Shown one piece after another: positions 1 through 64,000 of a stretch of DNA of 64,000 nt. Source of the DNA: Streptomyces roseochromogenus subsp. oscitans DS 12.976 (GTDB lineage: Bacteria; Actinomycetota; Actinomycetes; Streptomycetales; Streptomycetaceae); NCBI RefSeq assembly GCF_000497445.1, contig NZ_CM002285.1, forward strand, positions 2,587,304 to 2,651,303, written 5' to 3'. A program made the position numbers and the translations under genes. The notes under the pieces are model-generated. The model saw nothing but the letters and a program-made list of their open reading frames with translations, searched no databases and was not told the DNA's origin. Numbering within the stretch: position 1 is the first letter of the stretch; the number at the start of each line of letters is the position of its first letter.

Positions 1-1201
1 ATCCCTCGGTCTCGTGCGGCCGCAGCGCCTGCGCGAACCAGGCGGCCTGCTCACGTCCGATCAGCCCGTACTGGTCGTCGCGCCGATGACTGTAGGCCAT
101 GGACGAGTTCAACCCCGCGACCACGGTGCGCAGTTCGGGCACGGGAAAGAGGGTCCACGGCTGGTCACTGTCGAAGACGACGTCGAGGCCCTGGTACAGC
201 TCCTGGAACAGCCGGGCGAAGTGCCGCCACTTGGGCCAGTACGGCGGCCGGGGCGGCATCTCGTCGGCCTCGCAGGTGCTGAAGTAGGCCTGGCAGGCGG
301 CCTGGTTGACGTCCTGACCGCCGGGGACGAGGGCGACCCGGTGCGGTTCGAGTCCGAGCAGGGCCCGCAGCCCGGTGAGAAAGGAGAGGGCCTGCTCGAA
401 CTCGCGCCGGCTGCCGGAGGCGGTGAGATCCCCGGTGACGACGAGCAGATCGGGCGCGGGCGCCCCCGCGTCGGCCAGCTCGACCAGGTCGCCCCAGATC
501 GCGGCCTGCAGCTCGGCGGGGTCCTGCCCCCGTCCGAAGGCGGGCCCGGCGAGCTGGAGCACGGTGACTGCCTCCCGCTCCCGGACCTCCGCCGACACCC
601 GCGGATACGACGGCGCCGCAGCCGGTCTACGGCGCCCCGCCCACCCGGGCCCGCCGAGCGGCCGCCCGGGGCCAGGGGCGGAGGGCACGGCGGCAGCATG
701 CGGCACTGCCGGCCTCCCACCCGGATACTCCGGGCGGACGCTGGGCCGGGCCCGCCCGTCGAGTGCCTGCCGGACCCGGGCGAGCAGCAGCTCCCGGGCC
801 GCCGCCGGATCGGCGACCGGGACCAGATCGACGTATGTGATCGTGGCGAGCAGCCCCTCCACGGGGATGTCCTCGACCCGCACGGTGAGCAGCCGCCGCT
901 CGGGTGCGTCCGGGTCGGCGCGCAACGCGGCCTGCCACTCCATCCGCCCGTACCGGGAACGCTCGTAGTTCCGCGAGAGTACGGCGATGACGGCGGCGGA
1001 CTCGCTCACGCCGCGGTCCATGAAGTCGACGAAGTTCGTGCCCGGGACGAAGTCCCAGGCCTGCAGAACCGTACGGTACCCGGCCTCCTCCAGGGTCCAG
1101 GCGATCCAGGACGCCCAGCGTTCGTCGGCGGGTGAGTAGCTGATGAAGAAGTCCAATGGCCCGGTGTCGGTGTCCCCCGGGGTGTTCTGACGAGCCACCA
1201 T
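1..1201 (-). CDS. TIR domain protein fused to a degenerate metallophosphoesterase (C-terminus outside window)
   Basis: The reading frame opens at an ATG (complement of 1199-1201) and stays open to the left window edge, so about 400 residues are visible and the end is missing. Residues ~15-110 read as a TIR domain: LDFFISYSPADERW at the start of the fold and YGRMEW near residues 84-89, where the Glu sits as in the WCxxE catalytic motif of NAD-cleaving TIRs. After a Pro/Gly-rich linker a calcineurin-like phosphoesterase fold follows, with VVTGDLT (~residues 250-260) and VPGGQDVN (~292-300). The usual GNHD has become GGQD and the first DxH is not visible, so metal binding is probably lost. Inference: a prokaryotic immune or signalling TIR with a sensor-like pseudo-phosphatase. 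The missing C-terminus could carry further repeats or an NTPase. Confidence 0.8.
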   Translation of the reverse strand, partial: MVARQNTPGDTDTGPLDFFISYSPADERWASWIAWTLEEAGYRTVLQAWDFVPGTNFVDFMDRGVSESAAVIAVLSRNYERSRYGRMEWQAALRADPDAPERRLLTVRVEDIPVEGLLATITYVDLVPVADPAAARELLLARVRQALDGRARPSVRPEYPGGRPAVPHAAAVPSAPGPGRPLGGPGWAGRRRPAAAPSYPRVSAEVREREAVTVLQLAGPAFGRGQDPAELQAAIWGDLVELADAGAPAPDLLVVTGDLTASGSRREFEQALSFLTGLRALLGLEPHRVALVPGGQDVNQAACQAYFSTCEADEMPPRPPYWPKWRHFARLFQELYQGLDVVFDSDQPWTLFPVPELRTVVAGLNSSMAYSHRRDDQYGLIGREQAAWFAQALRPHETEG

Positions 1202-1302
1202 GTATCCATTGTGCCGTGAGAAGACAGGCCGATACCGGTCGTTTCCAGGCGTTCGACGGCGCGCAGGCCACAGGAGGGCACAACTGTGCGACCCTTCCAA
1301 CC

Positions 1303-2583
1303 GTGCGTGTCATATTGCGTCTGCATGTCCTCGACCGGGTGGCGATCGGTCTGCTGGCGACCGGACTGCTCTGTGTGGCCACGGGATTGCTGCCCACCGG
1401 TTCCGCTCACGACGCGATGACCCGCATCGCACCGCTCCTGGGCTTCCTGGGCACGGTGATCGTGCTGGCCGAACTGACCAGCAGGGCCGAGGTGTTCGAC
1501 GTGCTGGCGGCCCGGGTGGCGCGGGCGGGCCGGGGCAGTTATCCGCTCCTGTTCCTGCTCTGCGTGGCCTTCGCTTCCGTCACGACGATCGCCCTGAACC
1601 TGGACACGACGGCTGTCCTGCTGACCCCGGTGATGCTGGCGCTCGCCTCCCGGGTGGGCATCGCGCCGGTGCCGCTGGCGATGACCACGGTCTGGCTCGC
1701 CAACACGGCGAGCCTCCTCCTGCCCGTGTCCAACCTGACGAACCTGCTGGCCGCCAACCGCGTCGCGCTCTCCCCGCTGGGCCTGGCGGGCCGGATGTGG
1801 GCCCCGCAGCTCGCTGCGGTCGTCGTGACGATGGCTTGTTTGTGGCTGTTCTTCTGGCGGCGGGGCAGGCGTGGGGGGCCTGTTGTCGACGAGTCGGGCC
1901 TGATGACCGCCGTGCCGGTGTCGGGGCCCGGTGCGGCGCGCGCGGCGGACGTCCGCCCCGACGCGGCCGACCGCTACACACCGCCCGCCCGTCACCACCC
2001 CGCCGACCCGGTGCTCTTCCGCGCCTGCGCGCTCGCCTGCGCCGGCTTCCTGATCGCCATCCTGGTGGCCGACGTACCGCTGTGGATGGCCTCGGCGACG
2101 GCCGCGCTGGTCGCCGTGGCGGCCTTCGTCGTCCGCGACCGTTCCGCGCTCCGGCTGTCGCTCATCCCCTGGCGGCTGCTGGTGATGGTGCCTGGCATGT
2201 TCCTGGTGGTCGAGACGTTCGACGCGCACGGGCTGCACCATCTGCTCGCCTCGGCGGTCGGCCACGACGGCGGCACCCTGGGCATGTTCCGCGCGGCGGC
2301 GGTGGGCGGCGGCCTCTCCAACGCCCTCAACAACCTCCCCGTCTATCTCGCGGGTGAGGCGGCCGTGCCGGTGGGCAACCATGACCAGCTGCTCGCCCTC
2401 CTGATTGGCACCAACGCCGGGCCGGTGATCACCCCCTGGGCGTCCCTGGCGACCCTCCTCTGGTACGAGCGCTGCCTTGCGTACGGCGTACGGGTGCCGG
2501 TGGCGCGGCTGATGGGCACGGGCGCCGTGCTGGCGACGGCGGCGGTGGTCGCGGCGGTGGGGACGTTGGCGCTGACGCGCTGA
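1303..2583 (+). CDS. SLC13/ArsB-like membrane permease
   Basis: This 426-residue protein is almost entirely hydrophobic, with roughly ten membrane segments. The stretch LDTTAVLLTPVMLAL followed by WLANTASLLLPVSNLTNLL matches the conserved core of ArsB and SLC13-type permeases, which move arsenite or organic anions across the cytoplasmic membrane. A second such half appears near the C-terminus (SNALNNLPVYL, then GTNAGPVITPWASL), giving the inverted-repeat architecture of the ion-transporter superfamily. I chose GTG 1303 because the protein then begins just before the first membrane helix; 49 codons upstream in frame look non-coding. A AGGAGGG lies about 25 bases upstream, which is too far for a clean match, so the start is uncertain. 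No arsR or arsC is adjacent, so the substrate is not defined. Confidence 0.75.
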   Translation: MRVILRLHVLDRVAIGLLATGLLCVATGLLPTGSAHDAMTRIAPLLGFLGTVIVLAELTSRAEVFDVLAARVARAGRGSYPLLFLLCVAFASVTTIALNLDTTAVLLTPVMLALASRVGIAPVPLAMTTVWLANTASLLLPVSNLTNLLAANRVALSPLGLAGRMWAPQLAAVVVTMACLWLFFWRRGRRGGPVVDESGLMTAVPVSGPGAARAADVRPDAADRYTPPARHHPADPVLFRACALACAGFLIAILVADVPLWMASATAALVAVAAFVVRDRSALRLSLIPWRLLVMVPGMFLVVETFDAHGLHHLLASAVGHDGGTLGMFRAAAVGGGLSNALNNLPVYLAGEAAVPVGNHDQLLALLIGTNAGPVITPWASLATLLWYERCLAYGVRVPVARLMGTGAVLATAAVVAAVGTLALTR

Positions 2584-2634
2584 GCCGTGTCGCCGTCGCC
2601 TGCCCTCTGACCGCCACCGCCTGCCGGCCCGGTG

Positions 2635-3921
2635 TCAGGGCCGCCCCTGGAGGAGCATCTGCTGGAGTTCGGCGGTGCACATCATGTAGCCGTCCGGCGC
2701 CGGCAGGCGTTCCAGGTAGTAGGCGAGATCCGCACCCAGCGCGAACACCCGCACCGGGGTATCCGCGGCATGCGCCGACTCCACCACCCTGCGCATTCCG
2801 TCCAGGACGGCGGGGTGCCGGGTCTGGTAGGAGTCGGCGACCAGGTGGTTGGTCCGGTCCGCGGCGAGATAGAACTGCACCAGGTCCTTCGTACCGACGA
2901 ACAGTTCGCCGGCGCCTGCCGCACAGAGCGCCGCGGCGGCGTGCACCGCCGCGGGTGTCTCGACGAATGCCGACAAGGGCACGTCCCCCGGCACCTGCAG
3001 GTGCGTCCTGATCCGGGCGAACTCCCGCTCATCCGTGAGAAAGGGAACGGAGAGGTGCACGCGGCCCGCATCCGCACCGAGCCGCGCCCGCAGGGACCCG
3101 AGCACGGTGTGCAGCGCGTCCCGGTAGGCGGTCGAACCCAGGAGCCAGCGAGCGCCGTGCAGGCCCAGCTCGGGGTTCGGTTCGACCGGCACCGGGGCCA
3201 GCTCGGTGACGCCGGCCGCGTGGTCGGAGCGGAGGTCGAGGAGTCTCAGGACCAGTCGCTGGTCGGGCAGGAGTGCGTCGACGTAGCTGCACAGCCGGTC
3301 CGCGACGGACTGCCCGTAGACCGCGATCTCGGCGGGGCCGCCGGCCAAGGAGTCCAGCGGACGCAGGGCTGCCGCCAGGCAGAGGAACTCCTCCCGGATG
3401 AAGAAGCAGTCGACCCGCTCCGCGACGGGCCCGCACGAGTTGATGGTCCGGATGTCCTGCAGGTCCGCGATGACCGCACACGCCGAGCCGAGATCGGCCG
3501 GTCCGGGGCCCGGGGCCCACGACCCCGAAGCCTCGGCCCTCGCGTCGGCCCCGATGACGATCGTTCGGCTCTCCAGGTCCAGCGTCACGTCGCCGACCAG
3601 GTCGGCGAGATCCGCCTGGTCGACGCGGAGCACGGGAATTCCTCTGCCTCGGCAGAGCGACTGCATATGGCCGGTCAGCCCACCCGAGCCGCAGACGACG
3701 GCCCGCGCCGTCACGATCGCCTCGTACAGACCCACGTCGAGGCCAGGGGCGACGAGGATGGATCCCTCGCGTGGACTTCTGGTGCGGTTGCAGGTGCCGC
3801 GCAGCACACTCTGTGCCCCGCCGGCCAGCAGGAACCCTTGAATCCGTCGCCCGTTCACCTGGTACTCCAGTGCGGTTTCGTGCCCTGACCAGCAGTCTGG
3901 CAGCTGCCATGGCGCTCGCAT
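2635..3921 (-). CDS. PEP-utilising enzyme-like protein (swivel domain plus TIM barrel, EI-like)
   Basis: A 428-residue protein with two parts. Residues ~50-125 are a PEP-utiliser swivel domain in which GGLTGHM keeps the phospho-accepting His (His85), like GGxTSHAA of enzyme I and PPDK. Residues ~200-425 are a PEP-utilisers C-terminal barrel: RLLDLRSD (226-233), NPELGLHGAR (249-258), VETPAA (320-325), GTKDLVQF (343-350) and AADRTN (353-358). Several positions are altered compared with enzyme I: His for the first Arg of the NPxLGxRGxR motif, Lys for Asn in GTND, and no Cys in the terminal CGE region. No HPr-binding helical domain and no ATP-grasp domain are present, so it is neither a standard EI nor a PEP synthase. 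It lies 39 bp downstream of a flavoprotein gene on the same strand, probably co-transcribed. No strong ribosome site precedes the ATG at 3921. Confidence 0.7.
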   Translation of the reverse strand: MRAPWQLPDCWSGHETALEYQVNGRRIQGFLLAGGAQSVLRGTCNRTRSPREGSILVAPGLDVGLYEAIVTARAVVCGSGGLTGHMQSLCRGRGIPVLRVDQADLADLVGDVTLDLESRTIVIGADARAEASGSWAPGPGPADLGSACAVIADLQDIRTINSCGPVAERVDCFFIREEFLCLAAALRPLDSLAGGPAEIAVYGQSVADRLCSYVDALLPDQRLVLRLLDLRSDHAAGVTELAPVPVEPNPELGLHGARWLLGSTAYRDALHTVLGSLRARLGADAGRVHLSVPFLTDEREFARIRTHLQVPGDVPLSAFVETPAAVHAAAALCAAGAGELFVGTKDLVQFYLAADRTNHLVADSYQTRHPAVLDGMRRVVESAHAADTPVRVFALGADLAYYLERLPAPDGYMMCTAELQQMLLQGRP

Positions 3922-3960
3922 GGAAGACAGCGGCGAGCAAATGGCGGATTTCTGGGACTG

Positions 3961-5880
3961 TCAGTCCCTCAGATCTTCGGCGTTCGCGGTCCCCGGTTCG
4001 TCCGCTATCCCCAGCTGTCGACGCAGTTGGAGTGGTGTCACGGAGACATCGGTGAGCCGCCCGACGGCCGCCCGGTTGACGACCACCCTCATCAGCCGGT
4101 CGCGCCGGAAGGCATCCTTCGCAAGAGCCGGAAGGTCCGGAAGTCCGCCCATGGCCCGAATGCAGGCGTCCACTCGGGAATCGAGCAGTTCCCGCCCACG
4201 TCGCGCCCGCGTGGCCAGCCTCCTCACCTCCAGAAGTACCGCCTCCTCGAATCCACCCCGCCCGGCATCCTCCATATCGCCGGCGCCGCCGTGGAATTGG
4301 GCCAAGTCCTGGGCCAGCCCGTCTTCCCGCAGTTCCAGCTCCGCGACGACGCGCGCGGCGACCGCGATCGACTGGTTCTTGATGGAAGCGAGATTGAAGG
4401 CGAACGCACCGGTCCGGCCGTTCCGCACGAGTTCGTCACCCTCTCTCGGCACACCGACCGCGGAGATCGGGCCGACCGGCTCCCCGTCGGGGCCCAGGAG
4501 TGTCCCCTGTGCGTCGACCTCCAAGCCGCGCCCGGTGCGCTCATGGGGTACCGCGATCCCCTTCCGGAGGAGATTGCGCCAGAGCGGCCGGCCGACCCTG
4601 CTGTAGTCCCACTCCCTGCCGAAGTGGGACACCACCAGGTCGGCCTCGATGGACTGTCTCCGCTCCGCGGTCGCGACCGAGACGACCAGCCGACTCGACT
4701 CCACCGGAGTGACCCTCTCCACGGCTCCGACGACCAGCTTCACCGGCCCGTCCGCTGGGTGCATCGCGCGCTCGATGACCGCCATCGTGTACTCCACCAC
4801 GCCGACCCGGAACGCGGCTATCGCGGTACTGAACTCGTCCAGCAGGAGCCGTAGTTCCGCCGAGGGAATCCGCTCGATGACCTCGGGAAGATACGGCTCC
4901 CACGCTTTGGCCACCCGCTCCGCGATCACCGACGGGTGAACTCCGGGGTGCTCCCGGGCGACCGTCGAGCACGCCGCCTCCCACTCGGACCGGACCCGGG
5001 CGACGAACTCCTCCCGATTCCGGTACGGCTCCAGCAGCGCTCTCGGGCAGGGCAGTCGTAACACTCCGTGCTCATGACCGGCCGGGTACGTCCGGAACAT
5101 CGTCCCGGTCCTGGAGATCAGATGGATCCTCCCGGTGTGCCCCTGGCGCAGCAGAAGCCCCGCCGAGTCGTACGCGCTCAGCACGGATCCGACGACCGCG
5201 ACGGTCGCTTCGGACGGGAGCGTCACGAGCTTGCGCACGCCGGCCTCGGAGAACGGATTCCGCACGAAGGACGGGTGCGTGAGCACCTCGGCGGCGTAGG
5301 GCGGTTCCCTGAGTTCGAGACCGGTCGCGAGTACGACGTGATCGGCGGACAGCGCGGACAGCAGGGTCGGTTCCGCCCCTGGCCCGGTCCCGAAGCCGCT
5401 CGCGGACAGCCGGCAGACCGTCACATCGACTCCCGCTGGGCGTACGTCCATGTCGACCGCCTCGCCGTCCCATTCGACGAGTACGACGCCGGGACAGGCT
5501 TCCCGCCGGGCCTCGGCCAGCCGCTCGATCAGGTAGTCCTGGAAGATCCTCCTCGGCGCCGGGCCCTGCTCCACGAACTCGTGCTCGGCCCACTGCGCCG
5601 GCCAGTCCCGGCGGTCCGCCTCCAGGTTGGCCCAGCGGACGAAGTCGAGAACGTCCTCCCGGAACAGCGACATCCGACCGGCCTGGATGTTGAACACATG
5701 GTCCCAGGGGTTCCCCTCCCGGTGGTAGGCGACGCCGGCGGACCGGTAGTCGGGACGCTTCTCGAGAAGGACGACCTCAAGCGGTCTGCGGGCGAAGCGG
5801 AGCAGTCGGATCGCCGTGGCGGTGCCGGCCAGTCCCGCCCCGACTATCAGCACCCTTGGGCACGCGCGTGTTCGGCTCAT
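3961..5880 (-). CDS. Large FAD/NAD(P)-binding protein (NAD_binding_9 type)
   Basis: A 639-residue predicted cytoplasmic flavoprotein. The N-terminus VLIVGAGLAGTATAIRLL is a Rossmann dinucleotide motif, and VFNIQAGRMSLF with an FxxYL helix later (RRIFQDYLIERL) follows the pattern of the NAD_binding_9 family of FAD-dependent oxidoreductases. About 130 C-terminal residues rich in charged helices extend beyond the usual fold. ATG 5880 is preceded by GGGGAGG at good spacing. The gene is upstream of the PEP-utiliser-like gene with a 39-bp gap, suggesting a two-gene unit. A shorter relative of the same flavoprotein family occurs in the cluster at 18988-20490. The substrate is unknown; an N- or C-hydroxylation or oxidation role is inference. 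Confidence 0.75.
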   Translation of the reverse strand: MSRTRACPRVLIVGAGLAGTATAIRLLRFARRPLEVVLLEKRPDYRSAGVAYHREGNPWDHVFNIQAGRMSLFREDVLDFVRWANLEADRRDWPAQWAEHEFVEQGPAPRRIFQDYLIERLAEARREACPGVVLVEWDGEAVDMDVRPAGVDVTVCRLSASGFGTGPGAEPTLLSALSADHVVLATGLELREPPYAAEVLTHPSFVRNPFSEAGVRKLVTLPSEATVAVVGSVLSAYDSAGLLLRQGHTGRIHLISRTGTMFRTYPAGHEHGVLRLPCPRALLEPYRNREEFVARVRSEWEAACSTVAREHPGVHPSVIAERVAKAWEPYLPEVIERIPSAELRLLLDEFSTAIAAFRVGVVEYTMAVIERAMHPADGPVKLVVGAVERVTPVESSRLVVSVATAERRQSIEADLVVSHFGREWDYSRVGRPLWRNLLRKGIAVPHERTGRGLEVDAQGTLLGPDGEPVGPISAVGVPREGDELVRNGRTGAFAFNLASIKNQSIAVAARVVAELELREDGLAQDLAQFHGGAGDMEDAGRGGFEEAVLLEVRRLATRARRGRELLDSRVDACIRAMGGLPDLPALAKDAFRRDRLMRVVVNRAAVGRLTDVSVTPLQLRRQLGIADEPGTANAEDLRD

Positions 5881-6330
5881 GACAGAGCCTCCCCTTCAGC
5901 GATGGGAACCCGACTCTGCTGTCTCACGCCGGGCGGAGGTCTGTCCAGTCCGCAGGAGCGGAGCCGCTCCGCTCAGCTGCGACACGGTCCGCCGGGCTGC
6001 TGCTCAGCTGCGCCCTGCCTGTGCAGGCGCTGGCTTGTTTCGTCCGAGCGGGTCCCGGTCATTGTGTCCCGCGGCGGCGTGGAGCCCCGGGGTGTTACGG
6101 CTGGGGTGCATGTGGCACTACAGGGCGCATGGTGCTGCTACGCAGAGTTCGCATGGTGCCCGTGTGGCAGATGATTCAGCTGATGCGGAGCTCGTCGAGT
6201 GTCCGCGTGGCAGAGAACGATCTTCGCGCCCCGGGTCCACCTTTCACCGCGGTTCGGGTCCGGTCCAGCCTTGTCCGGCACGGCCGGGCTCAGCCCGGCA
6301 CATTCCTTGAACTCTGGAGGAGACAGGAAA
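5881..6330. other. Intergenic region between divergent flavoprotein and decarboxylase genes
   Basis: No gene with convincing codon structure is visible in these 450 bases. The region must carry the promoters for the divergent genes at 5880 and 6331. The only clear signal is the ribosome site GGAGGAGA at 6317-6324, just ahead of GTG 6331. Confidence 0.5.
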
Positions 6331-7554
6331 GTGACCCAGGGCACTGAACCGTTCTCAAAGAACATCGACGAGTTCCTCGCCAAAATCAGGGACTGGTACA
6401 AGAACGACCACGAGCAGTTCAAGACCAAGTACGAGATGGCGATCCAGGGCTTAAAGCCGTACCCGGACGGCACGCCGGATGACGTGACGTACCCCTGGAA
6501 GAGCGGTATCGAGTGTCTGTGTGGGTTCTTCCGCGATTGGTACAGCTGGGAGCCGCATGTCCGCAACGGGCTGGAGTACATAGAGAAGTTCAGCTGGCTC
6601 AGCTACAACAACAAGGCCGGCTTGGACTTCGTACTCTCCGGCCCGGGCCGCGAGATGACCGCCGACTTCACGCATCTGCAAGGCTTGCAGATGGACGGGA
6701 AGATCGAAGAAGAAAAGAACAGTGGAAGCACCTCATCGAGACGTGGATCAAAGAACTCGGTCCTAAGCGCATGGATGAGTACAAGATCGAGGACTGGCAG
6801 ACCTTCAACGAGTTCTTCGTCCGGGAGATCAAGGAGGACAGGCGGCCGGTCGATGCCAAGGACGAGATCGACGTCGTGGTCGCCCCGGCCGACTGCGTCA
6901 TCAACATGATCGTCGATGACCTGACCGCGACCACGCAGATCCCGGTCAAGACGGTCTCCATGAACATCAACCAGCTGCTCGCCAACTCCGAGTACCGCCA
7001 AGTTCATCGGCGGTACGGCGGTGTCGTGCATCCTGATGCCCGACCGATACCACTGGTACCACGCGCCGATCGCGGGCGAGGTGGTGGAGGCCTGCGAGGA
7101 CGTCGACGGCGCGTACTACGGGTTCCGGAGCCTCCCTGACCTGCTCGACAAGGGAAACGTCGGCTACGGCTACGACTACTCGGACTTCGAGAAGTTCCGC
7201 CGGGGATACCTCATCATCAAGACGACGTATCTGAATGCCTCCGGAGGGCCGGACGGAGAAGGATTCGTCGGAATGGTGCCCGTCGGCCTCAACTCGATCG
7301 CCTCCGTGAACTTCCTGGACAAGTTCAAGCCACCGCTCCAGGACCACGTCATGGTGGAGAAAGGGGAAAGGATCGGCAACTTCAAGTACGGCGGCTCGCT
7401 CAACATCCTGCTGTTCGAAAAGGACCGGTTCCCCGCGCTGCAACTGCTCCAGGGGCAGCGCATCGGGGTCCGGGAGCAGACGGACAGGACGGCCAAGCTG
7501 TTCCGCGGCGCCGACTTCAGGCGGTCCCGGCGGCACGGTCGTATGGCTCCCTGA
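6331..7554 (+). pseudogene. PSD-family decarboxylase with PSDC-like N-terminus, split by two compensating single-base frameshifts
   Basis: Starting at GTG 6331 behind GGAGGAGA, the protein reads well to IEEEK, then shifts frame in the A-rich run near 6711-6717 (one base missing) and continues as EQWKHLIETWIKELGPKR. A second shift at 6995-6996 (one extra C) restores the original frame in KFIGGTAVSCILMPDRYHWYH. Read through both shifts it would be about 407 residues. The C-terminal half is a phosphatidylserine decarboxylase fold with the self-processing GGS in FKYGGSLNILLFEKD. The N-terminal ~125 residues resemble the PSDC domain that, as I recall, precedes PSD in fungal relatives such as the tryptophan decarboxylase PsiD. 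Amino-acid decarboxylation is therefore as likely as phospholipid synthesis. The S10 peptidase gene follows by 26 bp. The shifts may be real inactivation or sequencing errors. Confidence 0.75.
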
Positions 7555-7580
7555 CCCTGCTGCCGAACGGAAGGTGAGCC

Positions 7581-8972
7581 ATGTCGGACGACCTTGTCGC
7601 CTCGATTCCGGCGAACGTCCTCAACACCCAGCGCATCGACTTCTCCACCGATGGCACCAAGAAGGTGCGCTCCTACGCCGGTCACGTGCACATCGACAGC
7701 ACAGAGCATCCGAACACCAGGAACCATCTCTTCTACTGGTTCTTCGAGAGCCAGACCTGCAACCCCGAGGTCGCGGTCTGCGACCAGCAGGAGCTGATCA
7801 GCCGGACGCCGCTGCTGATCTGGCTCAACGGCGGACCCGGCGCCTCCTCGCTCCTCGGCCTGTTCCTGGAGAACGGGCCGCTGTCCATCGGCGACGATGC
7901 CATCGGGACGATATCGGTGAGCGCCGGCTCCTGGAACCAGGAAGCGCATGTTGTCTACTGGGACCAGCCCATCGGCACGGGATACAGCTACTCCGACACC
8001 GGCGAGTGCGTCCACAGCGAGACCGCCCTCGGCGAGATGTTCTGGAGGAGCCTCCAGGAGTTCTTCAGCCTGCACCCCGAGTACGCGCAGTGCCCGCTGT
8101 ACGTCTGCGGTGAGAGCTACGCCGGCAAGTACGTCCCGGCGATCGCCCTGGAGATCGACAAGCAGAACGGCCAGGTCCCGGCCGAGCAACGCATCAACCT
8201 GAAGGGCATCGCCGTCGGCAACGGCTGGATCAAGCCCGAACTGTCCCTGCGCGTCCTGATCGACTACGCCTATACGACCGGGTTCATCGGCATGGGCCAG
8301 AAGGACTCCCTCGACAAGTCCTACGCCGAGTTCCAGGACGCCCTTCACAAGCAGGAGATGGAGCAGGCCACCAAGCTGGGCAACGCCCTGGTGACCGCGA
8401 CCGGTATGTACGGGGGCCACTTCGACGTCTACGACGTACGGCGCTGGGACGACCTGCCCATGGGGGCGCTGAACGCCTACCTGAACAGCGAGGCCGTAAA
8501 GGCCTCACTCCACATTCCCGCGAACGTCGCCTGGCAGAGCGCCGACGACAACGGCCCGGTGGCCGAGGCCCTGGTGCAGGACAACATGGCCGACGGCTCC
8601 TGGCGGTACAGGGACGTCATCGACAAGGGATACAAGACCCTGCTCTACACCGGGAACTTCGACACCGCCTGCGGGTACCGGAGCACGGAAGAGATCCTGG
8701 ACGACCTCATGAGACAAAAGGGCGAGCACGAGCACGCCCAGTGGCGCAACGCGCCCCGCGTCGTATGGACTCAGGCACAGGGCAACCCGAAGGGTTTCGT
8801 CCGCAGTCTCGGGAACCTGACGCAGGTCAGCGTGCCCGACTCCGGACACCAAGTACCGGCATTTCAGCCGCAGATCTGCCGGGAGATGCTCTACAACTGG
8901 CTCCTCGACCGTCCCTTCCCCGGCTACGACCCGCAGCAGCCGGCGAAGCCCCGTAACGGCGGCACCGGCTAG
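7581..8972 (+). CDS. S10 family serine carboxypeptidase
   Basis: A 463-residue protein with all hallmarks of peptidase family S10 (carboxypeptidase Y type). LNGGPGAS at 82-89 supplies the oxyanion hole, GESYAGKYVP places nucleophile Ser179, YTGNFDTACG gives Asp361 and DSGHQVPAF gives His423. The full triad is present, so the enzyme is probably active, removing C-terminal residues or acting as an acyltransferase like plant SCPL proteins. No signal peptide is visible, unlike vacuolar or secreted eukaryotic members, so it probably acts in the cytoplasm. A GGAAGGTGAGCC ribosome site precedes ATG 7581. It forms a two-gene unit with the PSD-family decarboxylase gene. S10 enzymes are mostly eukaryotic and uncommon in bacteria. 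Confidence 0.92.
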   Translation: MSDDLVASIPANVLNTQRIDFSTDGTKKVRSYAGHVHIDSTEHPNTRNHLFYWFFESQTCNPEVAVCDQQELISRTPLLIWLNGGPGASSLLGLFLENGPLSIGDDAIGTISVSAGSWNQEAHVVYWDQPIGTGYSYSDTGECVHSETALGEMFWRSLQEFFSLHPEYAQCPLYVCGESYAGKYVPAIALEIDKQNGQVPAEQRINLKGIAVGNGWIKPELSLRVLIDYAYTTGFIGMGQKDSLDKSYAEFQDALHKQEMEQATKLGNALVTATGMYGGHFDVYDVRRWDDLPMGALNAYLNSEAVKASLHIPANVAWQSADDNGPVAEALVQDNMADGSWRYRDVIDKGYKTLLYTGNFDTACGYRSTEEILDDLMRQKGEHEHAQWRNAPRVVWTQAQGNPKGFVRSLGNLTQVSVPDSGHQVPAFQPQICREMLYNWLLDRPFPGYDPQQPAKPRNGGTG

Positions 8973-9230
8973 TCCCTGACAGCACCGACGAACGTGGACC
9001 AGGTCCTCGGGTGTGGTGCTCCGCTTCTTCGCGGAGGGGGAGGCCGACGATGCGCCGGGGGCGGGCGCCTGTGCTGGTACGGAACGGGGGTTCTTGTTCC
9101 CGGCCGCGGTGGTGTCGGACGACGTGAGTTTCAGCCATAAGCCGCCGCCGGCCAGCGCGACCAGCGCGACGACGACCGTGGAGGCGATCCAGACCGGTGC
9201 GCGTCTGCCTCTTGCCGGGCGGTCCGCCAT
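8973..9230 (-). pseudogene. N-terminal fragment of a single-pass membrane protein
   Basis: Reading leftward from ATG 9230 gives MADRPARGRRAPVWIAST, then a hydrophobic helix, a Ser/Thr/Pro/Ala-rich extracytoplasmic linker and TTPEDL. This looks like the start of a typical streptomycete membrane-anchored secreted protein. The frame then runs antisense into the carboxypeptidase gene, where residue composition is no longer protein-like. The downstream portion therefore appears lost, possibly replaced when the decarboxylase/carboxypeptidase cassette was inserted. It could instead be a short intact lipoprotein-like gene with an unrecognised end. No product assigned. Confidence 0.4.
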
Positions 9231-9320
9231 GGTGGGGGCGGGGTGGGTCACCGGCCCGTGATAGTGGTGCTCGTGCCCTCGCCCCAATCCGGTGCACCGG
9301 CGCCGGTCACCAGCCGTAAC

Positions 9321-9608
9321 TCAGGCTGTCAGACGCTGAGTTGAGGCCCGGTGGACGAAAGCCGACCAGGCGGGCGCCGAGAAGACCACGGCGGGGCCGG
9401 TGGGGTTCTTGCTGTCGCGGACGGGGACGTGGGTGGGGGCGGCGGTGTCGTTGACTTCGAGGCAATCACCGCCGCTACCGCCGCTGTAGCTCGACTTGCG
9501 CCAGGTGGTTACTTCGAGGCAGTTACCGCTGCTTCCGCCGCTGTAACTGGATTTGCGCCAGCCGGACAGTGCCGAGGCGTCAGGTATGGTCGGCTCGCTG
9601 GGCTTCAT
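9321..9608 (-). CDS. DUF397 domain protein with duplicated WRKSSYSGG motif
   Basis: A 95-residue protein starting at ATG 9608, inside the end of the upstream XRE gene (29-bp overlap). It contains two adjacent copies of the DUF397 core: GWRKSSYSGGSSGNCLEV and TWRKSSYSGGSGGDCLEV, followed by the single tail VRDSKNPTGPAVVFSAPAWSAF. Most DUF397 proteins have the core once. DUF397 genes almost always follow a Scr1-type XRE regulator in Streptomyces, and some such pairs influence development or antibiotic production; the biochemical role is unknown. Confidence 0.85.
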   Translation of the reverse strand: MKPSEPTIPDASALSGWRKSSYSGGSSGNCLEVTTWRKSSYSGGSGGDCLEVNDTAAPTHVPVRDSKNPTGPAVVFSAPAWSAFVHRASTQRLTA

Positions 9609-10425
9609 GTTCGTAATCCTCCGCGACGGCCCGGAGCAAGTCCAGGGACTTTCGGTGCGACAAGGCGTCACCCAGGGCTTGATCATAGAGTTCCTGGCAC
9701 TCTCGTACCGCAGACGGAAGTTCCAGGATGCGCCCGCTGTTCACACCCTCCGCGTACGCGATGGGCGGCATGTCCTCGAACCACATGAGGGAGAGGAAAC
9801 CCTCCTGGAGGGCGTGCGCACCCACAGAATAAGGGAGCACGTGGACGCGGATACGGCGGCTCGTCCCCAACTCAGCGATGTGCCGGAGCTGCTCGCACAT
9901 CACAACTGGCCCGCCGACAACACGCCGCAGCACCGCTTCGTCGAGGAGGTAGCAGACCTCGGGTGCGCGGAAGTTGCCAAGGATACTTGATCGTTCGAGG
10001 CGAGTAGCCACCAGCTTGTCGCGGTCCTCGTCGCTTTGGCGCGGATAGCCGGTGCTGAGCACTTCGTACGCGTACCACTTCGTCTGCAAGAGACCTGGCA
10101 CAAGGCTCGGGGCGTACTCCTTGATGACTGTCGCCTTGCCCTCGAACTCCAACGCCTCCTTGAAGTGTTCCGCAACCTTCTTGCCGTCCAATGCCGGCAG
10201 GAACCGCTCAAAGAACCCATCCGTCCCCAGCGCCCGATCCAGCCGCCGCGCGTCCTTCACATCCGGCCTGCGCCGCCCCGCCTCGATGTGGGCGATGTGC
10301 GTGCGGGACATCAGCGCACGTTGGGCCAGCTGCTCCTGCGTGAGCCCGGCCGCCTCCCTCCGTCGCCTGAGTTCCTCCCCGTACCGCTCCCGCGAGATCG
10401 GATTGTCCTCGACAGCCACCTTCAA
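9580..10425 (-). CDS. Scr1-type XRE transcriptional regulator (HTH plus DUF5753)
   Basis: A 281-residue cytoplasmic DNA-binding protein. Residues ~12-70 form a helix-turn-helix of the XRE type (EELRRRREAAGLTQEQLAQ, then MSRTHIAHIEAGRR). The remainder, with YAPSLVPGLLQTKWYA and later LPYSVGAHALQEGFLSLMWFED, is the DUF5753 ligand-like domain that typically follows it in actinomycetes. The gene overlaps the DUF397 gene downstream, forming the classic pair. A small gene is divergent at 10531, so the ~105-bp spacer probably contains the operator of the pair. Confidence 0.93.
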   Translation of the reverse strand: MKVAVEDNPISRERYGEELRRRREAAGLTQEQLAQRALMSRTHIAHIEAGRRRPDVKDARRLDRALGTDGFFERFLPALDGKKVAEHFKEALEFEGKATVIKEYAPSLVPGLLQTKWYAYEVLSTGYPRQSDEDRDKLVATRLERSSILGNFRAPEVCYLLDEAVLRRVVGGPVVMCEQLRHIAELGTSRRIRVHVLPYSVGAHALQEGFLSLMWFEDMPPIAYAEGVNSGRILELPSAVRECQELYDQALGDALSHRKSLDLLRAVAEDYEHEAQRADHT

Positions 10426-10530
10426 CTCCCCCTCTTGCGCACTCCGTTGTCACGCTCCGTCATCTTCCGAAGGTACTGCCGCCCACCTCACTCTGTGCAC
10501 GTAACGCCACAGAAAGTGAAGGGCGCTGGA

Positions 10531-10713
10531 ATGCAGGACAAGCAAGAGGACGGCTTCGTCCGCGTGTATCTCACGCTGACGGTCTCCCGGGACAGTGGAC
10601 GGACGTGGGGCCCGACGGTGACGTACCGGCCGCCGAAGAACGCCGCGCCGCTGGACCTGTCGGGGCGGTTTCCGCCGTGTGCGTGCCCTCGGTGCCGGGA
10701 GAGAAAGGGCTGA
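10531..10713 (+). CDS. Small hypothetical protein with CxCxxC tail
   Basis: A 60-residue open frame starting at ATG 10531 with GAAGGG upstream. The sequence VRVYLTLTVSRDSGRTW looks like a beta-rich small domain and the C-terminus PPCACPRCRERKG has three closely spaced cysteines that could bind a metal. It is divergent from the XRE gene and overlaps the 3' end of the phosphatase gene on the other strand by 143 bp, so one of the two ends may be misjudged. Function unknown. Confidence 0.5.
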   Translation: MQDKQEDGFVRVYLTLTVSRDSGRTWGPTVTYRPPKNAAPLDLSGRFPPCACPRCRERKG

Positions 10714-11557
10714 CGAGGCCGAGGAGGTGCGGCAGCATCTCCGGGCGCCCGGCGACGAAGGAACGCCCGGTGTCCGGGCCTCCGAAGCCGCCGCCGAACT
10801 CCGCCCCGTCGAGGTGCCGCAGGGAGATGCCGGCCTCGCGGGCGAGCAGCGCACCGGCGGGGAGGTCGATCGCCTCGGCGCGGTAGCCGATGAAGCCGTC
10901 GATGTCGCCGCGGGCCAGCATGGCCCAGGCGACCAGCGGCGCCCAGAGCTGGAGCAGGCGGCGGGAGCGGAGTTCGAGGCTGTGGCGGAGGGCGCAGGCG
11001 ACGGGGTCGTCGCGGGAGACGGCGTGGCCCTGGGTCCAGGCCAGCAGGGGGCCCGCGGCGGAAAGCGGGCGGGCGGGCGGAGGGGCGGCGAGGCGCCCGC
11101 CGGGCCCCTGGGCTCCGCCGCCCCGCAGCGCGGACCACGTACGGCCGGTCATCGGATCGTGGACGACGCCGACGACGGGCGTGTCATCGACGCACAGGGC
11201 GACACCGACGACGTAGACGGGGAGCCCGATGACGACGTTGTTGCTGCCGTCGAGCGGGTCGATCAGCCAGGTGCGGCCGCCGCCGTCACCGGCGAGTTCG
11301 CCGGACTCCTCGGCGAGGATGCGGTCGCGGGGGAAGCGGTCGCGGATCCGGCCGACCACGAGTCGCTCGGCGGCAACGTCCAAGTCGGTCACGACATCGC
11401 CGAGTTGCCCCTTGGACCGGGCGGCGAACCCGTCCGGGAACCGGGACCGCAGCAGCGCCCCGGCCTCCTCGGCGGCGCCCACGGCCGTACGGTGCTCAAC
11501 GGCGTAACCGGCGGGCGAAGACGACGGGCCGGACGACGGGTCAGGGTTCGGGCTCAT
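10571..11557 (-). CDS. Inositol monophosphatase family phosphatase
   Basis: A 328-residue protein of the Li+-sensitive, Mg2+-dependent phosphatase superfamily, starting at ATG 11557. Motifs appear in the right order: GDVVTDLDVAAE, ILAEESGEL, WLIDPLDGSNN with the two metal-binding Asp residues, and a C-terminal LPAGALLAREAG in place of WDxAAG. The substrate could be inositol phosphate, 3'-phosphoadenosine nucleotides or a sugar phosphate; sequence alone does not decide. The last ~30 residues are low-complexity and lie antisense to the small gene at 10531-10713. The start overlaps the end of the preceding cupin-like gene by 17 bp, so the genes are probably translationally coupled. Confidence 0.85.
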   Translation of the reverse strand: MSPNPDPSSGPSSSPAGYAVEHRTAVGAAEEAGALLRSRFPDGFAARSKGQLGDVVTDLDVAAERLVVGRIRDRFPRDRILAEESGELAGDGGGRTWLIDPLDGSNNVVIGLPVYVVGVALCVDDTPVVGVVHDPMTGRTWSALRGGGAQGPGGRLAAPPPARPLSAAGPLLAWTQGHAVSRDDPVACALRHSLELRSRRLLQLWAPLVAWAMLARGDIDGFIGYRAEAIDLPAGALLAREAGISLRHLDGAEFGGGFGGPDTGRSFVAGRPEMLPHLLGLVSPFSPGTEGTHTAETAPTGPAARRSSAAGTSPSGPTSVHCPGRPSA

Positions 11558-12197
11558 GGATCCTCCTGAGGGCGGCCCGAGCGATCCGGGCGGTCTGGGT
11601 CGCGTCGCACGTCCGGCGGACCATGCGGTGGCCCGGGGCGGACGGCGGGCCCAGGGAGAGGTCCATGCGGCCGGGCAGAGTCCGCCCCAGGACCAGGGTG
11701 GCGGTGGGGCGGTCGTCCGGCACCACACTGGTGTGGAATTCACCCGCCGGGAGGGTGTAGCTCTGGCCCCGCGCGCTGGCCTGTTCCACGCCGGGCCGCA
11801 GCCGCACCAGCCGCTCGGTGGGCCGGAGTTCGTCCACGCCGGAGGGATCGCTGAGCACCTCGAAGACCCGGTGCGTGGGCTCGCCGGTGTCGTCGTCCAC
11901 GTCCATGCGCCGGTTGTCGAGCCGCCCGTAGAGCACAGTGCTGGTCAAGTCCCAGCTGTGGCAATGCACTTGGGGCACGGATCCGTCGGGCTCCGCCTCC
12001 GGGATGCCGAAGACGTGGACGCAGACGCCGTCGTCGCCGTCGCGCAGGACGGGCAGACAGACGAACCCCAGCGGATGGCGTACCGCGTGCAGGGCGCGGC
12101 GGCCCGAGACGATGCGGTCCAGTTCCGATACGGCGTGCCGTATCAGCTCGGCGGCGGCGTGCCGCCGGGCGGCCCGTTCGAGGGCCGGGTAGTCCAT
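11541..12197 (-). CDS. Cupin-like hypothetical protein
   Basis: A 218-residue protein, ATG 12197, with a GGGGGAAAGG ribosome site. The centre carries QVHCHSWDLTSTVLYGRLDN and later SYTLPAGEFHTSVV, a histidine arrangement typical of a small beta-barrel (cupin or ChrR-like) metal site. The N-terminal part is helical. No named family is recognised. It is the middle gene of an operon: 40 bp after the 2TM protein and overlapping the phosphatase gene by 17 bp, which implies the three products work together. Confidence 0.7.
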   Translation of the reverse strand: MDYPALERAARRHAAAELIRHAVSELDRIVSGRRALHAVRHPLGFVCLPVLRDGDDGVCVHVFGIPEAEPDGSVPQVHCHSWDLTSTVLYGRLDNRRMDVDDDTGEPTHRVFEVLSDPSGVDELRPTERLVRLRPGVEQASARGQSYTLPAGEFHTSVVPDDRPTATLVLGRTLPGRMDLSLGPPSAPGHRMVRRTCDATQTARIARAALRRIHEPEP

Positions 12198-12237
12198 GTT
12201 CCTTTCCCCCTTGTCCGCCTTGGCCGGAACATGGCGC

Positions 12238-13200
12238 TCATCTGCGGTACGGGTTCTCCGCGCGCAGCGCCTTGTCGATGATGTCGCCGACGTCACGGTC
12301 GGTGTAGCTCGGCGCAAGTGGCAGGCCGAGCCGGTCGAGCAGGCGTCTGACCTCGTCCACGGTGGGCTCTTCGGTGAGCGGGACGGCCTCACGCAGATCG
12401 AGCTTGACCGCCTGCTCGCGGCTCTGGTGCAGCTCGGTGACGTAGTAGTCGTAGAGCGGCCGGTCGCGCTCCACGCAGAGGCTGACCCGGCTGGGGTCGT
12501 CCTGGGTGATGATCAGGCAGGTGTCGGAGAGGTCGAAGCGCAGGGCCGGTGCCACCGAGGACAGGTGGACGTCGATCTCCAGGGTGTCCAGCCGCTGCCG
12601 GTGCCAGCAGGCGGCCACGACAGTGGCGTACGCCTCCTTGCGGGTGCGTTCGACGGTCCATTCGGCGTGGCCGCCGCCGGACCCTGGCCCGAACGTGCTC
12701 CTGAAGCGGGCGTACGCGGCGCACACATGGTCGTCGGCGGGGTTGATGATGTCGATCTTCATGCTGAGGGAGCGCCGCTGGCGCTGCGCTTCGAGCACGC
12801 ACTCGGGCAGCGTGACGGCCCGCAGATAGGTGCCGGTGCCGCCCTTGAACACCCAGCGGCTGGTCGTACGCCGGGCCCGCTCGTGCGCGAGGGCGGTCTC
12901 GGCGCCGGAGAGCGCGCGCACCATCGCCAGGTCCTCGATGGCCCGGCTGGTTCCGGAGGTCGCGGCGCGGAGGTCGGCCATCCGGCGCCGGCGCTCGGTG
13001 AGCGAGCCGTACACCAGCGCGGCGAGCACGAGCAGCGTGGCGCCGGAGACGATGTTGGGGTCCATGTTCTGGTTCAGGACGTCCATCAGACCGACCACCA
13101 CGGCGACGACGATGGCAACGACCCCGTCCGCGTTCCGGACCGCCCACGCGATCCCGTTCTCCAGCCGGCGCCCGGCCCCCTGCGGCGTACTGCTCGTCAC
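12238..13200 (-). CDS. Two-TM membrane protein of unknown function
   Basis: A 320-residue protein. GTG 13200 is preferred over GTG 13206 because GGAGG then lies at a normal distance. The N-terminus has two closely spaced membrane helices (GVVAIVVAVVVGLMDVL and a second around VSGATLLVLAALVYG) followed by an Arg-rich, probably coiled segment. A globular C-terminal domain of ~190 residues follows (SMKIDIINPADDHVCAAYARF ... CLIITQDDPSRVSLCVERD). This 2TM-plus-cytosolic-domain plan resembles membrane effectors or sensors in bacterial signalling systems, but I do not recognise the family. It is the first gene of the three-gene operon. Confidence 0.75.
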   Translation of the reverse strand: MTSSTPQGAGRRLENGIAWAVRNADGVVAIVVAVVVGLMDVLNQNMDPNIVSGATLLVLAALVYGSLTERRRRMADLRAATSGTSRAIEDLAMVRALSGAETALAHERARRTTSRWVFKGGTGTYLRAVTLPECVLEAQRQRRSLSMKIDIINPADDHVCAAYARFRSTFGPGSGGGHAEWTVERTRKEAYATVVAACWHRQRLDTLEIDVHLSSVAPALRFDLSDTCLIITQDDPSRVSLCVERDRPLYDYYVTELHQSREQAVKLDLREAVPLTEEPTVDEVRRLLDRLGLPLAPSYTDRDVGDIIDKALRAENPYRR

Positions 13201-13300
13201 GTCCACCCTCCCCCGACGGTGGCTTCCATCGTAGGAGCAAGGACACGCCGCCAACCATGCGTCAATCAGCCGTCAGCGGCGAAGAGTTTGACGACAGGCC

Positions 13301-13630
13301 CTAACCGCGGCGTCCCACGACCGTGAGCTGGGGCGGGTGCAGCTCGGTTCCAGGATGGTGGGTGACCTCGAAGCCACGGGCCATCAGGACCTCGGCGAGC
13401 GCCCGGTACACGACCTGGCTCAGCTGCCTGCCGTCCGGACGCGCCTGGGCGTTCCCGCCCTCGTCCGGGTCCTGCCCGTTCCACAGCACCAACGCGCCGT
13501 CGCCCACCCAATCCTGTTCGACATACACACCCGCCTCCCCCTCGCGCTCCTCCAGGGAGGCGGCGAGCCGGAACCCCGAGTCCGCGAGGGCCGCACATAC
13601 CTCGTCCGCAAGTGTCGACGTGCGTGTCAT
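13301..13630 (-). CDS. Small hypothetical protein coupled to an MFS transporter
   Basis: A 109-residue soluble protein starting at ATG 13630, which overlaps the MFS stop codon in an ATGA (13627-13630), so it is translationally coupled to the transporter. Sequence such as YVEQDWVGDGALVLWNGQDPDEGG and SQVVYRALAEVLMARGFEVT suggests a small alpha/beta domain with two conserved acidic turns. No function recognised. Confidence 0.8.
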   Translation of the reverse strand: MTRTSTLADEVCAALADSGFRLAASLEEREGEAGVYVEQDWVGDGALVLWNGQDPDEGGNAQARPDGRQLSQVVYRALAEVLMARGFEVTHHPGTELHPPQLTVVGRRG

Positions 13631-14841
13631 GAGCTGTCCTTCCCCCGGTAGGCCATCACAGTCGCCGCTCCCAGCGAGCCGAGCACCGTCAGCGTGATCA
13701 AAGCGGGCGCGTAGCTGCCGGTCTCCTGGATCAACGCCCCGGCTGCGGCCGGTCCGACGGCGGAGCCGATGCCCACCGCGGTGTAGAGGACACCCAGGAT
13801 TCTGCCCAGGCGGGCGAGCCCGTACTGGTCCCCCAGCACGACGGGGATGAGGGCGATATAGCCCCCGTAGCTGACGCCCAGGACGAGGGCGAACGCCAGC
13901 AGCCCGCCGAATCCGTCCGAGGCCAGCCACAGCAGCGGACTGGCGGCGATCACCACGTGACACGCCTTGAACAGGTTGAGCGTGCCGATCCTCCGGGCCA
14001 CCGCGCCCAGTGCCAGGCGTCCGACGATGCTGCTGACCCCGATGACGGAGACCAGGCTTGCGGCGGCGACGCTGGACACGCCGTGGTGCCGGGCGTACTG
14101 GGAGAGCTGCACGAAGGGCACGTAGATGACGATGTTGATGAGGAGCGCCGCGAGGTAGAGGGTGCCGAAGCCCCGTCGAGCACGGCCCGTCTCCGGTGCC
14201 GCGGCCGCCATCGGCTCGTGCTGGGGAGGACGGGGGACGAGGGCTGCGCACAGCAGAAGCAGCACCACGCCTCCCAGGGCGTAGTACTCGTACGAGCGGC
14301 GCCAACCGAACGTGTCGACCATCCAGGCGGACAACGGAGAGCTGACCACCGTGCCCACGCCGACTCCGCTGACCACGATGCCCGTGGCAAGCGCGCGTTG
14401 GCGGTCGAACCACCTTCCGATGGCGGTCATGACGGGCACGTAGACGCAGCCGACGCCGAGTCCGGTACCCAACCCGTAGGCCAGGTACGCCTGCCACAGG
14501 GCGGTCGCATGGGCGGTGAGGAACAGCCCGAGCCCGAGGAGTCCCCCGCCGGCCGCCAGCACCGTCCGGGGCCCGTACCGGTCTGCCAACGGGCCGGACA
14601 CCGCCCCGAGACTGAAGAACAAGAGGGAGGTGATCGAGAAGATCGCCGCCCCCGCGCCGTTGCCGGCACCGAACGACGCGGCCATGGGGGAGAAGAACTG
14701 ACCGTAACTGTAGGCCAGTCCATAGGCGACACAGACGGCGACCATGGCACCGGCGGCAGCCAGCCAGGCGCGCGGTGAGTCCCGACCGGCCGGCACCGGG
14801 GCCGAATTCTGGTCAATAACAGCACTGTGGGTATGCGGCAT
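13627..14841 (-). CDS. MFS transporter, OFA/monocarboxylate-like
   Basis: A 404-residue protein with twelve predicted membrane helices. GLAYSYGQFFSPMAASFG in helix 1, GPLADRYGPRTVL in the helix 2-3 loop and the WFDRQRALATGIVVSGVGVG segment match the oxalate/formate antiporter and monocarboxylate transporter branch of the major facilitator superfamily. It sits in the cytoplasmic membrane and presumably exports or imports a small organic acid. It is transcribed divergently from a LysR gene 144 bp away, which likely controls it, and is followed by an overlapping 109-residue gene. Confidence 0.9.
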   Translation of the reverse strand: MPHTHSAVIDQNSAPVPAGRDSPRAWLAAAGAMVAVCVAYGLAYSYGQFFSPMAASFGAGNGAGAAIFSITSLLFFSLGAVSGPLADRYGPRTVLAAGGGLLGLGLFLTAHATALWQAYLAYGLGTGLGVGCVYVPVMTAIGRWFDRQRALATGIVVSGVGVGTVVSSPLSAWMVDTFGWRRSYEYYALGGVVLLLLCAALVPRPPQHEPMAAAAPETGRARRGFGTLYLAALLINIVIYVPFVQLSQYARHHGVSSVAAASLVSVIGVSSIVGRLALGAVARRIGTLNLFKACHVVIAASPLLWLASDGFGGLLAFALVLGVSYGGYIALIPVVLGDQYGLARLGRILGVLYTAVGIGSAVGPAAAGALIQETGSYAPALITLTVLGSLGAATVMAYRGKDSS

Positions 14842-14953
14842 AGGGTGAACGCCCTTGTGATCTCAGTGGACTTGCGTTTGCTTCGACTGTCCGTAGGTAC
14901 GCTATTCCTGGCACATCGGGCGAGGGAAATGCCGATAACGGATTGCGTGTTGC

Positions 14954-14967
14954 GTCATCCGCATGAC
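14954..14967. promoter_or_regulatory. Inverted repeat in the MFS/LysR divergent spacer
   Basis: GTCAT-N4-ATGAC forms a short dyad 19 bases upstream of the LysR start. Its position fits an autoregulatory site, although LysR sites usually have a T-N11-A core, which is not obvious here. Low confidence. Confidence 0.3.
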
Positions 14968-14985
14968 AGCTGGTAGGAGCAGTAC

Positions 14986-15873
14986 ATGACCACGGACCCC
15001 TTCTTTTCCGGTATGGAACTCCGGCATTTACGGGCCTTTCTGACGGTCGCCGAACACAGACACTTCACCCGTGCCGCGAGCGCCCTCAAGGTTTCCCAGT
15101 CATCGCTCAGCCGTACTATCGCGGCATTGGAACGCTGCGTGGGCCAGCGGCTGGTCGAGAGAAACCGGCACGTCATTCGGCTCTCCGACGCGGGGGAGCA
15201 TTTCCTCCCCTACGCGCACCGCGCGGTGGCAGCCGCGGCAGAGGCATTCGACGAGGCCCGCGCCATGCGGCTGCCGCTGCGTGTCGGCTTCACATGGAAC
15301 GCCCTTGGCAAGGACACCGGCCCCCTGGTCAACCGTTTCGAGGCCGAACACCCCGGCGCGATCGTGCATCTGCGACGCTGCGACGACGACCCTCTCGCCG
15401 GTCTCACCGACGGACGCTCCCACCTCGCCATCCTGCGCTCCGCCCCCGACGGGGACATCGACTTCTTCCGCTTCCGTGACGAGCAACGCGTTGTGGCCCT
15501 GCCTCTCAGCCATCCCCTCGCCGGGAGCGGAACGGCCTCACTGGCCCAGACCAAGGACGATCCCCTCGTCGTCAACGTCATCTCCGGCAGTGGTACGCCG
15601 TGCCTGTGGGCCACAGCGGCTCCAGGGCGTCCCGTGGTCGAGGTGAACAACGTCGACGAGTGGCTGGAGGCCATTGCCGCCGGCCGCGGCATCGGTGCCT
15701 CCACCTCTTCCACCGCGACCCTCCACCCCCACCCCGGTGTCGTCTACCTCCCCTTGGCGGACGCCGCTCCGGTGAGCGTCCTCATCGCCTGGCGGAGCTT
15801 GGACTCCCACCCGCACACGGCCCACTTCGTCGCGGCCGCGAAACGCTGGAGCCGGTCCCGGGCCCACGAATGA
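14986..15873 (+). CDS. LysR family transcriptional regulator
   Basis: A 295-residue DNA-binding regulator. The first ~65 residues are the standard LysR winged helix (MELRHLRAFLTVAEHRHF, AASALKVSQSSLSRTIAALE). The rest is the periplasmic-binding-like co-inducer domain (LPLRVGFTWNAL through to HTAHFVAAAK). ATG 14986 has TAGGAGC at good spacing; an internal ATG at 15013 is the other possibility. It is divergent from the MFS exporter, the usual arrangement for a LysR regulator and its target. Confidence 0.95.
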   Translation: MTTDPFFSGMELRHLRAFLTVAEHRHFTRAASALKVSQSSLSRTIAALERCVGQRLVERNRHVIRLSDAGEHFLPYAHRAVAAAAEAFDEARAMRLPLRVGFTWNALGKDTGPLVNRFEAEHPGAIVHLRRCDDDPLAGLTDGRSHLAILRSAPDGDIDFFRFRDEQRVVALPLSHPLAGSGTASLAQTKDDPLVVNVISGSGTPCLWATAAPGRPVVEVNNVDEWLEAIAAGRGIGASTSSTATLHPHPGVVYLPLADAAPVSVLIAWRSLDSHPHTAHFVAAAKRWSRSRAHE

Positions 15874-15950
15874 CCGCTGTGAACGACCCCTGTGGAGTCA
15901 GGCGCCCGGAACCTACCGGAGGTCGTCCGAGGCGACCCGTCCGTGCGGTC

Positions 15951-16607
15951 TCAAAGTCGCCGCGCCCGCACGTGCTCCGGCACCGCCACGCCCTCCGGTA
16001 CCCGAGGATCCGGCCACGGTGCGCCGACCCCGAGGCTGACGGGGAGTACTCCGGCCCACATGTCCGGGGTGACCTCGTCGTCGCGATCGCGCGGGGGGCC
16101 GGTGCGGACCTTCACCGATGACTCGGTCAGATCGAGTGCCGTGACGGCGACAGCAGCCAGTTCCTTTGCGTCGGGTCGTCGTGCGTAGTCCCACGCGCCG
16201 GGGGCCACGTGCTCGGCCAGCACCTTCATCCCGTGCCGTTTGGCGTCCTCACTCGGCATCGTCCGCGCCCTTCCGTGCACGACTGCCGAGCGATAGTTCA
16301 CGGAGTGGTGGAACACCGAGCGTCCGTAGACGACGCCGTCCACATGCGTCACCGTCACGCAGACGTCGGCCCCTTCAGCGAAGAGGCGGGAGCTGCGTGC
16401 TCCGCTCGACGCGTGCATGTACAGGGTGTCGCCCTCACGGCCGTAGAGGGTGGGCAGCACCACCGGGCATCCGTCCACCACGAACCCGAGGTGACACACC
16501 AGGCCCGCGTCGAGTACGTCGTACAGTGCCTGCCTGTCCGCCCGTGCCCGTTCGCTGTGGCGCAGTACGGTGCTCCGTTCGGTGGGGGACAACGGGGTGT
16601 CGGTCAT
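15951..16607 (-). CDS. PPOX-fold (pyridoxamine 5'-phosphate oxidase family) flavin protein
   Basis: A 218-residue soluble protein. DAGLVCHLGFVVDGCPVVLP, LYMHASSGARSSRL and HHSVNYRSAVVHGRAR match the split-barrel FMN or F420-binding proteins annotated as pyridoxamine phosphate oxidase family (Pfam Pyridox_ox_2 type). Members are often small flavin- or F420-linked reductases rather than true PdxH. The gene starts 15 bp after the LLM-class gene and probably belongs to the same transcript, consistent with a shared deazaflavin or flavin cofactor. Confidence 0.85.
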   Translation of the reverse strand: MTDTPLSPTERSTVLRHSERARADRQALYDVLDAGLVCHLGFVVDGCPVVLPTLYGREGDTLYMHASSGARSSRLFAEGADVCVTVTHVDGVVYGRSVFHHSVNYRSAVVHGRARTMPSEDAKRHGMKVLAEHVAPGAWDYARRPDAKELAAVAVTALDLTESSVKVRTGPPRDRDDEVTPDMWAGVLPVSLGVGAPWPDPRVPEGVAVPEHVRARRL

Positions 16608-16622
16608 GTCATCACTCTCTGT

Positions 16623-17513
16623 TCAGTTTCCCTCGTGAAGGTGTGCGTAGTCGCTGACGGCGCGTTCGAAGCGGTCGGGATCGCCGGCGAAGATCCCCGA
16701 CGGCCGGGGATGACCCACGACGGCGTCGGTGAAACCGAGTTCGGCGCACCGGCCGAGGAGGTCGGCGAAGCGCTCCGCAGAGGCATAGGGATCGGGTGCG
16801 ACACGGCTCAGATGGACGATGCGGCGAAGGTCCGCGGGGTTCCGGCCGACCTCCCGGCAGTTCTCCTCCAGCGCGGCGGCCTGCGTCGCGAGGGCCTTGA
16901 ACTGTGCGCTCTCCGTGTGCTCGCCCGGGGCCGCCAGGCCGATGGTCACCCATGCCTCCGCGAAGCGCGCGGCCAGCCGCATCCCTCTCGGCCCTGCGGC
17001 GGCGATGGCGAAGGGGACCCGCGGCCGCTGCAGACAGCCCGGGATGTTGCGGGCGTCATGGGCCTCGAAGTGCCGCCCCCGCCAGGTCGTGCGCGGTTGC
17101 CTGAGCAGCGTGTCGCTCAGTGCGACGAACTCCTCGAAGCGAGCGGTGCGTTCGGCGCGTGTCGGCTCGGGCCAGCCGAGGACGCTGCTGTCCGGGCCAC
17201 CCGCTCCGGCGCCCAGGCCCACGATCAAACGGCCGTTGCTGACCTGGTCGATGCTCATGATCTGCTTCGCCGTGGTGACCGGGTGCCGGAAGTCCGGGGT
17301 GACCACGAGAGCTCCGAGACGTATGCGGTGGGTGTGGCAGGCCGCCGCGGTGAGGGTCGTCATGGAGTCGTACCAGGAGCTGTCCCGCAACGAGCGCCAT
17401 GACAGATGGTCATAGGTCCAGGCGTGATCGAAACCGAGATCCTCGGCCCGCTTCCACAGGCGACCGGCTTCGGGCCAGGGATGCTCCGGGAGAATGATCA
17501 CTCCGAGCCGCAC
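16623..17513 (-). CDS. LLM class (luciferase-like, probably F420-dependent) oxidoreductase
   Basis: A 296-residue TIM-barrel enzyme starting at GTG 17513 with AAAGGA upstream. MRLGVIILPEHPW, FDHAWTYDHLSWR, IRLGALVVTPDFRHPV and GRLIVGLGAGAG are the canonical blocks of the bacterial luciferase-like family in actinomycetes, where most members use coenzyme F420. It may reduce or oxidise an intermediate made by the upstream cluster genes. The gap to the DUF6002-like gene is 68 bp. Confidence 0.9.
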   Translation of the reverse strand: MRLGVIILPEHPWPEAGRLWKRAEDLGFDHAWTYDHLSWRSLRDSSWYDSMTTLTAAACHTHRIRLGALVVTPDFRHPVTTAKQIMSIDQVSNGRLIVGLGAGAGGPDSSVLGWPEPTRAERTARFEEFVALSDTLLRQPRTTWRGRHFEAHDARNIPGCLQRPRVPFAIAAAGPRGMRLAARFAEAWVTIGLAAPGEHTESAQFKALATQAAALEENCREVGRNPADLRRIVHLSRVAPDPYASAERFADLLGRCAELGFTDAVVGHPRPSGIFAGDPDRFERAVSDYAHLHEGN

Positions 17514-17581
17514 AGGGTGGTCCTTTCCGTCCTCGGGGGTGTTGGGGGGTTCTGGGCCGGAGCATGCGCCTGAGGCGAGGC

Positions 17582-18931
17582 TCAGTAGACGGCCGCGGCC
17601 ACATCGGCGGCGTTGCGTACCGTCGTGACCTGGCTGCGGTCGGGAGAGCCTTTCGCGTCGGCCAGGTACATTCCGGATCCGTGCAGCACGACTTCGTCGA
17701 ATCCGTCCGCGAGGCCGCGCTCAAGCCCGTTCAGCACCCCGGTCATTCCCATCACCAAGGACCACTCGCCGAGTTGGCGCGGGTCGACGGGCAGCGACTG
17801 CGCACCGGCGTTCACCAGCCGCCGCACCTCGCCGTAGCGTCGGACGCACTCGAGCAGGGAGACGACGATGCCGGAACCCCCGTGCCGGGCGATGAGGGAC
17901 GTCATCTCGGGAGCTGTCGGTGGGTTGTGGGTGTAGAACGTCGGTTCCAGGTTTTCCTGGGTCTCCCACGTCGCCTGCGGGAAGTGAGCGGATTCGTACT
18001 GCTCGAAGATCCCGTCGGTGTCGTTCAACTTCCAGTTCAGCCGGGGAAGTTCGCCGGTCTTCGCCTGGAGGTGGTGGCGCACCATGTCGCTGGTGGCGAG
18101 GTGCTGCACAAGGAGGAAGCCGGGCTGGTGGTACGGGATTCCCAAGTCGGCCATGGTGTTCAGCCCGTGCTGATAGCCCAGGAGTCCGTATGCGCTGGAG
18201 ACGGCGTGCGCGTGCAGGCGACGCTTGCCCGGCTCAGGGTCGGCGAACTCGCGCTCGTAGAAGGCCCGGCATGCGTCGGCGACCTTGTAGTTGCCGATGT
18301 CGAGCGAGTACCAGACACGTTCGTCGCGTCCTGCCGAGGCCTGGGCGAAGTCCGTGCCGATCTGCTTGACATCTCCGGCCTCGGGGCCGTCGTAGACCAG
18401 GATCGGGTTGCGGGAGCGCAGCTCGGCGTCGTCGGTGAGGATGCTCCGGCGGAACTTGTACAGCGTGGACGAGGGGGTCAAAGTGACGATGCGCAGCTTG
18501 TCGGGGGTAGCGAGTTCCAGCTCCAGGGCGCGGGCGACAGCGTCGCGCAGCGCGTTGGCCTTGTTGCCGGAGGACGGCGTAAAGATCATTACCGAGTCGC
18601 CGGTGAGATCGATGTGGTGCACGGCACGGGCGACCATGAGTAACGAGGCGGTGGTCTTGGTCGTGCGCGTCCCGGGGTTCTTCATCAGGTCGAGCAGTGT
18701 GATGCGTCGCCCCGCGTGGCTGCCCAGCGGATCCCAGCCGGCCCGCGCGACGTCGAAGAACTCCTCCCAGGTGTCGGTCAGTTGCGGGTAGTCGAAGTCC
18801 GGGGCGAATCCGCTGGTGGCAGACTGTCCCAGCAGTCGGAGAGAAGCTTCCTTCACTCCCGCGTAGTACCGGACGATGAGGCTGTGCGAGTCGGTGGTCT
18901 TGATCTTTTCGGTGAAGATCTGAGAGCTCAC
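17582..18931 (-). CDS. DUF6002-like protein, related to fold-type II PLP enzymes
   Basis: A 449-residue cytoplasmic protein from GTG 18931. The block NPGTRTTKTTASLLMVARA and IFTPSSGNKANALRDAVARA resembles the lysine helix and the SSGN phosphate-binding loop of threonine-synthase/tryptophan-synthase-beta enzymes; Lys in TRTTK is the candidate Schiff-base residue. As I recall, the overall pattern (LLDLMKNPGTRTTKT ... VYDGPEAGDVK ... VWYSLDIGNYKVADA) is that of the uncharacterised DUF6002 family found in streptomycete natural-product clusters. Here it lies between a flavoprotein and an LLM oxidoreductase, so a beta-replacement or amino-acid-forming step is a reasonable but unproven idea. Confidence 0.6.
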   Translation of the reverse strand: MSSQIFTEKIKTTDSHSLIVRYYAGVKEASLRLLGQSATSGFAPDFDYPQLTDTWEEFFDVARAGWDPLGSHAGRRITLLDLMKNPGTRTTKTTASLLMVARAVHHIDLTGDSVMIFTPSSGNKANALRDAVARALELELATPDKLRIVTLTPSSTLYKFRRSILTDDAELRSRNPILVYDGPEAGDVKQIGTDFAQASAGRDERVWYSLDIGNYKVADACRAFYEREFADPEPGKRRLHAHAVSSAYGLLGYQHGLNTMADLGIPYHQPGFLLVQHLATSDMVRHHLQAKTGELPRLNWKLNDTDGIFEQYESAHFPQATWETQENLEPTFYTHNPPTAPEMTSLIARHGGSGIVVSLLECVRRYGEVRRLVNAGAQSLPVDPRQLGEWSLVMGMTGVLNGLERGLADGFDEVVLHGSGMYLADAKGSPDRSQVTTVRNAADVAAAVY

Positions 18932-18987
18932 GCGAAGGGACCTGCCTTTCTGATCGGTTCAGATGCGACTGAGTCGGCCGGATCGGT

Positions 18988-20490
18988 TCAAGGGGTGAGT
19001 TCGGCGAGGAATTGGTCTGCGATGACGCGGGCTCGCCGGCCGATCATGAGCATGGAGCTGGTGTAGTAGTGGACGCCGGCCGTCAGGTGACCCAAGGCAT
19101 AGGCCCGGGGTTCCTCAAGTCCGGGCGCGGTGATGAGGCGATTGGTGCCGGGGTCGACGTCGAGCCCTCCGAAGCGGTGCATCCGCGCGGCGCCCGACCG
19201 CACCAGGCTGTCCACCAGCGGTACGGCCGTCTCCGGCACGGCCGCCGCGTTCGGCCGGATGGTGTTCACCACGACATCGGCTGTCATACGGCCCTCGGCG
19301 GTGGATACGGAGAAGCGGGGTAACGCGTCTTGGCGTTCATGTACGCCGCTCACTCCGCGCCGTACGTGCAATCGCCCTTCCTCGGCAGCGGCCAGCAGGC
19401 GGGCGGCAGTCCGTGGCGGCATGGGGCTGAGCAGGCTGTGATAGCGCTGATGCCAGTGGGACAGGAACAGCTGGCGTTCCGGGCCGGGCATGGCGTGCCA
19501 GATCTGTTCGATGGAATCGAGCGTCCCTTGTACGACGATGCTCTGCCACACCCCGAGTCCGTCCCGGGCCTGGCGCAGTTGTCGCTTGAGTCTGCAGGCG
19601 AAGGGCTCGGACGGATCGGCGTCGGCCATGGCCCTGCCCGGTTCGGCGCCAGCCGCCCGTATCTCCTTGCTCACCAGTGCCATCAGACGTGCGCAGGTCA
19701 TCACGGGATCGGTGGCCAGCGCTCCGCTCATCGCCTCCCGGGACAGATGCCGCAATCGCGGTGGCGGGACGTTGGTGCGTACGGCCGGCAGCAGGCCGGT
19801 GCGTGAGGCCATGGTGATACCGCCGCGGTGACCGTTCTCCAAGAGGAAGAGCACGGTGTCCACGGCGGTCAGACCCGTTCCGAGCACGAGGACATGAGCG
19901 GTCTTCGGCACCGCAGCCAGACGGTCCCAGAGCGGGTAGGGGTCTTGGATGTATCCGGCGTGTCCGTCGAGCCCATGGACGTCGACCGGCCCGCCCGTGC
20001 CGACGCACAGCACAAGCCGGTCCTGGCCGTCGAACTGCCGCCCGTCATCCGTGTGCAGACAGATGCTCTCGGGGCCGATGCTCGCCCGCGTCACCGCGGC
20101 TGTGACGACGCGTACCGGTCGGCCGTGGTCTGCCATTCTGCCGACGATGTCGTCTGCTCTCGCTGCCAGGTACTCACCGAACAGACGACGAGGCAGGAAG
20201 TCCTGTGGTCCGGCCGCACGGATCGCGGTGCCGTTCGCAGCAACCTGTGTCGTGACCCACTCGAGAAAGTCACCGGGCATGTCGGGCAGCAGGGACATGC
20301 GGCCCACCGGGACGTTGAGAAGTGCGCTGTCCGAATCCGGGTGATAGGCCCGGCCGGGTCCGATGTCCTTGGCGGACTCGAAGACCGTGACGTCGATATC
20401 GGGTAACTGTTCCCGGGTGAGCGCGGCCAGCAGGGCTGTCGCCGCGCCGCCACCCCCTACTATTGCCAGTCTCATGCCATCCGCTTCCAT
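18988..20490 (-). CDS. FAD/NAD(P)-binding protein (NAD_binding_9 type)
   Basis: A 500-residue flavoprotein. MRLAIVGGGGAATALLAAL is the FAD-binding Rossmann motif and ALLNVPVGRMSLLPDMPGDFL matches the NAD_binding_9 family signature, as in the larger relative at 3961-5880 (FNIQAGRMSLF). A second dinucleotide region appears at VLVLGTGLTAVDTVLFLL. It is likely an oxidase or monooxygenase component acting on a small metabolite. ATG 20490 is the longest start; ATG 20475, with GGAAGCGGA ahead, is a good alternative. It is 27 bp after the TPP-binding beta subunit gene and 56 bp before the DUF6002-like gene. Confidence 0.8.
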   Translation of the reverse strand: MEADGMRLAIVGGGGAATALLAALTREQLPDIDVTVFESAKDIGPGRAYHPDSDSALLNVPVGRMSLLPDMPGDFLEWVTTQVAANGTAIRAAGPQDFLPRRLFGEYLAARADDIVGRMADHGRPVRVVTAAVTRASIGPESICLHTDDGRQFDGQDRLVLCVGTGGPVDVHGLDGHAGYIQDPYPLWDRLAAVPKTAHVLVLGTGLTAVDTVLFLLENGHRGGITMASRTGLLPAVRTNVPPPRLRHLSREAMSGALATDPVMTCARLMALVSKEIRAAGAEPGRAMADADPSEPFACRLKRQLRQARDGLGVWQSIVVQGTLDSIEQIWHAMPGPERQLFLSHWHQRYHSLLSPMPPRTAARLLAAAEEGRLHVRRGVSGVHERQDALPRFSVSTAEGRMTADVVVNTIRPNAAAVPETAVPLVDSLVRSGAARMHRFGGLDVDPGTNRLITAPGLEEPRAYALGHLTAGVHYYTSSMLMIGRRARVIADQFLAELTP

Positions 20491-20517
20491 GGGGTCGATC
20501 AGCGAGCGAAACGTCGG

Positions 20518-21108
20518 TCACCTGGGCACTGTTGAGCGATGGCCGACGACGCCTTCCGTGAACCGTCGCGCGTGTTCGGGCAGTGGCTGCGAGATGCGGG
20601 CGGGCGGCGGGGAGTCGATCCCCCGGAGGACACAATGGACGAATCGGGGGCCTGCGGGCTGGTCCAGGAATTCGTCCAGCAGGCTGGTCAGCTGCCCGAC
20701 GCCGGTGACGGTGTGCACGGATCGGTATCCAGTGGTGCGCGCCAGGGCGGCGAAGTCGAATGCCGCCTTCGGCGTGCCCTGCCCACCTGTGGAGGCGTAC
20801 TGACCGTCGTCGAGGACGATGTGCGCCAAGGGCAGTTCGCGACGGGTCCCCACCGATATGAGCCCGACGGGGTTCATGAGAACACTGCCGTCACCGTCGA
20901 CGACCACGGTCGGTGTGCCCACCGTGGCCGCGACGCCGGTCCCCACGGAAAGGGCCAGCCCCATGGACCCCGTCATGTAGAAGTGCTGGGGACGGTCGGC
21001 GACACCCGCACCGATTCGTGAGGCGTACCCGGTGGTGAAGACGACGGGTAAGCCCGGTGTGCATCGGACGATCTCCGTGATGGCTTGCGTCTTGGTGAAG
21101 GAGTTCAT
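20518..21108 (-). CDS. TPP-dependent decarboxylase, pyrophosphate-binding subunit (ComE / phosphonopyruvate decarboxylase C-half-like)
   Basis: A 196-residue subunit. VVVDGDGSVLMN is the GDG-(x)n-N thiamine-diphosphate motif, and VLDDGQYASTGGQGTP matches the STGGQ segment typical of sulfopyruvate and phosphonopyruvate decarboxylases. Together with the upstream gene it makes one split alpha/beta enzyme that should decarboxylate a 3-substituted pyruvate to an aldehyde. ATG 21108 overlaps the upstream stop codon in ATGA, which favours it over GTG 21117. No PEP mutase (pepM) or ComABC gene is in the window, so the substrate is not fixed. Confidence 0.82.
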   Translation of the reverse strand: MNSFTKTQAITEIVRCTPGLPVVFTTGYASRIGAGVADRPQHFYMTGSMGLALSVGTGVAATVGTPTVVVDGDGSVLMNPVGLISVGTRRELPLAHIVLDDGQYASTGGQGTPKAAFDFAALARTTGYRSVHTVTGVGQLTSLLDEFLDQPAGPRFVHCVLRGIDSPPPARISQPLPEHARRFTEGVVGHRSTVPR

Positions 21109-21665
21109 GCGGACCACCCGAAGAAGTCGGGCCTGACGAGCAGGGCGTAAGGCTCGTGCTTCTCGTCCAGGACACGCAGGGCTTCGAGCAGCTGATCGTT
21201 GACGTGGTCGGCCTCCAGGGTCTGGTAGCCGATGCCGAGTCCCTGGAGGATGGGCTCGGTGAGCTTCCCCATGCCTGCGTTCTCCGGAGTGGGGTCCGCA
21301 TGCGTACCGCGCATACTCACGATCAGCAGCATGGGTATCCGGTACGGGGCGACCAGGGAGGCCAGTGCGTTGACCGAGTTCCCGAAGCCGGAGTTCTGCA
21401 TGAGGACGACGGGCTTGGCCCCGCAGAGCGCCGCACCTGCCGCTTCGCCGACGGCATTGTCCTCGCGGGCGATGACCATGTAGTCGTCACGCCCTTCGAG
21501 TCTGGCCAGGAGCGGAGCCAGAATTCCGCACGGTGTCGCGAAGTAGGGCCCGAACGGCAGGTCCGTGAGACCGTCACTCACGGACCGGGCGGTTTCCTTC
21601 TGCATCGCTTGGCTGGGCAAGGTCCCCCCAAGGTCGGTGACATCGCGTCGAGTTGCACCAGCCAT
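21105..21665 (-). CDS. TPP-dependent decarboxylase, pyrimidine-binding subunit (ComD / phosphonopyruvate decarboxylase N-half-like)
   Basis: A 186-residue subunit. FGPYFATPCGILAPLLARL opens the Pyr domain, REDNAVGEAAGAALCG holds the Glu that activates the thiamine ring, and VLMQNSGFGNSVNALASL is diagnostic for the ComD/phosphonopyruvate decarboxylase branch. It pairs with the overlapping downstream subunit. In phosphonate pathways this reaction makes phosphonoacetaldehyde irreversible to PEP; in coenzyme M synthesis it makes sulfoacetaldehyde. The ATG at 21665 lies inside a 24-bp palindrome, so expression is probably repressed by a protein bound over the start. Confidence 0.85.
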   Translation of the reverse strand: MAGATRRDVTDLGGTLPSQAMQKETARSVSDGLTDLPFGPYFATPCGILAPLLARLEGRDDYMVIAREDNAVGEAAGAALCGAKPVVLMQNSGFGNSVNALASLVAPYRIPMLLIVSMRGTHADPTPENAGMGKLTEPILQGLGIGYQTLEADHVNDQLLEALRVLDEKHEPYALLVRPDFFGWSA

Positions 21666-21683
21666 CCGCTATAGCGGACGGCT
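21660..21683. promoter_or_regulatory. Palindromic operator candidate over the decarboxylase start
   Basis: A 24-bp inverted repeat with only two mismatched positions and a perfect 14-bp core TCCGCTATAGCGGA (21665-21678). The half-site AGCGGATGGC occurs exactly on the minus strand (21661-21670) and again on the plus strand at 21728-21737. The arrangement lies between the divergent biosynthesis cluster and the XRE regulator gene at 21817, so it is the natural binding site for that regulator. Confidence 0.65.
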
Positions 21684-21816
21684 GGTGATGCGATCGTAAG
21701 CTGAAATCATGCGCTTCTGTCAACAACAGCGGATGGCGGGTCACCTGGACGGGTAGGCTTCGATCCACGCAGGCGGGTAGTCCGCCGAGCAGACATCTCT
21801 CTGACGAGGACGGCGG

Positions 21817-22299
21817 ATGACCAGCGGCGATGACACCCCAGACCAGGCCGCCCGACCGTTGCTGGGCAAGATCGACGTCCGCCTCAACGAGCTCATCGCC
21901 GCCTTCTACCCTGACGAGCGCAAACGCCCGGGGTACACCAAGCTCGCCCAGGAGATCAGGGAAACCACGGGTGGGGCGATCTCCGGCACCTACCTGTGGG
22001 AACTGGCCACGGGCAAGAAGCGCAATGTGACCCTCGAACAACTCTCCGTCCTGGCTGAGTTCTTCGGCGTCCCACCGGCGTACTTCTTCAACGAGGACGT
22101 GGCGGAGCGAGTGAGCTCGCAGCTCAAGCTGGCCGCCGCGCTGCGCGACACCCGAGTGCGCAACCTGGCGCTGAGGGCCGACGGACTGTCCGGCGAAAGC
22201 CTGGACGCCCTGCTCGCCATGGTGGCCGAAGCGCGAAAACTGCAGAACCTCTCGCCCATCGAGGAGTGGGACGAACGGACTGGGACGTCCGATGCGTAA
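21817..22299 (+). CDS. XRE family transcriptional regulator
   Basis: A 160-residue DNA-binding protein. LAQEIRETTGGAISGTYLWELATGKKRNVTLEQLSVLAEFFGVPPAYFF is read in pieces as an XRE-type helix-turn-helix of the subclass found in actinobacteria upstream of ImmA/IrrE metallopeptidase genes. The C-terminus is helical. It opens a three-gene operon with the peptidase and a MAB_1171c-like membrane protein, divergent from the decarboxylase cluster. It is the likely ligand-sensitive repressor of the palindrome at 21660-21683. Confidence 0.9.
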   Translation: MTSGDDTPDQAARPLLGKIDVRLNELIAAFYPDERKRPGYTKLAQEIRETTGGAISGTYLWELATGKKRNVTLEQLSVLAEFFGVPPAYFFNEDVAERVSSQLKLAAALRDTRVRNLALRADGLSGESLDALLAMVAEARKLQNLSPIEEWDERTGTSDA

Positions 22300-22413
22300 C
22301 CCTCCTCATTCGGACGGGCTCACCGGACAACTCAGTGCGCAGGACGGTCATGTGCTCCGGCCCAGGCGTCCCCACCGCCCGCCTCCAGCGAATCGCCAAC
22401 CGCAGGAACTCAT

Positions 22414-22926
22414 ATGCCATTCACCTACAGAAGGCTGCGTCGACACTGCCGGCTTCTGATGGACCGATTACGCCTTCCCCGAGAGCTTTCAGTGGAGGAA
22501 CTCTGCGAACACCTGGCCCGGCAGCGAGGGCGCGCCTTGTATCTGCACCCTCTGCCTCCCCAGGTGACCTCCGGTGGCGCTTGCGGCATATGGATGGCCA
22601 CCGACACGGAAGACCACATCTTCTCGGAGGCGCGGACGACCAGGTTCCATCGGGAGCACATCATTCTCCACGAGATCGCGCACATGTTGCTCGACCATCA
22701 CCACATCGGCCCGAGCCACGGGACGGGCCCGCTCCAACACCTGTTCACCGACCTGGATCCCGAGACGGTGCGTCGACTGCTGGCACGCACCAACTACATC
22801 AGTCGCCAGGAGCAGGAAGCCGAAATGCTGGCCAGCCTGATCAAGACCGTCGTCCTTCGGACCGAGGACGACCAGCAGACGGAGGTGCTGCGCAAGCTCT
22901 CGGAGGCACTAGGGGTGGACGCTTGA
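22414..22926 (+). CDS. ImmA/IrrE family metallopeptidase
   Basis: A 170-residue cytoplasmic protein with a clear zinc-peptidase motif HEIAHMLLDH (His86, Glu87, His90) and downstream NYISRQEQEAEMLASLI, where the second acidic ligand usually sits. ImmA/IrrE peptidases cleave XRE repressors (ImmR, DdrO), so the XRE protein encoded just upstream is the probable substrate. The next gene overlaps its stop codon in TTGA (22923-22926). A 114-bp spacer separates it from the XRE gene. Confidence 0.92.
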   Translation: MPFTYRRLRRHCRLLMDRLRLPRELSVEELCEHLARQRGRALYLHPLPPQVTSGGACGIWMATDTEDHIFSEARTTRFHREHIILHEIAHMLLDHHHIGPSHGTGPLQHLFTDLDPETVRRLLARTNYISRQEQEAEMLASLIKTVVLRTEDDQQTEVLRKLSEALGVDA

Positions 22927-24089
22927 CTCTGCTCCTCCGACCGTCGGGGCTGGGCCTCTCGCTCCAAGCCGCCGGAGCGCTCGCCATCTGGATCTGCGTA
23001 GTGCTGCGTGCCCCAGCGGCGATCCGTTCGTACGAACAACGAATCCTGTGGCTGGCAGTCACCACGGCCGGCCTGGCCATGACACTGAATCTCCAGGACA
23101 TTTCGGGTGCGGTCCGCGATGTGTTCGGCCCGACACATCTCGTGGATCTGGCAGCGAATCTCTGCGGAGTGCTCTCTTCGGCCGCCGTGCTCGACTTCGC
23201 CATGGTGGCCACCGCCAAGCGATGGTCCAGGCGCCTTCTGTACACGTCGGCGACCGGCGTCATGACCGTTCTGTCGTTCATCGACCTCACATCGGGCCCG
23301 CACGGCAGGCACCTGGTCACCAGCCCGGCTGGGCCCACTCCCACCGCTGTCTTCTGGTGGATCACAGTGGCGACACATCTCACCGCGGACACGGTGTGCG
23401 TCTGGCTCCTCCTCAGACATGGCCGGCACGGTGCCAGCCAGCCGCTCAAGACGATGCTGGCGCTCTTCGCGCTGGGTACGGCCTTCTCCGGAGCCTTCTG
23501 GTCGGGATACCTGCTCCTTCTGATCGGCTACAGCTCTCACCTCCCTGGGCTGCTGCCGATCCTCATGGGCCTCCACGGACTCCTCCGGGCTGCGGCTCTG
23601 GCCATACCGACGTTCAGGGCGGCGACCAAGGCCAGAACGTGCTGGCACCTGTGGCCACTGTGGCGGGAACTGGTGGACGCCGTCCCCCACATAGCCCTGG
23701 CGAAGCCTCGCCCACGACTGGTGGAGCTGCTGTGGCCCCGAGGATCATGGCGGCTTACCGAGTATCGGAAGATCATAGAGATACGGGACGCGGTTCTCGT
23801 GCTGCGCGATTACATCACGCCGCAGTTGGCACAACTCGCGCGCGGGCACATCGGCACCTCGGCGGCGCTCACTCCCGACAGGGCCAAGGCGGCGCTCGTG
23901 GCCTGTCTGCTCAAGGAGGCTTGCAGCGCTCGACTGGCTGGGCGTCCCCCCGAGGCACAGTCGATCGGCCTCACGGCAATCGGTGGTGACGATCTCGCGG
24001 AGGAGACCGAATTCCTGCTGGAAGTGGCTCGGGCCTACGCTTCACCCCTCGTCGGCTCGTTCAGCGCTCACATTGCGCGGTCGGCCTGA
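22923..24089 (+). CDS. MAB_1171c-like multi-pass membrane protein
   Basis: The frame begins at TTG 22923, overlapping the peptidase stop, and gives 388 residues. About seven membrane helices occupy the first ~230 residues (for example LAVTTAGLAMTLNLQ, ALFALGTAFSGAFWSGYLLLL). A soluble C-terminal domain has YRKIIEIRDAVLVLRDYI, the pattern annotated MAB_1171c family putative transporter. Such proteins are usually encoded next to XRE and ImmA/IrrE genes, as here. A role as a membrane sensor or ligand exporter for the regulator is inference. Confidence 0.82.
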   Translation: MTLLLRPSGLGLSLQAAGALAIWICVVLRAPAAIRSYEQRILWLAVTTAGLAMTLNLQDISGAVRDVFGPTHLVDLAANLCGVLSSAAVLDFAMVATAKRWSRRLLYTSATGVMTVLSFIDLTSGPHGRHLVTSPAGPTPTAVFWWITVATHLTADTVCVWLLLRHGRHGASQPLKTMLALFALGTAFSGAFWSGYLLLLIGYSSHLPGLLPILMGLHGLLRAAALAIPTFRAATKARTCWHLWPLWRELVDAVPHIALAKPRPRLVELLWPRGSWRLTEYRKIIEIRDAVLVLRDYITPQLAQLARGHIGTSAALTPDRAKAALVACLLKEACSARLAGRPPEAQSIGLTAIGGDDLAEETEFLLEVARAYASPLVGSFSAHIARSA

Positions 24090-24101
24090 TCGCGACGCGA
24101 G

Positions 24102-24540
24102 GTCACAGCTGGAGCGACGTTGCTTGCAGAAATTCCATGAGACCGTGCGCGCCGAGTTCTCGTCCGACGCCCGACTGCTTGTAGCCGCCGAACGGAGCGA
24201 GCGGGTTGTACGCACCGCCGATGACCGTCACTCGACCACATGCCATCGAGCGTGCAAAGGCTATTGCCTGCTTCTCGGCCGCCCAGACGGACCCGTGAGG
24301 CCGTACTGGGAGTCATTGGCGATACGCAAGGCGTCCCCCTCGTCCTCGCATTTCATAAACGAGAGTACGGGGCCGAAGATCTCCTGGCGAGCGATGTCCA
24401 TCTCGGCAGTCACGTCAGCGAACACGGTAGGGCGGACGTAGTAACCCTTGTCGCAGCCTTCTGGGGCATCAGGGTCGCAGCCTTCTGGGGCATCAGGGCC
24501 ACCCGCGATAAGGCGGGCGCCTTCTGCCAGGCCTCGACGA
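24102..24540 (-). pseudogene. C-terminal remnant of an aldehyde dehydrogenase
   Basis: Read leftward, the DNA encodes [45 protein letters not shown] and, after a one-base frameshift near 24297, [37 protein letters not shown] and FLQATSLQL before a TGA at 24102. This is unmistakably the last ~150 residues of an NAD(P)-dependent aldehyde dehydrogenase. The catalytic Cys and Glu region and the N-terminal two-thirds are gone, and a 24-bp tandem duplication interrupts it. It abuts the end of the polyamine-binding-protein gene. Confidence 0.85.
24450..24497 (-). repeat. 24-bp tandem duplication inside the ALDH remnant
   Basis: Two exact adjacent copies of a 24-base unit (24450-24473 and 24474-24497) that translate in frame as PDAPEGCD twice. 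It preserves frame, so it could predate or follow inactivation. Confidence 0.9.
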
Positions 24541-24554
24541 GGCAGGCAGCGGCG

Positions 24555-25748
24555 TCACAGCCCCACGATCTTGTTCCAGCGCTTGGCGAACTCCACCCGT
24601 TCCGTGGAGGTGATGTCCCGGGCGATGGCGAGGCGCTTGCGCATGCCGGAGTCCGGGAAGATCAGGGGGTTGTCGGCCAGGGCCGCGGTGTCCTTATCCT
24701 TCGAGGCCGCCAGGACCTCCTTCGCTGCGGGGACCGGGCAGACGTAGTTGACCCAGGCGGCGAGCTTCGCGGCGGTCCCAGGGTCGTAGTAGTAGTCGAT
24801 CAGGCGCTCGGCGTTGGCCTTGTGACGGGCCCGGTTGGGGATCATCAGGGAGTCCGACCACAGCTCGGCGCCCTCCTCGGGCACGAGGAAGCGGATGTCC
24901 GGATTGTCCGCCTGAAGCTGGATGACGTCGCCGGAGTAGGCCTGGCAGGCGAGGACGTCGCCGCTGACCAGGTCCTTGGTGTAGTCGTTGCCGGTGAAGC
25001 GGCGGATCTGGCCGCGCTGGACCTCGCGCTCCACCTCGTCGCAGACGTTGTGGAAGTCGTCCGCCGTCCACTTGGTGATGTCCACGCCGTTGCCCTGCAT
25101 GAGCAGCGCGAACGACTCGTCCAGGCCGGAGAGAAGGGTCACGCGGCCCTTCAAGTCGCTTGCCCAGAGGTCCTTCACATGGCGGATCTCGCGGCCCAGC
25201 TTCTTGCGGTTGTAGGCGATGCCAGTGATGCCCGACTGCCAGGGGACCGTGAAGAGGCGGCCCTTGTCGAAGGCCGGTGAGCGGAGCAGCGGGTCGAGGT
25301 ACTTCGCCACGTTGGGCTGATGGGCCCGGTCCATCTTCTGCACCCAGCCGAGCCGTACGAACCGCGCGCACATCCAGTCGCTGATGACGATCAGGTCGCG
25401 GCCGGTCGACTGGTGGTTCATCAGCGCGGGGCTGATCTTGCCGAAGAACTCGTCGTTGTCGTTGATCTCCTCGACGTAGTCCACCCGTATCCCGGTGCGC
25501 TTCTCGAACGTATCCACCGTCGGCCGCCGGTTCGGGTTCTTGTCGTCGGTGTCGATGTACAGCGGCCAGTTCGCCCAGGTCAGCTTCTTGTCGGCCGTGG
25601 ACTCGTCGGCGACGGCCCGGTCGCCGGGCGCCACATAGGCGGCGGGCACCCCGCAGCCGGCCAGCGCGCCGAACGCGGCGGTGCCGCCTAGGGCGCGCAG
25701 GAGGGAACGGCGGGACAACAGGGGCTTACGGGAAGGAGTCTGAGACAC
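24555..25748 (-). CDS. Spermidine/putrescine-type ABC transporter substrate-binding protein
   Basis: A 397-residue secreted binding protein from GTG 25748. SRRSLLRALGGTAAFGALAGCG is a twin-arginine-like signal with a lipobox Cys, so the mature protein is probably a lipoprotein on the outer face of the membrane. LTWANWPLYID at the mature N-terminus, DLIVISDWMCARFVRLGW, VPWQSGITGIAYN and AGSGDV-like QAYSGDVIQLQ match the PotD/PotF polyamine-binding family. No permease or ATPase genes lie next to it in this window. The adjacent upstream dehydrogenase, Lrp and aminotransferase genes indicate a polyamine utilisation locus. Confidence 0.9.
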   Translation of the reverse strand: MSQTPSRKPLLSRRSLLRALGGTAAFGALAGCGVPAAYVAPGDRAVADESTADKKLTWANWPLYIDTDDKNPNRRPTVDTFEKRTGIRVDYVEEINDNDEFFGKISPALMNHQSTGRDLIVISDWMCARFVRLGWVQKMDRAHQPNVAKYLDPLLRSPAFDKGRLFTVPWQSGITGIAYNRKKLGREIRHVKDLWASDLKGRVTLLSGLDESFALLMQGNGVDITKWTADDFHNVCDEVEREVQRGQIRRFTGNDYTKDLVSGDVLACQAYSGDVIQLQADNPDIRFLVPEEGAELWSDSLMIPNRARHKANAERLIDYYYDPGTAAKLAAWVNYVCPVPAAKEVLAASKDKDTAALADNPLIFPDSGMRKRLAIARDITSTERVEFAKRWNKIVGL

Positions 25749-25911
25749 CCCGGAAGCATGTCGTCCCGCCGGGCAAAGGGGCAATCGACGCTGCGTCGAG
25801 CAAGGCGGGGCCTGCCGGACACCTTGTCGACCAGCCGGCCCAGGGGCGCGGGGAACTACGCGACCAGCCCCCCACACCCGCACCCGAAAAGCGGCCGGCC
25901 CCCGCGGAGCG

Positions 25912-27348
25912 TCACTCGCCCAGCGACGTCATCACATGCTTGATCCGCGTGTAGTCCTCGAAGCCGTACGCCGACAGGTCCTTGCCGTAGCCGGACTTCT
26001 TGAAGCCGCCGTGGGGCATCTCGGCGACCAGCGGGATGTGGGTGTTGATCCACACACAGCCGAAGTCGAGCTTCTTGGACATGCGCATCGCGCGGGCGTG
26101 GTCCTTGGTCCACACCGAGGACGCGAGGGCGTACTCGACGCCGTTGGCCCACTCGACGGCCTGGTCCTCGTCCGTGAAGGACTGGACGGTGATGACCGGG
26201 CCGAAGACCTCGTTCTGGATGATCTCGTCGTCCTGCTTCAGGCCGGAGACGACGGTCGGGGCGTAGAAGTAGCCCTTGTCACCGACCTGGTGGCCGCCCG
26301 CCTGGACCTTGGCGTGGGCGGGGAGGCGGTCGATGAAGCCGGAGACCTGCTTGAGCTGGTTCGGGTTGTTCAGCGGGCCGTACAGGACGTCCTCGTCGTC
26401 CGGCTGGCCGGTCTTCGTCTCGGACGCCGCCTTGGCGAGCGCGGCCACGAACTCGTCGTGGATGGACTCCTGGACGAGGACGCGGGTCGCGGCCGTACAG
26501 TCCTGGCCGGCGTTGAAGAAGCCCGCGACGGAGATGTCCTCGACGGCCTTGGCGATGTCGGTGTCCTCGAAGACGACGACCGGGGCCTTGCCGCCCAGCT
26601 CCAGGTGGACCCGCTTGACGTCCTTCGACGCCGACTCGGCCACCGACATGCCCGCGCGCACCGATCCGGTGATCGACGCCATCGCCGGCACGGAGTGCTC
26701 GACCATGAGGCGGCCCGTGTCGCGGTCGCCGCAGACGACGTTGAAGACGCCCTTGGGGAGGATCGAGCCGATGATGTCGGCGATGAGGACGGTGGAGGCC
26801 GGGGTGGTGTCCGAGGGCTTCAGGACGACCGTGTTGCCCGCGGCGATGGCCGGGGCGAACTTCCATACGGCCATCATCATCGGGTAGTTCCAGGGGGCGA
26901 CCTGGGCGCAGACGCCGACCGGCTCACGGCGGATGATCGAGGTCATCCCCTCCATGTACTCGCCGGCCGAGCGGCCCTCCAGCAGCCGCGCCGCGCCCGC
27001 GAAGAAGCGGATCTGGTCGACCATCGGCGGGATCTCCTCGGAGCGGGTGAGCCCGGTGGGCTTGCCCGTGTTCTCCACCTCGGCCGCGATCAGGTCCTCG
27101 GCGCGCTCCTCGAACGCGTCGGCGATCTTGAGCAGGGCCTTCTGGCGCTCGGCGGGAGTGGTGTCGCGCCAGGCCGGGAAGGCCGCAGCGGCGGCCGCCA
27201 TCGCGGCGTCGACGTCCGCCTGTCCGGACAGCGGCGCGGTCGCGTACGCCTCGCCCGTCGCGGGGTTGACCACCTCGGTGGTCCGTCCGTCGGCGGCGTC
27301 CCGGAACTCACCGTCGATGTAGTTGCGCAGACGACGCAGCTCGGTGCT
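25912..27348 (-). CDS. Gamma-aminobutyraldehyde / betaine-aldehyde type dehydrogenase
   Basis: A 478-residue aldehyde dehydrogenase. GTG 27348 was chosen because AGGAGG lies seven bases upstream; an in-frame GTG at 27396 lacks this. VAPWNYPMMMAVWK, TGSVRAG, LELGGKAPVVVF (general base Glu250) and AGQDCTAATR (nucleophile Cys284) are all present. The branch is that of PatD/PuuC-like enzymes converting 4-aminobutyraldehyde to GABA with NAD+. Its position between the polyamine-binding protein and an Lrp/aminotransferase pair supports putrescine breakdown. Confidence 0.93.
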   Translation of the reverse strand, partial: STELRRLRNYIDGEFRDAADGRTTEVVNPATGEAYATAPLSGQADVDAAMAAAAAAFPAWRDTTPAERQKALLKIADAFEERAEDLIAAEVENTGKPTGLTRSEEIPPMVDQIRFFAGAARLLEGRSAGEYMEGMTSIIRREPVGVCAQVAPWNYPMMMAVWKFAPAIAAGNTVVLKPSDTTPASTVLIADIIGSILPKGVFNVVCGDRDTGRLMVEHSVPAMASITGSVRAGMSVAESASKDVKRVHLELGGKAPVVVFEDTDIAKAVEDISVAGFFNAGQDCTAATRVLVQESIHDEFVAALAKAASETKTGQPDDEDVLYGPLNNPNQLKQVSGFIDRLPAHAKVQAGGHQVGDKGYFYAPTVVSGLKQDDEIIQNEVFGPVITVQSFTDEDQAVEWANGVEYALASSVWTKDHARAMRMSKKLDFGCVWINTHIPLVAEMPHGGFKKSGYGKDLSAYGFEDYTRIKHVMTSLGE

Positions 27349-27536
27349 CACTGCCGGCCTCCTGATCAGGTACTCGCTGTCCGATTGCTGAGACACCCAC
27401 CCTAGTCGTCAGGCCCACGTTTTCAACACCCCCATGGCCATCAGTTCTGCGAAATCCGCAAGCTTCGGAGCCGTAAACAACGAATTTCATCGCTGAGGGG
27501 TTGCGAAACTGTCGAGACCTCGTGCACAGTGAGGCC

Positions 27537-28040
27537 GTGGCCAGTCGAAGCGCAGACCAGAGGGACTCGTCCCGCGAGTCCAGGAACGGCACCCCCCAGC
27601 TGGATGCCGTCTCCCTCGCCATCATTCAGCAGCTCCAGGAGGACGGCCGCAGGCCGTACGCCGCGATCGGCAAGGCCGTCGGCCTTTCGGAGGCGGCCGT
27701 GCGCCAGCGCGTCCAGAAGCTGCTGGACCAGGGCGTGATGCAGATCGTCGCCGTCACGGACCCGCTCACCGTGGGCTTCCGCCGGCAGGCGATGGTCGGG
27801 ATCAACGTCGAGGGCGATGTCGAGTCGATCGCGGACGCGCTGACCGGCATGTCGGAAGTCGAGTACGTGGTGATGACCGCGGGCTCGTTCGACATCCTCG
27901 CCGAGATCGTCTGCGAGGACGACGACCACCTGCTGGACGTCATCAACAAACGCATCCGGTCCCTGCCCGGCGTGCGCTCAACCGAAAGCTTCGTCTACCT
28001 GAAGCTGAAGAAGCAGACCTACATGTGGGGAACCCGATAA
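27537..28040 (+). CDS. Lrp/AsnC family transcriptional regulator
   Basis: A 167-residue regulator starting at GTG 27537 with AGTGAGG ahead; GTG 27522 is an alternative. LDAVSLAIIQQLQEDGRR and VGLSEAAVRQRVQKLLDQG form the AsnC helix-turn-helix. The C-terminal RAM domain runs from VGFRRQAMVGINVEG to ESFVYLKLKKQ. It is divergent from the dehydrogenase gene and 19 bp upstream of the aminotransferase gene, so it probably controls both in response to an amino acid or amine. Confidence 0.94.
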   Translation: MASRSADQRDSSRESRNGTPQLDAVSLAIIQQLQEDGRRPYAAIGKAVGLSEAAVRQRVQKLLDQGVMQIVAVTDPLTVGFRRQAMVGINVEGDVESIADALTGMSEVEYVVMTAGSFDILAEIVCEDDDHLLDVINKRIRSLPGVRSTESFVYLKLKKQTYMWGTR

Positions 28041-28064
28041 CCGTGAGGACCCGATAACCGTGAG
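28032..28064 (+). repeat. Tandem 17-bp duplication at the lrp/aminotransferase junction
   Basis: ACCCGATAACCGTGAG occurs at 28032-28047 and again at 28049-28064. The duplication copies both the end of the Lrp gene and a GTG start; the first GTG runs into a stop after three codons, and the second is the true aminotransferase start. Confidence 0.9.
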
Positions 28065-29424
28065 CACCAAGGACCTCAGCCGCACCGCGTACGACCACCT
28101 GTGGATGCACTTCACCCGCATGTCCTCGTACGAGAACTCCCCGGTCCCGACCATCGTCCGGGGTGAGGGCACCTACATCTACGACGACAAGGGCAAGCGC
28201 TACCTCGACGGTCTCGCGGGTCTGTTCGTGGTCCAGGCCGGTCACGGCCGTACGGAACTCGCCGAGACCGCGTTCAAGCAGGCGCAGGAGCTGGCCTTCT
28301 TCCCGGTGTGGTCCTACGCCCACCCGAAGGCCGTCGAGCTGGCCGAGCGCCTCGCCGACTACGCCCCGGGCGACCTGAACAAGGTCTTCTTCACCACCGG
28401 CGGCGGCGAGGCCGTCGAGACCGCCTGGAAGCTCGCCAAGCAGTACTTCAAGCTGCAGGGCAAGCCGACCAAGTACAAGGTCATCTCGCGTGCGGTCGCC
28501 TACCACGGCACCCCGCAGGGCGCCCTGTCCATCACGGGTCTGCCCGGTCTGAAGGCGCCGTTCGAGCCGCTCGTCCCGGGCGCGCACAAGGTGCCGAACA
28601 CCAACATCTACCGCGCCCCGATCTTCGGCGACGACCCGGAGGCCTTCGGCCGCTGGGCCGCCGACCAGATCGAGCAGCAGATCCTCTTCGAGGGCCCGGA
28701 CACCGTCGCCGCGGTCTTCCTGGAGCCGGTGCAGAACGCCGGCGGCTGCTTCCCGCCGCCGCCCGGCTACTTCCAGCGCGTGCGCGAGATCTGCGACCAG
28801 TACGACGTGCTGCTCGTGTCGGACGAGGTCATCTGCGCCTTCGGCCGCCTGGGCACGATGTTCGCCTGCGACAAGTTCGGCTACGTCCCGGACATGATCA
28901 CCTGCGCCAAGGGCATGACCTCGGGCTACTCCCCGATCGGCGCCTGCATCATCTCCGACAAGCTCGCCGAGCCCTTCTACAAGGGCGACAACACCTTCCT
29001 GCACGGCTACACCTTCGGCGGCCACCCGGTCTCCGCGGCCGTGGGTCTCGCCAACCTCGACCTGTTCGAGCGCGAGAACATCAACCAGCACGTGCTGGAC
29101 AACGAGGGCGCCTTCCTGCAGACGCTGCAGAAGCTGCACGACCTGCCGATCGTCGGCGACGTCCGCGGCAACGGCTTCTTCTACGGCATCGAGCTGGTGA
29201 AGGACAAGAACACCAAGGAGTCCTTCAACGAGGAGGAGACCGAGCGCGTCCTGTACGGCTTCCTCTCCAAGGCGCTCTACGAGAACGGCCTGTACTGCCG
29301 TGCCGACGACCGCGGCGACCCGGTCGTCCAGCTCGCCCCGCCGCTGATCTCCAACCAGGAGACCTTCGACGAGATCGAGCAGATCCTGCGCGCCACCCTC
29401 ACGGAGGCGTGGACGAAGCTCTGA
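28060..29424 (+). CDS. Class III PLP aminotransferase (putrescine/diamine--pyruvate type)
   Basis: A 454-residue fold-type I aminotransferase. FFTTGGGEAVETAWKLAKQY binds the cofactor phosphate, VSDEVICAFGRLG holds the Asp that pairs with the pyridine nitrogen, and CAKGMTSGYSPIG provides Schiff-base Lys284. The family covers omega-aminotransferases acting on putrescine, beta-alanine or related amines, usually with pyruvate as acceptor. It would yield 4-aminobutyraldehyde for the dehydrogenase encoded at 25912-27348. It is co-transcribed with the Lrp regulator. Confidence 0.93.
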   Translation: MSTKDLSRTAYDHLWMHFTRMSSYENSPVPTIVRGEGTYIYDDKGKRYLDGLAGLFVVQAGHGRTELAETAFKQAQELAFFPVWSYAHPKAVELAERLADYAPGDLNKVFFTTGGGEAVETAWKLAKQYFKLQGKPTKYKVISRAVAYHGTPQGALSITGLPGLKAPFEPLVPGAHKVPNTNIYRAPIFGDDPEAFGRWAADQIEQQILFEGPDTVAAVFLEPVQNAGGCFPPPPGYFQRVREICDQYDVLLVSDEVICAFGRLGTMFACDKFGYVPDMITCAKGMTSGYSPIGACIISDKLAEPFYKGDNTFLHGYTFGGHPVSAAVGLANLDLFERENINQHVLDNEGAFLQTLQKLHDLPIVGDVRGNGFFYGIELVKDKNTKESFNEEETERVLYGFLSKALYENGLYCRADDRGDPVVQLAPPLISNQETFDEIEQILRATLTEAWTKL

Positions 29425-29467
29425 TCACGTTCGGATGATCCTTTGATCCTTCCGGATGATCAACGCC

Positions 29468-29511
29468 GGCCCCGGGTGCCCCCGCTCGAGTGAGAACGGC
29501 GGCCCGGGGCC
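29468..29511 (+). terminator. Stem-loop after the aminotransferase gene
   Basis: GGCCCCGGG at 29468-29476 pairs perfectly with CCCGGGGCC at 29503-29511. It lies 44 bases past the stop codon and has no U-tract, as is common for streptomycete terminators. Confidence 0.6.
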
Positions 29512-29634
29512 GTGTGCTGTCCGGCCCTCCGGTAATGGCTGCCTAGCGTTCCAGTGACCGATCAGCCCAGCGTTCGTTCCCCCGCACGAGGGAACGAACA
29601 CGGGAATAGCGGATCAGAACCGAGGTGTACGACC

Positions 29635-30375
29635 ATGGAGGCCCCGCCGGACAACGACGTGCTCTGGGCACGCGCGCTGCACTTCAGGCACCCCGACGGG
29701 TCGCCCGGACTCGCCGGGGTCTCGCTCGCCGTACGCGAGGGCGAGATCCTCGCCGTCATCGGCCCGCGCGGCAGCGGGAAGACGACGCTGCTGCGCTGTC
29801 TGTCCGGTCTGGTGCCGGTGCGCGAGGGCGAGGTGTGGTTCAACAGCACGCCCTTGCACACCCTGGGCCCGATGCGCCGCGAGCGGCTGCGCCGGGACCG
29901 CTTCGGCTGGATCGACCCCGCGCCGGTCCTGGTCCCCGAGCTGAACGCCTGGGAGAACGTCGCACTCCCGCTGATGCTGCGCGGCGCCGGCCGCCGCAGG
30001 GCGAAGGTCGCCGCGCTGGAGTGGCTGGAACGGCTCGACGTCGGCGACAAGGCCCGCAACCGCCCGCACGCCCTCCACCAGGCCGAACGGCAGCGCGTCT
30101 CGATCGCCCGGGCGCTGGCCCCGGCCCCCATGGTCCTCTTCGCCGACGAGCCGACGGCACCACTGCACCGCTCCGACCGCACCCATGTGCTGCGGACGCT
30201 CACCTCGGCCACCCGCTCGCACGGCATCACCATGGTCCTCGCCTCGCTCGACCCCCAGGCCGCCGCCCTCGCCGACCGCGCCATCGGCCTGCTGGACGGC
30301 CGCAGCATGCGCACCGTGCTGCTGCCCGACGCCCCCGACACGGAAGGCCGGGCCGCGTGCTCGCTCTCCGTCTGA
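29635..30375 (+). CDS. ABC transporter ATP-binding protein with degenerate signature motif
   Basis: A 246-residue ATPase from ATG 29635 (GAGGTG upstream). Walker A is GPRGSGKTT and Walker B is MVLFADEPTA. The signature loop reads LHQAERQRVSIARAL, where LSGGQ has become HQAER; the D-loop after Walker B (LHRSD) is also unusual. The family is the LolD/MacB-like export ATPases that pair with FtsX-type permeases, and the next gene encodes such a permease with a 19-bp overlap. ATP turnover may be reduced. Confidence 0.85.
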   Translation: MEAPPDNDVLWARALHFRHPDGSPGLAGVSLAVREGEILAVIGPRGSGKTTLLRCLSGLVPVREGEVWFNSTPLHTLGPMRRERLRRDRFGWIDPAPVLVPELNAWENVALPLMLRGAGRRRAKVAALEWLERLDVGDKARNRPHALHQAERQRVSIARALAPAPMVLFADEPTAPLHRSDRTHVLRTLTSATRSHGITMVLASLDPQAAALADRAIGLLDGRSMRTVLLPDAPDTEGRAACSLSV

Positions 30376-31811
30376 CCCGTGCGGCCAGGCCCGCCGTCCA
30401 GCTGCGCCGCCTGCTGGTCGCCGTGGCGGCCGCCGGCACCGGCTTCCTGATGCTGGCCTGCCTCGGCTACGCCCTCCACCACCCGGAGCGGGCGGACGCC
30501 GCCGCGCTGCGGCTCGCCTGGAGTGTGGTGCCGTTCGCCGCCACGGTGTACTTCGCGCTCGCCGTCGCCCGTACCGACCCCGGCACCCGGCCGCGCCCCG
30601 GCCTGTCCGCCGTGGGCGTCGGTCCGGCGCGCCTGATGGCGGTCTGCGCGCTCACCACGGCCCTGTCCTGCACCCTGGGCTCGCTGCTCGCCCTGCTTGT
30701 CTTCCTGCATCTGCGCGGCGACCTCACGGGCATGCCCTTCGACGGCGCGGCCGCGGACTTCCTGGCAGCCGATCAGTCCCTCCCCGTCCCGGCTGCCATG
30801 ACCCTGCTGGCCCTCCTCCCGGCCGTCGCCTCGACGACCGTGGCCGTGGCCCTGCGCCCGAAAGACCCGCGCCCCACCCCGATCCTGCGCATGTACGGCC
30901 GCTTCGGCGCGTACGGCCACCCGTCGGCACGGGAGACCTTCGGAGCGTACGGCCGCTTCGGCGCCCGCTCCGGCCGCAGGCCCACGGCCGACCGAGAGGC
31001 CGCAGCGGACCGGGAGTCCGCAGGCGACGACGAGCGAGCGGCCCAGGACGGCGGGCAGGACAGTCGTCCGTCCGCGGGCGGTCGTGCCGCCGGGGCGGCT
31101 CCCGGCTCAAAGACAGCGGCTCCCGACTCAGAGACAGCGGCTCCCGGCTCAGAGACAGACGGCGACGGGAAAGCGCCGAGCGGCGAATCCGGCCCCGAGC
31201 CGCCGACCCCGGACGCCGACTGGACCGACGTCACCCACCGGCGCCCGCATGACGCACCAGCCGGCCTCCCCTGGGGCATCGCTCTCCTCACCACCGGCCT
31301 CACCGTCCAGTCCTACGCCGGCCGCTCGAACATCGCCGTACTCACCGGCTGGCTCGTCACCGCCGCCGGCCTGGTCCTCGCCTCGCCCGGCCTCACCCAC
31401 CTGTGCGGCCGCTTCCTGCAGTGCACCCGCCCCGGCGCCCTCCGCCTCCTCGCCGGCCGGGTCCTCATGACGGAAGCCACCCGCATCGGCCGCCCCCTGG
31501 GCGTCGTCAGCGCGGTCACGTCCGCCGGTTACGCCATGACCACGCTGTACGCCGGCTCCGCACCGTCGTTCGGCCCGCTGACCGCCCTCGGCGCGACGCT
31601 GGTCACCGGCTGCACGGTCGCCACCGTGCTCACCGCGGCCGTGGAGACCCGCCAGTGCCGGGCCGACACGACCGCCGCGCTGCTCCGGCTCGGCGCTCCG
31701 GCCTGGACGCTGCGTACGGCCGCAACCCTCCGCGCGGTGGCCCTGCTGGCGCTGTTCGGCTCGCTCACCCTCGTCGTCGCCGCCCTGTCGGCCCTCCCCG
31801 TGGACCGCTGA
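30357..31811 (+). CDS. ABC transporter permease (FtsX/MacB-like)
   Basis: A 484-residue membrane protein from GTG 30357, overlapping the ATPase gene. Membrane helices lie near residues 20-40, 55-75, 95-120 and 140-160. A long hydrophilic, low-complexity region follows (repeats YGRFGAYG and GSKTAAPDSETAAPGSET), then four further helices from about residue 300, ending in LFGSLTLVVAALSALP. The 24-bp DNA repeats at about 31087-31160 encode the Ser/Glu/Thr/Ala units. It presumably forms an exporter with the ATPase; the cargo is unknown. Confidence 0.8.
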   Translation: MLALRLTRAARPAVQLRRLLVAVAAAGTGFLMLACLGYALHHPERADAAALRLAWSVVPFAATVYFALAVARTDPGTRPRPGLSAVGVGPARLMAVCALTTALSCTLGSLLALLVFLHLRGDLTGMPFDGAAADFLAADQSLPVPAAMTLLALLPAVASTTVAVALRPKDPRPTPILRMYGRFGAYGHPSARETFGAYGRFGARSGRRPTADREAAADRESAGDDERAAQDGGQDSRPSAGGRAAGAAPGSKTAAPDSETAAPGSETDGDGKAPSGESGPEPPTPDADWTDVTHRRPHDAPAGLPWGIALLTTGLTVQSYAGRSNIAVLTGWLVTAAGLVLASPGLTHLCGRFLQCTRPGALRLLAGRVLMTEATRIGRPLGVVSAVTSAGYAMTTLYAGSAPSFGPLTALGATLVTGCTVATVLTAAVETRQCRADTTAALLRLGAPAWTLRTAATLRAVALLALFGSLTLVVAALSALPVDR

Positions 31812-31939
31812 GAACCGCCGAGATCCGCTGAGGTCCGCTGAGAAAAAAGAGTTCCCGGCGACCGATGAGTTCTCCCGGGACCCCCGGTCTACCCATCGAA
31901 CATGCTGACCCCGGCACGCATCACCAGGGAGAGACCCTC

Positions 31940-32347
31940 ATGTACCAGCAGATGATCTTCGTGAACCTGCCCGTGAACGACCTCGACGCCTCGAAGAAGT
32001 TCTTCACGGAACTCGGCTACACGATCAACCCGCAGTTCAGCGACGAGAACGCGGCCTCCGTGGTGATCAGCGACACCATCGTCGCGATGCTGCTCACCAA
32101 GCCGTTCTACTCGACCTTCACCAAGAAAGAGATCGCCGACGCCACCACGACCAGCGAGGTGCTCGTCTGTCTGAGCGCCGAGAGCCGCGAGAAGGTGGAC
32201 GAGCTGGTCGACAAGGCGATCGCGGCGGGCGGCACGGCCACCGGCCAGACCCAGGACCACGGCTTCATGTACGGCCGCGCCTTCGACGACCTCGACGGCC
32301 ACACCTGGGAGGTCATGTGGATGGACCCGTCCGCGATCCAGGGCTGA
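31940..32347 (+). CDS. VOC (glyoxalase/bleomycin-resistance fold) protein
   Basis: A 135-residue protein from ATG 31940 with CAGGGAGAG upstream. IFVNLPVNDLDASKKFFTELGY and the closing DLDGHTWEVMWMDP are the two halves of a vicinal-oxygen-chelate domain. The Glu near the C-terminus is kept, but the N-terminal metal His is Asn (FVNLPV), as in many members that do not have glyoxalase activity. Monocistronic; role unknown. Confidence 0.9.
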   Translation: MYQQMIFVNLPVNDLDASKKFFTELGYTINPQFSDENAASVVISDTIVAMLLTKPFYSTFTKKEIADATTTSEVLVCLSAESREKVDELVDKAIAAGGTATGQTQDHGFMYGRAFDDLDGHTWEVMWMDPSAIQG

Positions 32348-32485
32348 CCCTCGACGACGGGATGCTGGAGGACGCGCTCCAACTCCTCGCCAGGGCACCC
32401 TCGTTCCGCCCTCCGTCACCAACGTGATCAAACATCTCGGTGGTTAATAAGAAGGTAAAGCCAACGGCCGCTCGCGGCATATGCA

Positions 32486-32512
32486 TTGACACTGCTTATG
32501 GAGCGCTTATAG
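32486..32512 (+). promoter_or_regulatory. Possible sigma-70-type promoter of the LAETG protein gene
   Basis: TTGACA at 32486-32491 is followed after 15 bases by TTATAG at 32507-32512, upstream of the gene beginning at 32611. The spacing is slightly short, so confidence is low. Confidence 0.35.
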
Positions 32513-32610
32513 ACCTGTGAGCCTCCTGGGGGTGCTGGGGCACTCACCTCATCCGGTGCCTCAACTCCTCCACAGCCCCCCGCAGTTATGCACTCTGTAA
32601 AGGACAAACG

Positions 32611-33294
32611 TTGTCCATAACTCACCGTGGCGTACGCCGTTCCGTGCGCGCTCTGGGTGTTGTGTCCGCTTCTGCCGCGGTCGTGCTGGGAGTGGCCGGC
32701 TCCGCGCTCGCGTGCAACATCAGTGACTTCTCCGCCGAAGCCAAGTGCGACGGCCAGAAGGGCATCATCGTCGTCACCGACACCGACCTCTCAGGCACTC
32801 CTGCCACCATCACCGTGTTCCGCCAGAATGCGGGCGGGGTCGAGAAGCAGATCGGCGAGCAGGAGGTCAAGGGCTCGGCCGAGGGCGCCCAGGTCACCTT
32901 CCAGGAGAACTGGCAGCCGAACGCGACCTACCGCGTCCACGTCAAGGCGACCACCATCCTCGACAGGGACATCACGCCCATCCTCAGCAGCCCGGCCGTA
33001 AGCTGCAAGACCGGCAGCCCGACCCCGCCGGCCTCCTCGACGCCGAAGCCGTCGCCGTCGAAGTCCGCCCCGGCCGAGTCCCCGACCCCGTCGGCCTCCG
33101 CGTCCAGCTCCGCCCCGGCGAGCGCGGCACCGAGCAACGCGCCGTCCCCGGCGGCCGGCAGCTCGAACCTCGCCGAGACCGGTGCCGACTCCAACACCGG
33201 TCTGATCGCCGGCATCGCGGGTGCGCTGGTCGCCGTCGGCGGTGGCGCGGTCTTCTTCGGCATGCGCCGTCGTGGGACCCGCGGCAACGGCTGA
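32611..33294 (+). CDS. LAETG-anchored secreted surface protein (class E sortase substrate)
   Basis: A 227-residue protein. A TTG start at 32611 is supported by AAAGGAC six bases upstream and by an immediate signal peptide ([20 protein letters not shown] ... SALA). The mature part begins [17 protein letters not shown], a small beta-rich domain. A Pro/Ser/Ala wall-spanning stretch leads to LAETGADSN, a hydrophobic helix and a basic tail. LAxTG is the recognition sequence for streptomycete class E sortases, as used by the long chaplins. The protein is expected to be covalently linked to the cell wall. Confidence 0.9.
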
Positions 33295-33321
33295 CGCCTC
33301 GCCTCTGTAACAACAGCTCCA

Positions 33322-33360
33322 CCGCGGCCCGTCCCCCTATCCCCAGGGGACGGGCCGCGG
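33322..33360. terminator. 15-bp perfect hairpin between convergent genes
   Basis: CCGCGGCCCGTCCCC (33322-33336) pairs with its exact complement at 33346-33360 around a nine-base loop. It follows the LAETG gene by 27 bases and precedes the end of the convergent gene at 33417, so it can stop transcription from both sides. Confidence 0.8.
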
Positions 33361-33416
33361 CCGTACGCCCCTGTGGCCTCACGGCCGTACAGTCGTACGG
33401 CCGTACGGAGGCTCGC

Positions 33417-34214
33417 TCAGCCGAACTTCGCCCGGTCCAGCCAGAACTCCAGCAGCTCCCGCTCGCCCAGGATCTCCAGTCCGGGGCTGTCCAGGGGCAG
33501 CCGGCCGTAGAAGGCGAGCAGCACGGAGGCGACCGGGCCGCGCAGGGCGACCGTGGCCTTCTCGTGCCCGCGCCGCCAGACGATCGCCTCCTCGCCCAGC
33601 TCGACCAGCCACTCGGCGTTCAGCGCCGGGTCGGTGTCGGTGGCGTGCAGGTGGATGCTGCTGCCCGGCCGGCTCAGGTCCCGCGCCGGGTCCTTCGGCA
33701 TGTTCCGCTGCACCCACTCCACCAGTTGAAGCCACTCGTCCAGCGCGTCCGCGGCGACGTCCGGCGCGAGCTCGTACGGCAGCCCGGCGGCGAGCGTGGC
33801 GTCGGCGCGGTGCACGGTGATCTCGTGGGTCATCCGGCGCGCCCAGAACCCCGCGTTCGCCACCCCGGCCCAGGCCCACACCTCGGTGTCCGGCCCGGCC
33901 TCGCGCAGCGCGCCGACGACCAGGTCCCCGGTCTGAGCGAGCCACTGGTCCAGAGCGGCCGCGTCACCCCGCTTCTCGGGGCCCTCGTGCAGCGGGATCC
34001 GCTCGGGCGGGATGTTCTCCCGCGCCCGGCTCCGCACCAGGGCATCGACCCAGCGCAGGGCGCCACCCATATGCCGTACGAGATCCTCCAGCGACCAGTC
34101 CGGGCACGTCGGCACGGTCGCGGAGAGGTCGGCTCGGGAGGTCACCACGGCTCTCAACTGCTCTACCTGGCGGGCGATTTCGTCACAGTAACGGTCATGC
34201 GCGAGCAACGTCAT
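33417..34214 (-). CDS. Maleylpyruvate isomerase family mycothiol-dependent protein (DinB fold)
   Basis: A 265-residue cytoplasmic protein. VPTCPDWSLEDLVRHMGGALRWV contains the N-terminal metal His of the DinB-like four-helix bundle, and WARRMTHEITVHRADA holds the HxxxHRxD motif of mycothiol-dependent maleylpyruvate isomerases. The C-terminal ~100 residues are the SCP2-like domain that accompanies this family. The actual thiol-dependent reaction is not known for most actinobacterial members. Single gene, convergent with the LAETG gene. Confidence 0.9.
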   Translation of the reverse strand: MTLLAHDRYCDEIARQVEQLRAVVTSRADLSATVPTCPDWSLEDLVRHMGGALRWVDALVRSRARENIPPERIPLHEGPEKRGDAAALDQWLAQTGDLVVGALREAGPDTEVWAWAGVANAGFWARRMTHEITVHRADATLAAGLPYELAPDVAADALDEWLQLVEWVQRNMPKDPARDLSRPGSSIHLHATDTDPALNAEWLVELGEEAIVWRRGHEKATVALRGPVASVLLAFYGRLPLDSPGLEILGERELLEFWLDRAKFG

Positions 34215-34238
34215 GACCTCACCCTAGGGGCCGGATGA

Positions 34239-35261
34239 TCAGTCCAGCACGACGATTTCGGCCGCGTCGAACTCCACGCCCACCGCGTCCCCGGCCTCCG
34301 GCGCGTCCCGCAGCGCACAGGCCGCCTCCAGGCGCGGCCCGTCGTCGCCGGGCCGGAGGTGGACGGCCACATGGGTGCCCTTGAAGGTGCGGGCGGCCAC
34401 CGTGCAGGGCAGGCCGGCGTCGGCCGCCACGAGCCGTACCCCGGCGGGCCGGACCAGCAGGGTGCGCGCGCCCTGCGGGGAGCCGTCGGGCACCGGGAGC
34501 TTTCCCCAGGGGCTGTCGGCGGCCGCACCGGCGACGGTCGCCTCGACCACGTTGTCGAAGCCGAGGAAGCGGGCCACGAACGCGTCGGCCGGGCGCTGCC
34601 ACACCTCCAGCGGCGTGCCGGACTGCGCGATCCGCCCGTCCCGCATCACCACCACCCGGTCGGCCAGCGCGAACGCCTCGCCCTGGTCGTGGGTCACGGC
34701 GAGCACGGTCGTCCCCAACCGGCCGAACAGCTCCCGCAGTTCGACCACCAGGCGTTCCCGCAACGAGCGGTCGAGCTGGCCGAGCGGCTCGTCCAGCATC
34801 AGCAGCCGGGGCTCGGGCGCGAGCGCGCGGGCGAGGGCCACGCGCTGCTGCTCGCCACCGGACAGCCCGGCCACGGCCCGCCGGGCGGCTCCCGGCAGTC
34901 CGACCAGTTCCAGCAACTGCCCGACCTGCGTGTCCCGTTCGCCCTTGGCGGCGCCCTGCATCCGCGGCCCGAACGCCACGTTCGCGCCGACGTCCCGCTG
35001 CGGGAAGAGCTGGTGGTCCTGGAACATCAGGCCGACGCCCCGCTTGTGCGCGGGTACGCCCGTCTGGTCCCGGCCGTCGAGCACGACCCGTCCGCCGGAC
35101 AGGGGCTGAAGCCCGGCGACCGCCCGCAGCAGGGTCGACTTCCCGCTGCCGCTGGGCCCGAGGACGCACACCACCTCGTGCTCGGCGACGTCGAGGTCGA
35201 CCGCGTCGAGTACGGCCCGCCCGCCGAAGCGCACGGTCGCGGCAGCGAGACTGAGCAGCAT
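34239..35261 (-). CDS. thiQ: Thiamine ABC transporter ATP-binding protein
   Basis: A 340-residue ATPase starting at ATG 35261 in a TGATG overlap with the permease stop. Walker A GPSGSGKST, Q-loop MFQDHQLFPQRDV, signature LSGGEQQRVALARAL and Walker B LLMLDEPL are all intact. A TOBE-like C-terminal domain of ~100 residues (LLVRPAGVRLV ... VEFDAAEIVVLD) makes it longer than E. coli ThiQ. It energises uptake by the upstream permease and binding protein. A TPP riboswitch in the operon leader identifies thiamine or a precursor as the cargo. Confidence 0.88.
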   Translation of the reverse strand: MLLSLAAATVRFGGRAVLDAVDLDVAEHEVVCVLGPSGSGKSTLLRAVAGLQPLSGGRVVLDGRDQTGVPAHKRGVGLMFQDHQLFPQRDVGANVAFGPRMQGAAKGERDTQVGQLLELVGLPGAARRAVAGLSGGEQQRVALARALAPEPRLLMLDEPLGQLDRSLRERLVVELRELFGRLGTTVLAVTHDQGEAFALADRVVVMRDGRIAQSGTPLEVWQRPADAFVARFLGFDNVVEATVAGAAADSPWGKLPVPDGSPQGARTLLVRPAGVRLVAADAGLPCTVAARTFKGTHVAVHLRPGDDGPRLEAACALRDAPEAGDAVGVEFDAAEIVVLD

Positions 35262-36943
35262 CAGAACTCCCCCGTCCGGTCGGTGCGCAGCCGCTCCAGG
35301 ATCAGCAGTGCGGCGGCGCACACCACCATCAGAATGGTCGAGAGGGCCATCGCCTGGCCGTAGTTGAGATCGCCGGGACGGCTGAGCAGCCGGGCCACGG
35401 CGACCGGTAGCGTCGGGTTGTCGGGCCGGGCGATGAACACGGTGGCCCCGAACTCGCCGAGCGAGACGGCGAACGCGAACCCGGCAGCGACCAGCAGCGC
35501 CCGCCGCACCAGCGGCAGATCCACCTCCCGCCACACCCGCCACGGCGAGGCCCCGAGCACGGCCGCCGCCTCCCGCAGCCGTCCGTCCACGGCACGCAGG
35601 ACGGGCAGCATGGTGCGTACGACGAAGGGGGCGCCCACCAGTGCCTGTGCGAGCGGGACGAGAATCCAGGACTGTCTGAGGTCCAGTGGCGGCTTGTCGA
35701 GCGCGATCAGGAAGCCGAAGCCGACGGTCACGGCGGACACGCCGAGCGGCAGCATCAGCAGCGCGTCGAAGCCCCGCACCAGACGTCCCGCATCCCGGCG
35801 GGCCAGCGCGGCGGCGGCGAGACCTCCGATCACCACGGCGATGACGGTGGCAGCGACGGCGTACTGCAGCGAGGTCCACACCGCGTGGATCGGCGCCACC
35901 AGGAACGTACCGCCGTCGGCGTTCATCAATGCGCGATAGTAGCCGAAGCCGGGCGCGTCGAGCGAGCGGCGGACGAGAACGGCGAGCGGCAGGACGAGGA
36001 GCAGCGCGATGGTGGCGAGGACACCGGCCAGCAGGGCCCATTGGCCGGCGCCGCGCGGGCGGCGGGCGGTCACCTCGGAGGCGACGAGCCGCAGGGGAGT
36101 CTCCCGGCGCCGTACCGTCCAGGCGTGCACGGCGAGGATCGCGCCGACGGCGACGAACTGGACGAGGGTCAGGACGGCGGCCGTGGAGAGGTCGAAGACC
36201 TCGGAGGTCTGCCGGTAGATCTCCACTTCGAGCGTGGAGAAGGCGGGGCCGCCGAGGATCTGGACGACGCCGAAGGAGGTGAAGGTGAACAGGAACACCA
36301 TCAGCGCGGCGGCGGCCACGGCGGGCGCCAGCGCGGGCAGGGTCACCTTCCGCCAGGCGTGGAACGGCGAGGCGCCCAGCATCCGGGCGGCCTCCTCCTG
36401 CCGGGGGTCGAGCTGGGCCCACAGCCCGCCGACGGTCCGTACGACGACCGCGTAGTTGAAGAAGACGTGCGCCAGCAGGATCGCCCACACCGTGGTGTCC
36501 AGCCGTACGCCCCCCACCTCGTCCAGCAGGCCGCCCCGGCCGACCAGCGCCAGGAAGGCGGTGCCGACGACGACCGTCGGCAGCACGAACGGCACGGTGA
36601 CCACGGCCCGCAGCAGCTGTTTGCCCGGGAAGTCCAGGCGGGCGAAGACATGGGCGGCGGGCAGTGCGAGCAGCAGGGTGAGCGCGGTGGAGGCGAGCGC
36701 CTGCCAGGTGGTGAACCACAGCACGTGCCGGATGTCCGGCTGTGTGAGCACGTCCGTGATCCGCCCGAACTGCCAGGCGCCGTCCACCTTCAGTCCGCGC
36801 GCGACGATCGCGGCCACGGGCCAGGCGAAGAACAGCGCGAAGAACGCGACGGGCAGGGCCATCAGCCCGAGCCGCGCCGCGTTCCCCGTACGGCCCTTGC
36901 GGGGCGCTACTTCAGTACGAGCGAGGTCCACGACTTGACCCAC
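35261..36943 (-). CDS. thiP: Thiamine ABC transporter permease (fused double domain)
   Basis: A 560-residue membrane protein with about twelve helices in two homologous halves. Each half carries an EAA-type loop: EEAARMLGASPFHAWRKVTLP in the first and REAAAVLGASPWRVWREVDLP in the second. Fused two-domain permeases are characteristic of the ThiP/FbpB group. GTG 36943 is used; GTG 36931 is also possible, and either overlaps the end of the binding-protein gene (stop at 36907). The gene is the middle member of a riboswitch-controlled operon. Confidence 0.88.
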   Translation of the reverse strand: MGQVVDLARTEVAPRKGRTGNAARLGLMALPVAFFALFFAWPVAAIVARGLKVDGAWQFGRITDVLTQPDIRHVLWFTTWQALASTALTLLLALPAAHVFARLDFPGKQLLRAVVTVPFVLPTVVVGTAFLALVGRGGLLDEVGGVRLDTTVWAILLAHVFFNYAVVVRTVGGLWAQLDPRQEEAARMLGASPFHAWRKVTLPALAPAVAAAALMVFLFTFTSFGVVQILGGPAFSTLEVEIYRQTSEVFDLSTAAVLTLVQFVAVGAILAVHAWTVRRRETPLRLVASEVTARRPRGAGQWALLAGVLATIALLLVLPLAVLVRRSLDAPGFGYYRALMNADGGTFLVAPIHAVWTSLQYAVAATVIAVVIGGLAAAALARRDAGRLVRGFDALLMLPLGVSAVTVGFGFLIALDKPPLDLRQSWILVPLAQALVGAPFVVRTMLPVLRAVDGRLREAAAVLGASPWRVWREVDLPLVRRALLVAAGFAFAVSLGEFGATVFIARPDNPTLPVAVARLLSRPGDLNYGQAMALSTILMVVCAAALLILERLRTDRTGEF

Positions 36944-37983
36944 TGGTCGCGGTTGGCGGCGATCTTGCCGGGGGCCATGGTCTCGGGATGCTGGGCGGCC
37001 GGGCCGTACGCGGTGAACTCGGCGGGCACCTTGGCGCCCTTCAGCACCGGGTAGACGTACATGTTCAGCGGCATGTCCTCCTGGAACTCCCTGGAAACCA
37101 GGAAGTCGATGAACGCCTTGGCACCCTTGGGGTTCTTGGCGTTGCTGAGCAGTCCGGCGAACTCGATCTGCCGGAAGCAGGTGCCGTTCGCCACGCCGGT
37201 CGGGGCGGTGCTGGGCCGCTTCTTGGCGTAGATCACCTCGGCGGGCGGCGAGGAGGCGTACGACACCACCAGCGGCCGGTCACCGCCGGCCTTCCTGCCC
37301 TCGGAGGAGCCGGAGAATTCCTGGTAGTAGGCCTGCTCCCAGCCGTCGACGACCTTGACGCCGTTGGCCTTGAGCTTCTTCCAGTAGTCCTGCCAGCCCT
37401 GGTCGCCGAACTGCGCGGCGCTGCCCAGCAGGAAGCCGAGGCCGGGCGAGGAGGTGGCGGCGTTCTCCGTGACGAGGAGGTTCTTGTACTCGGGCTTGGC
37501 CAGGTCGGCGAAGGACTGCGGCGGGGTCAGCTTGTGCTTGCCGAAGTAGGCCTTGTCGTAGTTGACGCAGATGTCGCCGTAGTCGACGGGCGTGACCCGG
37601 TGCTGTGCCTGGTCGAGTTGGTAGGCGGCGCCGACCTTGTCGAGGCCCTTGGCGGTGTACGACTCGAAGAGGCCGTTGTCGAGGGCGCGGGACAGCAGGG
37701 TGTTGTCGACGCCGAAGAAGACGTCGCCCTGCGGGTTGTCCTTAGTGAGGATCGCCTTGTTGACGGCCTGCCCTGCGTCGCCGTCCTTGAGGACGTGGAC
37801 CTTGTACCCGCTCTGCTTCTCGAAGTCGTCGAGCACGCTCTTGGAGACGGCCCATGAGTCGTGGCTGACGAGGGTGACGGTCTTGGAGTCCGCGGACGAC
37901 GACTTCGTCTCGCTGGTACCGCATGCGGACAGGCTGATGAGTCCGAGGCCGACCGCAGCGGCCACGAGGGTCTTCTTGTGCAC
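36907..37983 (-). CDS. Thiamine ABC transporter substrate-binding lipoprotein
   Basis: A 358-residue binding protein from GTG 37983, with AGGAGG eight bases upstream. MHKKTLVAAAVGLGLISLSACG is a lipoprotein signal with Cys21, so the protein is anchored outside the membrane. TLVSHDSWAVSKSVLDDFEKQSGYKV, VFFGVDNTLLSRAL and VTPVDYGDICVNYDKAYF match the ThiB/TbpA family. First gene of the operon under the TPP riboswitch. Confidence 0.92.
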   Translation of the reverse strand: MHKKTLVAAAVGLGLISLSACGTSETKSSSADSKTVTLVSHDSWAVSKSVLDDFEKQSGYKVHVLKDGDAGQAVNKAILTKDNPQGDVFFGVDNTLLSRALDNGLFESYTAKGLDKVGAAYQLDQAQHRVTPVDYGDICVNYDKAYFGKHKLTPPQSFADLAKPEYKNLLVTENAATSSPGLGFLLGSAAQFGDQGWQDYWKKLKANGVKVVDGWEQAYYQEFSGSSEGRKAGGDRPLVVSYASSPPAEVIYAKKRPSTAPTGVANGTCFRQIEFAGLLSNAKNPKGAKAFIDFLVSREFQEDMPLNMYVYPVLKGAKVPAEFTAYGPAAQHPETMAPGKIAANRDQWVKSWTSLVLK

Positions 37984-38020
37984 TGGTATGTCCTCCTGGG
38001 GGTTGGCCAGGAAGAACGCG

Positions 38021-38046
38021 GCCCCGCCCGGGACCCCGGGCAGGGC
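38021..38046 (-). terminator. Hairpin between TPP aptamer and ribosome site
   Basis: On the minus strand GCCCUGCCCGGG pairs with CCCGGGCGGGGC with one G-U wobble. It lies between the riboswitch aptamer and the AGGAGG of the binding-protein gene, so it is the likely expression platform (attenuator). No U-run follows. Confidence 0.55.
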
Positions 38047-38065
38047 ACGACAGCTTGAGCGATGA

Positions 38066-38154
38066 CCGAACTTCCTACCCAGAATGACCTGGGCGAGGTT
38101 CAGAGGGTCTGCGGCCCGATTGCCGCACTCTCAGCGCTGTGGCGCTCCCCTGTC
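38066..38154 (-). promoter_or_regulatory. TPP riboswitch (THI-box)
   Basis: Reading the minus strand gives GGGGAGC, then GCTGAGAGTGC, CGCAGACCCTCTGAACCT, and finally GGTCATTCTGGGTAGGAAG. These are the P1 start, the CUGAGA pyrimidine-sensor helix, the ACCCU-GAACCU segment and the pyrophosphate-helix arm of the thiamine pyrophosphate aptamer, in order. It sits about 80 bases ahead of the binding-protein start and should switch the operon off when TPP is abundant. Confidence 0.95.
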
Positions 38155-38192
38155 GGAATATGAAGTTATGAAGATATCCGGACCGGGTCAGA

Positions 38193-39299
38193 TTACCGCT
38201 CGGTGGCCGCGAGCTGACCACAGGCTCCGTCGATCTCCTGCCCACGGGTGTCCCGGATGGTGACGGGCACGCCGTGCGCGGCGATGGCTTCGACGAAGGC
38301 CTTCTCGTCCTCGGGCCGCGAGGCCGTCCACTTCGAGCCCGGCGTCGGGTTCAGCGGAATGAGATTGACGTGCACGGGCTTGCCCTTGAGCAGCCGCCCG
38401 AGCCGGTCACCGCGCCACGCCTGGTCATTGATGTCGCGGATCAGCGCGTACTCGATGGACAGCCGGCGCCCGCTCTTCTCGACGTACTCGAACCCGGCGT
38501 CCAGCACCTCGCGCACCTTCCACCGCGTGTTCACGGGGACGAGGGTGTCGCGCAGCTCGTCGTCGGGGGCGTGCAGGGAGATCGCGAGCCGGCACTTGAA
38601 GCCCTCGTCGGCGAACCGGTGGATGGCCGGCACCAGCCCGACGGTCGAGACAGTGATCCCGCGCTGCGAGAGCCCGAGCCCGTCGGGGGCGGGGTCGGTG
38701 AGTGCCCGGACGGCTCCCACGACTCGGTTGTAGTTGGCGAGCGGCTCGCCCATGCCCATGAAGACGATGTTGGACAGCCGCGCGTGCCCGCCGGGCACCT
38801 CGCCGTCCCGCAGCGCGCGCATCCCGTCGACGATCTGGTGCACGATCTCAGCGGTGGACAGATTCCGGTCCAGCCCGGCCTGCCCGGTGGCGCAGAAGGG
38901 ACAGTTCATCCCGCATCCGGCCTGCGAGCTGATGCACATGGTGACCCGGTCCGGATACCGCATCAGCACGGACTCGACGAGCGTCCCGTCGAACAGCCGC
39001 CACAGCGTCTTGCGCGTGGTCCCCTGGTCGGTGGACAGATGCCGTACGACGGTCATCAGCTCCGGGAACAGCGCCTCCTGCAGCTTCCCGCGCGACCCGG
39101 CGGGGATGTCGGTCCACTGCTCCGGGTCGTGCGCGTACCGCGCGAAGTAGTGCTGCGAGAGCTGCTTGGCACGGAACGGCTTCTCCCCGATCTCGGCCAC
39201 CGCGTCCTTGCGCTCGGCGGGCGAGAGATCGGCAAGGTGCCGCGGCGGCTTCTTGGCTCCGCGCGGTGCGACGAAAGTAAGTTCTCCGGGCTTAGGCAT
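38193..39299 (-). CDS. rlmN: 23S rRNA (adenine-2503-C2)-methyltransferase
   Basis: A 368-residue radical SAM enzyme. [13 protein letters not shown] supplies the [4Fe-4S] cysteines 129, 133 and 136, and the C-terminal DGACGQLA contains the second catalytic Cys (about 360). It adds a methyl group to A2503 of 23S rRNA (and A37 of some tRNAs). ATG 39299 begins MPKPGEL; the first seven codons lie within the 52-bp repeat that marks the left end of an integrated element, so everything upstream of this gene, including its promoter, is now element DNA. Confidence 0.96.
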
Positions 39300-39331
39300 G
39301 GCTGTACCAGTGTCGCAGATCCAATCGGGTG
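39280..39331. repeat. Left attachment-site repeat at the rlmN 5' end
   Basis: This 52-bp sequence recurs in the same orientation at 50702-50753 with 49 identities: 23 identical bases, a 7-base stretch with three differences, then 22 identical bases. It covers the first seven codons of rlmN and ~32 bases upstream. Such a pair is the expected product of site-specific integration into the rlmN start. Confidence 0.85.
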
Positions 39332-39551
39332 ACCTGCGGCTGCGGCTCGCTACGACTGTCGTTAGTAGGGATCAACGGTCGCCACTGAGCGGCGTCGGAC
39401 GGCCCAGAGACGGCCCAAGGGTGATCACTCGTGGTCTGCCTGCCACTCATCGAGGCCCACTCTGACCTGGTGGGTTTTCGGCGTGTCAGACCTCACCACT
39501 GACGAAGGCCCCGAGGGCCGGTAGATCCGTCCCCTGCGGCATGGATGTGAT
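39332..39551. other. Left-end non-coding region of the element
   Basis: No supported gene. The stretch contains the 19-bp candidate arm site at 39398-39416. Together with the weak gene at 39552-39809 it separates the attachment site from the first clear element gene. Confidence 0.5.
39398..39416 (+). repeat. Candidate integrase arm-type site, left
   Basis: GACGGCCCAGAGACGGCCC, itself a doubled GACGGCCC, is found exactly again at 50613-50631. In a circularised element the two copies would flank the core at about 66 and 70 bases, as arm-type integrase sites do. Confidence 0.5.
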
Positions 39552-39809
39552 CTACGCGAGCGCTATGGCGTCCGGAACGCCATCGGTACGTCTGAACACC
39601 CCGAAGTGCTGGCGACCAATGACCTCCTCCGTGATCCGGGCCTCCAAAGGCACGGCTGTGATGGTTGCCGCCCAACTCTTCCGCACCGCGTGCGCGGCTG
39701 GCACCTCCAGGAACGGCGGCCGCCCCAGGCTCACTGGGAAGTTGCCCCAATCTTGCTCCGTGGGCTCAAGGCATCCGTAAGATCTACTGGAGATGGTCTT
39801 GTTCAGCAA
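39552..39809 (-). CDS. Possible small hypothetical protein near the element left end
   Basis: Read leftward, about 85 residues with natural-looking composition: GCLEPTEQDWGNFPVSLGRP, EVPAAHAVRKSWAATITA and EEVIGRQHFGVFRRTDGVPD. A TTG at 39809 is the nearest plausible start; no good ribosome site is seen. Could be a gene remnant. No function recognised. Confidence 0.35.
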   Translation of the reverse strand: MLNKTISSRSYGCLEPTEQDWGNFPVSLGRPPFLEVPAAHAVRKSWAATITAVPLEARITEEVIGRQHFGVFRRTDGVPDAIALA

Positions 39810-39846
39810 TGGGCTGTGAGTGAAGTAGGGGCGACAGGGCGGAAAG

Positions 39847-40698
39847 ATGGTGCAGTCAGGCATCACCAACACGGGCTCAATGACCACGGACGTGCTAATC
39901 CAGCATCGTCGTGAAATTGCAGATCTCAAGCAACGTATCAAGAACCGCCGCCTTCAAGTGATCGGTCTGTACGGAACTCCACCTCTAGCCATTGCCGTGC
40001 TCTTGGCGTGGGCTGGTTTGAAGATGCTTCTATGGCTGCATTCGAGTATGCCAAGTGCACTCAACGGAATCCTTGGCGGTATGGCATTTCTACTAGGCGT
40101 GGCTTTTGTCGCACAGGCGCTAGTTGAGTTCCATAGCGACTTCAGCGACGTATGGAGAGATCGACAGACCTCGGTCCGAGAGCTCAAGCTCGAACTTTCC
40201 TTGGCTGAAGAGCGTCATATTCTCGAAGCCAGGCGGCGTACCCCTCCACCAATGGATCGGCAGTCTTCCTATAAGGAAAGACTGCCGGGGGAGATATCTC
40301 GATTGCGTGAAGAGTCGCGGCATTATCGCCGTGTGCATCTCCTGATGCAATGGCTCCTCTTCGTTAGCTCATCGGCTGTTTCAGCTGTTACTGCTTGGTA
40401 TGACCCGCCCCAGCCCGCAAAGGGTGCTCTCATCGGCCTTGGTTCCATCGTGACTGTGATTACTGCTGCAGCTGGTTACTTCAAACCCCGAGAGCGTGCT
40501 TTCAACCTTCAGCAGACGGCCGACAGTATCGAGCAGCACGCTAACGCTCTTGAGCTGGGAATTGCTCCGTACAACATGACTGAGGATGAAAGGAACCTGG
40601 AACTATTCGCAACCACCGTAGAAGGATTGCGCGCCGAGCAGCGAATGCGAGAGCAGCAACTTGATCAGCCACAGCAGGGGCAGCAGCAAGTCATCTAG
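39847..40698 (+). CDS. Four-TM DUF4231/SLATT-like membrane protein
   Basis: A 283-residue protein with two pairs of membrane helices: LAIAVLLAWAGLKMLLWL and GILGGMAFLLGVAFVAQAL, then LLMQWLLFVSSSAVSAVTAW and GALIGLGSIVTVITAAAGYF. Charged coiled segments lie between and after them. The tail FKPRERAFNLQQTADSIEQHANALELG has the register of DUF4231 and SLATT domains, which as I recall are predicted pore-forming effectors in nucleotide-triggered defence systems. Codons are less GC-biased than in core genes, pointing to transfer. ATG 39847 follows GGGCGGAAAG; ATG 39880 is an alternative. Confidence 0.65.
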   Translation: MVQSGITNTGSMTTDVLIQHRREIADLKQRIKNRRLQVIGLYGTPPLAIAVLLAWAGLKMLLWLHSSMPSALNGILGGMAFLLGVAFVAQALVEFHSDFSDVWRDRQTSVRELKLELSLAEERHILEARRRTPPPMDRQSSYKERLPGEISRLREESRHYRRVHLLMQWLLFVSSSAVSAVTAWYDPPQPAKGALIGLGSIVTVITAAAGYFKPRERAFNLQQTADSIEQHANALELGIAPYNMTEDERNLELFATTVEGLRAEQRMREQQLDQPQQGQQQVI

Positions 40699-40859
40699 CG
40701 AAGAGGAGCCGTCCCGGATCGGCGAAAATTTCCGAGTGCCAGTTTTGAGAGGGAGGGGAAAATTCACTAGGCTCTGGCAAGCCATTGAACAACTCCTGGA
40801 GGCACCGTTCTCACGCAATGCGTGAGACAGTGACACGGTGCACTGCCTCGCCGTCCTCG

Positions 40860-41675
40860 TCATCGACGAAAGAGGCGACTTCCCTGTTCAGGACCCAAGT
40901 CGATACTGATTGCGGGTCCAGCAAGGCATTGAAAGTAATTCCCTCCAATGTGGCCTCCGCCCATTGAAATTCCATACGGCGTAAGTGATAGACCCGTCCC
41001 CGCGACGGTTTCATAGACTTCCACAGCCGTCAGCGGGTACTCCGGCATGTCCTTACAGTTGACCATATGAGGGTATCGGCTGGCAAATTTTTCACTATTT
41101 TCCAATGTGAAGAACTCGACCCGGAACCGGTCACCATTTGAATGGTTAACTTCGACTATTCGTCCGTTTGGTGGGCAGATTACTTCGTCGGCGCCAGGCG
41201 TAACAGTCCAGACGTTTTGCTCAATCTCGGCCCGAGGACGGCGTGCCAGGGTTGGCATCTTCACATTCAATAGGAGGTAACCGTCCTCGTCCCTTTCGAA
41301 CCAAATAGACTTGACTCCTCCGATCTCAAGTGCCGTGTAGCACTCGTAGCTGAAATTGTCGGCAGCGACCATCAAGATCTTGTGTCTCATCCAGTCAAAG
41401 CGACCCCGTACAACAGAAGCCCGAGACTTTCCTTCGCGTTTTAGAGTGCGAACCTGATCATCGGTAAATGCTCCGTTATCGGCCTTGTCTGCATGCTCTC
41501 GACAGAGGGCTACCATTCCTTCTGGGCGATGATGCTTCTCGGCCCGCCACGGCGGGTCAAAGTGGTGCCATGTCAAATACGGAGAACCGCAACCTTCTAC
41601 TGGGCAGCAGAATCCGACTTCTTGACGGAGTCGCCTTAGCACATCCCTAGGGGGCTTACGGGAAATCTCAGACAT
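40860..41675 (-). CDS. HNH-type endonuclease-like protein
   Basis: A 271-residue protein from ATG 41675 with GGAGGCGG upstream. Residues ~20-65 read CCPVEGCGSPYLTWHHFDP, then HRPEGMVALCREHAD: the Cys-Cys, HH and Cys-His spacing of an HNH nuclease with a structural zinc. The long C-terminal region (FERDEDGYLLLNVKMPTLA ... GISMGGGHIGGNYF) is beta-rich and could recognise a partner or ligand. It is convergent with the DUF4231-like gene. DNA cleavage for defence or mobility is inferred from the motif and context. Confidence 0.72.
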   Translation of the reverse strand: MSEISRKPPRDVLRRLRQEVGFCCPVEGCGSPYLTWHHFDPPWRAEKHHRPEGMVALCREHADKADNGAFTDDQVRTLKREGKSRASVVRGRFDWMRHKILMVAADNFSYECYTALEIGGVKSIWFERDEDGYLLLNVKMPTLARRPRAEIEQNVWTVTPGADEVICPPNGRIVEVNHSNGDRFRVEFFTLENSEKFASRYPHMVNCKDMPEYPLTAVEVYETVAGTGLSLTPYGISMGGGHIGGNYFQCLAGPAISIDLGPEQGSRLFRR

Positions 41676-42148
41676 ATCCGCCTCCGGTTGGCGTTCAGCT
41701 GTCCATAAGACCTATTACACTACCTGCCAATTGCGCCGCTGAGCTACCAGTCGGCGGAGTCTCGATCAGCCAGGCGAGCTGCCCGTGTGCCGCCCATCAG
41801 TGAGGGCGGCACACGGTGCCGGCCAGGCTTTGAGGTCAGCCGTCATCCTTGTCAGGTCGATCACGGGGAGTCGGCGACATCGGTCAACCCGCTGAAGTCC
41901 TCGGCTGATCGTCCGGTCAGGTTCGGCGTCGGTCGCCGGTGTCCGCGCTTGTTGATGTCAGCCGTTGATGTCAGGCATCCGGGCCCCTCTTGACAGATCC
42001 GCCCACCACACTCAGAGGGCGGCACGCGAGCTGATGCCCGTTTTGCTATTGCGGTTGGGTGCAGATCCCTTCAGGGGACTGCACCTTTGCGGATAACTGG
42101 GGCATCGCAGGTCGCCCTCCCCTCGGCGCTGTGGCCAGGCGTGGCACG
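41676..42148. other. Intergenic region, element
   Basis: No supported gene in these 473 bases. It contains the promoter side of the HNH gene (TTGGCA and TATGGA with 17-base spacing are visible on the minus strand near 41690-41730) and a strong hairpin at 41784-41815. Confidence 0.45.
41784..41815 (-). terminator. 12-bp perfect stem-loop
   Basis: CGTGTGCCGCCC (41784-41795) pairs exactly with GGGCGGCACACG (41804-41815) around an eight-base loop. It lies downstream of the minus-strand gene ending at 42149. Confidence 0.65.
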
Positions 42149-42898
42149 TTACTCCTCGTCGATGGTCTGCAGCTCGACGGGCCGGTCGGCCACGTCCATG
42201 GTCTGTGGCGTGGCCAGCAGCTTGTTCAGTCCAAGGGTCAACTGCACGACGAACATGCTCAGTAGGACGGCCAGGGCTATTCGGACCAGGCTGTAGATGG
42301 CGTCGACGTTCGCCGCGGTCTCGTAGTCGCCGGGCGTTTGAAGGTTGGAGTTGGTCACGAATGAGAGGTAGAGCGCGGCGAAAACCGACAGGAGCCACGC
42401 GCCGTAGGTCCAGACGACTCCGCGGCCGCCGGGCAGGGCCCTGGTCCATCCCAGCCCGATGTCGGTGCGTGACATGGCGTTCGCGTGGCCGGCGCGCGCC
42501 CACCGCTGGTAGGCGTACAGAACTGCCATGAAGGCTGCGAAGCGCAACATGTTCGTGGTGTTGATCGTTTGGAGTGCGCTGTGCAAAGCCTGCCGGTCGT
42601 AGCCGTCGTTAGCGGCGGCCAAGGCCCATTGGTGGGCCCGCGTGCGCTCGGCGGAGAACCGCACGACCTCGCTGACGATGGCCACCGCGGCTGCAGCCAG
42701 TACCGTGAGTAGTGGGCCCGTCATCGAAACCCTCCCCGGACTCACCTTGGACTGGATCAGCAACGCCGCCTTGGCGTTGCGCCCGCGACGCTGAGGCGGC
42801 TTCGACAAGTCGCTCTCCTGCTGACAGACCGGACACAGCCCTTTGATCCCGTCAAAAGCAACTTCACGCTGCCGACACTTCCGACACGTCAGTAGCAT
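42149..42898 (-). CDS. Zinc-ribbon membrane protein (DUF4328-like)
   Basis: A 249-residue protein from ATG 42898, behind AGGAGG. The N-terminus TCRKCRQREVAF ... GLCPVCQQ is a four-Cys zinc ribbon in the cytoplasm. About five membrane helices follow (LLTVLAAAAVAIVSEV, MLRFAAFMAVLYAYQRW, VVWTYGAWLLSVFAALYL, ALAVLLSMFVVQLTLG). The WARAGHANAM and WTYGAWLLSV segments recall DUF4328 proteins of Streptomyces. Role unknown. Confidence 0.65.
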   Translation of the reverse strand: MLLTCRKCRQREVAFDGIKGLCPVCQQESDLSKPPQRRGRNAKAALLIQSKVSPGRVSMTGPLLTVLAAAAVAIVSEVVRFSAERTRAHQWALAAANDGYDRQALHSALQTINTTNMLRFAAFMAVLYAYQRWARAGHANAMSRTDIGLGWTRALPGGRGVVWTYGAWLLSVFAALYLSFVTNSNLQTPGDYETAANVDAIYSLVRIALAVLLSMFVVQLTLGLNKLLATPQTMDVADRPVELQTIDEE

Positions 42899-43334
42899 CC
42901 CGCGCCCCCTCCTTGCTTGATCGCGGTTGAATTGAGCGCCGCATGCTATTGGGTCCGCCAGAGACGCGTCGATACCTCCAACGCAGTGAAGATCGAGGAT
43001 CTGCGCCCATTTCGGGGACACCCCAACACGACCGAGCCCTCCGGTAAGTGCGGATGCCGCGTTCCTGCACGCTCCGGAGACGACAGATGTGACAATACGT
43101 CACGTACCGCCCTCTCATACCTCATCACCTATCCCACGGTGTCGATTGCGCAGGTGAGGCGTGGGGTGGACCGGTGCGGCGCGGGTGACCACGCGGCCGG
43201 TGGAGTCTTAATGACCCAGTCAAGCGCCGTGGGCCGGGTGCTTCAGCACCAGTCTGGAGATCGCGTATGCGGATGGTGTCTGGCCTGGGGCGTTGCTGAC
43301 CTGCGCCGCAACTGGCCGTGATCTTGGTAGGAGC
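42899..43334. other. Intergenic region, element
   Basis: No gene with convincing codon bias is visible in these 436 bases, which separate the zinc-ribbon gene start from the end of the orphan gene at 43335. I see no repeat or RNA structure worth naming. Confidence 0.4.
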
Positions 43335-43769
43335 TCAGAGCTGCGGCATGCCGGCAGCGATCTCGAACCCGGAGGACTCGTCCCAAGGAACCGCCTCCCA
43401 CAGGCTCACCACGGCGGCCCAAATGCGGTGCAGCAGCGCCCAGTCGGGGTTGTCCCCGCTGAGGGTGACGGTGGCTAGCAGGTCGCATCCCCAGATGCCC
43501 TGCTCGTCATTAGGCGATGCAGTGATCACAGACTCTGCGATCTCTGCTACGCCCACGTGTACTTCCAGGGTCAGCAAGTCCGCGACTGGCCTGTCGCTGT
43601 CGCTGGAACCAGTACCGAGCCTGAACGCGGCCACCGAATCCCCGAACGGCCCCAACCACTCGCCCACCAGGCGGTCGCCGCTCTCCAGCAGGTAGTCCAG
43701 CAGGCGATCAAGCGCCTCGTCGCCTCTGTCTTCTCCAGAGCGGCAGAAGAAGCTGAGTTGGTAGGCCAC
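43335..43769 (-). CDS. Hypothetical protein cut off from its promoter by an IS256-type element
   Basis: From GTG 43769 the protein is 144 residues: AYQLSFFCRSGEDRGDEALD, then LLDYLLESGDRLVGEWLGPF, a Ser/Asp-rich loop and LHRIWAAVVSLWEAVPWDE near the end. It is acidic and soluble, like many small immunity-type proteins, but no family is recognised. The insertion sequence begins at 43777, only seven bases before this start, so the native promoter and ribosome site are displaced. The true start could have been further upstream and lost. Confidence 0.5.
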   Translation of the reverse strand: MAYQLSFFCRSGEDRGDEALDRLLDYLLESGDRLVGEWLGPFGDSVAAFRLGTGSSDSDRPVADLLTLEVHVGVAEIAESVITASPNDEQGIWGCDLLATVTLSGDNPDWALLHRIWAAVVSLWEAVPWDESSGFEIAAGMPQL

Positions 43770-44414
43770 GATTCCCGGGACTGTAAATCGTTCGGTGTAA
43801 CTCCCGATCATGGAAGATGCATCGATGACCAGTGAGAACGTGGCCGAGCACGAGGTCGACGAGTCGGCAGCGGCTGTGAACGCCGTGGACGACAAGCTGA
43901 TCGACGAGCTGGTGAGCCGGGCCCAGGCCCAGGCCGAGGGTCTGCAGCTGACCGGCGAGGGCGGGCTGCTGCAGCAGCTGACCAAGAGGCTCTTGGAGTC
44001 CGCCCTCGAAGGCGAGATCACCGATCACCTCGGCTATGACAAGCACGACCCTGCGGGCAAAGACGGTGGCAACTCCCGTAACGGCAAACGCTCCAAGACC
44101 GTGCTGACCGACGTGGGACCGGTAGAGATAGCCGTGCCCCGCGACCGGGACGGCTCCTTCGAGCCGAAGATCGTCAAGAAGCGGCAGAAGCGCCTGACCG
44201 GCGTCGACGAGATGGTGATCTCACTGGCCGCGAAGGGCCTGACCACCGGAGAGGTCCAGGCCCACCTGGCGGAGGTCTACGGCGCCGAGGTCTCCCGGCA
44301 GACCATCTCCACCATCACCGACAAGGTCCTCGAGGGCATGGCCGAATGGCAAAGCCGCCCCCTCGACGCCGTCTACCCGGTGGTCTTCATCGACGCCATC
44401 CACGTGAAGATCCG

Positions 44415-46113
44415 GGTTCTGTCGACGATCTTGTGATCCGGACGGCTGAGCACGTCGCTTCGGCTGTTCGCGATCATGCATCGCGTGCCCTCGTGATGTG
44501 CTCCTGGAGCTGTTTCCGTCCCTGTCCACGTTGCTGATAGAGGAGGTTGAGCGGCGACCGGACCAGGTAGTGCTGAGAACGCGGGTGCGGGCGACGACTG
44601 GATCGTGTCGGTGCGGTCAGAGCTCGGCCCGGGTGCACGGTCGGTACGTACGCAGGCTGCGTGATGTCGCTGTGGGCGGGCTCGGTGTCGTGATCGAGTT
44701 ATGCGTGCGCCGTTTCCGCTGCGAGAACCCTGCCTGCACGGCAGTGACGTTCGCCGAGCAGGTCTCGGGACTGACCACCCCGCACAGTCGGCATACTCCC
44801 CTGCTGCGCGAGGTGTTGACGCAGATCGGGCTGGCCCTGGCCGGCCGGGCAGGAGCCCGGCTGGCAGCCGCGGTCGGCCTCACCATAGGCAAGGACACGC
44901 TGTTGCGGCTGGTCAGGTCCTTGCCTGAGCCGGAGATCGGCAAGGTGGATATCCTCGGCGTCGACGACTTCGCCTTCCGCAAGGGCCGCCACTACGGCAC
45001 GGTATTGATCGACATGGCCACCCACCGGCCGCTGCACCTCTACGACGGCCGCGAAGGTGACGACCTGGCCGCATGGCTCCGCGATCACCCCGAGGTGACG
45101 GTCATTTGCCGGGACCGTTCCAGCGGATACGGGGAGGGCGCTCGGGTCGGGGCGCCGCAGGCCCAACAGGTCGCGGATCGCTATCACCTGTGGGCCAACC
45201 TCGGCCAGGCGGTCGAGAAGACGGTCAACGCCCATAGCTCCCGCCTGGCCGAAGTGCCTCCCGGCTCGGCATCCAGCCCCGATCACGTGGAGGTGGAGCC
45301 CGAGGTGGTCCAGCCGCCGAAAGAGCTGAAGATCGTGATCCGGCTGCGTGCGCAGCACGCAGCCGTCCACGACCTGTGGCATCAGGGGATGTCGAAGGCG
45401 GCGATCGGCCGGAAGGTCGGGCTGCACCAGGCAACCGTCCGCAAACTGGTCAACGCCCGTTCCGCCGACGATGTCGTGGCCAAGAACCTCCAACGAGCGC
45501 ATGTCGTGGACCCATACGTCGGCTACTTGCACCGGCGCTGGAACGAGGGCGTCAGGAACGCCGCCCAGCTCTACCGCGAGATCAGACAACTCGGCTATCC
45601 AGGCGGAGAGCTGGCCGTCCAGCGGCATCTGCGGCGCTACCGGACCGGGCGCGGACACGCACCCGATCCGGGACCGAAGCCTCCATCGGTCCGCGAAGTC
45701 ACCTCCTGGAACATGACCCACCCCGAGCACCTACGGGACGAGCACGCCGACAAGCTGCACCGACTGCGTGAGCGCGATCCCGAACTCGACCGGCTCACTC
45801 TTCACATCAGGAAGTTCGCCGCGATGATGACCGGCCGCCACGGCGACCGCCTCGAAGACTGGATCACCGACGTCGAACGGGACAGTCTGGCTCCGCTTGC
45901 GGGCTTCGCCCGCAACCTCCGCCGCGACTTTGACGCCGTCCGCAACGGGCTCTCTCTGCCGCACAGTTCCGGCGCCGTCGAGGGCAACATCAACCGACTC
46001 AAGATGCTGAAGCGCCAGATGTTCGGCAGGGCCAGTCTCGATCTGCTTCGCAAACGCGTCCTGCTCGCACGGTGAGCCTCGACCCCTCGGATCACAAGAT
46101 CGTCGACAGAACC
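44415..46113 (+). mobile_element. ISL3-family insertion sequence, complete
   Basis: A 1699-bp element with perfect 26-bp terminal inverted repeats (44415-44440, beginning GGTTCTGTCGACGATCTTGT, and 46088-46113). It is flanked by an 8-bp target duplication AAGATCCG at 44407-44414 and 46114-46121. All features of a recent, intact insertion are present, and it carries one transposase gene. Confidence 0.96.
44498..46075 (+). CDS. ISL3 family transposase
   Basis: A 525-residue transposase from GTG 44498. The N-terminal zinc finger reads CRCGQSSARVHGRYVRRLRD and CENPACTAVTFAEQ. The DDE domain contains VDILGVDDFAFRKGRHYGTVL with the first catalytic Asp, VICRDRSSGYGEGAR with the second, and SSGAVEGNINRLKMLKRQMFG with the Glu. 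An insertion with an HTH (KAAIGRKVGLHQATVRKLVNA) is typical of longer actinobacterial members. The reading frame is intact, so the enzyme is likely functional. Confidence 0.95.
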   Translation: MLLELFPSLSTLLIEEVERRPDQVVLRTRVRATTGSCRCGQSSARVHGRYVRRLRDVAVGGLGVVIELCVRRFRCENPACTAVTFAEQVSGLTTPHSRHTPLLREVLTQIGLALAGRAGARLAAAVGLTIGKDTLLRLVRSLPEPEIGKVDILGVDDFAFRKGRHYGTVLIDMATHRPLHLYDGREGDDLAAWLRDHPEVTVICRDRSSGYGEGARVGAPQAQQVADRYHLWANLGQAVEKTVNAHSSRLAEVPPGSASSPDHVEVEPEVVQPPKELKIVIRLRAQHAAVHDLWHQGMSKAAIGRKVGLHQATVRKLVNARSADDVVAKNLQRAHVVDPYVGYLHRRWNEGVRNAAQLYREIRQLGYPGGELAVQRHLRRYRTGRGHAPDPGPKPPSVREVTSWNMTHPEHLRDEHADKLHRLRERDPELDRLTLHIRKFAAMMTGRHGDRLEDWITDVERDSLAPLAGFARNLRRDFDAVRNGLSLPHSSGAVEGNINRLKMLKRQMFGRASLDLLRKRVLLAR

Positions 46114-46876
46114 AAGATCCGCGACGGCGCGGTTGCCAATCGGCCCATCTACGTGGCCCTGGCCGTCACGGCGGAGGGCCGACGCGAGACCCTGGGCCTG
46201 TGGGCCGGCGACGGCGGCGAGGGCGCCAAGCACTGGCTGCACATCCTCAACGAAATCAAGAACCGCGGCGTCAACGACGTGCTGATGCTGGTCTGCGACG
46301 GGCTCAAGGGCCTGCCCGAGGCGGTGGAGACGGTCTGGCCCCGCACCATCGTGCAGACCTGCGTGGTCCACCTGTTGCGGAACTCCTTCCGCTATGCCGC
46401 CCGTCAGGACTGGGACAAGATCGCCAAGCTCCTCAAGCCCGTCTACACCGCTCAGACCGAGGAGGCTGCCCTGGACCGGTTCGCGGGGTTCGCCGATGCC
46501 TGGGGCGGGAAGTATCCGGCGATCGTGAAACTGTGGGAGAACGCGTGGGAGGAGTTCACTCCGTTCCTGCGGTTCGATACCGAGATCCGCCGGATCGTCT
46601 GCACCACCAACGCGATTGAGTCCGTCAACGCGCGGATCCGGCGAGCAGTCAAGGCCCGCGGGCACTTCCCGAACGAGCAGGCCGCCCTGAAGTGCGTCTA
46701 CATGGCGATCACGTCGCTCGATCCCACCGGCAAGGGCCAGGCCCGCTGGACCATGCGCTGGAAGACCGCACTGAACGCCTTCGACATCACCTTCGACGGC
46801 CGACTCTCCGCGGCCCGCCAGTAACCATCAACTACCCAGTTACACCGCTCGTTTGACAGACCCGTGGCACGCCTGC

Positions 46877-46897
46877 GGGCCCCATAAAATGGGGCCC
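46877..46897 (-). terminator. 9-bp hairpin after the 60-residue membrane gene
   Basis: GGGCCCCAT and ATGGGGCCC flank an AAA loop. It lies 31 bases past the stop of the minus-strand gene at 46929 and just outside the IS256-type right end. Confidence 0.6.
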
Positions 46898-46928
46898 ACA
46901 GGGATAACTCCGCGCAAGTCGTGATGCG

Positions 46929-47111
46929 CTATTTGTATGCGGCGAGGGCGGCGAAGTAGACACCAAGGCTGCTGGCTGCGGCGCCCGCGCCCGTGAGGAG
47001 TGCGTTCGGCATGCTAGCGCCGGATCGGTAAGCAAGTAGGCCCGCTGTGATCGCGATATTGAGAGCCACAGAGAGGGCAAGCAGTAGGGACAGGAACTGG
47101 ACTTGGTTCAT
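46929..47111 (-). CDS. 60-residue two-helix membrane protein
   Basis: Starting at ATG 47111 with GGGAG nine bases upstream, the protein is MNQVQFLSLLLALSVALNI followed by AITAGLLAYR and a second hydrophobic segment ALLTGAGAAASSLGVYFAALAAYK. Two membrane helices fill nearly the whole chain, a layout shared by small toxins, holin-like proteins and small membrane regulators. It is divergent from the large P-loop protein gene, with a 214-bp spacer. Function unknown. Confidence 0.6.
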   Translation of the reverse strand: MNQVQFLSLLLALSVALNIAITAGLLAYRSGASMPNALLTGAGAAASSLGVYFAALAAYK

Positions 47112-47325
47112 CACGTGGACTCCCGTGATCAAGGACGGCCTAGGGCAGGCCGTGCGCGACGAGTCCGAAGCTGCCTGTCCAAGTAGCCGTCCAAGAGGAG
47201 TCCCTCTCGGATTGGACACGTACCACCAAGCTGCGCAGATAGGTCGCTACGGATCCCGGCTCGACTGACGTTCTTGTCCACCCAATGTCCACGGGGCATG
47301 CTGGACACTCCCTCCTGAGCTGCGA

Positions 47326-50300
47326 GTGGCAAAGCGTGTGGTGATGACAGAACCGACAGCTGCGGGCACATCTGAATTCGCTGGGCAAATCGCCAAGTTG
47401 GCCGCGTTTCGAAACAACCAACTGCAACGTCAACCGTCGGACCGTGCGTTGGCTGAAGCCGTCGGGGTCAGCCCGACCACGATCGGGGACTGGTTGCGCG
47501 CCGTCCGGTTTCCCCAGCGGGTCGAATTACTGCTGGACTTGGTACGGGCAGTGCAGTTACAGGCTGAGCACGCAGGGCTAGCCGACGCCCCAACGGCTAC
47601 GGAGCTCCTGAGTGCGCAGCGGTGGCGTCTCCTGTACCAAGCCGAGGCTCAACTGCGCGCGCACGGGACAAGCGCAGCGGTGGCAGCTCAGCAGGGCCGT
47701 GCGGTGCTGGAGCGTATGCGACCGGGCCAACCGTTGGGCGCGATATCCGACCCCTTTCATCTTGAAGTACACCACGCCATCGACTCTTCGGTTGCGGGTC
47801 TGCCAATGCTTCCGCCATACGTTCCGCGCGAGCACGACTACCGGCTGGCCAAGGTAGTGGCGCAGGCTGCCGCTGGTGAGAGCCGGATCGCGGTGCTGGT
47901 GGGCGGGTCCTCGACCGGCAAGACGCGAGCCTGCTGGGAAACACTGAAGACGCTACGCGCTCAAGATGAGCCCTGGCGGCTGTGGCACCCCATCGATCCC
48001 TCCCGACCCGACGCTGCCCTAGCTGAACTACCCAACATCGCTCCACATACAGTGGTCTGGCTTAACGAGGCCCAGTTCTACTTGGCGCCTGACAGGCTCG
48101 GAGAGCAAGTTGCCGCGGGGCTGCGGAATCTCCTACGCGAGCCGGGGCGAGGGCCGATCCTCGTGCTGGCTACCTTGTGGCCGGAGCACTGGAGCACGCT
48201 GACTACGCGTACCAAGCCGGACCTGCATGCCCACGCACGAGAGTTGTTGGACGGGCACAAGATCAAAGTGCCGGATGGATTCACCGGCGACGACCTTGCC
48301 GAGCTGGCAGACAACGCCAATCTCGATCCCCGACTCGGCGAGGCGGCCGAGAACGCTCGCAACGGTCAGATCACCCAGTACCTGGCCGGGGTACCGGTCC
48401 TATTGGACCGGTACCACGAAGCCCCTCCTGCAACCAAGGCACTCGTCCAGGCTGCCATGGACGCCCGTCGTCTCGGCGCCGGCCCTCGGCTGCCATTGGC
48501 ACTGCTGGCAGAGGCCGCGCCTGGTTACCTCACCGACCTAGAGTGGGATCAGACCAGCGACGACTGGCTGCAACAGGCCTTGGAGTACACCGCCACCGCA
48601 TGCAACGGCATCCCCGGAATCCTTATCCCCGTCAAAGCCGGTACACCTCCCAACCAACGCAACCGTCGCATGGGCACCCTCACTGCCGGGCGCCAGCCCG
48701 AATCCGGGCACGCAACGCTGTACCGGCTGGCTGACTACCTCGACCAGTACGGCCGCCGCCACCGCGTCGACGACATCCCTCCCATCGCCTTCTGGACCGC
48801 AGCCGCCTCCCACGCCCACCCCGCTGACCTCACAGCACTCGGCAACGCAGCCTGGCAGCGCGGCCTCTATCGCGACGCCGCCCAGCTCCACAAACACGCC
48901 ATCACCCACGGCGCCCAAGACGCCTCTCCCACGCTCGTCGCTCATCTCCACACCCTGCATCCCGATGACCGCCGCCCGGCCCAATGGGTCACAGTCAACA
49001 TCGCTTTTGACGACCCGGGTCATGTGATCAAGCTACTCGGCAGATTTCACGGGGGTCCTGCGGACGAACAGCTAACCGCCTTGGCCGAGCAAGCCGCCAC
49101 CCGCGTCGCCCTCGACGATGGGCAACAAGTGGCCAGGCTGCTGAGCAAGTTGCGGGAAGTGGAGGCAGACGAACAGATCACCGCACTGCTGGCCCGCGAC
49201 CCCGCCACCCACGTCGCCATCGACGATGCGGACCAAGTGGCCACGCTGCTGAGCAAGTTGCGGGAAGTGGAGGCAGACGAACAGATCGCTGCACTGCTGG
49301 CCCGCGACCCCGCCACCCACATCGCTCTCAATGACCTGGACTCGGTGGCTTGGCTGCTGAAGGGACTACGGGAGGCAGAGGCAGATGAACAGGTTACGGC
49401 CCTGGCCGAGCGAGCCGCTGCATACGCGGCTCTAGACGACCCGGGCGGGGTGGCCGAGCTGCTGTGGCAACTGCGGCAGGCTGGAGCAGACGAACAGATC
49501 GCTGCACTGCTGGCCCGCGACCCCGTGGCCCACGTCAACATCCCTCTCGACAACCCATTCGCTGTGCCCTCGTTGCTGGAGTCCCTTCGGCAGGTTGGAG
49601 CGGACAAGCAGGTGACAGCGCTGCTCACCCGTTCCCCAGCCCCCCATGTCGACGTAGCTCTCGACGACCCCGTTGCTGTGGCCAGCTTGCTGAACGAACT
49701 GAACGAATCTGAGGCAGAGGAACTCATCAGTGCGCTGCTCGCCCGCGACCCTGCCACCCACGTCGCCATCGACGATGCGCAACAAGTGGCCACACTGCTG
49801 TGGGAACTGCGGGAGGCTGGAGCAGACGAACAGATCGCTGCACTCCTGGCCCGCGACCCCGCCACCCATGTCACCATGGATGATGCGAACGCCGTTGGCC
49901 AGCTGCTGTCGATATTCCAGTTGACGGCAGCAGACGAGCAAGTCACCAGACTGCTGGTCCGCGACCCCGCCACCCACGTCGCGCTTAACGGGGGTTTGGC
50001 CGTACTGCTGCAGGTACTGCGGGAAGTCGGAGCGGAGGAACAGGTTGCAAAGCTGCTGGCCCGCGACCTCGCCACCCACGCCGATATTGAAATAGGCAAC
50101 CCGCCCACTGTGCCAAGGCTGTTGGAAGAACTGCACAACGCACAGGCTGACGAACAGGTCGCCACGTTGGCCGAGCGAGCTGTCATCCACCTCCCTCTCG
50201 ACAACGCCGACGGCGTCGCCCAACTCCTGGAAATGCTGGTGAAGGTCGGCGCAGACGATCAGATCGCTGCACTCCTGGCGCGCGACCCCGCCACCCACGT

Positions 50301-50514
50301 CGTCCTCAACGGCACGAACACCGTCAATTGGCTACTGAACGCTCTACAGGCAGTCGGCGCGGAGGAACAGATCAGCACGCTCATCGAACGTCTGCCTGCC
50401 GCAGGTCACATCGATCGATTCGTCGAACTCAGTGATCACGAGAAGCGATACAGGTTCGGGCGGGAGCCCGACGGACAGCCTGCCGCCCCCTGGACGTGGG
50501 AGGACCTGGAGTGA
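47326..50514 (+). CDS. HTH / P-loop NTPase with ~13 tandem 36-residue helical repeats (STAND-like)
   Basis: A 1062-residue protein. Residues ~35-65 (DRALAEAVGVSPTTIGDWLRAVRFPQ) are a helix-turn-helix. A P-loop follows at ~192-202 (VGGSSTGKTRA), with a Walker B-like VVWLNEAQFYL in which Asp is replaced by Asn. From ~563 to 1030, thirteen repeats of about 36 residues occur with consensus VAxLLxxLREAGADEQIAALLARDPATHVAID, quoted here only as VATLL-LREAGADEQ-ALLARDPATH. The sensor-like repeat array behind an NTPase is the plan of STAND immune receptors. Some repeats are almost identical in DNA, so the array is expanding. Start choice between GTG 47326, GTG 47341 and ATG 47344 is unsettled. Confidence 0.75.
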   Translation: MAKRVVMTEPTAAGTSEFAGQIAKLAAFRNNQLQRQPSDRALAEAVGVSPTTIGDWLRAVRFPQRVELLLDLVRAVQLQAEHAGLADAPTATELLSAQRWRLLYQAEAQLRAHGTSAAVAAQQGRAVLERMRPGQPLGAISDPFHLEVHHAIDSSVAGLPMLPPYVPREHDYRLAKVVAQAAAGESRIAVLVGGSSTGKTRACWETLKTLRAQDEPWRLWHPIDPSRPDAALAELPNIAPHTVVWLNEAQFYLAPDRLGEQVAAGLRNLLREPGRGPILVLATLWPEHWSTLTTRTKPDLHAHARELLDGHKIKVPDGFTGDDLAELADNANLDPRLGEAAENARNGQITQYLAGVPVLLDRYHEAPPATKALVQAAMDARRLGAGPRLPLALLAEAAPGYLTDLEWDQTSDDWLQQALEYTATACNGIPGILIPVKAGTPPNQRNRRMGTLTAGRQPESGHATLYRLADYLDQYGRRHRVDDIPPIAFWTAAASHAHPADLTALGNAAWQRGLYRDAAQLHKHAITHGAQDASPTLVAHLHTLHPDDRRPAQWVTVNIAFDDPGHVIKLLGRFHGGPADEQLTALAEQAATRVALDDGQQVARLLSKLREVEADEQITALLARDPATHVAIDDADQVATLLSKLREVEADEQIAALLARDPATHIALNDLDSVAWLLKGLREAEADEQVTALAERAAAYAALDDPGGVAELLWQLRQAGADEQIAALLARDPVAHVNIPLDNPFAVPSLLESLRQVGADKQVTALLTRSPAPHVDVALDDPVAVASLLNELNESEAEELISALLARDPATHVAIDDAQQVATLLWELREAGADEQIAALLARDPATHVTMDDANAVGQLLSIFQLTAADEQVTRLLVRDPATHVALNGGLAVLLQVLREVGAEEQVAKLLARDLATHADIEIGNPPTVPRLLEELHNAQADEQVATLAERAVIHLPLDNADGVAQLLEMLVKVGADDQIAALLARDPATHVVLNGTNTVNWLLNALQAVGAEEQISTLIERLPAAGHIDRFVELSDHEKRYRFGREPDGQPAAPWTWEDLE
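49012..50415 (+). repeat. Tandem ~108-bp coding repeats
   Basis: About thirteen units in phase with the 36-residue protein repeats. Adjacent units near 49126-49320 share long nearly identical stretches (for example CTGCTGAGCAAGTTGCGGGA at about 49138 and 49246). Others have diverged, and three carry two-residue insertions. Confidence 0.85.
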
Positions 50515-50612
50515 TCGACGCGGTGTCGGTCGACCGGGGCCCAAATACATGAACGAGGGATCAGTAAGTCGGCTCGCTCGGACAGACGCCCTGTCGAGAC
50601 CCCAGTGAATTT

Positions 50613-50631
50613 GACGGCCCAGAGACGGCCC
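50613..50631 (+). repeat. Candidate integrase arm-type site, right
   Basis: Exact copy of the 19-bp doubled GACGGCCC sequence at 39398-39416, same orientation, 70 bases inside the right attachment repeat. Confidence 0.5.
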
Positions 50632-50701
50632 GACAGCGTGACCCAGTGCCGTTCCCGCGTCAAACACGCAGGTAGGCGCTCGGTCCCGCCAGATCATTGC
50701 C

Positions 50702-50753
50702 AGTTCTCCGGGCTTAGGCATGGCCTTACCGGTGTCGCAGATCCAATCGGGTG
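50702..50753. repeat. Right attachment-site repeat
   Basis: Matches 39280-39331 at 49 of 52 positions. It contains a vestigial copy of the first codons of rlmN (MPKPGEL read on the minus strand) that leads nowhere. Confidence 0.85.
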
Positions 50754-50941
50754 CCCCTCGCGGTCGGCTGCGCCGGAAGCCCACGCGGGCCCGCTGCCGC
50801 CTTCGCATCGCCGCTGGGCCCCTGAGCCGGCCGCTTCGCCCGTTCACGGGCCGGGCGGCCTGTGAAGTTCTGCTGACGAACGGTCGGGTTTCCTGGTCGG
50901 GCCTTGTCCCGCCTCCTGGCTCTGACGTAACCAGATGAGCC

Positions 50942-51613
50942 ATGAACCTTTTCGGCCGCAACTCCTTCCACCGGCGCGCGCAGCCGTCCGCCGCTCCCGT
51001 GGCGACCGCCGCCCCGGCGACCAGTGCCCGCGCCGGCGCCACCGCCGTCCTGCCCGATCCCGAGCTGGCGGGCCTCACCGGCGACTGGCTGATCGATCCC
51101 GCGCACAGCAGGATCGGGTTCTCCGTGCGACACGCGATGGTGACGACCGTGCGCGGCGCCTTCACGCAGTACGAGAGCCGCCTCCACTTCGACGGCCGCG
51201 ACCCGACCCGCTCCCGGGCCGACCTGGTGCTGTACACCGCCAGCGTCGACACCGGCGTCGAGCAGCGCGACGCCCACCTGGTCGGCCGGCAGTTCCTGGA
51301 CGCCGCCGCCCATCCGCGGATGACGTTCACGAGCACGACCGTGCAGCTCGCGAGCCAGGACGTCTACCGGATGACCGGCGATCTCACCATCAAGGACACC
51401 ACCCGCCCGGTGGACCTGGAACTCACCTACATCGGTCATGTGACCGACGCGTTCGGTGACGAGCGGGTCGGCTTCGACGGCACCACCACCATCAACCGCT
51501 CCGACTGGGGACTTACCTATGACGCCCGGCTGGCTCAGGGCGGGTCCATGGTGAGCGAGACGGTCCGCCTCCAGTTCGACATCGCCGCGATCCGCATCAC
51601 TGCCACGGTCTGA
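50942..51613 (+). CDS. YceI family protein
   Basis: A 223-residue protein whose C-terminal ~175 residues form the YceI lipocalin-like barrel: GDWLIDPAHSRIGFSVRHAMV, RGAFTQYESRLHFDGRD and TIKDTTRPVDLELTYIG. YceI proteins bind polyisoprenoid or other amphiphilic ligands. The first ~45 residues are an Ala/Pro-rich extension without a clear signal peptide, so it is probably cytoplasmic. It lies just outside the element and is convergent with cdsA. Confidence 0.92.
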   Translation: MNLFGRNSFHRRAQPSAAPVATAAPATSARAGATAVLPDPELAGLTGDWLIDPAHSRIGFSVRHAMVTTVRGAFTQYESRLHFDGRDPTRSRADLVLYTASVDTGVEQRDAHLVGRQFLDAAAHPRMTFTSTTVQLASQDVYRMTGDLTIKDTTRPVDLELTYIGHVTDAFGDERVGFDGTTTINRSDWGLTYDARLAQGGSMVSETVRLQFDIAAIRITATV

Positions 51614-51630
51614 CATCCGTACGCACCACA

Positions 51631-51666
51631 ACGGGCCCCCACCCTCCAGCGAGGACGAGGGCCCGT
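51631..51666. terminator. Stem-loop between yceI-like gene and cdsA
   Basis: ACGGGCCC (51631-51638) pairs with GGGCCCGT (51659-51666). It sits in the 72-bp space between two convergent genes and can serve both. Confidence 0.65.
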
Positions 51667-51685
51667 AAGCCGTACGGCAGCAGAC

Positions 51686-52831
51686 TCAGCCCGAGCCGAC
51701 GAAAACCACCAGAAGAAGCCACACCACGGGAGCCGTCGGCAGCAGTGAATCCAGCCGGTCCATGATGCCGCCGTGGCCCGGGAGCAAGGTGCCCATGTCC
51801 TTGATGCCCAGGTCGCGCTTGATCATGGACTCGCCGAGGTCGCCCAGCGTGGCGCTGCCCGCGACCGCGAGACCCAGCAGCAGGCCCTGCCACCAGGTGC
51901 CGTGGCTGATCAGGAACTGCATGCACAGCGCGCCCCCGGCCATCGCGAACAGCACCGCGCCCAGCAGGCCCTCGCGGGTCTTGCCGGGGCTGATCCGCGG
52001 GGCCAGTTTGTGCTTGCCGAAGCGCCAGCCGACCGCGTACGCGCCCGTGTCGCTGACGACCGTGAGGAGCAGGAAGGTCAGGACGCGCCAGGGACCGTCC
52101 TGCGCGGTCAGCATCATCGCGACGAAGGTGGCCAGGAACGGCACGTAGAACGCCGCGAAGACACCCGCCGTGACGTCCCTGAGATAGCCCTCCGGCGACT
52201 CGGTCATCCGCCAGACCAGCGCGGCCAGGGCGGTGAGGGCCATGGCGACCCAGGCACCCTCGGCGCCACGGACGTACCCGGCGACCACCATCCCCGCACC
52301 GCCGACCGCGAGCGGCACCAGCGGCGCCTTGATCTGCTTGCGCTCCCGCAGCCTGCTGGTCAGCTCCCACAGGCCGACGACGACGGCGACCGCGATCACC
52401 CCGACGAACACGGCCTTCCTGACGAACAGCGACGCGATGATCACCACACCGAGCCCGACCCCGACCCCTATGGCCGCGCTCAGGTCACGGCCCGCGCTCT
52501 TCTTCTGCGGCGCTGGCGCCGGCTGGTGGGCGTCGGGCATGGGCTCCGGATTCTGGTTCTCGGCCTGGGCGGTCCGGGCCTGCGGGGGCCGGGGGCGGAA
52601 CTCGTCCTGGAACAAGGGGCCGCTCAGCCGGGCGGCTCCCCGGTCGCCGTCCTGGTCTCCGCCATACGCGGGTTCGTCGGGCACGATGGGCATGGGGCGA
52701 GTGTGCTGCGCCTGAGGCGCATCGTACGCGGGACCCGCCGGGGCGGCGCCCTGGACAGGCCCGCCCTCGGTGGGCCCCCAGTAGCCGGCCGGCCCCGCCG
52801 GTGGCGGCGCCCCCCAGGAAGAGTCGCTCAT
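51686..52831 (-). CDS. cdsA: Phosphatidate cytidylyltransferase
   Basis: A 381-residue membrane enzyme making CDP-diacylglycerol from phosphatidate and CTP. About eight helices follow a ~125-residue Pro-rich cytoplasmic extension. The family signature near the end reads KRDLGIKDMGTLLPGHGGIMDRLDSLL in two parts: KRDLGIKDMG and LPGHGGIMDRLDS. The start at ATG 52831 overlaps the frr stop in TGATG, so the two are translationally coupled. Confidence 0.95.
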   Translation of the reverse strand: MSDSSWGAPPPAGPAGYWGPTEGGPVQGAAPAGPAYDAPQAQHTRPMPIVPDEPAYGGDQDGDRGAARLSGPLFQDEFRPRPPQARTAQAENQNPEPMPDAHQPAPAPQKKSAGRDLSAAIGVGVGLGVVIIASLFVRKAVFVGVIAVAVVVGLWELTSRLRERKQIKAPLVPLAVGGAGMVVAGYVRGAEGAWVAMALTALAALVWRMTESPEGYLRDVTAGVFAAFYVPFLATFVAMMLTAQDGPWRVLTFLLLTVVSDTGAYAVGWRFGKHKLAPRISPGKTREGLLGAVLFAMAGGALCMQFLISHGTWWQGLLLGLAVAGSATLGDLGESMIKRDLGIKDMGTLLPGHGGIMDRLDSLLPTAPVVWLLLVVFVGSG

Positions 52832-53388
52832 CAGACTTCGAGCAGTTCCGCTTCCTTGTGCTTCAGGAGCTCGTCCACCTGCGCGACGTACTTCGCGGTG
52901 GTGTCGTCCAGCTCCTTCTCCGCACGGCGGCCCTCGTCCTCGCCGACCTCGCCGTCCTTGACGAGCTTGTCGATGGCGTCCTTGGCCTTGCGGCGCACGG
53001 AGCGGATGGAGACCCGGGAGTCCTCGGCCTTGTGCTTGGCGACCTTGATGTACTCGCGGCGGCGCTCCTCCGTCAGCTCGGGGAACGTCACCCGGATGAT
53101 GTTGCCGTCGTTGCTGGGGTTGACGCCCAGGTCGGAGTCGCGGATCGCCTGCTCGATGTTGCGCAGCGCGCTCTTGTCGAAGGGCGTCACGACCGCCATG
53201 CGCGGCTCCGGCACGGAGAACGAGGCCAGCTGGTTGATCGGCGTCAGGGCACCGTAGTAGTCGGCCACGATCTTGTTGAACATCGCCGGGTGCGCACGGC
53301 CGGTGCGGATCGCGGCGAAGTCCTCCTTGGCGACCACGACGGCCTTCTCCATCTTCTCCTCGGCCTCGAGGAGGGTCTCTTCGATCAC
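52831..53388 (-). CDS. frr: Ribosome recycling factor
   Basis: A 185-residue protein, the family's standard length, from GTG 53388 with CAGGAG upstream. [20 protein letters not shown] and [20 protein letters not shown] are conserved RRF blocks. It splits post-termination ribosomes together with EF-G. It sits between pyrH and cdsA as in other streptomycetes. Confidence 0.97.
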
Positions 53389-53572
53389 CACTTGCTCCTG
53401 CGTGTCTTGAGTAAGGCCCGGCTGCGGTTCCTCTATCGGGCGGCGGCCGGCTGCGTCGCGTCTTCTTCCTGCACGGTTCCCGACCGGCAGGACATTGTCC
53501 ATCCCCCGGCCAGGGCGCGTCCCGTCCGTCCCCCGGACAGGTGGCGTACCCCGGGCGACGGGGGTGTGCCGG

Positions 53573-54331
53573 TCAGTCCCGGCTGCCCTGGTCGCCCACC
53601 AGCGTGCCGATCTTCTCACCCTTGACGGCGCGGGCGATATTGCCCTCCGCGAGAAGCTCGAAGACGAGGATCGGGAGCTTGTTGTCGCGGCACAGTGTGA
53701 TGGCGGTGGCGTCGGCGACCTTCAGGTCGCGGGTGATGACCTCGCCGTAGCCGAGGGCGTCGAACTTGACGGCGTCCGGGTTGGTCTTGGGGTCGGAGTC
53801 GTACACCCCGTCCACGCCGTTCTTGCCCATGAGCAGCGCCTCGGCGTCGATCTCCAGGGCGCGCTGGGCGGCGGTGGTGTCGGTGGAGAAGTACGGCATG
53901 CCCATACCGGCGCCGAAGATGACCACACGGCCCTTCTCCAGGTGGCGCACGGCGCGCAGCGGGATGTACGGCTCGGCGACCTGCCCCATGGTGATGGCGG
54001 TCTGCACCCGGGACTGGATGCCCTCCTTCTCCAGGAAGTCCTGGAGGGCGAGACAGTTCATCACGGTGCCGAGCATGCCCATGTAGTCGGAGCGGGCGCG
54101 GTCCATGCCGCGCTGCTGCAGCTCGGCGCCGCGGAAGAAGTTGCCGCCGCCGATGACGACCGCGATCTGCGCGCCGTCCCGGACGACGGCCGCGATCTCG
54201 CGGGCGATCTTGTGCACCACGTCCGGGTCCACGCCCAGGCCCCCGCCGCCGGAGAAGGCCTCTCCGGACAGCTTCAGCAGAAACCGGCCGCGTACTTTGC
54301 CGTCGTCGCTCTTCTGGGCCTTGGTGGTCAT
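53573..54331 (-). CDS. pyrH: UMP kinase
   Basis: A 252-residue amino-acid-kinase-fold enzyme phosphorylating UMP to [46 protein letters not shown] and [20 protein letters not shown] are diagnostic. ATG 54331 fits the usual bacterial length. A terminator hairpin separates it from tsf. Confidence 0.97.
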
Positions 54332-54370
54332 GGAAGATCCCGCCTCTTTCACGTGTTGCACATACGAAGA

Positions 54371-54420
54371 AGGCCATTGCCGATGGGGTCGCTTTTCGCT
54401 CCCATGCGCGGCAATGGCCT
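54371..54420 (-). terminator. Terminator hairpin between tsf and pyrH
   Basis: AGGCCATTGCCG and CGGCAATGGCCT form a perfect 12-bp stem (54371-54382 with 54409-54420). On the minus strand it is followed by TCTTCG. It suggests that pyrH-frr-cdsA also has its own promoter in 54332-54370. Confidence 0.75.
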
Positions 54421-54558
54421 CCTCGTCAGATCTGCTGCCGTCCGCCGCACGCCGGGGTGTGGCGGTGTACGCGGACGACTGCTTACGACCCTATCGGGAT
54501 TTCACCGGGGATTGTTCCGGGATCTCGGTGTGGGTCGCGAGTCGATCGTGGTCCGGAC

Positions 54559-55395
54559 TCAGATGCCGACCTTGATGCGCGAGAAGCGCTTCAGGGTGAC
54601 ACCGGCCTCGTCCAGCACCTTCTGGACCGACTTCTTGTTGTCCAGCGCGTAGGGCTGGCCGAGCAGCGTGGCGTCCTTGAAGAAGCCGTTGAGGCGACCC
54701 TCGACGATCTTCGGCAGGGCGGCCTCGGGCTTGCCCTCGGCGCGGGTGGTCTCCTCGGCGACGCGGCGCTCGGACTCGACGACCTCGGCCGGCACGTCCT
54801 CCTTGGAGAGGTACTTCGGCGCGAAGGCGGCGATGTGCTGGGCGATGCCCTTGGCGACCTCGGCGTTCGGCTTGTCCAGCTCGACCAGGACACCGATCTG
54901 CGGCGGCAGGTCGGGCATGGTGCGGTGCATGTAGGCGAGCACGTAGCCATCGGCGAACTGCGCGAAGCGGTCCAGGACGATCTTCTCGCCGAGGTTGGCG
55001 TTGGCCTCGTCCACGTACGCCTGGACGGTCTTGCCGGCCTCGATCTCGGAGGCGAGCAGGGCCTCGATGTCGGCCGGGGAGGTCTTGGCGACGTGCTCGG
55101 CGATCGCGGCGGCGACGGCCTGGAACTTCTCACCCTTGGCGACGAAGTCCGTCTCGCACTTCAGCTCGACCAGGACGCCGGAGGAGTTGTCGTCGGCGAT
55201 GACGGAGACCACGGCGCCGTTCTCGGCGGAGCGGCCCTCGCGCTTGGCGACGCCCTTCTGGCCCTTGATGCGCAGCGCTTCGACGGCCTTGTCGACGTTG
55301 CCCTCGGCCTCGTCCAGCGCCTTCTTGCAGTCCATCATGCCGGCGCCGGTGAGCTCACGGAGCTTCTTGACGTCGGCGGCGGTGTAGTTCGCCAT
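54559..55395 (-). CDS. tsf: Translation elongation factor Ts
   Basis: A 278-residue nucleotide-exchange factor for EF-Tu. MANYTAADVKKLRELTGAGM, MMDCKKALDEAEGN and VLVELKCETDFVAK are the conserved N-terminal and core motifs. Streptomyces EF-Ts is of similar length. It lies downstream of rpsB, with an attenuating hairpin between them. Confidence 0.97.
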   Translation of the reverse strand: MANYTAADVKKLRELTGAGMMDCKKALDEAEGNVDKAVEALRIKGQKGVAKREGRSAENGAVVSVIADDNSSGVLVELKCETDFVAKGEKFQAVAAAIAEHVAKTSPADIEALLASEIEAGKTVQAYVDEANANLGEKIVLDRFAQFADGYVLAYMHRTMPDLPPQIGVLVELDKPNAEVAKGIAQHIAAFAPKYLSKEDVPAEVVESERRVAEETTRAEGKPEAALPKIVEGRLNGFFKDATLLGQPYALDNKKSVQKVLDEAGVTLKRFSRIKVGI

Positions 55396-55502
55396 GAGTC
55401 TGTGAGTCTTTCTCGAAGTCTGGAAGATCTTCAGGTCAGCACGGTCTTGCATGCCACATGTAGCCGCGGAACACATCCGTCGTGCCGACCTACGGGTGAA
55501 CA

Positions 55503-55557
55503 GCGGGGGCGGACTTAACCGCGCCGGTGGCGCGATGGGATGCCGTACCGCCCCCGC
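55503..55557 (-). terminator. Stem-loop in the rpsB-tsf spacer
   Basis: GCGGGGGCGG (55503-55512) pairs with CCGCCCCCGC (55548-55557), with a smaller inner stem GCGCC/GGCGC. It lies just after the rpsB stop and may limit readthrough into tsf. Confidence 0.6.
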
Positions 55558-55571
55558 CGTCAACGCGTGCG

Positions 55572-56450
55572 TCAGGCCTGCTCGCCCTCGGCGGGCTTCT
55601 CCTCGGCCGGAGCGGCCTCGGCAGCCGGAGCCTCGGCGGCAGGGGCCTCGGCGGCGGCCGGAGCCTCGTCAGCCTTCTTCTCACCCTCGAGCAGGTCGCG
55701 CTCCCACTCGGCGAGCGGCTCGCCCGCGGCCTTCTCGCCCTTCTCACCGGCGGCCACGCCGGAACGGGCGATGAGGCCCTCGGCGACGGCGTCGGCGATC
55801 ACACGGGTGAGCAGGGTGACGGAGCGGATCGCGTCGTCGTTGCCCGGGATCTTGTAGTCGACCTCGTCGGGGTCGCAGTTGGTGTCGAGGATGGCGACGA
55901 CCGGGATGTTCAGCTTCCGGGCCTCGCCGACCGCGATGTGCTCCTTCTTGGTGTCCACGATCCAGACGGCGCTCGGCACCTTCTGCATCTCGCGGATACC
56001 ACCGAGGGTCTTCTCCAGCTTGGCCTTCTCGCGCGAGAGCACGAGAAGCTCCTTCTTGGTCAGACCGGACGCGGCGACGTCCTCGAAGTCGATCTGCTCG
56101 AGCTCCTTGAGGCGCTGCAGACGCTTGTAGACGGTCGAGAAGTTGGTGAGCATGCCGCCCAGCCAGCGCTGGTTGACGTAGGGCATGCCGACGCGGGTGG
56201 CCTGCTCGGCGATGGCCTCCTGCGCCTGCTTCTTGGTGCCGACGAACATGACCGTGCCGCCGTGGGCGACGGTCTCCTTGACGAACTCGTAGGCGCGGTC
56301 GATGTACGACAGCGACTGGAGCAGGTCGATGATGTAGATGCCGTTGCGCTCGGTGAAGATGAAGCGCTTCATCTTCGGGTTCCAGCGACGGGTCTGGTGA
56401 CCGAAGTGGACGCCGCTCTCCAGCAGCTCCCGCATCGTGACGACGGCCAT
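55572..56450 (-). CDS. rpsB: 30S ribosomal protein S2
   Basis: A 292-residue ribosomal protein. [37 protein letters not shown] and the closing [15 protein letters not shown] identify S2. The acidic Ala/Glu/Pro-rich tail of ~55 residues is typical of streptomycete S2. ATG 56450 has AAGGAG at good spacing. Confidence 0.97.
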
Positions 56451-56721
56451 GGCCGTATTCTCCTTGGTTCTCGGTTGTGCCGCGGATGCCGGACGGCTCC
56501 CGCGCCTGACGCCCGCGACGCGCCTTGCCGCTAGGACCGAGAGGCGCTGACACCGACCGCTTGACCGGCCCGGTGTCGGGGCGTGCGAAGTCGACCCGGT
56601 GACCCGGATCGCCAGAAGAAGTGTACGGGACCGGCGAGGCAGCAGGTGACGCCCCTGTCCACAACCGGGGTGCGGTCCACAGTCTCCGGCCATGATCGAC
56701 GGGGTACGGGAGGGTTTTCAC

Positions 56722-57306
56722 ATGCGACGAGTGATGCGATACGCCCTGCTGTCGGCGGGGCTGTTTCTCGGTCTGGCGGGGGCGGCCCTGCCGCCCCCGT
56801 GGGCCTGGGCGGACACCCCTCCCCCACCCCCCGCACCGGCTCCCCAGCCCCCGATCCCGCCCCTCGCCCGCATCTGGCCGGTGGGCGTCCGCCCCCTGGT
56901 GCTGCGCGGCTGGGAGCCCCCGTCCACGCCGTACGGCCCCGGCCATCGCGGCGTTGACCTGTCCGCGCCGCCCGGTTCCCCCGTACGCACGGTCGCCCCG
57001 GGCCGTGTGTCCTTCGCGGGCCGGGTGGCGGGCGTGGGGGTGGTCTCGGTGGCACTGAAGGGAACGGACCTGCGAACGACGTACGAGCCGGTGACCCCGT
57101 CGGTGAAGAAGGGCGACGAGCTGAGAGCGGGGGATGTGGTGGGGACCGTCGGCCCAACGGCTTCCCACTGCGCGACTTCCTGCGTCCACTGGGGCCTGCT
57201 GCGAGGCGAAACCTATGTGAACCCGTTGTCCCTGCTCCCACCGTGGCTTGTGCACGGGGCGCCACCGAGGCTGTTGCCGGTGCTGGGGGTACCGGTTCCG
57301 CGGTAG
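56722..57306 (+). CDS. M23 family (LytM-type) peptidase domain protein, secreted
   Basis: A 194-residue protein from ATG 56722, preceded by GGGAGGG. A signal peptide (RRVMRYALLSAGLFLGLAGA ... WAWA) is followed by a Pro-rich spacer. GPGHRGVDLSAPPG matches the HxxxD zinc ligand motif, and SCVHWGLLRGE carries the second HxH-like site, in which the first His is Cys. It presumably trims peptidoglycan cross-links or regulates such enzymes; the altered site raises doubt about catalysis. It is divergent from rpsB. Confidence 0.9.
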   Translation: MRRVMRYALLSAGLFLGLAGAALPPPWAWADTPPPPPAPAPQPPIPPLARIWPVGVRPLVLRGWEPPSTPYGPGHRGVDLSAPPGSPVRTVAPGRVSFAGRVAGVGVVSVALKGTDLRTTYEPVTPSVKKGDELRAGDVVGTVGPTASHCATSCVHWGLLRGETYVNPLSLLPPWLVHGAPPRLLPVLGVPVPR

Positions 57307-57403
57307 CCGAGGGCAGCCGTGCCTCCGGCAGCGGCCGTCATCTCGCAGCGGCACCCCGCAGGCACGGGCAGGCGAAACCCACCACACCCGGCGACAGCCG
57401 AGG

Positions 57404-57991
57404 TCAGCCCTTCACGCCCCGCAGAGCCATCCCCACAGCCGCCTCGGTCACCGCCGCCGGCTCCTCCGCCCCCAGCTCGATCCTCCGCACCGCCGCATCC
57501 ACAACCCCCTGCAGCAACATCGCCGCCAGCCGAGGCTGCTCGTGCCCCATCTCCCCGAGCGCCTCGACGATCATCGCGACCAGCCCCCCGTGCGCCGCCC
57601 GGATCTTCTCCCGCGCCCCGGCGTCCAGCTCACTCGCGGAGATGGCGACGACCGCCCGGTGCCGCCGGTCCCCCACCAGCGCCAGCTGCTGGCGCACATA
57701 CGCCTCGACCTTGCCCTCGGCCGACGCCGTCCGCTCCATCGCCGCCGCGACCTCCGCCGCCCACACGGGGAAGTCGACCTCGCACAGCTCCTCGACCACG
57801 GCGGCCCGCGACCGGAAGTACTCGTACACGGACGACCGCGCCAGCCCCGTGCGCTCGGCGAGAGCCGGGAAGGTCAGCGCCTCCGTCCCGCCCTCGGACA
57901 GCAGGGACCGGGCCGCGTCCAGCAGGGCGGCTCGCTGCATCGACCGGTGCTCGGCCACGGAGGCCGCTCGAATCCTTGGCACGTCAACCAC
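57404..57991 (-). CDS. TetR family transcriptional regulator
   Basis: A 195-residue regulator. ALLDAARSLLSEGGTEALTF and LAERTGLARSSVYEYFRSRAA form the TetR DNA-binding domain. The C-terminal ligand domain is helical (LQGVVDAAVRRIELG). GTG 57991 and GTG 57982 are both possible starts. It lies directly downstream of whiG on the same strand's far side, with 32 bp between, and may be co-transcribed from the whiG side. Confidence 0.9.
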   Translation of the reverse strand: MVDVPRIRAASVAEHRSMQRAALLDAARSLLSEGGTEALTFPALAERTGLARSSVYEYFRSRAAVVEELCEVDFPVWAAEVAAAMERTASAEGKVEAYVRQQLALVGDRRHRAVVAISASELDAGAREKIRAAHGGLVAMIVEALGEMGHEQPRLAAMLLQGVVDAAVRRIELGAEEPAAVTEAAVGMALRGVKG

Positions 57992-58023
57992 TTTACGGAC
58001 ACCCCGTCCCGGAAAGGGAGGAC

Positions 58024-58866
58024 TCAGCGCCCGAAGCTCGCCAGCTTGGCCCGCAGTTGCAGCACCGACTTGGTGTGGATCTGACTGACCCGGCTCTCGG
58101 TGACCCCGAGGACGTTGCCGATCTCGGCGAGGGTGAGCCCTTCGTAGTAGTACAGCGTGACCACGGTCTTCTCCCGCTCGGGCAGCGTGTTGATGGCCCG
58201 CGCGAGAAACCTCCGCAGCTCCCTGTCCTCGGCCACCTCCACCGGATTGTCCGCGGCGGTGTCCTCCAGCGTGTCCATGAGACTGAGCCGGTCCCCGCCC
58301 TCGCTGCCGACGTGCAGCAGTTCCTCCAGCGCGACCACGTTGGCCAGCGACAACTGGCTGAACACGGCGTGGAGCTCGTCGACCTCCATGCCCAGCTCCG
58401 CGGCGACCTCGCCCTCGCTCGGCGTACGCCGCAGCCGCGCCTCCAAGGTGGCGTAGGCGCGCTCCACGTTCCGCGCTTTCTGCCGTACCGACCGCGGGAT
58501 CCAGTCCAGCGCCCGCAGCTCGTCGATCATCGCGCCCCGGATACGGGTGATCGCGTACGTCTCGAACTTGATCTCCCGGTCGATGTCGAACTTCTCGATC
58601 GCGTCGATCAGCCCGAAGACACCCGAGGAGACGAAGTCGGCCTGCTCGACATTGGGCGGCAGCCCGACGCTCACCCGCCCCGCGACGTATTTCACGAGCG
58701 GCGAGTAGTGCAGGATCAGCTGTTCCCGCAGCCGGTCGTCCCCCGTGGCCTTGTACGACCGCCACAGCTCGTCGAGCGTCGAGGGAGCGGGCGGCCGCTC
58801 GCTGCCACCGTCGCGGGCGGCTGGGGGGATCGCCGCCCGGTCGGACCCGGAGGTGTGCTGGGGCAT
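58024..58866 (-). CDS. whiG: Sporulation sigma factor WhiG
   Basis: A 280-residue sigma factor of the FliA/WhiG class. Region 2 is [20 protein letters not shown] and [20 protein letters not shown]; region 4 is [19 protein letters not shown] and [20 protein letters not shown]. WhiG commits aerial hyphae to sporulation and needs release from the anti-sigma RsiG by c-di-GMP loss. ATG 58866 has AAGG nearby. The leader contains three 10-bp direct repeats at 58890-58919. Confidence 0.96.
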
Positions 58867-58889
58867 TCGTCGCCTTGTGCCGTTCTGCC

Positions 58890-58919
58890 GTGAAGTGCTG
58901 TGAAGTGCTGTGAAGTGGG
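58890..58919. repeat. Three direct 10-bp repeats in the whiG leader
   Basis: GTGAAGTGCT occurs at 58890-58899 and 58900-58909, with a third copy GTGAAGTGGG at 58910-58919. The spacing equals one DNA turn, so a protein could bind cooperatively on one face; it could also be slippage. The rest of 58867-59187 shows no gene. Confidence 0.8.
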
Positions 58920-59187
58920 ACGGGGTGGGGTTCGGCGGGAGGAGTGGGCTACCTGGGTGAGCTGTCGGTCTGCTGTCGAGTTGGCGGGATCTGTGCCGGC
59001 TCCTTTGTGAGCGTAGCGTGACTGAGCTGTCGCGGTGTGCGAACAGGGAGGCTCCACCCGTGCGCGGGGCGCTCCGGCGCGCCTCACGGGCGCGTTCCGC
59101 AGCTCGCTCTGGGTGATCGGCCGGAGGGTCAACTCCGGGAAACGTCAAGGGCGTCGGGCGTTCCCCCGGACGGCCGAACACGCTCGG

Positions 59188-60348
59188 TCAGGACGGGCCG
59201 CGACCGGTGCGGACCGACATCACCGCCTGGCGTGTCAACTTCCAGCCATCGTCGTGTCGTTCGACGTAACCAAGTGCTCGGAGTTCGTACAGCCTCGCGA
59301 TCGCCTCGTCCCGGGTGGTCGGTGTGCCGAGCGCGATCTCCTCGACGGAGGCCGCGCGGTTGCCGGGCAGGGCGGCGAGGACGGCCCGGGCGGCGGGTTC
59401 CAGCAGGTCACGCGGGAGTACGGGGCCCCGCCGGGGCGGCGCCAGCTCGCCCATGTCACCCACCAGTTCCACGATCTCCGCGGCATCGGTGACCAGGACG
59501 GCCTCGCCGCGCAGCAGTTCGTGCACGCCGGCGGAGAGTGTGCTGGTGACGGGGCCGGGGACGCCCATGGTGAACCGGCCGAGGCGCTGTGCGGCCCGCG
59601 CGGTGGCCAGCGAGCCACTGCGGCAGGCGGCCTCCACGACGACGGTGCCCCTGGTCAGGGCGGCGATGACGCGATTGCGGAGGATGAACCGGCTCGGCGT
59701 CGGATGATCCCCCGGGGGCAGCTCGCCGACCACGAGTCCCTGCTCCGCGATCCTTTCGATCAGCGCGGTGTGACCGCGGGGGTAGGGTCGGTCGACGCCG
59801 CAGGCCAGGACCGCGACAGTGGCTCCGCGGGCGGCGAGGGCGCCTCGGTGGGCGGCGCCGTCGATGCCGTACGCGCCGCCCGAGACCACCACCCAGCCGC
59901 GCTCGGCGAGCCCTGCGGCGAGGGTGGCGGCGGCATGGGTCCCGTACTCGGTGCAGGCACGGGCGCCCACCACGGCCACGGACCGAAGCGCCCACATCCG
60001 CAGGCTGGGCCGGCCGCGCACCCAGAGCCCGATCGGCCGGGCGTCGCCGAGGTCGTCCAGCTGCCGCGGCCACTCCGTGTCATGGGGCCCCACGAACCGG
60101 GCCCCGGCGGCCCGGGCCACGGCGAGATCCCGCTCCGGCTGGGCCCGCCGAGCCCGCGCGACCAGCCCGGCCCACCGCACCTCGCTCACCTCCGGCAACG
60201 CCTCCGCCCCCTCCCGCAACCGCCGCACCACCTCCCCCACCCCAAACTCGCGAACCCACCGCCCCCCAACCTCGTCCCCCGGCTCGACAACCCGGCAGAG
60301 AAAGACTCGCCGGAGCACCTCGGCTCCGGGATCCTCGCCCGTGGTCAT
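59188..60348 (-). CDS. dprA: DNA-processing protein DprA
   Basis: A 386-residue Rossmann-fold protein that loads RecA on single-stranded DNA. VAVVGARACTEYG, WVVVSGGAYGIDGAAHRGAL and FILRNRVIAALTRGTVVVEA are the DprA signature blocks. A C-terminal winged-helix-like tail (EEIALGTPTTRDEAIARLYE) is present. ATG 60348 overlaps the stop of the yifB-like gene in ATGA. Confidence 0.95.
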   Translation of the reverse strand: MTTGEDPGAEVLRRVFLCRVVEPGDEVGGRWVREFGVGEVVRRLREGAEALPEVSEVRWAGLVARARRAQPERDLAVARAAGARFVGPHDTEWPRQLDDLGDARPIGLWVRGRPSLRMWALRSVAVVGARACTEYGTHAAATLAAGLAERGWVVVSGGAYGIDGAAHRGALAARGATVAVLACGVDRPYPRGHTALIERIAEQGLVVGELPPGDHPTPSRFILRNRVIAALTRGTVVVEAACRSGSLATARAAQRLGRFTMGVPGPVTSTLSAGVHELLRGEAVLVTDAAEIVELVGDMGELAPPRRGPVLPRDLLEPAARAVLAALPGNRAASVEEIALGTPTTRDEAIARLYELRALGYVERHDDGWKLTRQAVMSVRTGRGPS

Positions 60349-61970
60349 GTCAGCGCCCCGATGGCCATCGGCACCCCTCGCGGGACTCCGGTGCGCAGCT
60401 GCAGGGCCAGGGCGACGTCGGTCGCGTCCGGGCGGTCGTGTCCGACGAGGTCGGCGACCGTCCAGGCGACGCGCAGGACCCGGTCGATGCCGCGGGCGGT
60501 GAGCACACCCCGTTCGAGGCTGCGCTCGGCCTCGTCCATCGCGCCGGCCACGGCCTGGTGGCGGCTGCGCAGTTCCCGCCCCGGCACCTCGCTGTTGGTG
60601 CGCCACGGTGTTCCGGCCAGGCGGGCCGCCGTGCGCTCGCGGGCCTGCCGTACCCGCTCGGCGACGATCGCCGTGGACTCGCCCCGAGCGCCGGGTTCGG
60701 TGAGCTCGGCCCGGGTGACCGGGTCGACCTCGACACGCAGATCCACCCGGTCCAGCAGCGGGCCGGAGAGCCGGGACTGGTAGCGGCGGATCGCCGATGG
60801 GGGGCATTCGCACAGGGAGTCCCGCTGGGAGAAGCGTCCGCAGGGACAGGGGTTGGCCGCCAGCACCATGAGGAAGCGGGCCGGGAACCGGACGACACCC
60901 GCGCTGCGCGCGATCACCACATGCCCCGACTCCAGCGGCTGCCGCAGGGCGTCCAGGGTCTGACTGTGGAACTCGGGCGCCTCGTCCAGGAACAGCACGC
61001 CACGATGGGCGAGAGAGACCGCGCCGGGTCGTGCGATCCCGGGGCCGCCGCCGACAAGCGATTGCATCGTGGCCGAGTGATGCGGTGCGCAGTAGGGAGC
61101 TACGTCGATGAGCGGCTTGCCCGGTGGCAGCAGCCCGGCCACCGAGTGCACCGCCGTGACCTCCAGCGATTCCTCCCTGGTCAGCCGGGGCAGGACCGCG
61201 GGCAGCCGCTCGGCGAGCATGGTTTTGCCCGCACCGGGAGGGCCTTCCAGGAACAGGTGGTGTCCGCCGGCGGCGGCCACCTCCACGGCTGTGCGGGCCG
61301 AGGTCTGACCCACGACGTCCGCCAGGTCGTGATCGTGGTCGTGCTGTGCGGCGCCGACGCTGTGCATACCGGTGGCCGCACCCGTGCCGGGCATGCGCAG
61401 ACCGGCCAGCAGCGGGTCAGGGCGTCCCTGCTCGTCCGGCTCCTCCTCGGGGACGGGCTCCTCGGTGAGGACCGCGATGAGCTGCCGCAGACTGCGGACG
61501 CCGAGCACCGAGACGCCGGGGACGAGCGAGGCCTCGGCGGCGGCGCACTCGGGCACGACCACTTGGTCGTAACCGGCGTCGGCCGCGGCGAGGACGGCCG
61601 GCAGGATGCCGCGGACCGGTCGGACCCGGCCGTCCAGGCCCAGCTCCCCGATCATCACGATGTCCGCGAGAACACGCGGATCGATCCGTTCGGCGGCGCC
61701 GAGCACCGCGCAGGCGACGGCCAGGTCGAAGCCGGAGCCGGCTTTGGGCACCGACGCCGGGCTGAGTCCGACGGTGAGCTTCTTCTGCGGCCACTCGCCG
61801 CCCGAGTTCACCACCGCCGCCCGGACGCGGTCGCGGCTTTCTGTGAGGCTTTTGTCCGGGAGGCCTACCAGGGTGAAGGCTGCGACGCCGGGTTCGAGGT
61901 CGGCCTGGACCTCTACGACGACGCCCTCGACGCCGACGAGGGCCACCGAGCAGGTGCGGGCGAATCCCAT
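60345..61970 (-). CDS. YifB/ComM family AAA+ ATPase (Mg-chelatase-like)
   Basis: A 541-residue protein. The N-terminal Lon-like domain runs from GVVVEVQADLEPGVAAFTLV to ELGLDGRVRPVRGILP. The ATPase has FLEGPPGAGKTMLAERLP (Walker A) and VLFLDEAPEF (Walker B), and AANPCPCGRFSQRDSLCEC provides the cysteine-rich loop. ComM is a branch-migration helicase in natural transformation; here it is coupled to dprA and yraN as in many bacteria. Confidence 0.95.
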   Translation of the reverse strand: MGFARTCSVALVGVEGVVVEVQADLEPGVAAFTLVGLPDKSLTESRDRVRAAVVNSGGEWPQKKLTVGLSPASVPKAGSGFDLAVACAVLGAAERIDPRVLADIVMIGELGLDGRVRPVRGILPAVLAAADAGYDQVVVPECAAAEASLVPGVSVLGVRSLRQLIAVLTEEPVPEEEPDEQGRPDPLLAGLRMPGTGAATGMHSVGAAQHDHDHDLADVVGQTSARTAVEVAAAGGHHLFLEGPPGAGKTMLAERLPAVLPRLTREESLEVTAVHSVAGLLPPGKPLIDVAPYCAPHHSATMQSLVGGGPGIARPGAVSLAHRGVLFLDEAPEFHSQTLDALRQPLESGHVVIARSAGVVRFPARFLMVLAANPCPCGRFSQRDSLCECPPSAIRRYQSRLSGPLLDRVDLRVEVDPVTRAELTEPGARGESTAIVAERVRQARERTAARLAGTPWRTNSEVPGRELRSRHQAVAGAMDEAERSLERGVLTARGIDRVLRVAWTVADLVGHDRPDATDVALALQLRTGVPRGVPMAIGALT

Positions 61971-62336
61971 TCAGGCCACCCCCCGTACATGCTCGACGGA
62001 CGGGGCGCCGCGCTGGGGCAGCAGGACGCCGATCAGGTCGATGCGGACGCCGCCCGGCGGAGCCCCTCCGTGGGTCTGGATCCAGCGCTCGGCCAGTTCG
62101 CGCAGCCGGGCCGCCTTCTCGGGGGTCACCGCGGCCATCGGATGCTCGAAGCAGCCGCCCCTGCGGGTCTTCACCTCGCATACGACCAGGACGTCGCCGT
62201 CCCTGGCCACGATGTCGATCTCACCGGTCCTGCCGGAGCGCCAGTTGCGCTCCAGGACCGCCATTCCGGCCTCGGCCAGCCGCCGGGCGGCCAGATCCTC
62301 GCCGTACCTGCCGAGTGCACTGCGTGCGTTGCTCAT
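61971..62336 (-). CDS. YraN family (UPF0102) endonuclease-fold protein
   Basis: A 121-residue protein from ATG 62336. [40 protein letters not shown] and the following region show the restriction-endonuclease-like D...ExK core. Biochemical activity is not established in the family. It abuts the yifB-like start and belongs to the same operon. Confidence 0.93.
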
Positions 62337-62447
62337 GCCGGCACCACCTCCGGCGCCAACGGTCACGCATCCCGGCCTCAGTTGTTGATCTTGGTGGGTT
62401 GCTCGCCTGCTGTGGAAAACCTCGTCACCCGCACGGGCGAGTGCGGA

Positions 62448-62756
62448 TCACCCGCCCGGAAGCTCCAGGTCGCTCTTGTTCAGCTCCTCGATGTTCACGT
62501 CCTTGAACGTGAGAACCCTGACCTGCTTCACGAAGCGGGCCGGCCGGTACATGTCCCAGACCCAGGCGTCGGCCATCGACACCTCGAAGAACACCTCACC
62601 CTGGACGGAGTGCACCTGCATCTCGTAGTCGTTGGTGAGGTAGAAGCGCCGCTCGGTCTCGATCACGTATTTGAACAGACCGACGACGTCTCGGTACTCC
62701 CGGTAGAGCTTCAGCTCCATCTCGGTCTCGTACTTCTCGAGGTCCTCGGCGCTCAT
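62448..62756 (-). CDS. DUF2469 protein
   Basis: A 102-residue highly conserved actinobacterial protein: MSAEDLEKYETEMELKLYRE, YVIETERRFYLTNDYEM and DAWVWDMYRPARFVKQVRV. Found next to yraN and rnhB in many actinobacteria. Function unknown; no membrane segment or signal. Confidence 0.95.
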   Translation of the reverse strand: MSAEDLEKYETEMELKLYREYRDVVGLFKYVIETERRFYLTNDYEMQVHSVQGEVFFEVSMADAWVWDMYRPARFVKQVRVLTFKDVNIEELNKSDLELPGG

Positions 62757-62831
62757 GGCATGTTCCCCTTCAGCCGTGCGATCCCACCATTGTGCGCCAG
62801 TCCGACGGGCACTCAGACGATTTCCGGGTCG

Positions 62832-63356
62832 CTAGACGATTTCCGCGTCGAGGGTCACGGGACTGGCCGGGGGACCTTCGTCGAGCAGCGTGCGCAGCAG
62901 CTCGGCGAGTCTGGTCGGATACACCGTCTCATGTGCCCGGGTCAGTTCCTGACACGTCCACCAACGCGCACCGGCGACGCTGCGCCGCTCCAGCTCCGTC
63001 AGCCCCGTGGCCTCGGTGGCGGTCTGCGTCGTACGGGCCAGGTAGTACCACTCGTCCTGGTCCCAGCGGCGGCCCGCGAAGGGAAAGGAACACATGCGCC
63101 GCCACAGCACCGGGCCCAGTACGACGTCGGTGATGCCGGTCTCCTCGGCCAGCTCCCTGAGCGCGGCCTCCTCACGTGTCTCGGCGCCCTCCAGACCGCC
63201 GCCCGGGGTGAACCACCAGTCGTCGGCCGGATCGTCCGGCTCATGGCCGTGCAGCAGCAGGATGCGGTCCTCGGGGTCGAGGAGGACCACCCGGGCCACC
63301 TTGCGCAGACCGCCCTCGTACCACTCCTCGCCGGTCCGCGTGGCCTCAGCGGACAC
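62832..63356 (-). CDS. NUDIX hydrolase
   Basis: A 174-residue enzyme from GTG 63356. The Nudix box is complete: REEAALRELAEETGI after GGGLEGAET, with the metal-binding REXXEE. It hydrolyses a nucleoside diphosphate derivative; the substrate is not evident. The start overlaps the end of the signal peptidase gene by 11 bp. Confidence 0.95.
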   Translation of the reverse strand: MSAEATRTGEEWYEGGLRKVARVVLLDPEDRILLLHGHEPDDPADDWWFTPGGGLEGAETREEAALRELAEETGITDVVLGPVLWRRMCSFPFAGRRWDQDEWYYLARTTQTATEATGLTELERRSVAGARWWTCQELTRAHETVYPTRLAELLRTLLDEGPPASPVTLDAEIV

Positions 63357-64000
63357 CGGCCGCCTCCGGGCGGGCCTTATGGGCGCGGGAGCGGCCCAGG
63401 CGGCCGGCGATCGGGCCGTAGGCGCCGCCCGCCAGGACCAGGACGGCGCCGGCGCCGATCAGCAGCTCGATCGTGCCCAGCGGGCCGGGCTGCGAGAGGG
63501 TGCCGAGGGCCTCGAAGCCGGTGGGCCGCTTGAGCGAGCCCTTCCAGGGCCATATGACGGCGTCCACACGGGCGGTCACGGCGTCGCTGGAGACCGTGCC
63601 CTTGGCCGCGTCGGTGAGGTGGGCCGTGGAGTCCAGGGAACCCTGGCGCTCGTCACCGAGAAGGAAGAGGCGGCCCTCGGGGACGGTCACCGTCGGGAAG
63701 TTCTGGTTCTCGGCCAGGCTGCCCTTGGGCAGATAGGGCTCGTCGATCTGCTTGCCGTTGACGGTCAGCTTGCCGTTCGTGCAGCAGGAGACGGTGTCGC
63801 CGCCGACCGCGACGACGCGCTTGACCACCTTGGAGTTGCTGACCCAGCTGGTGTCCGTGAAGACGACGACGTCACCGCGCCGTATCTCGCCGCCGTCGAC
63901 CTTCTGCGCCAGCACCCGGTCGCCGGCGTCGATGGTGGGCGTCATGGAGCTGGTGGGCACGGTGTACGGCCGGTAGCTGACCGCCGCCCAGGCGAACCCG
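63346..64000 (-). CDS. Signal peptidase I (N-terminus outside window)
   Basis: The visible part starts GFAWAAVSYRPYTVPTSSMTP at the right edge, in which the catalytic Ser follows the first membrane helix. VVKRVVAVGGDTV contains the catalytic Lys of the Ser-Lys dyad, and GRLFLLGDERQGSLDS is box E. A second membrane helix lies near the C-terminus (IELLIGAGAVLVLAGGAYG), as in streptomycete type I signal peptidases with a C-terminal anchor. Streptomyces have several tandem signal peptidase genes, so others may lie just outside. Confidence 0.93.
   Translation of the reverse strand, partial: GFAWAAVSYRPYTVPTSSMTPTIDAGDRVLAQKVDGGEIRRGDVVVFTDTSWVSNSKVVKRVVAVGGDTVSCCTNGKLTVNGKQIDEPYLPKGSLAENQNFPTVTVPEGRLFLLGDERQGSLDSTAHLTDAAKGTVSSDAVTARVDAVIWPWKGSLKRPTGFEALGTLSQPGPLGTIELLIGAGAVLVLAGGAYGPIAGRLGRSRAHKARPEAAGVR

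Follow-up and report, generated by a model that had tools for sequence, protein, structure and literature searches.

The rlmN locus and its inserted element

The window, as the whole stretch of 64,000 nucleotides from Streptomyces roseochromogenus subsp. oscitans is called here, contains an intact rlmN gene (38193..39299, minus strand, 368 aa; Pfam Radical_SAM and RlmN_N; 98% in its nearest relatives), the target of an inserted element. A direct repeat of 52 bp (49/52 identical) lies at 39280-39331 and 50702-50753, with its copies 11,422 bp apart, the left one made of the first 20 nt of rlmN and the 32 bp upstream; the original prediction of such a repeat bracketing 11.4 kb at the rlmN 5' end is accurate in its coordinates, identity and extent. 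A search for the 22-bp core at the rlmN start, allowing up to 3 mismatches, retrieves just two sites in the 9.78-Mb genome, namely both repeat copies. From the repeat comparison and this core search, they are taken as attL (39280..39331, rlmN side, with a crossover probably within 39302-39313) and attR (50702..50753, cdsA side). Outside the element follow yceI (50942..51613, plus strand; Pfam YceI), for which S. monashensis has an 88% homologue at this position, and a conserved gene (51686..52831, minus strand) that we take to be cdsA from its operon position, and whose homologue is found upstream of rlmN in 17 of the 20 first-batch loci. The junction had been described as lying between yceI and rlmN; in the window and in S. 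monashensis alike, yceI does stand between attR and cdsA, but it is cdsA that is conserved as the far-side neighbour.

Each att site consists of the core and one 19-bp arm site on the element side, itself built of two direct repeats. Both arms of the window element, the left one (GACGGCCCAGAGACGGCCC, 39398..39416, plus strand, +118 from the core start) and the right one (50613..50631, plus strand, -89), match the consensus at 19/19 positions. Arms are present at near-fixed distances from the core in all 18 two-ended rlmN elements, with a left offset of 117-118 in 16 and 139-140 in two, and a right offset of -89 to -92 in all 18, so that the window element has the full attachment architecture of the rlmN-site tyrosine integrases (a core at the rlmN start and two fixed-offset arms). 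Among 3600 random windows used as a control, 38 score 16 matches or more, some of them probably arms themselves. Related actinomycete integrative conjugative elements (AICEs) with other target sites carry these arm repeats as well, which thus mark an integrase family rather than rlmN alone.

Between these sites, the element appears to contain mostly genes resembling phage defences. Apart from the leftmost 428 bp and a non-coding segment in the interior, both matching AICEs, it is made of cargo (SLATT, HNH-like and HTH-NTPase-repeat proteins) and two nested insertion sequences. The left end holds a 5'-truncated relic of an S1-like gene (39474..39707, minus strand; tblastn 70%, residues 67-145), a gene that adjoins AICE left ends, being intact in locus L033 and present in the AICEs L166 and L217. 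It is followed by a SLATT-domain (DUF4231) membrane protein of 283 aa (39847..40698, plus strand; NCBIfam SLATT_1 at 71.4 bits for a cut-off of 41, Pfam DUF4231) and by an HNH-endonuclease-like protein of 271 aa whose start codon is uncertain (40860..41675, minus strand). The latter has no family in Pfam, NCBIfam or PADLOC, and is recognized from relatives annotated as HNH endonucleases, invariant residues H48, H49, C58 and H61, and a beta-beta-alpha fold in a confident structure model; among 266 Streptomyces searched, its gene occurs only in the window's own genome. The non-coding segment (41749..41995, plus strand) carries a perfect 13-bp hairpin at 41783-41816, and precedes a 290-aa ORF (42149..43021, minus strand) with hydrophobic stretches noted by eye and no Pfam or NCBIfam family.

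An IS256/mutator-type insertion sequence (43776..46864, plus strand; Pfam Transposase_mut), without target duplication on inspection of its ends, has its transposase split (43810-44436 and 46072-46824) by an ISL3-family one (44415..46113, plus strand; Pfam DDE_Tnp_ISL3) with a perfect 8-bp target duplication. The last two genes are a small 96-aa ORF without NCBIfam or Pfam family (46929..47219, minus strand) and its divergent partner of 1062 aa (47326..50514, plus strand), which combines an HTH-like N-terminus, a P-loop NTPase and 36-aa repeats (108-nt repeats in the DNA), is STAND-like by eye, matches Pfam AAA_16 and HTH_31 only weakly, below cut-off, and has some relatives with TIR or trypsin-type domains. 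The DNA of this pair matches two other genomes (G168, L131; G007, L130) elsewhere than at rlmN. The HTH-NTPase gene was rejected as a marker of the element family, having relatives in 117 of 392 Streptomyces (own genome included); by coordinates, none among the places listed adjoins rlmN except the window's own. PADLOC gave no match for five window proteins, the SLATT_1 match being one from NCBIfam. The SLATT and HNH-like proteins, and the HTH-NTPase-repeat protein, may serve in phage defence.

Crossover upstream of the rlmN start codon

Comparison of 18 attL/attR pairs places the crossover upstream of the rlmN start codon, at about -3 to -14, which bears out the claim that integration preserves the coding sequence. 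A motif, TCTGCGACACTGG, is conserved at -20 to -8 of rlmN, with at most one mismatch in 63 of 67 distinct upstream sequences, and is found at empty as well as occupied sites, indicating that the element re-supplies it. The idea that integration replaces the promoter region is therefore only partly borne out: the DNA upstream of about -14 belongs to the element, but the promoter-like motif is still there. Because a consensus scan found no sigma-70-type promoter upstream of rlmN, a promoter role for TCTGCGACACTGG is only a proposal. That it is instead a coding part of a longer rlmN is unlikely, given an in-frame TGA there in locus L024. That rlmN is not inactivated follows from a crossover at about -3 to -14 and from the core, which brings back both the start and the conserved upstream motif.

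Integrase-bearing relatives and the missing integrase

In other Streptomyces, the same site between rlmN and cdsA is occupied by AICEs that encode a tyrosine integrase along with tra and rep. All three functions are present at L093 (S. monashensis), L097, L150, L154, L155 and L161, while L057 and others carry an integrase with both element ends at rlmN; empty rlmN sites occur in 10 of 38 other loci (none conspecific). The occupied sites, empty sites and integrase-bearing relatives whose search had been proposed as a check thus all exist. The complete rlmN AICEs, exemplified by S. monashensis MUSC 1, S. albogriseolus and S. spinosisporus, have the att core, arms and site of the window element, but encode the tra, rep and integrase of which it has none. 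A set of 11 two-ended elements forms a decay series, in which the integrase is unbroken in five (L057, L093, L095, L096 and L097), broken in four (L036, L043, L092 and L094), and lacking in two, the window element and L039. The integration label agrees with the integrase tree, needing 4 changes as against 28 in shuffles. The rlmN-site integrases do not form one clade, at least 3 changes being forced and L057 sitting on a long branch. The pSLS integrase subfamily has been described as comprising AICE integrases that are not in tRNA genes (PMC3218068). In this study, pSLS was absent among the 15 plasmid matches listed of 60.

Searches by tblastn with six rlmN-site integrases gave a best match of E=0.048 in the element (24% over 144 aa, within the ISL3 transposase stretch) and none at E<=0.1 in the whole 64-kb window; an integrase within 39.3-50.7 kb, the discovery that was to speak against the original prediction, was thus looked for and not found. 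With a single AICE query each for tra and rep, tblastn gave no match in 39200-56000. Among ten window proteins, the recombinase-type Pfam matches are the mutator/IS256 and ISL3 transposases only, in agreement with the earlier remark that no other recombinase is visible. An element larger than the repeat, with its integrase outside, was rejected, as there are only two cores in the genome and no integrase match in the window. Elsewhere in the genome, the best match to an rlmN-type integrase is 50% over 102 aa (query residues 313-414), with none at 1e-60; there is thus no close relative to act in trans, and a distant one of the same specificity may exist.

The ends of the element match those of AICEs. 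Its left 428 bp share 82% DNA identity with the AICE L166, over a 433-bp match, and its alignment to AICE right ends begins with the opening bases of the arm (50612-50614) in eight of nine loci with more than 120 bp of alignment (13 bp earlier in the ninth, L091). In intact elements, the integrase gene ends about 20 bp before the right arm. Homology beginning at the arm itself therefore implies that the integrase gene is gone from the window element. The non-coding segment at 41749-41995 is common to L093, L094, L187, L222 and L166 (five clear loci of 171 searched); with so few AICEs possessing it, its role as a transfer origin of the whole AICE family is unsupported.

A probable decayed AICE and the alternatives

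Taken together, the relatives and searches bear out an element without its own integrase that was inserted site-specifically where rlmN begins, and which is very probably a decayed AICE of the rlmN-targeting family, of DAICE or CIME type. It lacks the integrase, rep and FtsK-type tra of a functional AICE, and the integrase that an IME carries with its relaxase/oriT. It retains attL and attR, which integrase-bearing relatives share, and has lost int, tra and rep, as expected of a CIME or decayed AICE; it appears to have kept its insertion sites and lost the inserting enzyme. Against this reading, the window holds no remnant of tra or rep, so that its derivation from a full AICE is deduced from the ends and two short segments; the small number of AICEs with the non-coding segment, the arm repeats at other target sites and the lack of a single clade of rlmN-site integrases also count against it.

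A plausible course of events would begin with a conjugative element whose tyrosine integrase recombined attP with attB at the rlmN 5' end, producing attL and attR. The AICE backbone (int, rep and tra) would then have been lost, with cargo in its place, the full-length S1-like end gene truncated and one non-coding segment retained; the IS256-type element without target duplication would mark a likely rearrangement.

Elements of this kind are already known, since the literature has rlmN AICEs, AICE relics that lack an integrase, and cis-mobilizable elements (CIMEs). AICE03 of Streptomyces sp. RLB3-6 is described as an AICE in rlmN (PMC9513070), and resembles the window element in target gene, AICE type and terminal direct repeats, a likeness of description rather than of sequence; it differs in having its own integrase and excisionase, and repeats of 11 nt. 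The same report describes DAICEs as decayed AICEs with direct repeats whose integrase is lost or truncated, and raises mobilization in cis as a possibility (PMC9513070). They share with the window element direct repeats, cargo and the absence of a working integrase at an AICE site, but the example given there sits at a glycosyltransferase gene with truncated integrases, whereas no integrase remnant was found in the window. CIMEs, described mainly in streptococci, have likewise lost integration and transfer genes while retaining attL and attR (PMC5704250), and Streptomyces sp. CB01373 (L166) shows tandem accretion, with a pair of elements at rlmN. For pathogenicity-island accretion in Streptomyces, the CIME source cites Zhang and Loria (2017). 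The integrase of an rlmN AICE entering the cell might still be able to excise the island, either in trans or, once inserted in tandem, in cis.

Could the repeat have arisen without a mobile element? The chromosome might have been rearranged, or the 5' end of rlmN duplicated, and a duplication would look similar, the core being the gene's own start region. But each side has an arm at a fixed distance, 18 elements show this architecture around AICE integrases, and right-end homology begins at the arm, which makes such an origin extremely improbable; the shared ends refute it in practice. Only marginally less improbable is the insertion of a phage, or of a phage satellite, at rlmN: both can have tyrosine integrases and defence cargo too, but the ends match AICEs, the complete relatives have tra and rep, and none of 1117 matching phage records reaches 60% identity to the family integrase (27-31% in the ten best-ranked).

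More serious, albeit unlikely, is that the element is no dying relic but a satellite with cis sites only and a defence payload, maintained because AICE integrases mobilise it in trans. Its perfect arms and well-preserved cores despite the missing integrase, as against the 0.7-kb relic L039 with only a 15/19 left arm, fit this view, as do the tandem elements of CB01373 and the integrase-broken L036 (presumably S. ferrugineus), whose two ends are retained and which encodes a DRT UG23 reverse transcriptase and RTasSLATT. Intact sites are, however, equally well explained by recent integrase loss, a search of other genomes gave no further copy of this integrase-less island (of the 266 Streptomyces, only its own genome has the HNH-like gene), and a close rlmN-type integrase is missing from its genome. 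A broader proposal, doubtful and weaker still, is that rlmN is an AICE-served defence hotspot, where integrase-less islands persist as satellites with cis sites only (cores, arms and perhaps the segment with the hairpin, acting as a transfer or single-strand origin) and defence payloads, and where rlmN AICEs that enter the cell would excise and move them with their integrase and Tra.

With the decayed AICE as the preferred reading, the points of interest are that the att sites are perfect in an element with no integrase, and that the cargo found at rlmN is of defence type. The element shows how foreign genes of defence type can be kept in a Streptomyces chromosome at a site that is conserved and protein-coding, while leaving the gene there unharmed. 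Its defined att architecture (core and paired arm repeats) offers a way to find integrase-less islands, which integrase-dependent detection methods would overlook and which, if they move with AICE help, would be AICE satellites.

A probable decayed element and its intact relatives at rlmN

The island at 39280-50753 is best read as a decayed, integrase-less actinomycete integrative conjugative element (AICE) inserted at the start of rlmN; its attachment sites are intact and its cargo is of defence type. The 52-bp direct repeat predicted to bracket it was borne out, with copies identical at 49 of 52 positions and 11,422 bp apart, and the rlmN-start core has no further copy in the whole 9.78-Mb Streptomyces-type genome, of which the window covers G000:C1:2587304-2651303, when up to three mismatches are allowed. 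GC content across 39-51 kb (0.55-0.68) is lower than in most adjoining kilobases, and the element pushes rlmN 12.4 kb away from the gene at 51686-52831, which, from its operon position, we take to be cdsA. AICE remnants are found at both ends and inside: the left 428 bp, at 82% to an AICE of Streptomyces sp. CB01373 (L166) and likewise to locus L033, cross an S1-like gene, complete in L033 and truncated here; a non-coding segment at 41749-41995, holding a perfect 13-bp hairpin (41783-41816), is common to a few AICEs (loci L093, L094, L187, L222 and L166), including ones with other target sites, and is single-copy in this genome except that the hairpin pairs with itself on the opposite strand; and right-end homology (alignments above 120 bp) begins at 50612-50614 in eight of nine loci (L036, L039, L043, L089, L093, L094, L096, L166) and 13 bp earlier in the ninth, L091. 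No integrase remnant was found in the element, as the original prediction had held. A deletion linked to an IS may plausibly account for the loss; the IS256-type element shows no target duplication, and the ISL3 element within it has a perfect one.

The rlmN upstream stretches of 38 other genomes (L033-L052, L055-L072) include both empty and occupied sites, as had been looked for. The cdsA-like gene lies upstream of rlmN wherever the locus is long enough (in 17 of the first 20 loci), and stops about 100-175 bp ahead of it at ten compact empty sites (L056, L058, L059, L061, L062, L063, L065, L066, L067, L069). Both ends with cores and arms (19-bp repeats inside the element) occur in four loci (L036, L039, L043, L057), an AICE interrupted by the contig end in one (L044), and a left arm alone near rlmN in seven (L033, L034, L035, L038, L041, L045, L055). 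The gap also varies where no AICE ends are present, 16 of the 38 loci having other genes or a wider gap and no arms; cytochrome P450 and SRPBCC-type ORFs were seen in several armless loci. As to whether empty sites lack the repeat sequence, this holds only for its outer 12 bp, which vary among genomes, whereas a single copy of the conserved 40-bp core was detected at all but L067, because the core is rlmN's own start.

In a sample of 392 Streptomyces from a larger group, the exact left end occurs in 37 and the exact right end in 12, counts not directly comparable since the search patterns were of unequal stringency. Integrase-bearing relatives, another expectation of the original prediction, were found: AICEs with tra, rep and integrase at L093 (S. 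monashensis MUSC 1, integrase identical) and L097, integrase plus both ends at L095 and L096, and integrase at the right end at L089 and L090; the gene is cut in L091 and frameshifted or truncated in L092 and L094. In intact relatives it stops about 20 bp ahead of the right arm. It encodes a tyrosine recombinase (Phage_integrase, 5e-16), distant to solved integrase structures such as 6emy. The enzyme is not phage-like, identity being 27-31% in the ten phage matches listed. An rlmN-type core lies 50-900 bp past the integrase in 30 of the 80 best integrase loci (named genomes) and at greater distance in three more; a further four have a cdsA-like gene close by and no recognised core. On a tree of 84 integrases, target use has to switch 4 times between rlmN and other sites, versus 28 in shuffles, and rlmN-site use does not trace to a single origin. 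Tandem accretion was observed in L166 (5010-14200), where beyond a first element, which has rep and an integrase incomplete at its N terminus, there lies another core that has a left arm of its own. Elsewhere in the present genome, G000:C1:3958193-3958501 matches AICE-family integrases at 50% across 102 aa and resembles a C-terminal fragment.

Passages of PMC9513070 name rlmN as an AICE site, the only such open-literature report found, and describe decayed AICEs without full integrase that may be mobilized in cis. CIMEs and accretion are defined, with Streptomyces examples cited, in PMC5704250, and passages of PMC3218068 place most tyrosine-integrase AICEs in tRNA genes, the pSLS subfamily excepted. 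In the open literature searched, no paper was found that deals with defence carriage by rlmN elements or with rlmN islands lacking an integrase.

Arms and crossover

In 18 two-ended rlmN elements, this one included, the left arm is offset from the core start by 117-118 bp (16 elements) or 139-140 bp (two), and the right arm lies 89-92 bp ahead of the core in all 18. Arms match the consensus at 15-19 of 19 positions, and at all 19 in both arms of the present element; at least 16 matches were obtained in 38 of 3600 random windows of the same loci, some of these probably being the arms themselves. The same arm motif also adjoins integrase relatives with other target sites, which fits a conserved integrase domain that would read the arms while the core would set the target. 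In L039, L176 and L177 the left core retains rlmN's own differing codons, and therefore crossover falls before the start codon is reached. By -15/-16, the differences seen in L057 and L154 agree with element sequence on the left and chromosomal sequence on the right. Together, these core differences place the crossover at about -3 to -14 relative to the rlmN start.

Cargo of the rlmN elements

The gene at 39847-40698 encodes a SLATT_1 protein, of a class described in passages of PMC7159879 as predicted nucleotide-responsive pore effectors. Its neighbour (40860-41675) has invariant HNH-like His/Cys residues, relatives named HNH endonuclease, and a confident structural model (mean pLDDT 92.6) with a strand-strand-helix at the motif; among 266 Streptomyces searched it occurs in this genome alone, and 412 relatives were found in a large protein set. 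Both proteins have relatives somewhere in the genome of Streptomyces sp. C10-9-1. The HTH-NTPase gene (47326-50514), whose C-terminal half carries about ten 108-nt (36-aa) repeats, 60-87% alike (49003-50370), belongs to a large actinobacterial family with relatives in 117 of 392 Streptomyces; with a small ORF it forms a divergent cassette (46929-50514) conserved elsewhere in the chromosomes of two other genomes, G168 and G007 (L131, L130). Among 120 relatives listed, five have a TIR domain and two a trypsin-type domain, a swapping that looks like the pattern of conflict proteins. PADLOC returned no match for the five window proteins scanned.

From 115 ORFs listed in nine other rlmN elements, ten proteins near the left end were chosen by eye, so that the five PADLOC matches, in four elements, are not a rate: RelA/SpoT PDC-S33 (L150, L093), ApeA-HEPN PDC-S58 (L155), and a CBASS cyclase with 4TM effector (L177). 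The 4.4-kb rlmN island of a genome that is probably S. ferrugineus (G007; L036, 81-4547) has a broken integrase, a DRT UG23 reverse transcriptase and its SLATT partner RTasSLATT, and L044 has an 8xMP membrane protein and a nucleoside-deoxyribosyltransferase-like gene (Pfam).

The rlmN upstream motif and expression

Among 67 distinct rlmN upstream sequences, mutually related and drawn from the fetched loci, every base of the -20 to -8 stretch (TCTGCGACACTGG) shows 88-100% conservation; 63 of the sequences differ from CTGCGACACT at no more than one position, and two have a Shine-Dalgarno-like motif. By the general motif rules for extended -10 elements and leaderless promoters, this stretch may be the extended -10 of a leaderless promoter, which would explain both a conserved target chosen by the integrase and the tolerance of insertion; a consensus promoter scan upstream of rlmN gave no promoter-like site, which counts against this reading. 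The promoter-like motif and the start codon are present again in the attR core (50702-50753), where they point into the right end of the element; in intact AICEs this copy would run antisense to the integrase. The prediction that insertion replaces the rlmN promoter region holds for the DNA further upstream, which belongs to the element, but not for the conserved -20 to -8 motif. Given element DNA upstream and the separation from the cdsA-like gene, some change in rlmN expression is therefore possible.
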